The notes beneath the pieces are model-generated. The model saw only the letters and a list, made by a program, of their open reading frames with translations. It was not told the DNA's origin and did not search any database. A DNA stretch of 64,000 bases from Sialis fuliginosa (lineage: Eukaryota; Arthropoda; Insecta; Megaloptera; Sialidae): positions 15,934,001-15,998,000 of the forward strand of contig OY540812.1 in the NCBI GenBank assembly GCA_961205875.1. The letters are read 5' to 3'. Position numbers and translations under genes: made by a program. Below are positions 1-64,000 of this stretch, piece after piece (position 1 is the first letter of the stretch; every line of letters starts with the position of its first letter).

Positions 1-2
1 CT

Positions 3-1641
3 GGTTGCTCGATCATTCTAAAAAAAAATGATTTTTTGTGTGTAATTACACTAACATGTTAGTAGTTCGAAACGACCATTATTTTAATTTTATTGTTTTT
101 TGTTTTCGCGTGACGGCCATATTTGTTCTACAGGTCGCAGCAATTTTTGTACTTTAAAGGGTTTGCGGAAACTAAAATATCTCAGCTTCTATCAAACCTT
201 TCAACATCGGAGTAAAAGCAAATTATTCAGAATAAAACGGGCTACAAGATTACTTCTAGACATTTTCACTTAAATGTTATCATAAAGGGTGAAATTTCAG
301 CCTTAATTCTTAGTTCTATTTTTGAAAAAATCCCATTTTCAAGGGGATGTTTTTGCAAGAAGGGGAAAAGTTAACAAGTCAAATTATTTTTTACAAATAG
401 GTGGGTACTAGTTGTATTCACACACCAATGTTCAACTCTGAGACTCGCCCCCCTTTATTTAAAAAAATTATCAAAATTTGAAAATTTGAGAAAATTGCAC
501 TTTTTAAAGCTAAATAACTCTGGTGGGGGACCAGATAAAAATCTGAAATTTTGGCCCATAATAGTACTACATAATGGTATTATGTACCAAAAATTTTGAG
601 ATTGAGATTTAACTACATGCAGTGGTATTGCAACCACAATATTCAATAGGAGTTCATATGTTAATACAGAGTGTCAACATTAATATAATATCTATTACTA
701 TCTTTTTCCTTCTTGGAAATAGAAGAATGCTTGAATGAAGAAAAAAATTGTATTTTTTCTGATTGTTTTTAAAATCTCATTTTTTATTTTCTGTCACTTC
801 CGGTTGAACCGGAAATGATGTCAACTTTTGTTTTTCAAAGGTTACACCCTATATATATTTTATTTTTAGATAGAAAATTAGGTCAGCTTTAAAAATTTAT
901 AACACATATAATAACTTAAAGTAACTCATAACAAAGATATAACATGTTTTAATTATTATTGAAACAAAATCACAACATGTATACGCTCATTGAAACATGC
1001 ATTTTTGTGGTTGCAATACTACTGCTTGTAGTTAAATCTCAATCTCAAAATTTTTGGTACATAATACCATTATGTAGTACTATGATGGGCCAAAATTTCA
1101 GATTTTTATCTGGTCCCCCACCAGAGTTATTTAGCTTTGAAAAGTATCATTTTCTCAAATTTTCAAATTTTGATAATTTTTTGAAATAAAGAAGGGCGAG
1201 TCTCAGAGTTGAACTTTGGTGTGTGAATACAACTAGTACCCACCTATTTGTAAAAAATAATTTGACTTGTTAACTTTTCCCCTTCTTGCAAAAACATCCC
1301 CTTGAAAATGGGATTTTTTCAAAAATAGAACTAAGAATTAAGGCTGAAATTTCACCCTTTAGGATAACATTTAGGTGAAAATGTCTAGAAGTAAGCTCGA
1401 AGCCCGTTTTATTCTGAATAATTTGCTTTTACTCCGATGTTGAAAGGTTTGATAGAAGCTGAGATAATTAGTTTCCGCAAACCCTTTGAAGTACAAAAAT
1501 TGCTGCGACCTGTAGAACAAATATGGCCGTCACGCAAAAACAAAAAACAATAAAATTAAAATAATGGTCGTTTCGAACTACCCACATGTTAGGGTAATTA
1601 CACACAAAAAATCAATTTTTTTTAGAATGGCTAAGCAACTA
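3..1641. mobile_element. Large foldback (inverted-repeat) element
   Basis: The left arm (about 3-655) is repeated in reverse complement by the right arm (about 985-1641), with few mismatches and a unique centre of roughly 330 bp. The outer ends read GGTTGCTCGATCATTCT on the left and, reversed, AGTTGCTTAGCCATTCT on the right. The centre holds a perfect short palindrome (TTCCGGTTGAACCGGAA, about 801-817). No transposase is encoded; the short open frames at 455-646 and 959-1189 are the same arm sequence read from each side. The left end lies almost at the window edge, so the target duplication cannot be judged. This is a non-autonomous DNA element of unknown superfamily. Confidence 0.8.
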
Positions 1642-1816
1642 TTTAATTTAATTTTGGACCATTTCATATGGATTGACCCTACAGGGTTTTTAAAAATAAG
1701 GATTAGGTGGTTTATTTGCATTATATCAAAAACATGTCTTAAAAGTTCATTGGCAATCAATTTAAGCGAATCATTGAAAAAAATTTTTTTTATCTTTATT
1801 GTAACATAAAAATAAT

Positions 1817-4060
1817 AAGGTACTGGAACCAGTTATGGCCGCTATAAGAGCAAGGTTTATTGTTTTCGTGATTGACGGACTTTTTTTTGTAATTCTTATG
1901 AACTCATGTTACTAATAAAACAAGTAACTCTTTATTTAATCAATTTAAATACCAAAGTCCGCAAATATAGTTTGTTTTTTAAATTATAGACTTTTATTTT
2001 GTTTTTTCTCCAGTAATGGATAAAGTAAAACCAGTAATAAGTACGCAGTGTAGGACACTCGCTAATGATTACAAAATGATAAGTACTATGACACAAGACA
2101 TATAAATGAAAGAATCGTCAAATTTGAAACAATATAAAGCAGTTGCTATGATAATATAGATAATAATTAATAAATAAATTATACTAATAATTAGTTTTAG
2201 GCCGATTGTCATCAAATCACGCTGTAAGACAGTTAAATGTACCTATATAGATATAGATCTGGAGGCAGCGACCAAAATTTTGGCATCATAGCAGCCCGCA
2301 AAATTTGTTATGAAATTTGTTAACTTATTGTAGTTATACATGAAAAGTAAATTGTCAGTCATAAAATACGTTGCATTAACCCTTGATGAGCTGTCAAAGT
2401 TGTCAAGTTTTTGACCTTGGGTGACTCATAGCAAATCTGGCAGATAGATGCTTTTTGATAAATACGTGTTCCCCAGATCAAGGTAATATAGTTTTCTGAC
2501 GCCTCCGGCGCTGTTTAAGTGTATTAGAGCGAATTAAAAAAAAAAAAATGATGCCAAAAAAAAAACTTTTAGCAGCCCGTCAGATATTTAAGATTTAGGT
2601 TGATTTGATTATTACAAAAATAGAAAAATGTATATCTGACGTTTTCATCGCTGCGTTTTTTATTTATAGCGAGACAAAGATGTTAAAAAAAAAGAGGCAA
2701 CGAACTTTTAGCAGCCCGTCAGATATGCATACCATCTTGTAGAATAATGCTCCCTTATGCAAAAAATATATATATCTGACGCTTGAAGTGCTGCGTTTGA
2801 TTAGGAGAGCCCGTCAGGCAATCCCGTATACCGGGTTTCCAGCGGATTATTTCCAAAATAACGAATTTTTAGAAAAAATGTTTCAGATAAAAGTTTCATG
2901 GTTTCGAGAGAGCTAAATATTGACATTATGGGTTGACCTTGAAAAAGTCACCTTGATGAGTTCCCAGGTTCATCTTTTTTTTCAAATCTAAATCTATATT
3001 TTTTGTTGCAGATTCCTAATTTAAGAAATAAAATAAACAACTTTTGCTTGAAACATTTTTCTGAAAATGTTGTATGATAAGGATCAAACCAAAAAGACAT
3101 TTACGAATTTACCATATTTTTTTACTTGATAATTACTAATTTTTAAAAATAATCGCAAGTGCTTAGATTTAAGCATAGATTCTCACATTATTTTAATTTG
3201 TAATTCAATTTTTTTATTAATTAAACCAACTACTGTTGTTTTATTTTGCTCATAAAGGTTTATGAAAAAATTAACATGAATGTAAAATAAGATGAAATAA
3301 TTTTTAGTATAGTTCATATAAAATAAAAAATATTTTTAAACCCGTAAGTAGCTGCCCAACTCGAGCGTCTTAAGTAGGGGTGCAAGAGGTGCACGGCAAC
3401 AGAACCTAGGGGCGGTAGCTTGATTTTTTTTAAATTGTGTGTTTTTTTAATAAATAGTAATAATAATAAAAATAAATAAATAAATACATTCATTAATTTA
3501 TTATTTTCTTACATGTTTAAAACAATTAAGGCGTCAGATGGTTATAAAAAAATAATGCAACTATTAGGGCGTCAGATATTATTATTTTCATGTTCAGGAA
3601 ACATAAATCTATCGATTAAAAAAGATTTTTAACGGGCGGCTATAATTACATCGGCCATTTTTTTCTTACATGTTTAGATTGTTATAAAAAAATAATGCAA
3701 CTATTAAGGCGTCAGATATTTATATGGCGATTAATAAAATAACAAAATTAACAAATTTTATAAATATCTGACGGGGCAGCTATAAATTTTTCGGCTATTT
3801 TTTTTTACATAACTGACGGGCTGTCCTATCTAAAGGCAGCGTCCTAGGATCATGGGACCCATTTAGTTGAGTTCTCTATATCCCAATTAACAAATTTCAA
3901 AACAAATTTTGCGGGCTGCTATGATGCCCAAATTTGGTCGCTGCCTCCAGATCTAATACAGAAATGGTATAAATCAAATATCAACAAATATTTCTAATTC
4001 AGTACATTTAATTAAAAAATAGCCATTACTGGAGACATATCCAAGACTGGTGCCAATTAT
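1817..4060. mobile_element. MITE with AAGGTACTGG termini, split by a second element
   Basis: Both ends match, in reverse complement, a repeat at 45600-46137. The left end AAGGTACTGGAACCAG pairs with a right end of type CTGGTGCCAATTAT. Homology with the 45.6 kb copy covers about 1817-2250 and about 3960-4060; the intervening 1.7 kb is a separate inserted element (2261-3948). No coding capacity is seen. Confidence 0.7.
2261..3948. mobile_element. TIR transposon with many internal GTCAGATAT modules, nested
   Basis: The ends are inverted repeats of about 50 bp, GGAGGCAGCGACCAAA on the left and TTTGGTCGCTGCCTCC on the right, followed inward by GCATCATAGCAGCCCGCAAA and its complement. AGATCT flanks both sides; being palindromic it may be a target duplication or part of the terminal repeat. 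Internally AGCAGCCCGTCAGATAT occurs at 2571 and 2710, with inverted or shorter variants near 2634, 2773, 3531, 3570, 3710, 3765 and 3812. There is no open frame of useful length, so the element is non-autonomous. Confidence 0.75.
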
Positions 4061-5710
4061 ATTCGTGTTTTGGGAAAAGGAAAATAAATTCAATTTATTA
4101 AAAAAATTTTTTTTTTAACTGATAAATTAGACACTGGATTTAAATTTTAACAACTAACCCTTCATGCATTTTAAAAACTCGCAAAAATATATAATTTTCT
4201 ATATTATTAAAAGGATGACCAGACCTCTCGTTTTTGAACATTTTGTTCCACATTCTTGTTGGAATAGTTTTAAATGTCGCGTATTTTTTAAATTTTGTAA
4301 TATATTGTTGTACCTATTCTAGCGGATTTTTTTGATAATAAAACATGTACTACAAATAGAGTGGCCCTAAAAAAGTTTTTGCTAATGTAAAAATTTATCC
4401 TTTTTGTTATTACAATTTAACGTAACTATATCTTCATATAAAAAAATGAATATTTGTTTGTACGAGGCTTCTACACTCGAGAATTACTGGACCGATTTCA
4501 ATGCGGTTTTCACCAATAGTTAGATAATTTTTCTGTGCAGTATCATGGCTATTAATATTTTAATAAATCTATGATTTAACATCAAAAGACTAAAAGATCT
4601 TTATCAAGTCGTGTTTTGTTTCCATGATGTCACAGCATATAACTGTCATTTAGGTATATAAAAACATAGTACCTAGCCATGGAATACAATTATTTTACGG
4701 TAGACCGCATTTTAATGATTTCATAAATAAACCAAATCATTGTTTGTGGTAAAATAAAAATTAAAAATAATTCAAAACCACGAAGTACGAGTATTTCTGT
4801 ATAAATGTTATTACTGAGTTCATAAATTATGACGGAATCAATTAAAAATTGTTACTTGACTTCTGGATGTAAGATAATATTTTTTCAAGTAATAGTCAAA
4901 ATACGCACCAGAAAACTAGATAAGTAAGATTTTTGACATCATTTATTGAATCAGTTATTTTTCTTTAATTTCAATATGCCCAATTGAGCAATGAGATAAT
5001 GGTATAGTTTAACCTTGATATTGCTTGTATCGAACTTACATAAATTGATCTTATTGTAGGTCACCGACCTAGTCATTGTCACTATTTTGTCTGTTTTTAT
5101 ACGTATTATGTAATAAACGCCTAATATCAATGTTAACTACAAATCCAGCACTCTTGCATCAGTGCTAAGGTCGATCCTACTCAATATCTACAAATAGATA
5201 CACTTGAATTTTTTTCTTAAATATTTTATATGAATTGCATTCACAATAAGTATACATTTTGTATTATCCAATTTAAAAGAATACGGAAATCTAGACAACT
5301 GTTGCCCTGGCCACGTGCCTGAACTTCAAGTTAGGTATCAATCAAAAGGCATCATCCTGAAGTTATAACTTTTCGAGGTTTCAGTTATTTAAAAAAAATC
5401 TAATTCATTTTTCGGGATTCAAAGTAGCCTATGTCCTTCTTCAGGATACGAGCAATATCTCTGCCAAATTTCATCAAGATTGGTTCAATGGTTTAATCAT
5501 GAAAAGGTAACAAACAGACAGGCATTTAAAAACTTACACGTAGAATTTAAATACATACGAGTAGATATGCATGTTTTGTAAATTATAATGTTAAAGCAAT
5601 GAAGGAAAGTTCTTGACTCAGTAGTTCTAAAAGAACTGTATATTGAGATTATTGTTATACACATATCTAAAGATATTTGTTATTGTAAGGTCTAACATAT
5701 ATTTGTTTCA
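4061..5710. other. AT-rich non-coding region upstream of the ABC gene
   Basis: No convincing exon is seen. Around 5380-5560 the text (CCAAATTTCATCAAGATTGG, then a run ending in AACAAACAGACAGGC) resembles a common insect interspersed repeat, but I cannot assign it to a family. CACTCGAGAATTACTGGACC near 4470 has the same flavour. The promoter and any 5' untranslated exon of the ABC gene should lie here or further upstream. Confidence 0.4.
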
Positions 5711-5718
5711 GATATAAA

Positions 5719-8700
5719 ATGGACTCTTCAGTTTGTACTTTTCAGTCATTATCTTTATCATCTGCCGCAGTAAGAATAACTGATGCTTACAAGCGGTATG
5801 GCAACCCTTCCAAAGGCAAGGTGGTTTTAGATCATCTAAACATGACCGTACCACGAGGAGTGATGTATGTTGTCAAATTATATATTAAATGTCTGCAATT
5901 ATTGTTTTTAAATAAAAACACTTTCGTTTGAGCTTTATTTATCAAAATTAATATTTTTAGATACGGTTTATTAGGGGCTAGTGGATGTGGTAAGACAACT
6001 CTTCTAAGTTGTATTGTGGGAAGACGTGATCTAAATTCTGGCGATATCTGGGTACTTGGTGGCAAGCCAGGGACACGAGGAAGTGGAGTTCCTGGACCAC
6101 GGGTCGGATATATGCCCCAGGAAGTCGCACTTGTGGGAGAATTTACTGTAAAGGGAGCAATTTACTACTTTGGTAAGTTATATAATTTTTGTTACTAATA
6201 TTGAACTATTTTTGTAAAATTATATTATATTTATAATGTATGCTCTATGCACTTATTATAAACACATCGGAGTAATATGCATTTCTTAACCCTTAACTGG
6301 TATCGCAAACTTTACAAACGTAATGTATTGTGGGGGTATTTGCGGTTGCCACTGAAGATTAGTTTTTGGCAAGCTAGTTTCAATAATGAGACTGGATAAT
6401 ACTTTATAAATGATAAATAATACACTCATTTTATGTAAACAAACTTTTATTACCATTGTTGTTAAAGTTCCGAATGTCCGGCACCCGCCGTGAGTCGCGA
6501 CGTAATGAGATTACTTAAAATGGCGGATGTGCACGATGCTTAGATTTTTTGAAAAATATCAAAACTAGACCTGTGGGGACTGGCTGGTCCCTACGATACC
6601 AGTTAAGGGTTAATTTGGAAATGATGACATGTAATTTATTATTGCTAATGCTCAACGAATTAATAATCTTATTATAAAATATTTAGAGTGTGTAATATTC
6701 AAAGGATATCCGGCAAGTTTGAATAAATTAAAATAAAAAATTAAGAAATATATATTCACTCTATTACATAATGTTAAAAATATCACAACATATTTGTTTC
6801 TATTGTGAATGTACATACAGTGCATGGAATTTGTTTACATCATTAGCAGAACTTAACACTATTAAGTTCGTGTTTTCTTGATGCAATTAACGAATAATGT
6901 TTGAAATTACGTCAATAATAGTCAAAATTTAAAATGCTATTCTATCCAACAGGCAATATATATGGTATGTCGAGTGAAAGATTACATGAACGGTTTCAGT
7001 TCTTGTCACGGTTGTTAGATCTACCACCTGCAGATCGACTTGTCAATCAGCTTAGCGGAGGCCAACAGAGACGTGTTTCTTTTGCGTCAGCGTTGGTTCA
7101 TGAACCAGAGCTTCTGATTCTAGATGAGCCGACCGTTGGACTCGATCCAGTGCTCAGAGAAAAGTACATATTATATTGGTTTCTTTTTTATGATTTTTTT
7201 TTAATTAAAATATATTTTTACTATTAACGGCTCGATAAATTGCGGCGAACTCAATTCGTCAGGCAAAAATGATAATAGTCCGTTTCAAAAATAAATAATT
7301 TTTTTAATAACAACATAAATTCTAAGTACATAGTCTCTTATAATAATAATACAACTGTTTTTTGTAAAATGGTTGATTAAATTATATACATTTTAATAAT
7401 ATTTTTCTCTTATAATATTTTTTTATATTAAAATATCTACTTACAAGAATAACCTGAATTCGATAAAATTTGGAGCTGTATTCAGCTTTTGATAATCTGT
7501 GCAAAAAGTTTATAGCCAAAAATTATAAGTGTTGATTTCTAAAATTATTTTTAATTTAATTTTTATTGCTTTAGTATATTTTGATTTTTGAAGTAAATTA
7601 TATTTTTTATATTTCCAGTATGTGGAACCATTTAGTTGATTTAACTTCCAAACAAAATGTAGCTGTGATAATTACAACTCACTATATTGAAGAAGCAAGA
7701 CTTGCACATTCAGTGAGTAATTTTCTTATGATACTTTGTAGATGTAATGACATTTAGCGTGCAAATGCAAAACTAAAAACTTGGTTTATCGACTATCATA
7801 ACAGAAATCTGTATTCGCTACACGTAACCTAACTTACTGGTGTCGTTTTTCTTACATAGTGCGCGCGCATCATTGCATGCAATGTATTTCGTTGTTGTTA
7901 CATGCAACGCATTTCGTTGTATAACTTCAACAATATAAAATTAAAATTAAAATATTGTACCAACTAATTTATAAAATATGTATATTTATTTTAGATTGGA
8001 TTAATGCGAGGCGGACGGTTACTAGCTGAAGATTCTCCATCACATTTGATGACACTGTTTGGTTGTGACACTCTTGAGGACGTGTTTTTAATTCTTAGTG
8101 AAAAACAGTCGCGCGGCGAAGTGGTTCAACAGCTACAGGACGAAGAGTATCGACGCGAGAAGCTCAAACGCGAAGCTGAACTTGGTTCTAAAAATACTCT
8201 TGTATCCAGTACTGCCGATGTTACACAATTTAGTAGTACTACTGTAAGTAAACTACTTGTGGAGAAAGGAAATATGTTATATGTATTTAATAATTTAAAT
8301 AAATTCTATTATCAATGTTGGGTAATTTTTTTGTTTAAATAAGTTTTAATATAACAATAAATAAATTTATAAAAATATATTTTAGCTGTAAAAAATTTTT
8401 TGACGTTACTAAAATTTGACCGATTGTTCAAATTTTGAAAGGTCAGTTACTCAATATAAGTCATCAGGCAACAATTTAAAATAAAAGGTCCGGATAACTA
8501 TCCATATTTTGGATTAAAATATGGCCGAAACAAAAAATGTTTAAATTTCGACATTAAAAATATCAGGCGTATATAGTTACTACATTGAGTTAGTCATTGA
8601 AACAAATTTATTTTATTTTTAGGCAATAACAAAAGACTTATCACTAGAAAAAAGAATAAAGAAAGCTGAACAAGTATTACATCCAGGAAGAATTAAGGCA

Positions 8701-10926
8701 TTATTCACAAAAAATATGTTACAGTTTACGAGACATCCTGGGTAAGGCAACTTTAAAATAAATTTAAAACGATCGAAAAATTATCTTTAAAATTGTTTCA
8801 GTGGTTTAATATTCACACTGTTGTTTCCAATTATTGAAATCGTAGCGTTCTTTTCTGCAGTCGGTGGAGATCTGAAATACTTGAAAATGGCAATCGTAAA
8901 TCATGAAAGCAACGAAATGAATTGTTACAATTATACCTCTCAATACAAAACCGCAGTTTATGACCCTAATAATTTCACTTGTAACCTGAATATGCTAAGC
9001 TGTAGATTTCTGAATAGTCTAAACGAAACTACGATAAGTCAGGTACGATTGGAATATTAAAATTTATGATCTATTATAATATTATTAAAATTGATTATAT
9101 ATTTTACAGGTTCATTATGATGATCTTGACCAAGCATTGGATTCTGTGAAAAACGGACAAACAATAGGTGTTGTTTATTTTTCAGAGAACTTTACACAAG
9201 CGATGGAAGCTCGCAGAGAAGACGGTAGACATACTACAGACTATGATCTTGATTCCGCCGAGATTCAAGTTTATCTTGATATGGCAGGTATAAACTCAAA
9301 TATTTAACTGATTGCTGAATATAAAATTAATTTTGTTTTATTTATTATTAATTAGAACATACCAAAGCAAATACACTTAGAAAATATTTACTGGACAAAT
9401 ATATATCATTTTCTGAAGGAATGTTTAAAGATTGTAATGAACCTTCAAAGCTTGGTAGTATTCCTATAAACTTTTTCGAACCTGTTTATGGGAAAAGTGA
9501 TTATACTTACACGATTTTTACTGCACCAGGAATGATAGTAACGTAAGTATTTATGAATTAAGTTTTAAAAACATTAATACATCATTATTTTTTTACTTTT
9601 ATTGAAGTATGTAGGTAATATTTATAAAACATTAAATTTAACAAAACGGTTAAATAAGATAAGACAATATTATATTTATAATATTTAAAAATATTCAACA
9701 GGATGGTATTTTTCCTTGCCGCCATAATTACTTCTACAATAATCATCACGGACCGACTGGAAGGTACATGGGACAGATCAATGGTCGCTGGTATAACTAC
9801 ATCTGAACTGATGTTGACACATTTTGTTACACAGTTTATTGTAATGGCGGCTCAGAATTTCCTTATATTATTGTTTTCATTGGTTGTCTATGAGTTACCT
9901 TTAAAAGGAAGTGCTTTAACAGTTCTATTTCTATTATTACTTCAAGGACTTGCTGGTATGAGTTATGGTAAGATTTTTAAATAAAATAAAGTCTACATTG
10001 TATTATACATATATGCTGTTAATGAAATAATTTTTCTATTTTCCCATAATATATTTTTTGTAAGATGGTGTAAACAGTAAATTTAATAAATTTTGAAAGA
10101 GTATAAGAAAGTTACATGGTAACCACGGCGTATATTTTATTAGCATTGTCCTGGTAGTGTACCTATATATTTTTGTTTTTATAATTTTAAAAATATTTTA
10201 TCACTTTTGTTTGAAATAATAATTATTTCTTTATTAAAACAGGTTTTCTTACATCAGTTGTATCTTCATCCCATACAATGGCAAACTTTGCACTTACTGG
10301 AAGTTTTTATCCAGTAATTCTTCTTTCTGGTAAGATACAAATTTTGATATTTCAAACCTTAAATAAGGGAAGTTAATGTATACGTAACAAGTCACTTATT
10401 GTTAGTTCATTATATTAAACTGTTACCAAAACTAATATTGATCATTTTACTCAAAAATGTGATTTTCAAGGAAGCATAATATCAATTAATAAATTAACAC
10501 TCAAATAATATTGAGAATATTATAATATTTCTTTAATTCGAAACAGTATGTTTTCAATACCCTAATAATACGCCGCTGACGTTTGGAATGAATTATTTCG
10601 GAGCTAAACGATAACAGTTTTAGGGAATGTGTTATGTATTCGATCTTCCATTATTTTCTTTATCTAATTGTAAGATAAAAACATATTACCTGCTGATACT
10701 CTTCTTTTGTTTAGGTATGATGTGGCCAATTGAGAGTATGCCGACAGGATTAATGTGGTTTTCACTCTGCCTTCCCTGTACATTTCCAATAATATCTTTA
10801 CGTAATGTCATCTTCAAAGGTTGGTTGTTCACGCACTGGAGCATATTTGGCGGATATCTAATTACATTTGGATGGATAGCGGTTTTCTGTATACTAAGCT
10901 TTTTCATACTCAGACAAAAAATGTAG
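5719..10926 (+). CDS. ABC transporter, subfamily H (annotated in insects as ABCG23-like)
   Basis: Half transporter with the nucleotide-binding domain N-terminal to the membrane domain, 733 residues. Coding exons: 5719-5864, 5961-6172, 6953-7163, 7619-7712, 7995-8243, 8623-8741, 8802-9042, 9110-9287, 9356-9542, 9702-9967, 10243-10329, 10715-10926; all join in phase. Seen: Walker A GASGCGKT (residues 54-61), Q-loop glutamine 102, signature LSGGQ (153-157), Walker B LLILDE (173-178), H-loop His211. A first membrane helix at about 346-365 is followed by a long loop of about 180 residues with several N-glycosylation sequons, then further helices from about 545 to the end. This long first extracellular loop fits ABCH rather than typical ABCG. 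In family knowledge, insect ABCH proteins act at the plasma membrane, some in cuticular lipid transport; the substrate here is unknown. A splice acceptor just before the ATG (5710-5711) suggests a 5' untranslated exon upstream. Confidence 0.9.
6290..6609. mobile_element. piggyBac-like MITE in ABC gene intron 2
   Basis: A 320 bp element with inverted ends CCCTTAACTGGTATCG and CGATACCAGTTAAGGG, flanked on both sides by the tetranucleotide TTAA (6286-6289 and 6610-6613). TTAA targets and CCC-type ends are diagnostic of the piggyBac superfamily. It has no coding capacity and lies between exons 2 and 3 of the transporter. Confidence 0.88.
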
Positions 10927-12230
10927 TGTGTATATTTAATTTAGTACATGTTCTTACCATTACAAATTTAAATTAATTAGTAGTCCATTTACAGGAATAT
11001 TTATTGTGTAGATTATAACAAATGTAACAAGATTTGGATATTTTTATATTACGATTAAAACTAGAAGTTACGGTTTTTCCATGTATACGTATACCAAAAC
11101 AAAAATGTGTACAAGAAATCCGTGTAACGGGTAGTAAGAAATTAAAAAATTATATAAAAAAACAAAAATAATTAATATAAAAAAATACGTGAAAGTAAAT
11201 TGTTTACGATCTTACCCTCGCGGCCTCTTCGTCCGCGTGGATCACATTTATATTACTATAGTATTGAATTGTATATTGGCATATAGAATAGATCCTGTTC
11301 TTTCATAAAAATTAATAATAGAATATTTTCACACTCGGATTTCCGCCTACTCAAAAGTACTTCTAGTTGAAATAGGTGTTTATTATGTATATAAAAATAT
11401 ACATTACCTGTAATCTCCCAAATAAAAATTAGTATATTTTTTATATAGATACAATTGTAATTTATAATTAAATTTTATGTATCATTAATTTATTTTTATT
11501 ATAAAAATGGGATTACAAATAAAACAGAAACAGATGAGATAAATTAACTGTTAATTTACAACTTGTTATTGCATAATATTTGAAACGAAATATGGTAAAA
11601 CAGTTGAAGACAAAGATTATTGGATATATGATTAATTAATGACGACAGAAGTAAAAATATTAATATTTTTTATAGTACAGTAATATATGTATAAATACTG
11701 ATATAATATGTTTAGGTACATTAGAATTATTTTAAATTGTAATTTGAATAAATTACTTTTTCTGATGAATCTAACTAATTGTATTTCTTTACACTGGCAA
11801 TACATACATGTATTACAGATAATGTGAGTCAATCAATTTTCAAAATACTATATATTATGCATTATGCATGTAGGTATGTATGTATTATTCTGTTCGTTAT
11901 CTATACATATATTAGCAAAATCTACTATAATATTGTACATATCGGCATATTTACTTTTAGACAGTTCTTGCTTTCACTTAATTTTATATTTTTGGCTTTC
12001 AATAAAATAGAAGAATACAAATATAATATAACATGTAATCATGCAGAAATGTATAATATTATAATTATTATACACGAGTACTAATAAGATTAAAATATTT
12101 TGTATCTTTAAAAAATATTAGCAGTAGGTATTAAGTATTAATAATTTAAATTGACAGGATTAAAAAATGTGTGATATCTGTAAACTTAATTTTTGAGGTT
12201 TATGTAAGGTTATTTAGAATAATATAAGTA
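10927..12230. other. Convergent intergenic region, AT-rich
   Basis: The 3' ends of the plus-strand ABC gene and the minus-strand hemicentin copy A face each other here. AATAAA at 11421 is one possible polyadenylation signal for the ABC gene; its 3' untranslated region is not resolved. Open frames at 11632-12084 consist of low-complexity AT-rich codons and I do not regard them as genes. Confidence 0.4.
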
Positions 12231-12234
12231 TTGA

Positions 12235-12450
12235 TAGTTGTTAATTTATTTAAATTACTACAAAACACAATTTTAAATTAAAGTAGAATTAAATTTTAGT
12301 ATTTTATGTAAATATAATATTTAGACAAATACGTTAAAAATATTTAATAAAAATACCTTATATACTTGTATGTGTATGTTATTTAATCACATCTTACTCC
12401 GATTTATGTTTTGCGAATGAGTTATTCAAGAAACCATAAAAACTTACAAT
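12235..12450 (-). pseudogene. Relic of a hemicentin terminal exon and 3' flank
   Basis: This stretch is a diverged duplicate of 12605-12800, which carries the true last exon of copy A. The equivalent 20-base exon (12394-12413, minus strand) would still read Ala-Lys-His-Lys-Ser-Glu-stop, but the splice acceptor AG is changed to CG and the pyrimidine tract is degraded. It is either a local duplication of the gene end or the last remnant of another gene copy. Confidence 0.6.
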
Positions 12451-12753
12451 ATACCAATTAACTAGGTATGTGCCCAGCGTTACATGCATACATATATGTC
12501 ATTACGGTTTTTTCTGAAGCTATAGTTATTACAACAAAATCCCTGGAGTTTTAGTATATTTAGATAGGTATGAATTGATGATAAAAAATAATATATAATA
12601 TATAATAGTTGTTAATTTATTTAAATTACTACAAAACATAAATTTTAAATTAAAGTATATTTTATTTAAATATAATATTTATACAAATACTTGAATATTC
12701 AATAAAAACATCTTTCATTTTATACTCGTATACATATTTATGTGTATAATTGA

Positions 12754-12759
12754 TTTATT
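12754..12759 (-). promoter_or_regulatory. Probable polyadenylation signal of hemicentin copy A
   Basis: AATAAA on the minus strand starts 7 bases after the stop codon, which would give a very short 3' untranslated region. Copy B has the same arrangement. Such hexamers are frequent in AT-rich DNA. Confidence 0.35.
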
Positions 12760-12765
12760 TACAAC

Positions 12766-15700
12766 TTACTCCGATTCAGGTTTTGCTGAAAAGAAAAAAG
12801 AAAACCATAATAATATATGTATTAGTTTATTATTGTGGATATAGATAGTAAATATATCATTTAAAATTCAATTATGAATATAAATTACTGCGATGTCATT
12901 TTGTTGTAAGTGCATAATTATCAGTCAATTATATTATGTTCAAGAACAGAATTTCATCATAGTTACTCTACGATCGCTCTTGCAAGTCCAGTGACACACC
13001 CAAGGGGGGATTTAGGAGTTTAACCATCCACTCCCGAATTTGTCAATATACAGTATTTAATTGAACAATTGTGATACATAAAAAATAAAAATGACATATA
13101 TGTAATTACAAAAAAAATTAAACCCTCGAATTTTTTTCTGGGTGTGCCACTGTGCGGTTAGGACCTACTTTCACCTAAATATAATTTTAAGTCAACTTTA
13201 TTTTGCAAAAAACCCACAAAAAGTGGGAGAAGTCGGGGTCATCTCAGGAATGAAATTTTCTTAAAAGATATTTTTTAATGTAATTTTGAAGCCATTTTAC
13301 ACTAGTTTTACTTGTATGAACTTGTCATTATTACTTCCACGACATAGTATGATAATATATATGATGAATGGAACAAATTCGTTTAAAATTTAGGTAATTA
13401 TTTTGTGGAAAAACACTCGGACGTCGATGAATATTTTTAGTTGCGGATTTTTTGACATAAGAAAATTATATACACTGTGTCTCAAGAAGAACATATGCAG
13501 TCATTTTTTTAAATAGAACACCCTATATATTATGCCATTTTTGAATTGCACAATAAATTCTAAACACTTTTTGTACACATACCATATGTCTAAAATCAGC
13601 AATTTTCGGAATAATGACGTTTGAAAATTGATATTTTGAAATATACACAAGTTAAATAAAATTGAAAAAAAAATTAATAATAATAAAAGTTCAATGTTTT
13701 TTTTTTGTCATGCCAGATTGTTTTTGTTGGCTTTTAAAAAAATGTTCAAAGTGTATTTGTTCAATTTAAACATTTTATTTGACTTGTGTGTATTTCAAAA
13801 TATCAATTTTCAAACGTCATTATTCCGAAAACCGCTGATTTTAGAGATATGGTACAAAAAGTGTTCAGAATTTACAGTACAATTCAAAAAGAGCATAATA
13901 TGTGGGGTGTTCCGTTTAAAAAAATTAATGATGACTGCATATGTTCTTCTTGAGACACCCTGTATATAACTTTCTTATATCAAAAAATCTGTACCTAAAA
14001 ATACTAATCGAAGTGTCCGCAAAATAATTATCTGAATTTTAAACGAATTTATGTTATTTAAATTTTTTTATTTTATCAACCGAAAAATTACCAGTTCATT
14101 AATTTAGATTCAAGTTCGTTTCTATACTTAAAGGTAATATTAAACAATTTTACAGTAGACTACATTAGCTACATACGTATGTGTCTCGAAATTAATTATG
14201 GTACACCTCTAATTGGAAAGCTCTACCCTATGACACATACATGAATAACTAAATGATATATCATGTCATTACACATATATGTCGTGCCATTATTTTATTT
14301 AGCGATTATTAATTTGGCTAATATTAAAAAACTAATATACTAATGCAACTTTCAAATGATTACACATTGATTTACATTATTTTCGCATTTTACATACCTT
14401 TTTCTTCACAAGTATAACCATCAGATCGTAAAAAATAATTCTCATAGCATTCACAATGATAACTTCCAATTGTATTTCTACATATTTGTTCACATGGTCT
14501 GTTTCTAATGCACTCATCAATATCTAGAATATAAAACAGTGTAAAATATTATGAAATAAATTTTAAAATCCTTTAGAACAGTGTTTACCAATGTACCCAC
14601 TTTGAGAGTTTAGTATTATCGTAAAATTTCTCCAACTCGTTCGCTATAAAATGTTTTATTATTTTTGCGCATTGGGTCTCAAGATGTCTAAATACGGCTT
14701 TGGTTATTTACAAAGTTGCGTTGTGAAATAATGAAATAGTTATTTATGTATCTAGGGTGTAAAATGATAGTTTTTCGCACGAGTGTGAATGTTTGTTAGC
14801 CGAGACTAACAATCACACGAGTGCGAAAAATACATTTTACATCCGAAGTGCACACAATATTTTTTCTACAACCCTATTAATTATATAATATTAACAATAA
14901 TATAATATAATATTATGCTTTGAATAGAAAATTTCCGCATTTGCGTCCATTGAGAAACTGTTTTTCTTCTGAAGGAGACAAATTTTGAATCATTCCATTA
15001 TGCATCGCGTATTTCCAGAACGAATTCACGACACAAAATGAAATATGAGCGTAAATTAAACATTTAATTAAATATATACAGTTGCGATCTAAATATTTTA
15101 ACGTAAAATTTTTTATTCATTTATTGAAACATTTTGAAGTTTTTAAAATAAGATAAAGCAACTGTGGTTTTTTACAATTAGACACATAAACTAAATATGT
15201 ATGTACAATACACTTTACCCACAATATAACAATGCTACTCGACATGTGTTTCGACTACATAAAAAGACAGTGGAACTAGTACCTTGGTTAAAGTGTATAT
15301 ATGTATATAATTAGTTTAATTACCTAAGTATCTAACATATGTAAATACATACCGTTACAATAATTATTCACAGAATCTTTTTGAAATCCTGTTGGACAAG
15401 AACTTGATTTAACTTTTGAAATTTTTGTACCCATTTCAAAAATGTATGGTTTTTTAAAATCCTTTTTCAAATTTAGTATTCGTGACTTAATCAATTTTTG
15501 AATAAGTGATCTAAAAGAAGAATAGTTATATTGTATAATTAAATACATTTAACAAAAATTATAATAATCGAGATTTATATTGATTATTATAACATACATT
15601 TTCATAATTGTTATATTTATTTTAAACAATATTATAATTTAGTAACATGAAAAATATTGAAAAATTACTAAAGTATCAATATGTATTACTAAAAATTATA

Positions 15701-18700
15701 TTATTTTGAATTTTTAATGCAAAGAAAACTTTAACTTGTTATAAGCTACAATTTTGTAAATGAAATGTTTGTAAATATAGATATTGATTTTTATAACTAA
15801 AATTTCATAATTATTGTTTTTATTTTTAACATCATAATAATTTAGCCACGTTGATAAATGTTGTACTATTATTAAAGTACATTAATTAAATTATATATTA
15901 TATATTTAATAATAAGGAGATGTTTGTATCACTGGGATTAACTTATAATACTTACGGCGAAAATGTTTCAGATGGTGTATAAGTAATTAAATGATTCATG
16001 TTGAATTTTATATCGTATCTATTGATTTTAATTTGATTGTTCGAATTAGAAAATATTTTGCCAGATCCTATTAGGATATATTTTTCTAAAATATAAATAT
16101 AGTATGATATATAATTATGTAGGTAAGTCTTATCTATACTTCATTTATTGACTTTAAAACAAACCTTCATTCACATCAAATTCAATTTTTGATGTATAGT
16201 CAGTAACTGGAATATTTCCATTTATTTCAACTTCAATTCGTAGAGATCTATCACTATCTAATCCGTAACCAATTTGTTTTAAATGCAGTTTATGGTTATC
16301 ACCTTAAATTTAAATTAATAACACAATTTAACATTATAAATTACATCGCTTAACTTTTACTCTTTTAAAGATAATTTAACCGACAATGAGTGTATTATTT
16401 AAACGTTTTTAATTTTTAATATATTATGAGTCGAAATAAAATATAATAATGACATTTTTTTTTACGGAATTTAATGCAAATACTATTTAAATTATTTATA
16501 TTTAAAAAAAACGGTATAATAAAAATAATGTTAGTTACCCGTTTGAAAAGTGATATTTGTATTGGTTTCGAAATATCCGTTAGTTAATGAAAATCCATTC
16601 AGTGCTTCCTCATCCTCCCAAGCTGAGCTCCAACCCACACTTTGGAGCAAGAATGGTAAATGAGGGAACCATTCATTCTTTAAAAAGTAAAATAAATATG
16701 TGTTTAATACAATAAGGATCATATGCTTCTATGTTTATCAAACAAAATGTTAATTGTCTAGTTATTAGTAAGAAAGAAATAAAATCTACATCTTACCTTT
16801 GTATCAATTATATCTTTTTCCATTCTTGTCACTATTGTTATCTTTTTCTTTAAAAGTTGCATCATAGGACTTACTACCAAATATGTATCAAACTCTATAT
16901 CGTTCAAAGTGCCGTAAAGATGTATTCCAACTGATTTTGGCGGACATGGATTTTTTTGGCATTCATTCCACTAAAAAATCTTTATTTATTTTAGAATACG
17001 TTTTGTTCGATAAAGTTATTTGTAAAATCGTTATAAAGAAGATATTAAATGAATTTAAGTAAGTATTTTATTAACACTTATACCTCTACTGTATCTCCAA
17101 TGCAATTCCTACCCCCATATTTTGGTTCTGGATTTGTACATGTTCTATTTCGTTTAATACTTCCAGTTCCACATGCAACTGAACAAGCACCCCACTCACC
17201 CCATTCACTCCACCCACCATGAACTATAATAATAAATATGTATTCAAACTTATATAAAAATATATATTTCTTTTTCATAAGGTTCTTAAAAATTAACTTA
17301 CTCGGACATACAGGACCATTACAAACTCGTACATTTTGAAATTGTCCTTCGCATTTTTTACCATTGTACGCTGGTGAAGGGTTATTACAAGAACGTTTTC
17401 TATACTGTACTCCTTTTTCACAGGTTGTTGAGCAAGTTGTCCAGTCACTCCACTCGGACCTAAAGTATAGTGTTAAGTTTTATATTCACGATTTATCTTT
17501 TATATAAATCAAATTTAAAATATTTATAAATATAAATATAAATAATATAAATATTTAAGCTGAAAATACATATAATGATAAATGAATAATTTATTGCAAA
17601 TAAATACTATAAAAGATAGGAAGAAAGAGGAGTTAGAAACATTATTCTCATACCATCTACCATCTATTGGACATCTTCTAATTATACATCGATTGTTTTC
17701 GTATAACGGTCCGTTACAATCCCTACCCTCATGCTGTGGTGGTGGATTCGTACATGTTCTAGTGCGTTGTCTCCAACCGTATCCACAAGATGCACTACAT
17801 ATAGACCAGTCGCTCCATTTGCTCCAGCCACCGTCAGCTAAGAAGAAAATTATCCTAATTTCTTAAATGATTTACCAAAAAGAGATATAATAAAATGAAG
17901 TAATATAACAAATCAAAAAATTAATCTATTCACTAGTAAACTAAAAAAACACACATTACAGACTCCTGGTATTTAGTAGGGGTATACTGGAATTTCGGTC
18001 CGGCCGAATTTTCCGGAATTTTTAAATTTTATTACTGCTTTCTACTAAGAAATTCATAAATAATATACGTTGTATTTGTTAAAAATATCAAACATAAATA
18101 TAATAATTATGATAACAAAATATTAATGGAAACAATCATTTCATAACACAAATACCGTTTTTCAACATTTTGTGCAGCAAAAGTATGATTGTAATTATAA
18201 CATTAATTAATCTTTAAAAAAATAAGTAATTTTTTTTATAATGATATATTAACAAAAATGTCATTATATTACGGACAATGAACTATTTAAATATACAGGG
18301 TCATATCAGGTGGAACAAATTTGAACAGATCGAGAAAAATATTTCAAGAAAAAAGTTCATAAACATGTGTCCGGAAATACTTCGTGAGGGAGCTACAGAC
18401 TCTCAAATATTTTGTCTAAAATTAGTTTTTATTTAATATTCTGAGAACCAATTGTGAAACAGTTATGAAATTTTATCGGTTTAGTATTAAACACGTATTA
18501 ATACTAAACCGATTATAAAAAGAAAGATCGAGTGAAAATTTTGAAATTGTAGAACAATTTTTCTTTAAAAAATGATCACAAAGCTTTTCGTATTTTCGAT
18601 AATAAAACAACTCATTACAAAGATACGCATTTTATTCATTATTGAATAAAAATCACAATTGCCATGGAAAACTACAATATTTTTGTAAAACTACAACAAT

Positions 18701-21700
18701 CACTCGAGTGCAATATTAAAAAGTAAAGTAAGCTTTGGAAAAAAGAATACTTGATGTTTAAAATTTTTATATTTATTAAAATTCGATTCTTATTTTGTTA
18801 ATGTATAACAGCAATGATGGCTTTAGGGAGGGAGGTTGGGCGACTGCTCTGGATTCCAGTTCAGAATGGGCGGCAAACGGCCACATGGAGAAAAACTGAT
18901 TTTTTTAGAAAAAAATGAAGAACAAAAAGAACTAGATACTCGTATAACTCAATGGGGCCACTCGTCGGACTGGCCCCATATATCCTTGGTCTAAATAATC
19001 ATTTGTTGATACTGGAAATTGATAACACGTATAATATTAAACCGGGTGTCAATTTTAAGTACTGTATAACAATGGGTTCTCAAAATATTAAATAAAACTA
19101 ATTTAAGACAAAATAATTGAGAGTCTGTATTTTTTTTCTTAATAAACTGTTCAAGTTTGTTCCACCTGATATGACTCTTCCTGCATATTTAAAGATTTTT
19201 TAAAATTTTCAGTTGTTCTGAATTTTTTAATAATACTATAGTCCTAAATATGTTTTCTTCAAAAATTATCTAAACTTAGCTAATAGTATTAAGATAATGC
19301 AGTATTGTTTATAATACATGCACTATAATAGTAACGTATTGGTGCTTTTATTTCGAGTAGTTGGCATTCTTTTATCTGTAAAAATTTATACAATCTTCTC
19401 TATTGTGAATATGTCTAGATGCTGTTTGTGATTTATCATATTAATAATTTGACACTAGAAATGTAGTTAGATTCGATCAAAAAGAACGTATGATATTTAA
19501 ACAATTTAAAACAATCGATCTAACGAAGCTGTAAAAATTACCATACATATATTGTTTTAATTATTATTATTAATTAAAATAAATAAAAATAATAAATTAC
19601 ATTACAGGAAAGTTGGAAGTGTGCAATTCTATTACATATTCTCTAATATTATTGTTTTGTTTACTCAAACTTACATGCGTGGCATGAGCAAAAAATTATA
19701 ATAAAAAACATTACGTTTACATATGTTTTCAATTAAAATGGGATCAATACAACTCAATATTCTTACCAGGGCAAGGTTTATCAAAACACTTTTGTCTCTC
19801 GTGGGTAGAACCAAGACAATCTTCCCCACCATGAGCTGGTTTTGGGTTATTACATACTCGGACTCGTTCTTTCATTCCATATCCACATGTTTCTGAGCAA
19901 TGACTCCATTCGTACCAAGGGGACCTATAGTAATAAAACAAAATAATAAAATTGATTATTCGGTATGTTTAATTTTTTTAACATACCAACCACCATTTAT
20001 GGCACATGATTTTAAATTACATAATTGTAATTCATACGAAGGTCCAATGCATTCTTTACCACCGTGAGCAGGTTTCGGTAAATTACAGTACCGAACACGT
20101 CTTTGCTGCCCTTCATCGCAAGTTTTACTACATTCAGACCATTTAGTCCATTGACTCCAGCCACCGTCAACTAAAGGGAAGATTTTTTAAATTATCTATT
20201 AAATATTATTACTAATATTAAACGATTCTTTATTTTAAAATGATCATAACAAATATCTTTAATAGTCCATAAATGTAATGATATATGCAGAGGTTATTTA
20301 AGTGTGTAGTTGTAGATTATTTCTGCAGTTCTAAAAATGATTGTTGTAAAAGTCAATTTGTCCAGTTGAAAGTTATAAAATATATTATATATATAAAAAA
20401 TATACTACAAAAAAGGCACATCCAGTTGAAAAATTACAAGTAGAAAGCAAAAAAAAGAGGAAAATGTGCAGTTGTAAAATTTTCTTAAAATAACCCCTGT
20501 ATATATGTAACAATATTCAATTCCGGCCGTATTTGCCGATATTTTAAAATTTTATTTGTACTTTCTACTAAGAGTTTCATAAATAATAAATAATTTAATT
20601 TAATTTAATTTATTATTATTTATTAAAAAATATTTTTTTAAATTCAGGTTCCGCCTCTAGTTATAATAATAAATAATAATTTATTTTACCTTCAACAGTC
20701 ACATATTAAGTATAAATAGTAAATACAAGTGTTTAATTCCTCTCTTCTTTAACAGAATTTGAATGCCATCTTATTTAAAAATTAAAGTAAACTATTCCTA
20801 CAAAACAGCAAACTTTATGCCCTGATTTTAAAATTCACAATGTATACCTGACACTTGAATTTTAATTTCTTTAACTCGAAACCCTTGACTGTTGGTTGCA
20901 GTACATGTGTACACTCCTGTGTCCATTGAAAGTGATTTGGGTATTACAACTTCTTTTCCTTCTTTATTTATTAGTATAGTTGGAATGTATGATAAAGCAA
21001 CTCCGTCCTTCTTCCAACCAATTGTCGGTTTTGGATTACCCAATACATCGCATTCTAGTACAGCCTTTTCTCCTATTTTAATAACCAGATGTTCTGGTTC
21101 AGGTTTTAGTATTGCAGGAGGGCCTATAAATGATACATAGTAAAGTATGTATTCCAGGTATACTGTAGTGATAGTTGTAAATATCGCGATATACATAATA
21201 TTATGAATTGTTTGTTTATACATATAATTTACTTTACTTCGGCTGTCTGTTCTATGTAATATAATATAATAATTTATTTTACCTTCAACAGTCACATGAT
21301 AAGTTCTTTTTGTTGATCCCATTTTATTAGAAGCTGAACAAATATAAGTACCACTGTCTGTATATTCAGCAGAAGTAAAGACAAGTTTTTGATTCCTCTC
21401 TTCTTTAACAATCCTTGAGCTTGTTACAACTAATACGCCGTTTAGATTCCACTGAATTGTAGGTTCCGTTCCAGTAACAAAACATTCCAAAACTGCTCGA
21501 TCTTTGTATTTTACGACCAAATTTATTGTTTTGTGACTATCTATAATTTTCGGCGGCTCTATATTTTTATTGAAATACTGTTGATTTATCGTGTTATATA
21601 TTTTATATATTCAGTTAAAATACCTGGTGGTTGAGAGTCTATTGAACCTTTAATAACTCTCTTTAACGGATGATTACTTAAGTCCTTACCATGTACCTAA

Positions 21701-23723
21701 AATGCGTTGTCAAATAACTTTTAGTTTAATAAATTATGTATGTAATTTTAATTTAATTTTAATATTCGAAATACCATAATCTTAAACAGATTAATTGTAG
21801 GTGGTGTGAAAGGTGGAATAACATATAGACCTGGAGTTGATGTTGGAGTGATACTAAATGTGCTATGTACAGAGCCATCTGTTCCTAATATTTCTACTTT
21901 CTCCGGTATCCATCCTTTGAAAGGTGTAGGCTTAATGTAAAGATAATTGGGTACATCTGAAATATAAAGCTTTAGATTTTTTATTTGAATCATTATAACT
22001 ACTAATTATAACCTTTAACAGGTTTATCAAAAGTATCCTCCATAGACGTTACTGGTTTCTGTGAAAATCCGAATTTGAAATTCATCTCACTTACTGCAGA
22101 AACTTGTACACTTGAGTGAAGAGAATTTGCGTTCACAGTACAAATCCATTTACCTATCATAGGAGAATCTATTTTTACTACCTAAAAACCGTACATAACT
22201 AAATATTATACATCCTCTGTTTTTTGGTGATTCAAAATAACAATAATAATTATTATTATGTAAATGTTTCAATACCTTTGTACTATCTAATGACAACACT
22301 GATACCCCACTTTGCACATTGCCATTCGGATCTTTAATTTGAATTGAGGGATTTTTCCCTGTTACGACAATCGTCATTTTTCCGATGTCTTTATTAATAT
22401 CTACAATCAGTGTTGTTGATCGTCCACTGACTAGAGATTGAGAAATTATATAAACAGTCCTAGCATTCAAAGACTCCCTAACAAAATTGAGTACCTATTA
22501 ATGATAGAACAGGTTCAAATTAATGTTTCTTTGATTTGCTTTTGATTATAACTTACCTCCTTGACTTCTGTTTTCTTTCCTAATTCAAAAAGCTCTCCTC
22601 CTGTACTTTTAGAAATCGTCACGTAGGGTGTAAATTGAGGATCTGATGGATTATTTGTACATTTTCCAGTTAATACAAAGGTTACCTAAATATTAAATGC
22701 AAAATCATTTACTATTTACATATTTGGATTTTAAATTGAAAATATACATATATTTTATATTGTACATACCTGGCAATTTTTCTTAAGAGCTAAAGTATTA
22801 ACTTCAGAAAAAATATGATAATCTTTAGCAGACGCATCTGTAAATACGTAGATATATGACCCAGGTAGCACTGCTTCTACAGCTTGTTTGATTCCGCCCA
22901 TTGCTAACTCTGGACAATCACCTCCCCCATGAACCCGTATTGCATTTAATTTTTGGCGAAATAAAGCAGTATCTTCGGTAATTAGTACCGGAGTTATACC
23001 TAAAGTAAAATAATTATATATTATTTATAAATATCAATACATTAACGGAAACTTAAATAAAAACCTGGGTCGTTGAAAACAGATAAAATCCAGTTTTTTA
23101 TAGGATTATCGCTACGGGAAAGGAATTCATCCATTATTTTCTGTGATCCAATTCTCACATCATCGATATCGTCACCCATAGATCCAGTATCATCAATTAC
23201 AAATGCAAGAGACACTTGATTTCTGAACAAAATAAATAAAACAATCATAGTTATTAATAGAAAATTAATTATACAATAATACTAAACAATCCTATTAAAA
23301 TGTTCATATTTTAATTTAGTATAAATTGTATAATTAATAAAATTGAGTAACATTAAAATATTATAATATAAAATACTCTTCAAAAAATCGAAGAACAAAA
23401 TTAGGTATACATTATAAATTATCGGGTATAAAAAATTAAATTAATTTTAATCCTTGTCAAATTATTCACTTCTTATAACATTTTCAAACAATTTCAATGG
23501 CAATTCAAAATAAACTAATAGGTAAATGAATATATATATTTATATATATATATATATATATATATTCATATTTGTGTATTTAAACTATTAAAAAATATAT
23601 ATACATATACTTATTTGAAACAACATACATTAAAGTTATTTTGTCTACACCATCTTCACATTGAACCGAATATAAAATTAAACAAATAATAATACATATA
23701 TAACCACTAAATTCTTCCTTCAT
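12766..23723 (-). CDS. Short hemicentin-like protein, copy A (5 TSP1)
   Basis: Secreted matrix or adhesion protein, 1171 residues in 22 exons (ends given high to low): 23723-23629, 23222-23065, 22999-22770, 22685-22557, 22494-22276, 22181-22013, 21956-21775, 21696-21624, 21558-21283, 21123-20848, 20170-19987, 19924-19767, 17837-17654, 17459-17302, 17223-17084, 16970-16797, 16677-16539, 16302-16165, 16085-15956, 15510-15353, 14523-14398, 12785-12766. Order: signal peptide (1 to about 22), VWA with the hemicentin-type DDTGSM metal site and [16 protein letters not shown], post-VWA region to about 418, two Ig domains (to 602), five TSP1 repeats (603-877), G2F barrel (about 878-1123), calcium-binding EGF starting DIDEC (1123-1165), tail AKPESE. 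Compared with copy B it lacks exactly five TSP1 exons (289 residues), in frame. Classical hemicentins have dozens of Ig domains; this one has two. Confidence 0.9.
13373..14055. mobile_element. Palindromic MITE in last intron of copy A
   Basis: The arms are near-perfect inverted repeats of about 330 bp (for example GTCTCAAGAAGAACATATGC on the left with its complement near 13935). The outer ends meet AAATTCGTTTAAAATT on the left and its complement on the right. The open frame at 13694-13969 is arm sequence, not a gene. No equivalent is seen in the corresponding copy B intron. Confidence 0.8.
14758..14840. repeat. Long hairpin in copy A intron
   Basis: GTAAAATGATAGTTTTTCGC onward, containing TCGCACGAGTGTGA and TTGTTAG, is mirrored on the other side of a short CCGAGA loop by CTAACAATCACACGAGTGCG and TACATTTTAC. 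The stem is about 33 bp with a few mismatches. It is probably a tiny foldback element. Confidence 0.65.
18295..19186. mobile_element. TIR element inserted in copy A only
   Basis: The inverted ends share TCATATCAGGTGGAACAAA (18301-18319, complement near 19159-19177), bordered by TA. It lies in the intron between TSP1 exons 2 and 3 of copy A; the matching intron of copy B is only about 300 bp and lacks it. A secondary palindrome (CGGTTTAGTATTAA and complement) is at 18478-18514. Related sequence without clear ends is at about 49060-49290. Confidence 0.7.
20300..20520. repeat. Dispersed repeat shared with 41330-41490
   Basis: Both places share phrases such as GTGTGTAGTTGTAG / GTGTGTAATTGTAG, TTTCTGCAGTT, GCAGTTG and TTCTTAAAATAAC in the same order. 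The ends are not clear and no coding potential is seen. Confidence 0.45.
23537..23575. repeat. TA microsatellite
   Basis: An interrupted (TA)n run in the first intron of copy A. Confidence 0.9.
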
Positions 23724-23987
23724 TTTCAACACTGCTTAATAATCAACCACTTCATAGTAATAAAATTAAATTATGATGCACTTATATTTCCTTCTTCAAA
23801 CGTTCATTGCTGATATCGCAATATATTGATATAATAATACACAATTAAATTACAACTCATCCATAAAATGAACTTTAATATTAAATTAAAATTTGTATTT
23901 GACACAAAATGTGTTTAGGTAGTTTTTTTGTGAATTTTTAAATTTTATAAACAATTCTAATATTGTTATATAATTACACAGTTACAC

Positions 23988-24373
23988 AAAAAAAGTACGG
24001 AGTCAAAAAAGCGATCTATATAGTATTGCAGTATTGGACCAGCATAGTCAAAATCCAAATTTTTGGAATTTTATGCTTTCCAGTTTTTTTATATGAGCTT
24101 GAATTTTGGGTTTAGGTTGAATTTTTCCGTTGGCTAAACCCAAAATTCAAGCCCAAATTTAAAAAAACGTGAACAAAAAATTCAAAAAAAATGGATTTCG
24201 ACTATGCTCGACCAATACTACAATGCTCGCTCTCTTTTTGTACCCTCTTTTTTGGAAAAATTCAACCTAAGCTCAAAATTTAAACTCAAATAATAACTGG
24301 TTACCAGAAAATTCCAAAAATTTGCATTTCGACTATGCTATATCATATGGGTCGTTTTTTTTCTGTAGCTGTG
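23988..24373. mobile_element. MITE with CACAG(C/T)TACAC termini upstream of copy A
   Basis: The ends are CACAGTTACACAAAAAAA on the left and CTGTAGCTGTG on the right, flanked by TTA on both sides, a 3-bp target of PIF/Harbinger type. A better-preserved relative is at 41952-42241. The homologous stretch upstream of copy B (about 38985-39020) is uninterrupted, an empty site. Inside are inverted copies of GAGCTTGAATTTTGGGTTTA. Confidence 0.75.
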
Positions 24374-25013
24374 TTATTATTCATTAAAAATCATTTAGGA
24401 GATAACTAAATAGAAACAATAAATATATAATAAAATATATAATAAGTAAAAATAATTTCTTCCTTTTTTAAAAGACTTCTATTACACTAGTCAATATTTT
24501 TATTATCTTATAGGTATACTTAAAATTAGTCAATTTTTTATGATAAACGCTTTCCTTGTTTAAGAACCAAATTGACATAATAATAATTAATAATAAATAA
24601 TAATCATCTAAATAGGCACGTAGAAAATTAGTAAGATTTTAATGTAAAAATCTCAGTTAACGAACGATAATATCCCTAGAAATTACTAAAAAAATTGAAG
24701 AAAAAATAGAACGTGTTATATTTCCAACAATAAAATGAGCTTTAAATTAGATGTAAGTTTAACAAATGTATTACAACATGTTTATCTATTTATACAAGAA
24801 ATTAAGATAAATATCTTAATTTTTGATCTATAAGTTTTGCTTTAAACACTGCGAATCATACATAAGTACTTGTTAGCTATACAACATTTGTTAGCTCTTT
24901 TTTAATATTATAACTTATCTGACTATAGACTAACAAATTTTAAAATAAATACATGCATTCATATACATTAAAAAAATCTATATGATTACAAAACAAGAAT
25001 TATATTATATTAC
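24374..25013. other. 5' flank of copy A, AT-rich
   Basis: Diverged homology to about 39000-39560 upstream of copy B (for example GTAAAAATCTCAGTT and TTTATACAAGAAAT in the same order) marks this as the upstream part of the duplicated unit. No exon is seen. Confidence 0.55.
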
Positions 25014-25021
25014 ATTGCATG

Positions 25022-26468
25022 TAGGGTTTGCAATCCCGCAATGCGGGATCCCGCATTCCCGCGGGATCCCGCACGTTTTGGAGATCTGCGGATCCCGCAC
25101 TGAAAGTGCGGGATCCGCGCGGAATTTTTTGAACATTGAATTTGTAGGTCGCATGCGTTTTGAATACTTGTAAAGCGTAAATATGAATAAAAAAGGTAAC
25201 AATTTTGAAAAAAAAAAATTAAGGTTGAGATGACTGAATATGAAACTAGTGAAGTAAATTATATCTCTTGTTCACGATTAGTTAAGTGGTTACACTGAGT
25301 GCGACTCAGGCGACGAAAGAAGCTCGAACAGCCCCGAGATTACAACAAAAAAACATAAAAAATACAAAAATTTAGAAGAAGAATAGCAGATTAAATAAAA
25401 GTTAACCACAAAAATTTAATACACAAATTTCGATGTACACGATATTTCTTTAACAGTATTGTCCCTAAAATACAACCGTAAATAATGATATTTAGTGGTT
25501 TAGTTTTACGTGACATACCGTATATACTAGGGTTTTTTTTTAATTTTTTTTTCGGTCCCGCTAGCCTATGTTTTAGCTTTGGATCAAAAGTTAATTGTCC
25601 CAAAATTTCAGACTCATAGATCAAACCTGTGGACGGCGCAAACCGAGTCATTTTCCCATTTGATTAACATGGAAAAAATTACTTTTTTACTTATGCGTGA
25701 ATATCTCGTTGAAAAATTTCTTACAGCAGCATATCATAGAGAATTAAATTTCTTACAAAAAAGATCCCAAGTGCTCAAATCATAGATCGAATATTTTTAA
25801 AGATATGTTCGTTTAAATATTATCATAAAAAGTAAAATCCAATTTTTATGATAATTTTTAAACAAACATTTCTTAAAATTTATTGGATTTATGAATTGAG
25901 CACTTAATTCTCTACAAAATATTCCCCTGAGAAATTTTCAAAAAAAATTGTTTTCAACGAGATATTCACGCGAAAGTAAAAAAGTAATTTTTCCCATGCG
26001 TTAATCAAATGGGAAATAGACTCGGTTTGCACCGTCCACAGGTTTGATCTATGAGTTTGAAATTTTGGGACAATTAACTTTTGATCCAAATCTAAAACAT
26101 AGGCCTGCGGGAAATAAGGGCTAATTTATACGCAACGAAGGAGTTAAAAAATTGAAATGGATAATCGAACAAAAAGACAAAAGTAGTTAGAAGCATCTTG
26201 TTCTTGTACCTAACATATTAGACAACCTCCTATTTACAGGTGTATTTTATGGATTTTACATCGGTCTATACGGTACGAGTTACGTTTACGTATCATATGT
26301 TACCACTATGAAAATATTTTTCATTAGTTAATTGTCATGTTAACTAAATAATAGTAACTTTAAGTATGAATAACAAAATTTTTGGAAAAACTGCGGGATC
26401 CCGCGGGATTTGAAGATTTCCCGCAAAAATCCCGCGGGAAAAAAAAGTCTGCGGGATTGCAAACCCTA
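25022..26468. mobile_element. Non-autonomous hAT element with an internal palindrome
   Basis: Ends TAGGGTTTGCAATCCCGC and GCGGGATTGCAAACCCTA are exact inverted repeats, flanked by a perfect 8-bp duplication ATTGCATG (25014-25021 and 26469-26476), the hAT hallmark. Subterminal DNA is dense in CCCGCGGGAT-type palindromes. The core (about 25549-26106) is a foldback with arms of about 250 bp; the open frames at 25391-25785 and 25904-26089 are the mirrored arms. No transposase is present. Confidence 0.9.
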
Positions 26469-26552
26469 ATTGCATGAGATGAAAATGCCGAGTGGACGCT
26501 GAGATTGTGTGATTATAACTTACGTATGCATGCATTAATAGTCACATGTCTT

Positions 26553-26902
26553 AATTGCAACTACTTTATAATGGCTGATTTTTTTATATTACAGCACATT
26601 TGTGGTGTAGAGGTACAGCCTGCCATCAGTCAGCTAGTTTCGTTAGCGTTTGGCGCAGGGGCGGCTTTATTTTTGTAAAAATGTTGCAACTACTTTATAA
26701 AATCTGAAAATTTATTTGTAAGAGTATACTAAGTAAGAACCCCTTTTATCATAATCAGCCTTCAAAATCTTGCAACCGGGCGCGTCAGCAGCGCGTTTAA
26801 CTTAACGAGTTTAACGCGCTGCTGACTGACGGCAGGCTGTATCTCTACACCACAAATGTGATGTAATATCAAAAAATCAGCCTTTATAAAGTAGTTGCAA
26901 TT
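26553..26902. mobile_element. Inverted-repeat MITE
   Basis: The left arm begins AATTGCAACTACTTTATAA and the right arm is its complement, TTATAAAGTAGTTGCAATT; the matching arms run about 80 bp and include TTGTGGTGTAGAGGTACAGC. A partial third copy of the end motif lies at about 26682. Target duplication is unclear. Confidence 0.7.
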
Positions 26903-26934
26903 TTTGGCTCTCACCTCTCGGACTATAAAGACAT

Positions 26935-27035
26935 ATATGGATACCACAGGGTAGTATCCTGGCAGAGCCCTATTGTTTAAACTCTTTATAAATGACCTAT
27001 TACTAATAAACAAAATAATGTATGCGGATAACATA
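26935..27035 (+). pseudogene. Reverse transcriptase relic of a non-LTR retroelement
   Basis: Translation gives IPQGSIL, then after a one-base frame shift LFKLFINDL and later KIMYADN. This is the order expected of reverse transcriptase motifs (PQGS..., INDL, YADD) with the second catalytic Asp changed to Asn. Only about 100 bases survive and the frame is broken, so it is a dead fragment. Confidence 0.6.
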
Positions 27036-27443
27036 CACTCTCTTAAGTGAGAGCTAGTTTACAACCACATTTCTCACTTCTCGGAAAATAATGGAAAATC
27101 CGAAAAATTGCAATTCTTCATCTTGCATTTTCTTGGTTTCTGGTGGTCTTTTTGAGCTATACTCTTCGGGAATGTTTCATGGGGTAGTATAGAACATTTT
27201 GGGGCTTCGGTGCGTACGAAATTTCATTATTTAAAGGGTGTGGAGCATATCAGTTATTTAAAATAATATTAAGATTAATAATAGTTCATTTATTTAAATT
27301 GCTAGAAAACACAATTTTTAAATTAAAGTAGACATGATAGATTACAATATTTTATGTAAATATAATATTCATACAAATACTTAAATATTTAATGAAAACA
27401 TCTTTCATTTTATACTCGTATACATACATATGTGTGTAATTTA

Positions 27444-27449
27444 TTTATT
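27444..27449 (-). promoter_or_regulatory. Probable polyadenylation signal of hemicentin copy B
   Basis: AATAAA on the minus strand starts 7 bases after the stop codon, as in copy A. Confidence 0.35.
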
Positions 27450-27455
27450 TACATT

Positions 27456-30400
27456 TTACTCCGATTCAGGTTTTGCTGAAAAGAGAAAAGAAAAACTATA
27501 ATAATATATTTGTTTATTACTGTGGATATAGATAGCAAATATAGTATACAAAATTCAATTATGAATACTTATAAATTACTGAGTTTGGCATTTTGATATT
27601 AGAGCGCTCATTATCAATCAGTTATTTTTTATCATCCGCAAGAGCAGAATTTCAAAATAGTTCCTCTACGATCGCACGTGCGGAACAACTACATATATAT
27701 ATTATAATATAATATATATTATATATGCAATATGTATGTATTATATCAGGGATGGGGAACTTTCTTTCACCTAGAGACCATTCTTTTCGTCGATGACAGA
27801 CATCATATTATATATAAATGCTACGTTTTGGGCCAACTTTCTTTATAAAATAAGGTGATAAAAACCACAAATAAAGCGGGGGAAGTTGGGCTCATCTTCG
27901 GAAAGAAATTTTTATGAAAGGTACCTTTTTTAAAATATAATTTTGAAACCGTTTTACAGTGGGTTTTACCAGTTGTATTTTGTATTTTTATCTAGGAAAT
28001 ACGTTGGTCTGTAAGAGCACTTCAAATTTACATTATTACTTTCACGATATAACATAATAATATATAAAATTAGTTAATTTATATTATTTTACACACCGAA
28101 AAATCAATAGTTCATTAATTTAGAATCAGGTACATTTTGCTTCCTTGCCATATCGAAGATACGAGAAGCTTTATGATCGTTTTAAATGAGAAAAAAATTG
28201 CACTCCAATTTCAAAATTGTAACTTGATCTTTCCGTTTCAAGTCAAGAAAAACACTTTTCGTTCCGTGTCTGTCTGTCTGTCTTTCTATCTCTTGAATCC
28301 TTATCATACACATAACTCATGAAGCACTATTAATGAAACTTGGTTAGTTGGTTGGGCCAGACTTGAGGACGGTATCATTTCAAAATCATTGAAATCGTGT
28401 GTAAGGGGGAGCAGTGTCATTCAAAAATAGTTATTTTTTCAAGTCATCTCAAGAATGATACATATTACGTGACAATTTTATAGTTTTTTTTTGTAGATCA
28501 TTCGATTTTCTATAATAAACGTTTGTTGTAAAATATTCCCTTGTAAAGTTTTATCTCAATTTGCTCTAAAAATCGTCATTTGTTATTTACAATTGCTATT
28601 TACTTTGACATATTAAATGTCATTTTGACAGACTCATATTTATGTAACTAATATTAACCAATATACTATAATGAAACTTTCAAATTACACATTGCTTACA
28701 TTATTTTCGCATTTTACATACCTTTTCTTTCACAAGTACGACCATCAGATCGTAATAAATAATTCTCATAACATTCACAGTGATAACTTCCAATTGTATT
28801 TATACACATTTGTTCACATGGTCTGTTTCTAACGCACTCATCAATATCTAAAATATAAAACAGTGTAAAATATGATGAAATAAATTGTAACATCCTTTAA
28901 AATAAACGTCAAATTAATTTAGTTCCGAATCTACTTGAGATACCCAAACCCCACTTTGCAAAATTTTGCGTTATTGCCATAACCGTGCTTATGAATAATG
29001 CATAAGGTACTAGCTGAGGGGCTCGTGAGGACAGGAGCTTCACGAATTGGGTGTTGATTGAGAAAAAAGTTTTCTCTGACTCGCCCACTATAAAATTTTT
29101 GCGCATTGAGTCTCAAAATGTCTAAAAACGGCCCTGGTTATTTTTTAAGTAAAATACTTAAAACAATATTCTGCTTTGAACCGATAGTTTCCGCATTTAC
29201 GTCCTTCAAGTAACTGTTTTTCTTCTAAAGGAGAATTTTGCATCGTTCCAATATACGTCGCGCATTTCCAGAACGAATTCACGACACAAAGTGAGTTATG
29301 AGTGAAAAATAAACATTTTAATACACAGTAGAGATCTATTTTAGCGTTTATTTTTTTACTAAAATAAAATTTTTATTAATTGATAGGAACTTTCTGAAGT
29401 TTTTCTAATCCGATTTTTTTTATTAAGAGATTTCAAAATCTGAGATAGAGAACTGTAATTTCTTTGCGATTATAATAAATACTCGTATATACACGTTAAC
29501 CACAATATAACAATCTCCCTGAATCGACTTCATAAAAAGTCAGTCTGCTAAGTTTAAGTATCCAATATATGTAAAGGTATATGTTAAAATACATACCGTT
29601 ACAAAAATTGTTCACAGAATCTTTTTGGAATCCTGATGGACAAGAACTTAATTTAGCTTTTGAAATCTTTGTACCCATTTCAAAAAAGTATGGTTTTTCA
29701 AAATCCCTTTTCGAATTTTTTATTCGTGACTTAGTCAACTTTTGAATAAGTGGTCTAAAAGAAGAACAGTTATGTTATATAATTAAATGTAACTAAAATA
29801 ATAATATAATAAACGGGATTTTTAATATAGAGCTAAACATTCACTTGTTATTAGCTCCAATTTATTAAGTGAACTGTTTGTAAATATATGGATATTGATT
29901 ATTGTAACATACATTTTCATAATTATTATATTTATTTTTAACAATATAATAATTTAGTCACATAACTATGTATTTAAGAATTGATAAAGTATAAATATGT
30001 ATAACTAAAAATTATAATAATAGAGATTCTTAATGCAAAGAAAAATTTAATTTAATATAAGCTATAATTTTGTAAATGATTTTATTTTTAACAATATAAT
30101 AATTTAGCCAAGTTAAGAAATATTCAAGTATTACCTACTAAAGTACAAACATTAATATAATTATAATATGAAATGTTTGTAACACTAGGATTAACCATAA
30201 CTGTAAAATTTATTTATAATACTTACGGCATAAATGTTTCAGATGGTGTATAAGTAATTAAATGATTCATGTTGAATTTTATATCGTATTTATTAATTTT
30301 AATTTGATTGTTCGAATTAGAAAATATTTTGCCAGATCCTATTAAGATATGTTTTTCTAAAATACAAATATAGTATGTTTCATAATTATGTAGGTACGTC

Positions 30401-33400
30401 TTACCTATACTTCATTTATTGACTTCAAAACAAACCTTCATTAACATTAAATTTTATTCTTGATGTATAGTCAGTAACTGGAAAATTTCCGTTTATTTCA
30501 ACTTCAATTCGTAGAGATCTATCACTATCTAATCCGTAACCAACTTGTTTTAAATGCAGTTTATGGTTATCACCTAAAAATTAAAATTAATAACTGAATT
30601 TAACTTTATTAATTACATCGCTTAACTTTTACTCTTTTTAAGTCATTTTACTGACAATAAGTGTACAATTTAATTTTAAAAATATACGTTTTTCATTTTT
30701 AATAAATTACGTGTCGAAATAAAATAATATAATGAATATTTTTTTAGCGGAATTTATATGTGGTAAAAAAAAGGTATACCTAATAAAAAAAATTTTACTT
30801 ACCCGTTTGAAAAGTGATATTTGTATTGGTTTCAAAATATCCGTTAGTTAATGAAAATCCATTCAGTGCTTCCTCATCCTCCCAAGCTGAGCTCCAACCC
30901 ACACTTTGCAGCAAGAAAGGTAAATGAGGAAACCATTCATTCTTTAAAAAGTAGAATAAAGATGTGTTTAATACAATAAGGAATATATGTTTCAAAAACA
31001 AAACAAAATACATTTTGTACATAATTTCACTACCAAGATTTATGTCAGTTGTCTAGTTATTAGTAGGAAAGAAATAAAATCCACACCTTACCTCTTTATC
31101 AATTATATCTCTTTCCATTCTTGTTACTATTGTCATTTTTTTCTTTAAAATTTGCATAACAGGATTAACTGTCAAATATGTGTCAATGTCTATATCGTTC
31201 AAAGTGCCGTAAAGATGTATTCCAATTGATTTTGGCGGGCATGGTTTTTTTTGACACTCATCCCACTAAAAATGATTGATTTATTTTAAAATTCGTTTTG
31301 TTTAATGCTTATTAAAGAAATCGTTATAAAGAAAATATAACATGTATTGTATGTATTTAATATGTATTTAAATAAATATTTTATTAATACCTCTACTGTA
31401 TCTCCAATGCAATTCCTACCTCCATATTTTGGTTCTGGATTTGTACATGTTCTATTTCGTTTAATACTTCCAGTTCCACATGCAACTGAACAAGCACCCC
31501 ACTCACCCCATTCACTCCACCCACCATGAACTATAATGATCAATATGTATGTATTCAAACTTATATAAAAAAATATATTTCTTTTTCATAAGGTTCTTAA
31601 AAATTAACTTACTCGGACATACAGGACCATTACAAACTCGTACATTTTGAAATTGTCCTTCGCATTTTTTACCATTGTACGCTGGTGAAGGGTTATTACA
31701 AGAACGTTTTCTATACTGTACTCCCTTTTCACAAGTTGTTGAGCAAGTTGTCCAGTCACTCCACTCGGACCTTAAGTATAGTGTTATATTTTATATTCAC
31801 GCTTTATCTTTGATATGAATCAAATTAAAAATATTCATAAGCCTTGAATACAAAATAAAATATATATGTATATATTTTCTGCACGCTCTTATAGTCGTTT
31901 TAATGTTTCATTTTTCAAATAGATTCATAAAATTATGTAAACGATAAACAAGCCGAAAATACATATAATGATAAATGAACAATTAATTGCAAATTACAAT
32001 ACGTTTCATATAAATACTTTGAAAGATAGAAAAAAGAGGAATAAGAAATATTATTCTCATACCATCCACCATCTATTGGACATCTTCTAATTATGCATCG
32101 ATTATTTTCGTATAAAGGTCCGTTACAATCCCTACCATCATGCTGTGGTGGTGGATTCGTACATGTTCTAGTGCGTTGTCTCCAACCGTATCCACAAGAT
32201 GCACTACATATAGACCAGTCACTCCAATTGCTCAAGCCTCCATCAACTAAAAAGAAAATTGTGCATTAGAAAATTAAATAATTTACCAAAAAGAGATATA
32301 ATAAAATGAAGATATATAACAAATTTAAAATTTAATCTCTTCACTAGTAAACTAAAAAAAACACAGTAACGTTACAATTTTTTTTAATACTTTAGTTAGT
32401 AATATAAATTACATTATAGGAAGGTTGAAAGTGTACAATGTATTACATATTCTCTTGTATTATTGTTTTGTTTACTCAAACTTACATGAGTGACATGAGT
32501 TAAAAACATTAATAAAAATGAGATCAATACAACTCAATATTCTTACCAGGGCAAGGTTTATCAAAACACCGTTGTCTCTCGTGGGTAGAACCAGGACAAT
32601 CTTCCCCACCATGAGCTGGTTTTGGATTATTACATACTCGGACTCGTTCTTTCATTCCATATCCACATGTTTCTGAGCAATGACTCCATTCGTACCAAGG
32701 GGACCTATAGTAATAAGATAAAATAATAAAATTGATTATTCGGTATGCTTAATTTTTTTAACATACCAGCCACCATTTATGGCACATGATTTTAAATTAC
32801 ATAATTGTAATTCATACGAAGGTCCAATGCATTCTTTACCACCGTGAGCAGGTTTCGGTAAATTACAGTATCGAACACGTCTTTGCTGCCCTTCATCGCA
32901 AGTTTTACTACATTCAGACCATTTAGTCCATTGACTCCAGCCACCGTCAACTAAAGAGAAGATTTTTTTAAATTATCTATTAAATATTTTGAATAATATT
33001 AAACGATTCATTATTTTAAAATGATCATAACAAATATCTTTTATACCTCATAAATATAATGATATACAGTGTATTCCAAGTTTATTAAACCATAGGAAAT
33101 TTAACATGGGGATAATTAGAAGTGTTGTAGTAACCTTTGATCGAATTTAATGATGTGTGATTGGTGCATTTTGAAATGCCGCCACAAAATTTAGTAAAAT
33201 TATCATTAGTATTTTGTTTTCAATTTTATATCTGCCAAAAAATATTATAATAATTTTATCTAGGATGCTTACTTTAATTTCATTAATGTATTTTATTCTT
33301 TATTAAAGTTGAAAACAAAATACTGTTGATTAATTTAAAATTTATTAGTTAGTTTCGAGGCGGCATTTCAAAATGCACCAGTCACACATTGTTAAATTTG

Positions 33401-36400
33401 ACCAAAGGCTACTACAACATTTCTAATTGTCTCCATGTTAAATTTCCTATGGCTTAATCAACTTGGAGTACACTGTATGTATTTTTTTTTTAATTTAAAT
33501 AAAAAATATAAGTTTCTATTCGAACAAATAACGTTGACCTTATTAAACCTTAAAACGTCCAAGAAAACAAATATTAATAACGGTATTTCGTTTCCTCCTA
33601 AAATCCAAACAACTTTTATTTGAAACATTTTTTCTTAAATATTTATTTTCAAAAGTATTCAGGTGGTAATTTTTGTAAATTAACACACGGTATATTTCTC
33701 TTGATAATCTAAAAATATTTATATTTCTAAAGTGCATAAAAAATATCTGCTGTAAAATCTTCGAAAAAAGCAGAAAAACAAAATATCTATTAAAATTCAG
33801 GAACGATATTTTCAAAAATATCTTATATTTAAAAAATGTTAAATTAAGGACGGAAAAGTTAGCTAAAAGAACAATATTCCTACCAGGGCAAGGTCTATCA
33901 AAACATCGTTGTCTCTCGGTAAGAGGTCCAGGACAAATTTTACCTCCATGAGCTGGTTTTGGATTATTACATTCTCGAATTCTTTCTCGGAATCCATATC
34001 CACAGGTTGCCGAACAATGACTCCAATCATTCCATGGTGACCTATATAAGGACAATATAATAATATAATTTCAGATAATACCTCTTTATGAACTTACCAG
34101 CCACCATTTATAGCGCAAGGTTTTATATTACATAATTTTAATTCATATGTTGCTCCTACGCAGTTTTTACCTCCATGAGCTGGTTTTGGTGAATTACAGT
34201 ACCTAAGACGTCTTTGTTGTCCCTCATCACAAGTTTTACTACATTCAGACCATTCGGTCCATGGACTCCAACCACCATCAACTATAATTTAAAATAATAC
34301 ATAAATATTTTTTTACATTTAACAATCAGTATTGAAATAAAAGCATTATTATTATTTTACCATGACATGGATGTTCGTTACAGTCGGCAACTGCTTCTTC
34401 ACTACCAATACATTTTCCTTCAACGGCTGTTATAGAAGATGGTTTTAAGCACGTTCTACTTCTTGTTTTTTTACCTCCACCACACGATACGGAACACTCA
34501 GTCCATTTCGACCAATCAGTCCTATATGATTGGTTAATAAAATATATTTGATTAATATAATAATATATTAAATATTAAGACAACTTTATACAGCTAAGTA
34601 AGTTGTTCATGTGATATAATGGAAAATATCTCACAATTACCCTTTTATACTAATTTTCGTTCTTAGCAGAAAATATTCATAACCATAAATGTATAAATAA
34701 ATAGTTCGTTAATTATTCGACTTCAACTTTTGATAAAGTATTTTAAAATATAATACTACATTCCTATTAATTTATTGAAAGATATTTACCACTCGTATAT
34801 GCACATTCTGGACATACAAGGTTCTGTTTCGTAAGGATCGCCTTCACATGTTCTGCCTCCTCCTTTTGGTTCAGGATTATTACATTCTCTTCCACGACTC
34901 TTCTCTCCAATTGCACAAGTTCTGGAGCATGGAGTCCATTCTGTCCAATCACTCCATCCTCCATCAATCTGAATATTATTAAGAAAATATAACGAAGCTA
35001 TCCAATAAATGTTTAATTTCACATTTTCAAAATAGATAGAAGAAAGAGAAACAAGCTATTCTTAATAGGGAATTTATATTAATAAAATTGCATTTTTCAT
35101 TAATACACATTTCAACATAAAAACAAAATTTCAATTGTTGGAAAGCACATATCGCCGGATAAATGTATCGTGGTAAACTTTACCAATTTGATGTAAAAAA
35201 TATTAGTTACGTCTTTATAGAAACGGATTAGAATTGCTTCGATAATAATCGATGCACTAGAAAATAGTTTCTTATTGGGCAGCATCGATAGTAGATTTTC
35301 GTATACAAAAAAATTGTCACTATACATAGTTTTATGTAAGATAAGACATAAAAACAAATATTGAGTAATGGTTTCAAAAATATGCGGTTTTTTTTTAAAT
35401 ACTTTAATATTTTTAAACTTAAAATTGCTATTTAAAAAGTTTATTTACCTGCAGCAATGTTTATCTTAAAATTACAAAAATTGAATAGTTTTCTATTTAC
35501 TTACTGTACATTCTTTCAAATTACACACAGTACTTTCATTATTAGAACCTGAACATTCACTGTCTACTAAACTTTTCTCTTTTTCTTTGATACGAGAAGG
35601 TAATATACAGTGTCTAGTTCTGGTCATAATACCGTCATCACAGGTTTTGGAACAACTGCTCCAAGTTCCCCAATAACTCCACTTTGGCTCTAAAACAACA
35701 ACATATTTCTCAAATCAAAACAAAAGTGTATTAACTATTCATACAAAACCGCAACATTAAGGGCATAAAGCCCTTAATGTTGCCGCAAAGAAATAGATTT
35801 TAATCTTAAAAAACAAACTGGGCTTTCAGATGACCTCGAAGTCCCCCACCAAATTTTAAAAAGATATAGCTACTCGATTGCCAAGATTAATAAGTCACCC
35901 TGTATAGAATTTGAATGCAATCTGATTTAAAAATACATAATGTATACCTGACACTTCAATTGTAATTTCTTTAACTCGAGATCCTTGACTATTGGTTGCA
36001 GTACATGTGTATACTCCTGAGTCCATTGAAAGTGATTTGGGTATTACAACTTCTTTTCTTTCTTTATTTATTAGTGTAGTTGGAATGTATGATAAAGCAA
36101 CTCCGTCCTTTTTCCAATCAATTGTCGGTTTTGGATTACCCGATACATCGCATTCTAGTACAGCCTTTTCTCCTATTTTAATAACCTGATGTTCTGGTTC
36201 AGGTTTTAGTATTGCAGGAGGGCCTATAAATGATAGTAAAGTATGTATTCTAGGTACTGATAGTTGTAAATATCGCGATATACATTATATTATGAATTGT
36301 TTGCTTATACATATAATTTAGTTTACTTCAGCTGTCTGTTCTATGTAATATAATATAATAATTTATTTTACCTTCAACAGACACATGATAAGTTCTTTTT

Positions 36401-38746
36401 GTTGATCCCATTTTATTAGAAGCTGAACAAATATAAGTACCACTGTCTGTATATTCAGCAGAAGTAAAGACAAGTTTTTGATTCCTCTCTTCTTTAACAA
36501 TTCTTGAGCTTATTACAACTAGTACGCCGTTTACATTCCACTGAATTGTTGGTTCCGTTCCAGTAACAAAACATTCCAAAACTGCTCGATCTTTGTATTT
36601 TACAACCAAATTTATTGTTTTGTGGCTATCTATGATTTTCGGTGGCTCTATAATTTTATTGAAATACTGTTAATTTATCGTGTTATATATTTTATATATT
36701 CAGTTAAAATACCTGGTGGTTGAGAGTCTATTGAACCTTTAATAACTCTCTTTAACGGATGATTACTTAAGTCCTTACCATGTACCTAAAATGCGTTGTC
36801 AAATAACTTTTAGTTTAATAAATTATGTATGTAATGTTAATTTTTGAAATACCATAATTTTAAACAGATTAATTGTAGGTGGTGTGAAAGGTGGAATAAC
36901 ATATAGACCTGGAGTTGATGTTGGAGTGATACTAAATGTGCTATGTACAGAGCCATCTGTTCCTAATATTTCTACTTTCTCCGGTATCCATCCTTTGAAA
37001 GGTGTAGGCTTAATGTAAAGATAATTGGGTACATCTGAAATATAAAGCATTAGTTTTTTTTATTTGAATCATTATAACTACTAATTATAACCTTTAACAG
37101 GTTTATCAAAAGTATCCTCCATAGACGTTACTGATTTCTGTGAAAATCCGAATTTGAAATTCATCTCACTAACTGCAGAAACCTGGACACTTGAGTGAAG
37201 AGAATTTGCGTTCACAGTACAAATCCATTTGCCTATCATAGGAGAATCTATTTTTACTACCTAAAAATCGTACACAACTAAATATTATACATCCTCTGTT
37301 TTTTGGTGATTTAAAATAATAATTATTATTATTATGTAAATGTTTCAATACCTTTGTACTATCTAATGACAACACTGATACCCCACTTTGCACATTGCCA
37401 TTCGGATCTTTAATTTGAATTGAAGGATTTTTCCCTGTTACGACAACCGTCATTTTTCCAATGTCTTTATTAATATCTACAATCAGTGTTGTTGATCGCC
37501 CACTGACTAGAGATTGAGAAATTATATAAACAGTCCTAGCATTCAAAGACTCTCTTACAAAATTGAGTACCTATTAATGATAGAATAGGTTTAAATTAAT
37601 GTTTCTTTGAATTGCTTTTAATTATAACTTACCTCCTTGACTTCTGTTTTCTTTCCTAATTCAAAAAGCTCTCCTCCTGTACTTTTAGAAATCGTCACGT
37701 AGGGTGTAAATTGAGGATCTGATGGATTATTTGTACATTTTCCAGTTAACACAAAAGTTACCTTGTATTAAATGCAAAATCATTTACTATTTACATATTT
37801 GGATTTTAAATTGAAAATATACATATATTTTATATTGTACATACCTGGCAATTTTTCTTAAGAGCTAAAGTATTAACTTCAGAAAAAATATGATAATCTT
37901 TAGCAGACGCATCTGTAAATACGTAGATATATGACCCAGGTAGCGCTGCTTCTACAGCTTGTTTGATTCCGCCCATTGCTAACTCTGGACAATCACCTCC
38001 CCCATGAACCCGTATTGCATTTAATTTTTGGCGAAATAAAGCAGTATCTTCGGTAATTAGTACCGGAGTTATACCTAAAGTAAAATAATTATATATTATT
38101 TATAAATATCAATACATTAACGGAAACTTAAATAAAAACCTGGGTCGTTGAAAACAGATAAAATCCAGTTTTTTATAGGATTATCGCTACGGGAAAGGAA
38201 TTCATCCATTATTTTCTGTGATCCGATTCTCACATCAGCGATATCGTCACCCATAGATCCAGTATCATCAATTACAAATGCAAGAGACACTTGTTTTCTG
38301 AAGAAAATAAGAAAGATAGTAATATGTACATATTTTGATTAAATACAAGTATTAATAAAATATGGTGTCATTAAAAAATTATGATATTAAATATTTATCA
38401 AAGTAATCTTGAATTACAAAATTATAGAACATAAATTAGCTGGTATACAAGAATGAAACTAATTTCATCCTAGTCTAATTCTTCAGTTCATTTAATATAT
38501 TAACAATTGACAATTAAAAAAACAACTAAATGAATTTAAATGAATTTAATGTGCATGTTTATGTTATTAAACTATTAATACAAAAACGAATATATATATC
38601 ATAAATTGAAATTGTGTAAGATACATTTAAAATAATAAATGCACAACATACATTAAAGTTATTTTAGCTGCACCATCTTCACATTGAACAGAATATAAAA
38701 TTAAACAAATAATAATACATATATAACCACTAAATTCTTTCTTCAT
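27456..38746 (-). CDS. Short hemicentin-like protein, copy B (10 TSP1)
   Basis: Secreted matrix or adhesion protein, 1460 residues in 27 exons: 38746-38652, 38297-38140, 38074-37845, 37761-37633, 37570-37352, 37260-37092, 37034-36853, 36785-36713, 36647-36372, 36223-35948, 35689-35505, 34968-34790, 34521-34361, 34281-34098, 34041-33884, 32950-32767, 32704-32547, 32246-32063, 31770-31613, 31530-31391, 31265-31092, 30941-30803, 30573-30436, 30356-30227, 29754-29597, 28847-28722, 27475-27456. Order: signal peptide, VWA with DDTGSM, post-VWA region, two Ig domains (to 602), ten TSP1 repeats (603-1166), G2F (about 1167-1412), EGF (1412-1454), tail AKPESE. Exon lengths equal copy A except for five extra TSP1 exons. 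The pair 34281-33884 repeats the pair 32950-32547, an internal duplication. In the exon 32063-32246 the first Trp of the usual DGGW is Leu. Confidence 0.92.
28130..28560. repeat. Dispersed repeat, shared with 58590-59000
   Basis: Both copies share CCATATCGAAGATACG, GATCGTTTTAAATGA, ACACTTTTCGT, a TGTCTGTCTG run, ACATAACTCATG or CGCATAACTCATG, and GTGTGTAAGGGGGA in order. It lies in the last intron of copy B. Ends are unclear; family unknown. Confidence 0.65.
33065..33477. mobile_element. TIR MITE between TSP1 exons of copy B
   Basis: The left end TACAGTGTATTCCAAGTT and right end AACTTGGAGTACACTGTA are inverted repeats that continue inward for over 100 bp (GGTGCATTTTGAAATGCCGC and its complement). 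TA at the ends suits a Tc1/mariner-type target. It sits in the intron between TSP1 exons 34041-33884 and 32950-32767. Confidence 0.75.
35751..35783. repeat. Perfect 14-bp hairpin
   Basis: GCAACATTAAGGGC, loop ATAAA, GCCCTTAATGTTGC. It lies in the copy B intron between the second Ig exon and the first TSP1 exon. Confidence 0.8.
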
Positions 38747-39790
38747 TTTCAATACACTACTTAATAATCAACTACTTCATAGTAATAAAATGAAATTATG
38801 ATGCACTTATATTTTCATCTTCAAACGGTCATTACTGATATCGCAATATTGATAACTATGTAATAAAACACAGAAATATTTTAAATTACAACTGATCCTT
38901 AAAATGACCTTTAATATCAAATTAAAATTCGGATATGACACAAAATTAGATTAGTTTCTATCAATTTTTAAATTTTATAAACAATTCTAATATCGTTATT
39001 ATTATTCATTAAAAATCATTTAGAAGATAATCAAATATAAATAATACATAAAATTACACGCACGAAGGTTTTTGATTACTAATTTTGTCTTAACACTATA
39101 TTATTAGAGAAATAAATATTATTAAAAATAATTCCTTTCTTATTACACTAATCAATATTTTCATCAATTGTATAGGTATACTTAATATTAGTCAATTTTT
39201 AAATAAATTGACTTGATGCCTTAAAATTTTGCGGTACATTTGTAAAAAAAATACTTAATCAACTTAGAGAAATTATATAGTATAACAGAACAAAATATTC
39301 AATAAACGCAAGAACAAAATTCACATAACAATATATTGTTAACAATAATTAACACCAAATTAGCCTTATTGGTAGAGAAGTGGTAATCTTGTAATGTAAA
39401 AATCTCAGTTGGCGAACAATAAATTGAGCATTAAATGACATAAAATTGACAAGTTCAATACAGGCTTTATATTTATAAATGTTTATCAATTTTTATACAA
39501 GAAATGAGCAAATAAATATATTTTTTTCTTGATCTATTCTTTGACCTAAGTTTTGCTGTTAACACACTTATTGTTAGTCATATTATATTATTATTTTATT
39601 AATAAAACGGCCAAGTGCATGTTGGGTACGCACATGATAGGTTTCCGTGGTCATTACGATTTATAAACAAGAGTTATTTCAATTCTTGTATAAACTATTC
39701 TAGCTACAGTGTTCGAAAACATCAAAAACTAGGTAGGGAAAAAGAAGCCATAATTGTACTACATCGTAAATCGTATCATTGCTATTTCAA

Positions 39791-40085
39791 TGTCCAGTAT
39801 TATAAAGGAGCTAGCAAAATTGGCACTTTCAAATGGGGTATCAAACTTATATGACAGTTTTATTGAAATTTTTGACAGATAATTTCATGCATATTGAAAG
39901 TAAAATTAAAGATATGTAACATGTAAAGTATATTTACTAACCTTGAGTAAAAACGGTAAAAACTAACTTACTGCGCTTGCAAATATCTGTTAAAAACCCA
40001 AAGAGAACTGTCATATAAATTTGATACCTCATTTGAGAGTGCTTGCTAGCTAGCAAATTTGTTAGCTCCTTTATAATACCGGACA
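39791..40085. mobile_element. TIR MITE upstream of copy B
   Basis: The ends TGTCCAGTATTATAAAGGAG and CTCCTTTATAATACCGGACA are inverted repeats, with inner matches such as GGTATCAAACTTATATGACA. It belongs to the same family as 55007-55338. The 79-codon frame at 39615-39854 runs into it and is not a gene. Confidence 0.75.
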
Positions 40086-41685
40086 TAGAGAAAACAATAA
40101 ACATATTAACCATGTATTGTGGATACTCTTATAAGAAACAAAACCATATTCTATGTACGCATGAAAACTTCTATGCTTAGAAGTCATAATCCGATATGAT
40201 TTGTATTTTTTATGTTTTCGTTTTACAAAATCTATTCTTTATGTAAGTATGTTAATGACAAATTGTATCCCTGTAATGAACATATTAATTTAAATAAAAA
40301 ATATTGATTGAATTAGTTTTTTAAATTTTAACTATAAAATACATAGATAGTATTAGATTCTTAAAATGTGGTACAAAAATAAACAAAATAACAAAAATGA
40401 TATCAACATTCTAAAAAATGTATTTATAAATACCATAAAGAAATACTATCTCTTTGACCTTGTATCTCAATTATGTTTATTCACTGTTAAGGGAATACCC
40501 ATCGATTAATATGTATTGCATACATATACATACAGTACTGATATCTTGAAATTCCCTTTTATCAACGGTTCATGACCTAAACTTGTATAACATGTAATAA
40601 ATTAAAATAAATGTTTTAATTAGAACTCATTAGTGACTAATGATTAGGCCTAACAAAATTGTTTGAACAGAAACTAAATTATTGAGGGAACACCACTATG
40701 ATGGATTAAAAAAAACTTTTTTTTATAATATTTTTTTAAAGTATATGCAATATGCATGCATTCAAAAATATCTCAAAAAAAATTCAAGTCAAAATATGTA
40801 TTAAAAATTAACGAAGATACAGTAAGTAAAAAATTATAATTTTTTATATGTATGTTACATACTTTCAATTGTGTTGTTTTCTCGAAACGACTTTTTTCAA
40901 AATAGTCCAAACAAAAACTTGAACACGTAATACGATTTGTAATTTTTTTCACGAAAATTTATGTAATCGTAGTGACTATATATACATAAGTGTAAGCGTA
41001 GCCATTTTTTTAATTATGAAAATTAATATTTTTTAAAGTTCCTTGAATGAAAAAATATCAAACTAATTATTCTAAGGGGCTTCAATTTGGGAAAAACATT
41101 AGGAAAATTATAAGGTTATTTTTCATATGAACCACCACGGAGATATGATTGTATCATGCAGTGATGATTTTTTATGGTCTACCAAATTGTATTTTATAAC
41201 TGTTAATTTTGTTAATATTTTTCAATAAAAATTTGTGGAATCGAAGTTTAAAGCTACCAATAACATGTCCTTCACTCAATCCTAAAAAATCATTTTTTTT
41301 TTAAATCGCAATCGGATTATTTTAGTGTGTAATTGTAGCTTGTTTCTGCAGTTGTAAAAGCTAAAAAAATTGCAAATAGAAAAAATATATATAAAAAAGT
41401 GTAGAACAAAAAAAGATCGCTATAATTTGTAAGAGAGAAATATACAAAGTGTAGAGTATTTGCAGTTGAAAAATGTTCTTAAAATAACTCCTGAGGTGAA
41501 CAGGTAAAAAATAAAATTATTTAAAATAATTGACGCATGCATATGTATGTATTTAAAGAAATGTAAGTACAAAGAAGTATATATTAAATTGTTAATATAT
41601 TTTGATTTGAAGTATATAATTATTAAATTAAAAATTACACTATTATAAGAAAACTATTATAAAAATTAATCTTCATCGCCTAATT
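40086..41685. other. Intergenic region between hemicentin copies B and C
   Basis: AT-rich with no supported exon. A repeat-like stretch at 41330-41490 resembles 20300-20520. The promoter of copy B, if compact, lies at the low-coordinate side of 38747-40086 rather than here. Confidence 0.45.
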
Positions 41686-44600
41686 CTAATCTGTGTACTC
41701 CCCTTCCAATGTTCCTCCACCTGAAATAATTTTTAAAAAAATGTATAATTTTCAAATAGTTTTATTTCAACATAGACACGTTTTAATTTTACCTGACTTG
41801 TTACATTTGTAGCCATCCTCATCTAGTTCAAAATCGTCTTCACACTCACAATGATATCCACCAACATCATTGAAACACTGTTGTTCACACGAGTTAGTGG
41901 AAGCACACTCATCGATGTCTTAAATAAAAAATAAAAAAATTTGTTTCATAACACAGCTACACAAAAAAAAAACCCACCTATACAACATTGTAGTATTGGT
42001 CGAGCATAGTCGAAATCCAAATTTTTGAAACTTTTTGCTTACCAGTTTTTTTTTATTCGAGCTTGAATTTAAGGTTTAGGTTGAATTTTTCCAAATTGGC
42101 TAAACAAAAAATTCAAGCTCAAACAAAAAAAAAACAGGTAAACAAAAAATTCCAAAAATTGGATTTCGACTATGCTCGACCAATACTACAATACTATATA
42201 GGTCGCTTTTTTGGCTCCGCACTTTTTTTTGTGTAGCTGTGTAATTTTTGAATTAAGAATTTATTTCCTTTCTATTAATAAACCTGAATGCTTTAATAAA
42301 TATTTCACATTACTATTTACATATTAGTTTTTATATGAGTAGAATATTAATTTTTACTGACCGTTACAATACTTATTTTTAGCATCCTTAATAAATCCTT
42401 TTGGGCATGTAGAGTCATTAAAAATTGACACTTTCGTACCCATACTCGTTGAAATATCTTTACCACTCTTATTATTTGATACATTGGCTTTTAAGAATGA
42501 TTGAACAAGTGGCCTGAAATTATAGGAACAGATAATTGCTTTCTAACAAAATATAATTTTTTATATTTTTGTACTAACAATTTTGGAGAATCTGACGAAT
42601 CGTAAGATGTTAAATGGGTAATGCTGTATTTTATTGGAACATCGTTAATATCAACTTTTCCTTCACTTGATGAATATAATTTTCCTTCTCCTATTTGATA
42701 AAATTTCTCTAAAAAAATAACGTAATTTTAATAATATGATACAATCATACAAAAATATGCATTTGACAAATTATGTACCTGATAAATATGGAAACACAAA
42801 TTTCGTTCCATATTTTGCATCAGGAACATTTCCTTTAACAAATACACCTATTTTCAAACTTCCATTCGATACTCCAGAACCTCTTTGCTTTAAATTTAAT
42901 GATTGGCCTGTAAGTTCAATACAAAATCATCATAAGAATATTTTTTGCAAGAGCTTTTATTAAGTAAATCTTTACAAAAAGTAAACATAAATAAACTTTT
43001 AATGTTTACCTGTATTAAAGTCAATATCTGTTTCCATATTGAAAACACCTCTCGTGATAGACAAACCGTTGAAAGCACCGTCGTCTTCCCAAGCCAAATT
43101 CCAACCAACACTTTGTAACAATAGTGGCAGATGAGGGAACCAGTGGTCCTAATAATTTTTTATTATTATCGATGTTTAAATTATAAATAATATTTATATT
43201 CGCATCAAAATTGTATATATATATTAAAAAAAACTCACGGGATTATGGATGATGTCTTTTGTTTTTACTTGGAATCTAGATACTCCATCTTTCATAACAG
43301 GTATGATTTTGATGACTTCATCGAAACTTTCATCATTCAGCGTCCCATAGATATTAACCTCTATTTCTTTAGGTGGGCATATTTTATTCATACATGATTT
43401 TGTCTGCAAAAATTGATTTTTATTTACATTCAAATACATATGAAATGAATATTATATTTACTTCGGAGGGATCTCCAGAACAATCCCTTCCACCAAACTT
43501 CGGTGCAGGGTTGTCACATTTCCTGTTTCTTGTTATAAGTCCATATCCACAAGTAACACTGCATTCATTCCATGTACTCCAACTGCTCCAATTTCCGTGA
43601 ACTTATAATTAAAGAAAACATGTTTAATTTTTGAAGATTTGTCAAGAATACAATTTAAATAAAGAAATATATCTATTTTCTATTTTGAACAGTAAAATTT
43701 AACATACTTGGACAAGGTGGACCTGAACATTTTTCGACTTCCTGTCTTGCACCAATACAAGTTTTTCCTCCAATTGATGGATTAATACAATATCTCCTTC
43801 TATATTTATTTCCTACTCCACAACTGACTGTACAAGGAGACCATTCCTCCCAATTTGACCTATAATTGTTAACATTTTAACTAATAATTCAAATCGTATG
43901 TCTAACTAACATATTGAAATAAGAATCTTAATTTATATTTAAAGGATAAAATACAATAAATATTAGATATTTATCTAAAAACAAAAATTTCTTACCATCC
44001 GACAGATTCATCACATTTCTTTACGAAACATGTTTTCTTCGTAGTTGATTTTCCTACGCAGTTTTTACCACCATACATAGGAGCTGGTTTCGTACAACTT
44101 CTTTTACGTTCTTTGGATCCTAAACCACAAGGCTCGCTACAAGGCGACCAACGACTCCAAGATGTCCAACCCCCATCAACTGTTATATTTATAATATATT
44201 ATTTATTTATAATAGTTTAATTATTAAGCTTTATACTTTTTATGTAGAGTAATTAATATAAAACATTACATAACTGTTACTGGTAGCAATATAAATATTT
44301 GATATAAAAATTAATTAAAATTTATATATTTTTTCATTTTATAATTTTTACCTGCGCAATGTTGTACATTACACTTTTCTGTTTCTGTTGGGTTGCCAAT
44401 ACAACTTCCGCTCTCTTCATTTCCATCTTCTGGTATCAAACATGTCCTACTTCTAGTTTTTGTGCCTCCACCACAAGTCTTTGTGCATTCAGACCATTTT
44501 GTCCATTCATTCCTGTAAAAATGTATCATGTTTAAACTTTTTTTGTACTTTATCAATAAAATATTAAAGTTTTTATAGAATCCAGGTGGTACATTACCAA

Positions 44601-47600
44601 GTTTTTAATTTAATGATATAAAAATATCACAAAAATTTTTTTAGGCAATTCGTATATAATTTGAAATTAATTACCATTTGTACACACAACGATTAAGTAA
44701 ACAGTCTTCTATCATGACAGGTAAACCTTCACAATATAGTCCTTTGCCTTTAGGCGCAGGATTGTTGCATGCTCGGGAACGTTGTTTCCAGCCTTTACCA
44801 CAAGTTACAGAACATTGACCATATTCACTCCATTCGCTCCATCCTCCGTCAACCTAAACAATAATTTAAATGAAAAAATTCAATGAAAGATTTAAAAAAT
44901 TGTATTACATATACATAAGTGTATGACTAACTTTAACACGTTTGAATATTAAGATCATAAATTGTTATTGTTGGATTTTGTATTAAATTAAATGTTTATT
45001 AAAAGCATTAAAGGTATTCATAAACATTCCATGCCAATATTTAATACATACAGATAGGAATTTTCGTTTTTATGATAATTATTATTTAAATAAACAAAAT
45101 GTTGTATACGCACATTACAATCTGTTACTTTACACTCTGCTATTTCTTTATCAAACCCGGAGCATTCATTAGAAGATAGACGTCGTTCATTTTTCTTAGA
45201 TGGTAAATAACAGAATCTACTTCGAGATTTAACACCCGCATCACATGTTGTAGAACATTGTGTCCATTCATCCCAGTCGCTCCATTTTGGTTCTGAAATG
45301 TCAAAAATATATATTATTATAGTTCATATTATGATTTCTTATAATGAAATAAATATGTTCAATTTTTTCAATTTATTAATTCTTTCAATTATTTTTTAAT
45401 TTTAATTTTATTTTTTTAAGTACTCCACAGTAACTAAGTATTGAATATCTAATAAATATAATTATTTTTTAATGAAAAATACGTTAAAATGTACGTAACA
45501 GGTATTTACCGCTCTACGAGCTCCAAAATTTACGAGTTTGCACAGAACGTTAACATTTTTTCCAACTTTACTAATTACCTCGTAAATTCAGCAAATACTA
45601 AGGTACTGGCACCAGTCTTGGATAATACCCCAGTGTTGGAAACATATTTAATTAAATGTAATCAATTATAAATATTTGTTGATATTTGATTACTATCATT
45701 ACTGAATCATAATTTATACACTTAACTGTAAAACAGCTTAATTTGATGACAAAACTGGGTGTCAAAATGGTGGATATTTAAGCTAATTAGTAGTGTAATC
45801 TTTTTATTATCTATTATATTATCATAACATCTGCTTTACATTGTTTCAAATTTTACGATTATTTATTTTATAACTTTTGTAATGTAGTACTTGTCATTTT
45901 GTAATCATTAGCAAGTACCCATCACTAGGTGCTCATTACTGGTTTTTCTTTATCCATTACTGGAGAAAAAAGGCTATAATTAAAAAAAACTTTATTTGCG
46001 GATTTTAGTAACTTAATTGATTTAAGTACTTGGTGTCTTAGTAGAGTTCATGAGAATTTCAAAAAAGAAACCCAACAAGATCAAAAACAGTATGTATACC
46101 TTATTCTTAAAGCGACCAAGACTGGTCCCAGTACCTTATTCGTGTATTTATATGTATTACCTACCTGATACTTCTAAAACAACATTCTTCGTTTGGGTTC
46201 CATACTTGTTGTTAGCTGTACATATATAAGTGCCAGAATTTCCTACAGCAGCTTTACTTATTAACACAGTTCCTAGATTACTAGCAGTAGTAACTCCATC
46301 TTTTTTCCAGTCAATAGTTGGTTTGGGTTTACCGTCTACATCACAAGTAAAAGATATTTTTTCACCAACTTTTATTAAATGATACTCTGGTGTAGGATTC
46401 TTAATAACAGCTGGCCCTATAAACAACAGATTTGTTTTATCACTCGTAATTTACACTGATAAATAATATATATGTTATATAAGACAATACCTTCGATTAA
46501 AACCTGGAAAATTTTTTTGGCAGATCCCAAATTATTTGTAGCTGAACATTCATATGTATCACTATCTGAATATTCTGCTTTCGATATACTTATTATTTGG
46601 TTTCGATTTTCCCTTAAAAGACGTTTATTATTGATAGACGCGAAAGTTGATTCACCTTTCTTCCAATGTATTATGGGTTTCGTACCCGTGACGAAACATT
46701 CTAAATTTATCTTTTCACCGACCTTCACCGTAATTGTGACAGTTTTATCATTATTTAATATTTTTATAGGCTCTAAAAAAAGTTTCATACAAAATTTCAC
46801 ATTTTATACATAAAATTTATATTCAAAATCATACCAGGTGGTTGAGTTTTTATGACACCCTTTGTAACTCTTTGTACTGGATTTCCTTTTGAATCTTTTC
46901 CAAATACCTAAATTTATTGTAAAATTGTAATATCAAATAAAAATTTAAAAAGATGTAAAGATATATAAATTTCATACCACAACTCGAACTTCATTAGGTG
47001 GAATAAATTCTGGTGTTACAAATAAACCTGTAGTTCCGGATGGTTTAAGATTAGCTTTATGAATAATTTTTCCATCAAGTCCTATAATGTGTACTCTTTC
47101 TGGTGTCCAAGTGTTTTTAGGTTTTGGTTCAATATAAAGATAGTTATTTATGCCTAAAACAAAATTTAAACCATGTTTATTATTGTAATTGTCATGTGGA
47201 AATTTAAATACCCAAAATCATTAATTAATTCTTTGAGCGGTATTATATAGTCGTATCGGTACAGTGAGACTCTATAGATCAAAATACAGCCATACAACTT
47301 CACCCAGTTTTTACGTTATTTTTTTTTATATAAATCAATCAATGATATTTATAATGAAAAAAAGATACATAAAATAAATTCTCAGTTAGTATATGCTGAA
47401 AAATTAACTCACTAATCAAAGGGTTAAAGAAATTTATTTTTATTGTATGGCAAAATTTCAAAACATATATTTTTAAAATTTTAAGACAGAGGTTATAATT
47501 GAATAGAAAATTTTTTATTGGTTGATTTACCTTCGACTGGTCTATCAAATGTTTCGGCTATTGAATTTACTGGACTTGGCGAGAATCCTATGTTGAAATC

Positions 47601-49675
47601 TATGTCACTGTTAACAATTATTTGCCCTTCAGATATTATAGAATTTGCGCTAACAGTTATTTTCCATTTTCCTATTTTTGGATTAGGAACCGTTTTTACC
47701 TATAACAAATTCATGTAAAGTTATTATTTATATATCGATAACACGTGTTTATATACAAAATATTAAGCTTATACAATGAAAAAAATATAGTTACTTTTGT
47801 GGTAGGTAAAGACATAATTGTTTTTCCTTCTACAGTTACACCAGTAGGATCTTTTATCACGATATTGGGGCTTTGTCCTGTTACAACAACTATAAGTTTC
47901 GTTACATCGTCGTTAATATCGACTTCTAAGACTGTTGCAACACCTGGTTGAAGTTTTTGTTTTACAACATGAACATTTTTAGTGTCCAATGAATCTTTTA
48001 CAAAATTCAACACCTGCAAAAATTATAATAAATAAATAATTAACTATATGTAAATATTATTGAAATTAAATATAAGAGTGCATTTAAAAGTACAATTTAT
48101 TAAATACTAGCGCATTCGACCCGGTGTTACCCGGGGATACATTTTAATTTGTAATAAACCTATTAAACATTGTTTTCATTTATCTCTAACTATTAATGAA
48201 AACCGGAATAAAATCAGATATAAAATATAAATTATAAGTACACACTAAAAGATAGTCTTAAAAATTTACCTGTTGGACTTCTGTTTTTCGCCTTAGTTCA
48301 AATAATTCTCCTCCTGTAGCTTTTGCTAAAGATAAGTATGGAAGAAATTGAGGATCGTTTGGATTTCTTGAACATTTTCCAGTCAATACAAACGTTACCT
48401 ATAAAAACAATTCTTATTTTTTAAATAATCCTTATTTAGGAAAATAAATACATCTCTACCAAAATATAAATTTTGTCATAATATTTAAATACAATACTAT
48501 TACTTACTTGACAATTTTTTTTTACAGCTAATGCTTCAACATCTTTCGCAAGATTATAATCCTTGGCAGATGCATCTGTGAACACATAGATATAAGATCC
48601 AGGTAACGCTGATTCCACAGCTTGTTTGATTCCACCTATCGATAACTCTGGACAATCGCCACCTCTCTTCACGGTAATTTCATCGATTTTCTTTTTAAAT
48701 AGTTCTGTATCTTCGGTAACGAATACAGGTGGTATATCTATAAGAATTAAATTATATAAAATTAAATTTTGCAAACAAAATCGTAGAGCAAAAAATAAAA
48801 TTTTAAATATTAGTTTTAATTAACTATTAATTTTGTTAAATGATTAGTTTTCAAGCTGAAATTTTTAATGCGACCAAGCAGGCCTGTTTATGATTTTTTT
48901 CATCGAGTGATAGTTTTTTTAATTATTAGTTTAAAAAATTGTCCTTTTTATCGATTCGCTTTTTTTTAAATCAACTGAATTTAAATCGAGAAAAAAATTA
49001 AAAATAGAGATCACAAGTCAAAAGCTTCAAAATGATTATTGATCTGCAACATTTTAACCAAATACAGGATGATTTACAACTATACATATAGTGTAAACAA
49101 AATTTACAGTAGATCGAGAATGTCATTTTAACCAAAAAACTTTATGTGATCATGTGTCCGGAAATTTTTTGTGAGAGAGCTACAGCCTTACAAAAATTTT
49201 ATTCAAAATTAGTGTTTATTTAATAACTAGAAAACTTATTATGGTATACAGTTATGAAATTTGTAGTAGGTCCGCCGGTTTTTACCTAGTTTTTGTTGTT
49301 GACACATTACTAATGTAAATATATAATAAAATCACCTGGATCATTGAAAACAGAGAGAATCCATGTTTTGATTGGATTATGTTCACGACTTAAAAATTCT
49401 TCCATAATTCTTCTAGTTCCAATTCTCACAGCCGCAATATCATTTCTCATAGATCCCGTGTTATCGATCACGAAAACCAATGAAACTTGTTTGCTTTTAA
49501 ATAAATAGTTATAATAAATTAAACTGACCAACCAAGTTTTATTCTTTAAAACTAAATTTTAATAAATCCATAATAACAAAATAACTTACATGACTTTAAC
49601 ATTTGTTTCATCTTGGGCATTAATACACAGAATAGTTAAACTTACAAAAAAATATAACCACACGCATTTCCCCAT
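41686..49675 (-). CDS. Short hemicentin-like protein, copy C (6 TSP1)
   Basis: Secreted matrix or adhesion protein, 1214 residues in 23 exons: 49675-49590, 49493-49336, 48737-48508, 48398-48270, 48013-47795, 47699-47531, 47153-46978, 46907-46835, 46772-46491, 46416-46165, 45292-45114, 44853-44675, 44512-44352, 44179-43996, 43859-43708, 43601-43462, 43403-43239, 43148-43010, 42907-42779, 42708-42579, 42513-42362, 41918-41793, 41720-41686. Order: signal peptide MGKCVWLYFFVSLTILCINA, VWA with DNTGSM and GGDCPELSIGGIKQA (about 31-205), post-VWA region to 413, Ig1 (414-507), Ig2 (508-591), six TSP1 (591-923), G2F (about 924-1161), EGF DIDECAST... (1162-1203), tail ending GEYTD. Six TSP1, G2F and EGF match the C-terminal plan of classical hemicentin, so C looks closest to the ancestral form of this cluster. 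Protein and intron sequence are clearly diverged from A and B, though exon phases are conserved. Confidence 0.92.
41952..42241. mobile_element. MITE with CACAGCTACAC termini in copy C
   Basis: The ends CACAGCTACACAAAAAAAA and TTTTTTTGTGTAGCTGTG are inverted repeats, flanked by TAA on both sides, which suits PIF/Harbinger. Internal arms include GTCGAGCATAGTCGAAATCC and its complement. It lies in the intron before the EGF exon and is related to 23988-24373. Confidence 0.82.
45600..46137. mobile_element. Uninterrupted AAGGTACTGG-type MITE in copy C intron
   Basis: The ends AAGGTACTGGCACCAGTCTTGG-like (22 bp, 45600-45621) and its near complement at 46116-46137 bound a 538 bp element. The same family, in opposite orientation and disrupted, is at 1817-4060. 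It sits in the intron between the second Ig exon and first TSP1 exon. Confidence 0.8.
48108..48180. repeat. Possible repeat fragment, GC-richer patch
   Basis: CTAGCGCATTCGACCCGGTG and TTACCCGGGGATAC stand out from the surrounding AT-rich intron and resemble a widespread arthropod interspersed repeat. Ends cannot be set from this copy alone. Confidence 0.3.
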
Positions 49676-51126
49676 TTTATATAACCTGGAGATAAACTGT
49701 TCTGCAATTAAGATTGAACTAGATTTTTTTCATGTTGCTAACATAACTGACAATTTTATTTGTTCCCTTATAAGTTTTATAGTGATCCAATGTATTATCT
49801 CAACCGCAAAACCGATACAAATTACTTAACTAATTTAATTTAATTTTAATTAAAAATGTGTACAAATTCCATTAGATTTGAGATTACAGATATTTTATCA
49901 AAATACTAAAATACAGAAATGTATTAACATTTGATTAACTATTCTGTTTTATATGACATTTTAATAAGTAGATTTTATAATAATAAAATACATACTTAAA
50001 TACTGCGTTTATTAAGAAGATAAACCCGTTTATCTCTTTTAGTATTATTAATACCAAAAATTGGACATCATATTTATGTATATCAATTTCAAAAGTAGTT
50101 TAAGAGTATAAGTGAAAAATTAGATTGATTCTTTTTCTATTTTATCACATATTTTATACATATATGTTTATAAATTATAACGTCCACAAAGTTTACGACT
50201 TTTTACTGGCTAAAAATCTTTTTTTTATAATTTTATCATCTACCGAAGTTTTTTTTATAAATAATTCTAATCATCAAGGTTTTTAATGTATGTATAAAAT
50301 TAATTACTCATACAGATATAACTTTTTAAACTAACTTAATGTTTAATCTACAAACATCCGTTGTTCATTTCTATAGTTCCTGTAGTTTAATTATTATGTA
50401 CTTTTAAAAAAATGATAATATAATTACTTTTTTTGAATTATATTTAAAATTTTATGATTATTAAATGTAATATAATTTATAATATTATTAAAATCTTAAC
50501 GATATAAACTCCATACGTATATCATTTTATAGATACAAAGGAATTATATTTTTTTAAATATTACAATCATAATATATAATCACCTTTTTTTATTTAATTA
50601 ATTATTCTACACAAATATATATAATGCTCATATACTACTTCTTTTTGAAGTAAATTATATTATATTATTATTTATATTACTTTTTTTAAGTAAATTACAC
50701 TATCATCATAGTTTGCATTAATCTTGGTACAAAATTGCATATTTTATAAAAAAAAACAATGTGAATTAAAAGTTAAGAAAGCTATGATATTTAGTTGAAA
50801 AAAACTGACACAATAAATTATATTTGAAATAAAACATTAATATTTGTCAAATACGTTGAACAATATCTTTGTAGTGAATAGTATATAAAGTAAAAAAAAT
50901 CTAAGGTTACAAAACAAAATATATGTAAGTAATTGCTACTAAATAAATGTTCTTATTTTATTCATAAATATTATTAAATAAATTCTTTTGACGTTTAAAA
51001 ACTTCTATAGGTTTTAAAAACCATTTTAACAAAATTGTATTAAAATAAAAATGTATGTAGATATATGTGTGAATTTTTAAAATTTGAAAAAATATTTTAA
51101 TGATTATTTCACATAATAGCTGTTGG
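49676..51126. promoter_or_regulatory. Divergent intergenic region between copy C and the unknown gene
   Basis: Hemicentin copy C is read leftward from 49675 and the unknown gene rightward from 51127, so the promoters of both should lie in this 1.45 kb, unless the unknown gene has earlier exons. The sequence is very AT-rich; no specific element can be called. Confidence 0.4.
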
Positions 51127-54100
51127 ATGATATCTGACGCTCTGCACTTACTGGACAGAGCCCAGGAGAGTGTATGGAGATGTTCAGACTCCGTATGGAG
51201 CACAAGTAAAGATTCTTACAAATTAGCCAACCAGGTCTGCTTTAGATGTAAATAGACTAATCACAATATTTAATTAATTGTTATGTGTACTTCATACGTA
51301 TTAAATTAATAAGGAAATATTAAACGGAATCAATTCTTCAATTTTAGAATTTAATCAGAAGACAATTGCGTCTTGAAAAATACTTCGATGCTAAGCGAAA
51401 AGAATATTATGTCCATACAAGGAAATTATCTTCATCTAATGAACTTGAAAATGACAATTCAGATGTAAATGTTTCAAATAAAGAGTGCTCAAATACTACA
51501 AACAAAGTTGAAATAAAAGAAAATGAGAATCATAGAGAATCTTCTGAATCGATCCAATGTCCTTCTTGTAAATTAAATGAAAATAATAATATTGAAATTG
51601 AAGATATTAATACAAATCTTGGAAAAGAAAATATTTGTAAAGAAATTGACAAATTGCTAGGAAATCCAGATGGAGAAAAGAAAAACTCTAGAACTGATTT
51701 ATTATTGAAACAGATCGAACAACAATCAACGTCAAATCAAATAACTAATGAAAATTTGAAACATCAAAAAATAATAAAACATCCAGAATGCAAAAATCTT
51801 TTAAAACCAACGGAAGTAAATTGCTCTAGATATATATCATTAAAAAATTACACAGGGAAAAAACATTATAACAGTAAAAAATTTCCTAATAAGAATAAAT
51901 CGAATAAATATCACCAAAATGATGTTGAAAATAAAGATTATTTGACCCAAGTTTCTCCATATATCAATAATAATACAAATAAAATTGAACATAGAAATAA
52001 TAATGTAATAACTGACAATAAAAGACATGATAACAGTGCAGAAGAATCATCACTTCTTTCGAAATTTAAATCTAAAAAAGCTAAATTTGCACTTAAGCGA
52101 CAGCAAAATAATTGTGATGTTGATACTTCAAAATCCAAATCTAAAGTCAAAGCTAATCGAAACATTGACAGTGCATATAATAACGAAACACAAAAAAATG
52201 ATTATTCGATAGATATCAATAAGAATAATATAAAAAATCCGTTAACCCACAATTGGATATTAAATAACAGTTCAAATTCAAAATTATATATAAATAAAAA
52301 TGACTCTGGATGTAACGATAATAATGAAACAATGGAAACACAAGGTGAAGAAAAAGAATGTTGGGAAACTCCAGAAGTTGAACAATTATTTAATGAATAT
52401 ATAAAATGGGACCCAAAAGATGATATAAGGTTAAATTATCATTTTAATAATTTAATAATTTTTTGGTGTATTGAATTCTAATATTCACATTATTTTTTAT
52501 TTTCAGACAATCGCCGTTTATTAATCAAGATTTATCTCCTGAAATCTTTGATGAAACGTATGAAGATTGGATAACTTCCAACGCAGAATGTTGGCTCAAA
52601 CAAACTCAGTGGAAAGCAATTTTGTGGGAAAGTTATCCAGGAATGAGATATCTTATTGAAGACATAAATGATTTCGACTGGAGAACTGATTTTGGTACGT
52701 ACACATACATTCACAAAATTAAGTTGTATAAATAAATATACGTTTAAACATGTTTTGAGCTTCAGCAACAGTTAACAATGAAGATAATCAATTAGACGAC
52801 GATACGGAAGAAATGTATGAAGAAAAAATAATGTATAACTCACTCAAAAGAAAACTGACTTCATCTTCAGTAAAATCTATTTGGGATACTGTAAGTTAAA
52901 AATGATACAGGAGTAATAAGTAATTTAGTACAATAATGTGAATTATGATTTTAAAGAAACCACCAGTTCAAACTTGGAAAATTCAACTAGAAGATGCTTA
53001 TATTTTTAACGAATTTTTCGAAGAAAATAATATATTTAGACCTGCATGTTTTTCATATACAAGATTCAAGGCAAGGTTTATGGAATACGATATTGAAAAA
53101 AAACATAACGAAGAACATGCATCTAGTTTAGGTGAAAAATAATTCTACTTAAATATTATACTAGAAAGTATTTTACTAAAGTAATTACTGAATTTATTTT
53201 ATCATCTCTTATTAGATTACTGTTTTCTTTGCCTTCATTCCAAAGATCATCCATTTTTAATGCACGAATGCAAATGCGAAAGCAACAATAGCGTTGATAA
53301 TAATTTAGTTTCAAAATCTCACAATTATAATATGGATAACACGTTTTCACAGTCAACATACAACTCTTCTCCTCGAAAAGTTAAAATAAACAATGATCGA
53401 AAGTATGGAAGAAATTCTAGAAATGTAAATATTAGATCAGACTATGCTATTTTAACAAAATTGGATCAGAAAGCCGAAAAACTTATGAAAGTTTTATCTA
53501 AATTTAAAACAAAAATACCAGAAAGTTCTGAGAAAACTTGTAAACAAGATATAGCTCGACTTAAGAAGGCTTCAGTAAATGTAAACAGTATAAAACAGGT
53601 TCAAATTTTAAAGAATAAAAAGAATATTTCAGAAAAAGAAACAGTTGATTCCAAGTCTTCGATTAAAGTGTCATCTTCATTACCGATTTTTTGTGATAAC
53701 AATAAAATGAAAAGTTGTTGTAATTCAACTACTTATGGAACAAATAAACAACATATATCATCTAATTATTGTTGTAAAAATAGTCGTTGTGATGGAGCTT
53801 CTAAGAAACCACTTAATGTTAATAATGTGGCGTACTTTACGAATCCAAAACCAACTGAAGATCTTTCATTCTTTAAACAATGGATGGAATGTGGAACTAT
53901 ATATAGGTGAAAACAGTAAAACAATATAATATATTTAATATCACTTTATTTAAAATTAATGTTAATTGTATTTTTACACTACAAAGAAGAGACGACTTTG
54001 GAAAAGTTAACAATTTTTTGGAACATTTGAAATTTTCATCATATGGATTGAATAATACCATGAAATACAACCCAGAAACAAATTGCTCTTTTGATCCTAA

Positions 54101-57100
54101 CTTGGCAGCTTACCTAACACTGATGAATAACGGACAGTATTACTACAAACATCCACAGCATGTAGCATTTCAAACAACTACTAACACTAATCAATGTAAT
54201 GTTAACAATGTGTCATCTATTGTCTTACCAATTATCAATAATACTTTAAGGAATGCATATCATACTGTAATTCCAGGTTAAATATGTATTTATCATTATA
54301 TGAAAGTAATTATTATACATAACTAACAAATTAATATTATTTGCTACTTTACTATTTTTACTGAACCGCTTTTTTTATCATTTTATGTAATAATATCATA
54401 TTAATTAAATGATTTTATACATTAGGCTGTGTTGGACAAGCACCGTCATCAATTCCAAATGCACCAATTAGCACTGTTCCATTTCCTGTAATCACCCCAG
54501 TAATGTTCAATCACCAAGAAATTCGGCAACAACATCTAATCACTGAAGTTGACATGCTTGAAACTGGAGCAGTTACTAAAAAAAGATTATATTCTGACGT
54601 ATTGGCGGCAACAGGAAGCGGAAACACAACTACAAAATGTTCCGAAACCCTTGAGGAGAAATATGACCAGCTTGAACGTGAAGCTGAGGAACAGTATAGA
54701 ACTGGTGGAAGTGCGAGTGGAGCACAAAGTACTACAATAATTGGAAGATCTGAAGATAGTGTAACGCAGGCCAAGTTTCAAGTATGCTGTATAATTAATT
54801 GATTTGTCAGAGAGACATTTTTTACAATCATACATATTTCTAGATGTAATATACAATAAAATTTAAGAAGAAGATTCAACAAATATATTACATTCATATT
54901 ATTTTTCTATCTTTAGTGGTTAGCTTTCGTTCATGCAATAACATCCAATGAAGTTTTAAGCATACTAAATCATGATAATAAGAATGATTAGATTTTAATA
55001 AATTAATGCCCGGTATCATAAAGGACCTAACAAATTTGTTAGCTAACAAACGCTTTCAACTGAGATATCAAACTTATATGACAGTTCTTTTGGAGTTTGT
55101 TGATGACTTTGACAAGTTTCGCGCACGCGTTGTAGGTAAATACAAGCGGTATTAAAACAGTGATGATGTTATGAAAATTATTTTGTACGGTCAAAGATGC
55201 CAACTGTGTTACAATTAGTTGAAGTGTCACTGCTCTAAATTCCATAACTAATCCATAGATACTAGTACAGAATTAATACCCCATTTGAATGTAATTGCTA
55301 GCTAACAAATTTTGTTAGGTCTTTTATAATACCGGGCATAACAGAAATTAATCAAACGTAGCGAGTATAAAAATATTTTTAAATATAAAACGGTGTGTCT
55401 CTGACTTAAGAGCTCGTTTAAATTAGCAAACATTTACATTACATAATAGTTATTCGGTTATTTACTGCGAAATTGAATATGAATATTAGTTATACTTTAT
55501 AATGAAATCAGTTAAAAAAATATCTTTAATATTTGTAATCAAAATTCATAGTGTATGACATCAGTACTACTAATTATAATTATTAATATTATAATTAATT
55601 ATATAATTATAATATAATATACCTACTTTTGCATAATTTAAACTATAATAATAATTAGTAATACTTACCATTGATTACGTATGTGTAATTTATACATAAT
55701 AGCAAATCTAAGCGATTAAGGGTACTAATTTAATATTGACCTTTCATTATTAATACATTATTTAATTGCTTTTTAAACTTTTATTAAAAATTTATGTTTT
55801 TGTAGGAATTAGAACAACTTGCCATTGAGCAATATACAAAAAGTTGCAGTAGCTTCACATCGACTGTGAATCCAGCTCATTTATCTGGTGAAAAACAAAA
55901 TATCAATTATGCCGACATCAAGGATTGTAATTTGAATATTGCGCAAATTGTATCCGATAGCTTAGCGCACTTACCTAAATCTCACGGTAAAAATAATATG
56001 AATAATTTATTAACTAATAATTTTATATTTACTTTTCGTAATATAAGTTTATTTTGCTGAAGTTACTATATTTATTTTAACAATTTATAACAGAGATTGA
56101 TGAAAAAGTACAGTATAATTTACTCTTTAAACACAAGTTTCTTTTTAAATATTAAAAAGTTTCTTATAATTATTTTTGCCTGTTGTATTTTAATACAAAT
56201 TATTATTCCAATAAATAATAATATTTTAATCCTAGATACCGCAGAAACTAACCAAACTTCTATTGAACGCAAGCTGACATTAATTTCAGAAGAAAGTTTG
56301 AAATCTAAAGAATCGTTACATTCGCATTATGCCGACTACTCTAGTGATGATAGTCAACCCATAGAACATCAAGGTCCAGAAATTTGTGTTACTTTTCAAG
56401 GTTTTTGTTACATTCTACCATTCATTCAGAACAGTATTTTAATATATTTTATATTATAAAAAGTTTAAATGTAATGTTAAATTAATAAAACACAAACTCA
56501 TGTCACCTGCCTAGTAAAATAAAACTGTAAATCAAAGTTGATTATTATCACATAAATTCAATTTTATTCATATTTTACAACAAATATCGTTTGAATATTA
56601 ATCCTTTATCTCTTTTACTACATACGTATACATATATATTTTTGTTCTGATTCATAGTATTTATTTTCAATTTATTTATCTATTTCTGAACAGAGTTGTA
56701 GCTAGGTCTCGTTGCACCCCTGACAAAAACCTATACAAGTGCTCTTAATCTTTTCTTTTCTACTACTGAAGACCTTTTTTCCGAAGAAACTTTTTTAATC
56801 TCACTTTGTCGTCCATCCATCCATCCTTTTCAGTCATAGCAAAATATCTCGTAATCTATATAAGCTAGAAACTTTAAATATTTACTGAACATGTGAATTG
56901 ATACCCTCTAGACAAAGATGTTATTTTTGAAAAAAAAACATTTTCAGTAGGGATGCTAAAGAGCTAAAGCAATCCAAAAAAATATAGTTTTCATACCAAG
57001 GCATGTGGCACGTCATATATAATAACCAAACTAATGAAGTTTGACTTTTTTTTTTTTAACTCTAAAATGGCGCCTGTAAGAGGCTCCAAGCAGTAATTAA

Positions 57101-58438
57101 TTTTGTATCCTACATCTAACTTGGTAACTACTGGCTCAAATAATCTGAAAAAATTAGTAACGGGATTTTGGTGATACTACCAACAACAAATGCAAAAGTT
57201 AACAATATAATTTCAAATTTTGGAATGGGATGTCAAAATATAGATCTCAATCTATAGAATATGACCCTGTTTTTTTTATTTTTAACTCAAAAATGTACCT
57301 GTAAGCAGGCCGTCTTTAACCTATTGGAGGCCCTGGGCACATTAGGATAATGGGGCCCCTATGACCTTGACAGAGCATTATTTTCCACTTTAAAAATTAA
57401 GTATATGAAAAACTAGTTCACTGATGATTTTGCTTTAAAACAGTGTAGGTAATTAGTATACCATTAAATTGTATTTTTATATTTTTAAATTTATCTATAC
57501 AAGCTGAAATCGGAAAGCCTGATTTTCGGGCGAGAGTAGAGTAGCTTCACGCATGCAAAAGCTAATAAGCAAATAGGTATTGTAGTCAGTCATGAATGTC
57601 ATTATCGTTTGATTTTTTCGAAATAAATATGTTTTTCGGTAATAAATATCGATTATCGTTTGGTGATATGGGGGCCCCTATCAATCGCGGGGCCCTGGGC
57701 ACGTGCCCAGAGTGCCCAGTGGGAAAGAGGGGCCTACCTGTAAGTTGTTAGAAACTCTAATGTTATACACTCGTGTATGTCTTGATCGATTTTTTATCGT
57801 TCAACATGATAGCGCTCCTTCTTAATTAGTTTTTTTAGTTCCAAGCAATTAGGTCCTGCTTTCCCAGCGGAGCCGGTTTCTTTACCCCCTAGCTACACCT
57901 CTGTTTTTGAAATATCAACAATATTAAATAATAACAGTATTTTACTAGGTTTGCGTTGAAATTTATACATAATATGTTATATTTAATAGTAAAATCATAG
58001 TTTACAGTTCACAAAAATTTGAAAATGTGATATGGAATTTTGTGTTGTCAAAACCTTGACACATATTCTTCATATTATTATCATTATGATAGTGTTCTAG
58101 TCAATTACGAATATAATTTAGTAACGCATGAAATTATTGTAGCCTCAAAAAAATCAAAATTATCTGCACTTGGTTTAATGAATATATCGAGCAATTATCC
58201 ACGTACTTCTGAGGATATAGGAATGTATAATTCTCCACAAGATGATAGTGCTACTAAATTTTTGGTAAATTTAAATGATATTGAAGAAACTGAGAGAAAT
58301 CCAAAACACAATGAAACTTTAAATAATGCTAATCTTAAAGAAGAAATTCAACTGAAATTAAAAAGCAGAAAAAGTAGAAAAAAGAATGGAAAACAAAATA
58401 AGGATAATAATTCCGTAAATATTCAGAAAATTCAATAA
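51127..58438 (+). CDS. Unrecognised Asn/Lys/Ser-rich protein, 11 exons
   Basis: About 1232 residues; family not recognised. Exons: 51120-51234 (ATG at 51127), 51348-52429, 52507-52694, 52766-52890, 52957-53131, 53216-53906, 53987-54276, 54426-54781, 55806-55986, 56236-56400, 58101-58438. All junctions are GT/AG and in phase; the first exon could be preceded by others. Most of the protein is low complexity and probably disordered. Conserved-looking islands: an N-terminal amphipathic stretch ISDALHLLDRAQESVW; a Trp-rich block in exons 3-5 (YEDWITSNAECWLKQTQW, then WESYPGMRYL); a Cys-rich start of exon 6 (DYCFLCLHSKDHPFLMHECK), which could bind zinc; a Glu-rich, possibly coiled stretch LEEKYDQLEREAEEQYR in exon 8; and a Lys/Arg-rich end (KSRKSRKKNGKQNK). 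No signal peptide or membrane helix. The last intron contains nested hAT elements. Confidence 0.72.
55007..55338. mobile_element. TIR MITE in intron 8 of the unknown gene
   Basis: The ends TGCCCGGTATCATAAAGGAC and TCTTTTATAATACCGGGCA are inverted, with TAA on both sides (PIF/Harbinger-like 3-bp target). Same family as 39791-40085. Confidence 0.82.
56691..57903. mobile_element. Non-autonomous hAT element in last intron of the unknown gene
   Basis: The ends CAGAGTTGTAGCTAGG and CCTAGCTACACCTCTG are inverted repeats; the 8-bp flanks TTTCTGAA (56683) and TTTTTGAA (57904) match at 7 of 8 positions. Another element (57306-57736) is inserted in it. No transposase is seen. Confidence 0.8.
57306..57736. 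mobile_element. Second hAT-like element nested in the first
   Basis: Flanked by a perfect 8-bp duplication CCTGTAAG (57298-57305 and 57737-57744). The ends CAGGCCGTCTTTAACC and, reversed, TAGGCCCCTCTTTCCC are imperfect inverted repeats. GC-rich GGCCCTGGGCAC occurs near both ends, in an inverted context with GGGGCCCCTAT. Confidence 0.75.
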
Positions 58439-58439
58439 A
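58434..58439 (+). promoter_or_regulatory. Possible polyadenylation signal overlapping the stop codon
   Basis: AATAAA overlaps the TAA stop of the unknown gene. A second candidate lies near 58540, so use of this one is uncertain. Confidence 0.3.
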
Positions 58440-58589
58440 TTCTATTTGAAGCAAAAAAATTTGTATTATATTAAAAAATTATAAAAGTTTGTTGAGGGTG
58501 TGTACTATCATGAATCGAAATTGTTGATATTTTTATTTTTAATAAAAAATTTCAAGGACTTTTTATACTAAATATATTTTAACAATTTG

Positions 58590-59000
58590 CATCCTCACCA
58601 TATCGAAGATACGGAAAATATTTGTGATCGTTTTTAAATGAAAAAAAAAGTTCGATTTTAAAATTTTCACTTGATCTTTCAATTTCAGGTTAAGACAAAC
58701 ACTTTTCGTATCGTGTCTGTCTGTCTGTGTATCAGGCTTTGTGTCTGTATGTGTGAGTGTGTGTCTGTATATCTGAATCCTTGTCACACGCATAACTCAT
58801 GTCGGACTTAACCATTAAAACCGTGTGTAAGGGGGAGGGATCACATCCCAAAATATTTATTTTTTAAAGATATCTCAATAACGACACATGCTACGAGAAA
58901 AATGTTATAGAATCTTTTTTGTAGAACATTAATTTTTCTGTAAAATAGGCCATCACAACTTTTGTAGTAAAATATTATTTCAACAAGGTTTATCCCCATT
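58590..59000. repeat. Dispersed repeat, second copy of 28130-28560
   Basis: Shares its ordered phrases with the 28 kb copy, including the TGTCTGTCTGTCTG microsatellite (here extended with GTGTCTGTATGTGTG) and GTGTGTAAGGGGGA. Confidence 0.65.
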
Positions 59001-61298
59001 TACATAAAAAAACCTTCATTTGTTTTGTTTAATCGCCATAAAAAGTAATCAGGGATGGTCACTTAAAATGGGTCACCATGTATACTGTACACTGCTATAA
59101 ATATCGAAAGAAAATAAATAATACATTACTTATTAATTTAATCGATTGAAAACTTTATTTTGTATTACTAAAAATACATTACAAAATAATATATACCTAT
59201 TAATTTCTCTATCGACTAAAACTAATACATGCACTCGCATAAGAACTAGATGATATTAACAAGAAAACAATATTCATAAACAATTCATTATTTGCGATTA
59301 ACCAAAACACAGTTAATATTTACAAAACAACGTGTAGATCGTAGACGAGGTATTTAAAATACGGATAAATTTATTTTTGCTAACAATACATATAATGTAG
59401 CTTTTGTTTAATATTTATTATTAATTTATAATTATAAAGTTTATGAAAGTACATTATCAATTATTAAACTTGGCACTAAAATAATCAGTTTGCGTTTACA
59501 AAACGAAAATTAATTATAACGCATATTTAATTAGTTAATAATCAATTATTAGAAGTTAATTTAATTTGGGTTTTTTTATTGTGGACAACCAATATCTGCT
59601 GTTGTTTGATAATGTACAATCTTTACTTTTGGCACAATTAAAATTAGAAAACCATATTGCATAAGTAATTAAGTGCTAGCGGCTAGAAAATGACTAAAAG
59701 AATATCTATTTATACATATAACGTATGTAATACCTATAAATGCTAAAATGTTGCCAATGCACTTGATTTATGGAAAACATTTATTTCTAAATTTTCAATT
59801 TGATAATTGTAAAACAACTCGATTGTCATTTACGATAATCAATAACTATCTATTGAACTATTTAATGATTATCATATTAACTAAAATAATTAACTGATTC
59901 ATTAAGTATCATTTATTGTATTTTTTGACTAGATCGAAATAATATATATAAGTTAGCAATTACATTATTAATCAGATCTTTCAAGAAAATAAAAACTATC
60001 GCTTGAATTACAAAAAAATAATTTTGCCCCTTTTTAGCAGCTAGAGTTGAGTCATATAGACTTTTTATGAAAAATTAAAATAAAGCTTATATCAACTACC
60101 TATATTTTTATTTAATCAGCTTGTTTTCAACTATACAATATTTTTAAGTTGTTAACTGATAGAGATAAGGAACTTGTAATTGTAGGTAGTGTTTTAATTA
60201 ATCAGCATACAAAGTATATCAATCTCATAATGAGTTATTTTGTAATTTTTCATAAAACAAAATAATTTATATATTTTAATGAATAAGTTAATTATGTATT
60301 TATACATTTAACGACTAGCGTATTTGAGAACTGTAACTGTATAGATATATCTTATTTATTTTCTTATTGATCTTTTAAATCGTATGCACAAATTTGTAGT
60401 ACAAATATTACCTCTCTGTTAGAATAGTTTTTAAAATATTGTTAAACCAACTGAATATTTAGTTCTCCCATAATAATTGTGACAATATACTTGCAATAAT
60501 TTTTAAGATGGGAGTGATTAAACTGTGAATTTATTATTTTTACAATACATTAAATAGTAACAAAATTTTTATTTTAAATTATTCGTATTGTGTACTATAT
60601 AAATATATTTATTATTTAGTGTTCTTAACATTGAAATATACATATGTATATAATTCAATATCTGTTATAAACAATATTTATCACTTGAGAATAAAAATAG
60701 TATTCTTATTATTTACATTTTACATGCCATATTAGAGTAACCAATTTCCAATGAAGAAGTTGGAGTTATTTTTGGTTAAAAACTCAATCTCTGATGACGA
60801 AGCTGCGGGATATTTGAGGTAAAAAAGATGACACAATCTGTAAAGCGCGTACGACAAGATTATAACAAATAAATATAAAACAAAATCATAAAGAAAGGTG
60901 CCCTCTTATACTTTAATTTAAATTTGTTGAACATTTTTTTTCTTTTTAATTAAAAATTATCCACAGTACGAATAACCTTCACATAATTTATAGACATTTT
61001 TATCGTATGCGGTCTACAGTTATTTATCATACTGCAACAACCAATCGCCTGGAGTGAAATTGGTGGTTATCGTAAATAAAAAGGGAATTCAGTTTACTGT
61101 AGACCACATATGACATGATTACCAATCATATAATATATGCACCCTGATTTGAGAAACAAATGTCCTTCCAAATTTCAATATTAAACAAGTTGACTTTTGT
61201 ATTTGTATTAAAAATTTTTAAATAATGTTTTGTATTAATTTTAAAATATCTTTGAATCGCGGCGATCTTATCTATAATCATATTTATTCCTTAAGATA
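59001..61298. other. AT-rich non-coding region
   Basis: No exon, RNA gene or bounded repeat is supported. ATGCGGTCTACAGT (about 61008) and ACTGTAGACCACAT (about 61098) form a short inverted pair that may bound a small degraded element. Confidence 0.45.
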
Positions 61299-62226
61299 TA
61301 GTATAGGAGCCAGCTGCAAAATCGGTGTAGATTTGAGAACCGTCTGCCGTTGTGGTTTTTTTGAAGTACTCACTCAGACAAAGCTCGGACGATGAGTCCG
61401 GTCCACCAGCTTGTAGGGATTTAATAGATAGGGCCCACGAAAAATACGCACAAAAAAATCACGTAACAACCGTTTCAGTGAGACGGTTGCTTATAGTAGA
61501 CCTCAATTAAAGATGTTTTGGATATACGGTAGAAATTTTGGCGTAGGGGTTTAATTACAGGGGCCTCTCAAAATTTCGACCCAAAAAAATCAGATAACAA
61601 CCGGACCAGACCTGGTGCAAAATGTTTATTTGGACGTATACTTACATAAAAACATAATGGCAGAATTTTTTATGTAGGGACTTCGGTGCTATAAGGCCTA
61701 CAAATGGCCAGAATTGGGCCCCAATCTTAAAAATGCTGTAAAATCTAAAATATCGAATGAAAATTTCTGCCGCGCAGTGCATGCCTTTGTTATGAACTAT
61801 AAAATAGATATATACCTATGGCAGAAGTTTTTATTCATGCAGTTCCCCCTCCCAGCTCCCCCAAAAGGTAAATTTGGATTAGTAATAAAATGCACTAAAA
61901 ACATCATAACAAATAGGCCTATAAAGGCTTATAAACATAAAATGGTAATATATTATTGTATGTAATGCTAGACACACCCGTGCCCCCCTCATACAATTAT
62001 ATATTATGATTTTAAAAGTTCATAAGCCATTATAGACCTAATTGTAATGATTTTTTAGCAAATTTTATTACTAACCCAAATTTTCTCTTGGGGGTGAGGG
62101 GGGGGGCACGGGGGTGTCTATATACCATATCATCGTCCGAGCTTTGTCTGAGTGAGTACTTCAAAAAAACCACAACGGCAGACGGTTGTTAAATCTACAC
62201 CGATTTTGCAGCTGGCTCCTATACTA
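61299..62226. mobile_element. TIR transposon, non-autonomous
   Basis: The ends TAGTATAGGAGCCAGCTGC and GCAGCTGGCTCCTATACTA are exact inverted repeats, and the inverted match continues for about 85 bp, including CAAAGCTCGGACGATGA and its complement. Internally there is a G-rich run (GGGGGTGAGG..., about 62091-62120). The frame at 61714-61965 has no transposase features. Superfamily unassigned. Confidence 0.82.
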
Positions 62227-64000
62227 ATATTGTAGTAAGTAAATAAATAAATATTTATTATAGCCATATTAGAATGGTAAATATTAATAACTAAATATAC
62301 CTACACGTAGCTGAAAAGTTAATAAATAAGGCAACTTTCTTTTCGTTAACCTATAAATATAATGAGAATATGTAGTTTTTAATGTAGTATAATAACAAAA
62401 ATTAATCAACTCAATTAAAAGTTTCTTCTGTAGACTTTCTTAGCCGTTGTCCTTAAAAGCTAACTTTTCGGGCTGTTGTTCACGTTGTCATGTGATATAT
62501 ACAAGAAATATCATACAATACGACAACGTGGACTTTAACCCGAAAAGTTTGCTCTTAAAAACTTAATTAAAAATTTGTAATGTTTAAAATACTATTTAAA
62601 TAAAAATAAGACTATAATAAATAATTAGTACCTACAAAATATTTTTAACAATAACGACAAATTTATTAATGTTTATATTATTATTATTGCTATAATTTCT
62701 TTAAAAGAGAGTAGCGAAATCTAATTTTATTAATTTGCACTACATAAATGTTGTTCAATATACAAAATTGATTGCGAGAAACAAGTATATACCAGAATTA
62801 AAATATTATAAGTTATAAATGATTGTACAGAATTTCTTTATTGTATTGTCCTTTATCTGAAATAATATTATTGCATTTCTTTTAATAAAACCGTCGCATT
62901 CGTTGAGAAAATAAATCAATCGATGCTTAAGAACAACGTACTCGTTTCTTATTTAATAAATAATCCTACATCCTTAAATGTGACACTGATAACATAGTAA
63001 TACTTCATATACAAACTCTCTAGATATATGTATATGTATAAATAACAATATACATACATATAATTAACTATAACGTATGTATTTGCCGAAAGATTTCTAC
63101 TGTAATACACACTTAAATATTTATATATTCGATCTTTTATGCCGTGCAGAAAAAAATTACAAAACTCATTTATCTTCTTCAAATTATTAATATATTTGTT
63201 TACATACGTAATATCAAATAATTTCGAACCATAAAGTGCAAAATGATCAGATAATTATCGTATAATTTCGAACCCTGATTTATTATTTTGTAGTCTGTAT
63301 AAACGTTATGAAATATATCGACAAATACTATTTATTATATAATATGTATAATATAGGATGAACAAAGATGCTACTTTCCTGTATTTTTGTATAGGCCTTG
63401 TGGAAACCATCCAAAATAGCCGAGAAAAAAAATATAAATATGTATATGTATATGAATACATACCAATAAATATTATTTATAATTTAGCATCATAACCAAT
63501 AAACGTCATAAAAATGATTTCTTATTTTCCTGCATATATCGGCAGTATGTCCGTAAGTATAAATAAATAGTAAATGGAATACGTGCAATATTTCAATATG
63601 GGATATCCGAATTATGATTAAAAACTATTTTTTTAAGTTTCCCTAAAATTAAACACTTTGTATTTGATTAAATGTTGAAATATACGATACATGTAATTTA
63701 GTGTAAAGCTCATGTTTATTTAACCGTTGCATGATGAACTCAAGTCTGACAGACTCAATCGATTTTTTAAATAATTTAGTGGTGGAGGGTGCCAGACAAT
63801 GCATTTTTTTATTGTCCGTAGGTAAATATAAAATAAAAATCATAGTTAGATAAAAGTTTTATATCTTTTATGTTATCTTCTTTACAATTATATTAATATT
63901 TTCAAATAGCATTCTTGTTTTGTTTATTACCTTTATACACCACCCAATCTGTAGAGCCGATATGTCGGGAGGTAGAGTGGGGGTACTGCAGATTGGAACG
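62227..64000. other. AT-rich non-coding region with one hairpin
   Basis: At about 62452-62562 a stem of roughly 45 bp with mismatches joins TTAAAAGCTAACTTTTCGGG and ACGTTGTC to their complements. Nothing else is supported; the open frames at 62949-63182 and 63649-63843 are short, AT-driven and lack splice context. CCAATCTGTAG (63943) and CTGCAGATTGG (63986) form a short inverted pair at the window edge. Confidence 0.45.

Follow-up and report, generated by a model that had tools for sequence, protein, structure and literature searches.

Probable duplication and loss of phase-1-bounded exon blocks in the TSP1 stacks of three tandem hemicentin-like genes of Sialis fuliginosa

Three neighbouring genes of Sialis fuliginosa encode stacks of TSP1 repeats of unequal length, and the locus raises the question of how such repeats are gained and lost without damage to the reading frame. 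The initial annotation of the window, the whole 64,000-nucleotide stretch analysed here, proposed that a single two-exon cassette, present once, twice and three times in the three genes, governs the number of repeats. The present analysis suggests a different course. It appears quite probable, judging from the sequence, that the locus is a tandem array of short hemicentin-like genes in which the length of the TSP1 stack has been changed by duplication and loss of exon blocks bounded by phase-1 introns.

The genome was searched as 392 Mb in 20 contigs, with the window lying on contig 4. The genes are arranged head to tail on the minus strand in the order C, B, A from high to low coordinates. 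For each of them a complete spliced model could be predicted, consisting of a single open frame closed by a stop, with splice sites inferred from the sequence:

41686..49675, minus strand, gene C: 23 coding exons, 1214 aa, 6 TSP1 (spliced open-frame model and Pfam)
27456..38746, minus strand, gene B: 27 coding exons, 1460 aa, 10 TSP1 (spliced open-frame model and Pfam)
12766..23723, minus strand, gene A: 22 coding exons, 1171 aa, 5 TSP1 (spliced open-frame model and Pfam)

Pseudogene status was rejected, since the frames are open in all three genes and dN is lower than dS between A and B in each of the eight blocks compared, although the two are nearly equal in E26 (0.084 vs 0.098). Chance similarity to TSP1 was likewise rejected, with E-values as low as 1.3e-13 for one exon. 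In genome searches, for which all counts are lower bounds, the best seven of 52 matches to B pair 1 (E14 and E15, below) fall in the array, as do three of four matches to the G2F domain. The fourth G2F match is a 3537-base locus on contig 1, where the one frame scanned (among frames of at least 90 aa) matched G2F only. TSP1 matches are also present on other contigs.

According to Pfam, the domain order is the same in C, B and A: a VWA domain, a hemicentin galactose-binding-like domain (GBD), two Ig domains, the TSP1 repeats, G2F, and one EGF-like module. The VWA domain (PF25106) scores 173.8, 173.0 and 172.2 bits in B, C and A, and is preceded in each by a putative signal peptide, as judged by eye; the GBD (PF23560) scores 33.6, 33.3 and 34.4 bits (cut-off 27), and G2F 84.6, 74.5 and 92.4 bits, in the same gene order. 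Ahead of G2F are 10, 6 and 5 stretches of TSP1 (PF00090) in B, C and A. The EGF_CA model gives one match in each gene, at 31.0 bits in B and 27.5 in A (cut-off 27), and at 24.9 in C, which is under the cut-off. Just two Ig stretches (PF07679) were found per gene, in place of the long Ig chain of hemicentins, and no Pfam match of any kind, hence no fibulin-type C-terminal module as expected of hemicentin as a fibulin family member, was found beyond the EGF module at E 0.01 in A, B or C, where the protein ends 9 residues after the EGF module in A and B and 14 in C. Because the VWA, GBD, TSP1 and G2F domains are present but the long Ig chain and the fibulin-type end are not, the predicted products are called short hemicentin-like matrix proteins, and hemicentin proper is not claimed.

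As outlined in the domain description of one report, zebrafish Hmcn1 comprises a signal peptide, VWA, 44 Ig, six TSP1, nidogen G2, five EGF, and a further C-terminal domain (PMC2855323); a review, in its statement on the family, puts hemicentin Ig modules at about fifty (PMC3707829). On that description, the modules of C, B and A are arranged as in Hmcn1, from the putative signal peptide and VWA through Ig, TSP1 and nidogen G2 to EGF, the last matched below the cut-off in C. The differences lie in the Ig modules (44 vs 2), the EGF modules (five vs one), the further C-terminal domain, of which none was found in C, B and A, and the TSP1 repeats of A and B (5 and 10). Gene C and Hmcn1 both have six TSP1 (PMC2855323), and six may therefore be the older state, on a comparison of two genes. 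The cement-gland proteins FCGS1-6 of the salmon louse are, by the account given of them, also arthropod proteins with TSP1 and EGF modules, a variable number of TSP1 (2 to 25) and hemicentin-like BLAST hits, but they consist of EGF and TSP1 alone, whereas C, B and A also carry VWA and Ig; their authors declare in the same account that they are not true hemicentins (PMC6947537). Among solved structures, the closest sequences to B pair 1 are the TSP1 arrays of properdin and thrombospondin-1 (PDB 1w0r, 7yyk; E 2e-61, 2.8e-43), which are other proteins that have only TSP1 in common with it.

The exons in question are as follows.

45114..45292, minus strand, C E11: single TSP1 exon, phase 1 to 0 (gene model)
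44675..44853, minus strand, C E12: pair 0, first exon, phase 0 to 2 (gene model)
44352..44512, minus strand, C E13: pair 0, second exon, phase 2 to 1 (gene model)
43996..44179, minus strand, C E14: first exon of the lone 1-2-1 pair, 184 bp (gene model)
43708..43859, minus strand, C E15: second exon of the lone 1-2-1 pair, 152 bp (gene model)
43462..43601, minus strand, C E20: last TSP1 exon (gene model)
35505..35689, minus strand, B E11: single TSP1 exon, phase 1 to 0 (gene model)
34790..34968, minus strand, B E12: pair 0, first exon, phase 0 to 2 (gene model)
34361..34521, minus strand, B E13: pair 0, second exon, phase 2 to 1 (gene model)
34098..34281, minus strand, B E14: pair 1, first exon, 184 bp (gene model)
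33884..34041, minus strand, B E15: pair 1, second exon, 158 bp (gene model)
32767..32950, minus strand, B E16: pair 2, first exon, 184 bp, 83% to E14 (gene model and identity)
32547..32704, minus strand, B E17: pair 2, second exon, 158 bp, 80% to E15 (gene model and identity)
32063..32246, minus strand, B E18: pair 3, first exon, 184 bp (gene model)
31613..31770, minus strand, B E19: pair 3, second exon, 158 bp (gene model)
31391..31530, minus strand, B E20: last TSP1 exon (gene model)
19987..20170, minus strand, A E16: first pair, first exon, counterpart of B pair 2 (gene model and identity)
19767..19924, minus strand, A E17: first pair, second exon (gene model and identity)
17654..17837, minus strand, A E18: second pair, first exon, counterpart of B pair 3 (gene model and identity)
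17302..17459, minus strand, A E19: second pair, second exon (gene model and identity)
17084..17223, minus strand, A E20: last TSP1 exon (gene model)

Six pairs have the phases 1-2-1, one in C, two in A and three in B, all with AG acceptors and GT donors. Their first exons are 184 bp long and run from phase 1 to 2 in every case, and their second exons run from phase 2 to 1, with a length of 158 bp except in C, where it is 152 bp; in A and B, the 342 bp of a pair (184 + 158) correspond to two 57-codon units. The first exon encodes one TSP1 and the opening bases of the next, so that the inner boundary lies inside the second TSP1, and each pair yields two six-cysteine repeats. A phase-1 intron stands on either side of all six pairs, as in class 1-1 modules. 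In these respects the predicted models bear out the initial annotation, which had given the positions, lengths, phases, two-repeat content and phase symmetry of the pairs. Symmetry alone is, however, weak evidence, because 28 of the 78 exon blocks between B introns 8 and 20 keep the frame, about the third expected by chance. The six cysteines are kept in all 21 TSP1 repeats, the CxxS/TCxxG pattern (as coded for the scan) in 18, and the two WxxW motifs in 19. Motifs of the WxxW and CxxS/TCxxG types are glycosylation sites.

The copy numbers of one, two and three hold for the 1-2-1 class but overlook further TSP1 exons of C and B. In both genes, another pair built on similar lines (pair 0; 179 + 161 bp, phases 0-2-1), which is not of class 1-1, lies upstream of the 1-2-1 pairs and is itself preceded by a single TSP1 exon; neither is present in gene A. 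With one, two and three pairs, C, A and B have 6, 5 and 10 TSP1, respectively. Therefore, the number of pairs does not track the number of repeats, and the proposal that the one governs the other is not borne out by A and C.

What A lacks, relative to B, is E11 to E15 as one block, namely the single TSP1 exon, the phase-0 pair and pair 1. The missing exons amount to 185 + 179 + 161 + 184 + 158 = 867 bp, or 289 codons, and the block is bounded by introns 10 and 15, both of phase 1, which keeps the frame. The place of the block is now taken by a single intron with a relic in it:

20171..20847, minus strand, A scar intron, E11 to E15 absent (gene model and alignment)
20664..20754, minus strand, E9 relic (Ig exon fragment plus the beginning of its own intron), within the A scar intron (alignment)

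The scar intron contains, in order, the start of intron 10, the E9 fragment from 20754, repeat-like stretches, and the end of intron 15 from 20285. The E9 relic is made up of two pieces, 91.9% and 89.6% identical to the E9 region of A itself. Because this fragment sits at the scar, the filler suggests repair by end-joining or template switching rather than neat crossing-over between pairs. The expectation that a cassette can be lost without frame damage is thus realised in A as far as the frame is concerned, but with a block of five exons and not a single cassette.

Coding identities were computed for all 28 comparisons among the eight pairs of C, B and A, pair 0 included. The first pair of A is identical to B pair 2 at 336 of 342 sites (98.2%) and to B pair 1 at 276 of 342, the second pair of A to B pair 3 at 329 of 342, and B pairs 1 and 2 to each other at 280 of 342 (81.9%); the remaining 24 comparisons range from 48.5 to 59.7%. 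Since the two exons of B pairs 1 and 2 have diverged alike (153 of 184 and 127 of 158 sites identical), these pairs are probably old duplicates that were copied as a whole, in line with the earlier remark that they are very alike. Their dS (NG86, as for all dS and dN here) is 0.739 (0.438-1.232 in 200 bootstraps) and their dN is 0.118, giving a dN/dS of about 0.16, as expected if both pairs have been constrained. Between A and B, dS is 0.064 in E2-E10, 0.054 in E16-17, 0.126 in E18-19, 0.155 in E21-25, and 0.269 in E21 alone. Because dS between B pairs 1 and 2 exceeds that between A and B in every block compared, the duplication of the pair most likely predates the duplication of the gene.

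The cassettes were compared by a tree and by their introns, along the lines of the check proposed with the cassette model. In the DNA tree of the five pairs of A and B, the first pair of A groups with B pair 2 (support 89/91) and the second with B pair 3 (100/100), but neither a clade of B pairs 1 and 2 (p 0.16) nor a grouping of the first pair of A with B pair 1 (p 0.0985) is rejected by the AU test, and intron homology between B pairs 1 and 2 is marginal, its score being reached in 25 of 500 shuffles. AU tests alone leave the order of cassette and gene duplication undecided, and the tree is weaker than the dS argument. Over 116 bp, the intron that precedes the first pair of A is 90.5% identical to the end of B intron 15, whereas against B intron 13 no more than 12-13 bp match at a time. 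On the strength of dS, identity and the intron 15 match, the first pair of A corresponds to B pair 2, and pair 1 was most likely once present in A and then lost.

Identity between A and B is uneven along the genes. In a test that pooled introns and third codon positions, with a poorly alignable 5' end included but the A-only intron 17 insert, the scar intron and other unalignable parts left out, the longest identical run is 249 sites, compared with a maximum of 91 in 1000 permutations. From E2 to E10, 22 of 645 intron sites differ, as do 13 of 177 in the surroundings of E16-E17 and, within intron 19, 3 of 78. The share is higher elsewhere, at 58 of 456 in parts of introns 17 and 18, 267 of 1309 over the stretch that runs from intron 20 to E25, and 186 of 684 towards the 5' end, on the promoter side and in intron 1. 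The A/B identity is thus mosaic and conversion-like, which falls short of a measured tract. If an older A/B duplication had been homogenised by conversion, the order of pair and gene duplication could be reversed.

Since identity is mosaic, dates taken from the similar parts of A and B are minimum ages. This leaves some room for a history in which B acquired pair 1 later than the A/B duplication, A never carried it and lost only E11-E13, and conversion nearly equalised the first pair of A and B pair 2, and the B1+B2 tree that the AU test does not reject also agrees with it. Such a history is nevertheless unlikely, as dS between B pairs 1 and 2, even at its lower bound, is greater than A/B dS in all blocks compared, including the less similar 3' part and E21. 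The long near-identical stretches common to A and B might also raise the suspicion that the apparent exon loss and gain came from a misjoin of two similar genes during assembly. This is highly improbable in view of the scar intron, with its unique junctions, its repeats and an E9 relic bearing its own substitutions, and of the introns in the 3' half, which differ between A and B by up to 20%.

The original proposal of one cassette, copied in register to one, two and three copies and gained or lost singly to tune the TSP1 number, draws on the fact that the six 1-2-1 pairs agree in phase and in exon size (apart from the 152-bp second exon in C) and on B pairs 1 and 2 being whole-pair duplicates. 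It is unlikely given the five-exon loss in A and repeat totals at odds with pair counts, and pair 3 of B does not conform to it readily. Pair 3 is 56.4% and 55.8% identical to pairs 1 and 2, no closer than the pair of C (58.0% and 56.0%). Its first repeat agrees with pair 1 at 33 of 57 positions in the second repeat (56 letters compared) and at 26 in the first, a difference with a column bootstrap of 0.043, and in the genome search with pair 1, E18 of both A and B matched that pair across its second repeat. In-register grouping of pair 3 has an AU p of 0.040 with A and B rows and of 0.116 when C is added, and trees of all 21 single repeats (55 columns) leave many deep forks open, including those of C's pair and pair 3. 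The pattern hints, without proving it, that pair 3 is not a simple in-register copy of pairs 1 and 2. An offset event of greater age, or conversion from one repeat to another, would account for it.

Gene structures, phases, counts and identities can be read directly from the sequence, and from them the following order of events by duplication and loss of phase-1-bounded blocks is inferred. The ancestor would have had a C-like stack of six TSP1, formed by a single TSP1 exon, the phase-0 pair, one 1-2-1 pair and the last TSP1. The A/B lineage would then have gained more 1-2-1 pairs, the youngest by tandem duplication of a whole pair, giving B pairs 1 and 2, before duplication of the whole gene gave rise to A and B. 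Subsequently, A may have lost E11 to E15 in one block between two phase-1 introns, after which its second Ig exon would splice, with the frame kept, to the pair that corresponds to B pair 2, while conversion-like exchange may have kept A and B nearly the same over part of their length. In biochemical terms, the TSP1 rod that separates the Ig modules from G2F would probably be shortened or lengthened.

The process itself, duplication and loss of class 1-1 modules, is already known, and C, B and A are a new example of it. Insertion of such modules between phase-1 introns is established, with TSP1 among the examples named in the source (PMC3927616). For repeat expansion in general, a two-domain unit has been reported as the commonest, in a source that, in the part bearing on this point, doubts exon shuffling as the explanation of multi-domain units (PMC1553488). 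Common to what these sources describe and to the present genes are modules bounded by phase-1 introns; the present case differs in its two-exon unit with the inner boundary inside the second TSP1, and in a linked paralogue that shows block loss. No report of exon-pair variation in hemicentin-like genes appeared among the literature matches listed, many of which did not concern hemicentin, and this is not proof of absence.

The array offers a small, relatively dated case in which a TSP1 pair would have been doubled, then the gene, and half of the sister's stack then lost in frame. It also carries a caution, since counting one exon class (1, 2, 3) misleads, and adding the phase-0 pair and the single exon reorders the genes by TSP1. 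That the three linked genes serve as a reservoir for continual reshaping of the TSP1 stacks by conversion and block loss, with a length that varies from one individual or sister species to another and determines how far the protein reaches, is a speculative extension to which little probability is given. If the array does vary in populations, it would provide a natural series with which to probe the TSP1 number in hemicentin-like proteins.

Intron 15 of gene B, one of three tandem minus-strand genes resembling short hemicentins (A, B and C), lies between exon pairs 1 and 2 of that gene (E14-E15 and E16-E17), and by eye it appears to contain a MITE-like palindromic element at about 33485-33062, whose arms are inverted and whose ends carry TA. 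In the scar intron of gene A (20171..20847, minus strand), where exons E11-E15 are missing, the match to B picks up again at about the end of this element.

Intron 17 of A, between its first and second exon pairs, carries an A-specific insertion of approximately 1.6 kb (19591-17959). On the 3' side of the gene, 12414-12209 may be a decayed second copy of its last exon and 3' region, with 77% identity to B 27476-27253. Repeat elements that look alike by eye are found in intron 25 of C (42260-41960) and upstream of A (24380-23960).

Outside the array, several long asparagine-rich open frames on the plus strand (51348-54802) adjoin gene C, which is encoded on the opposite strand. Another plus-strand open frame, at 7995-8342, may, judging by eye, encode the last part of an ATPase domain of the ABC transporter type.
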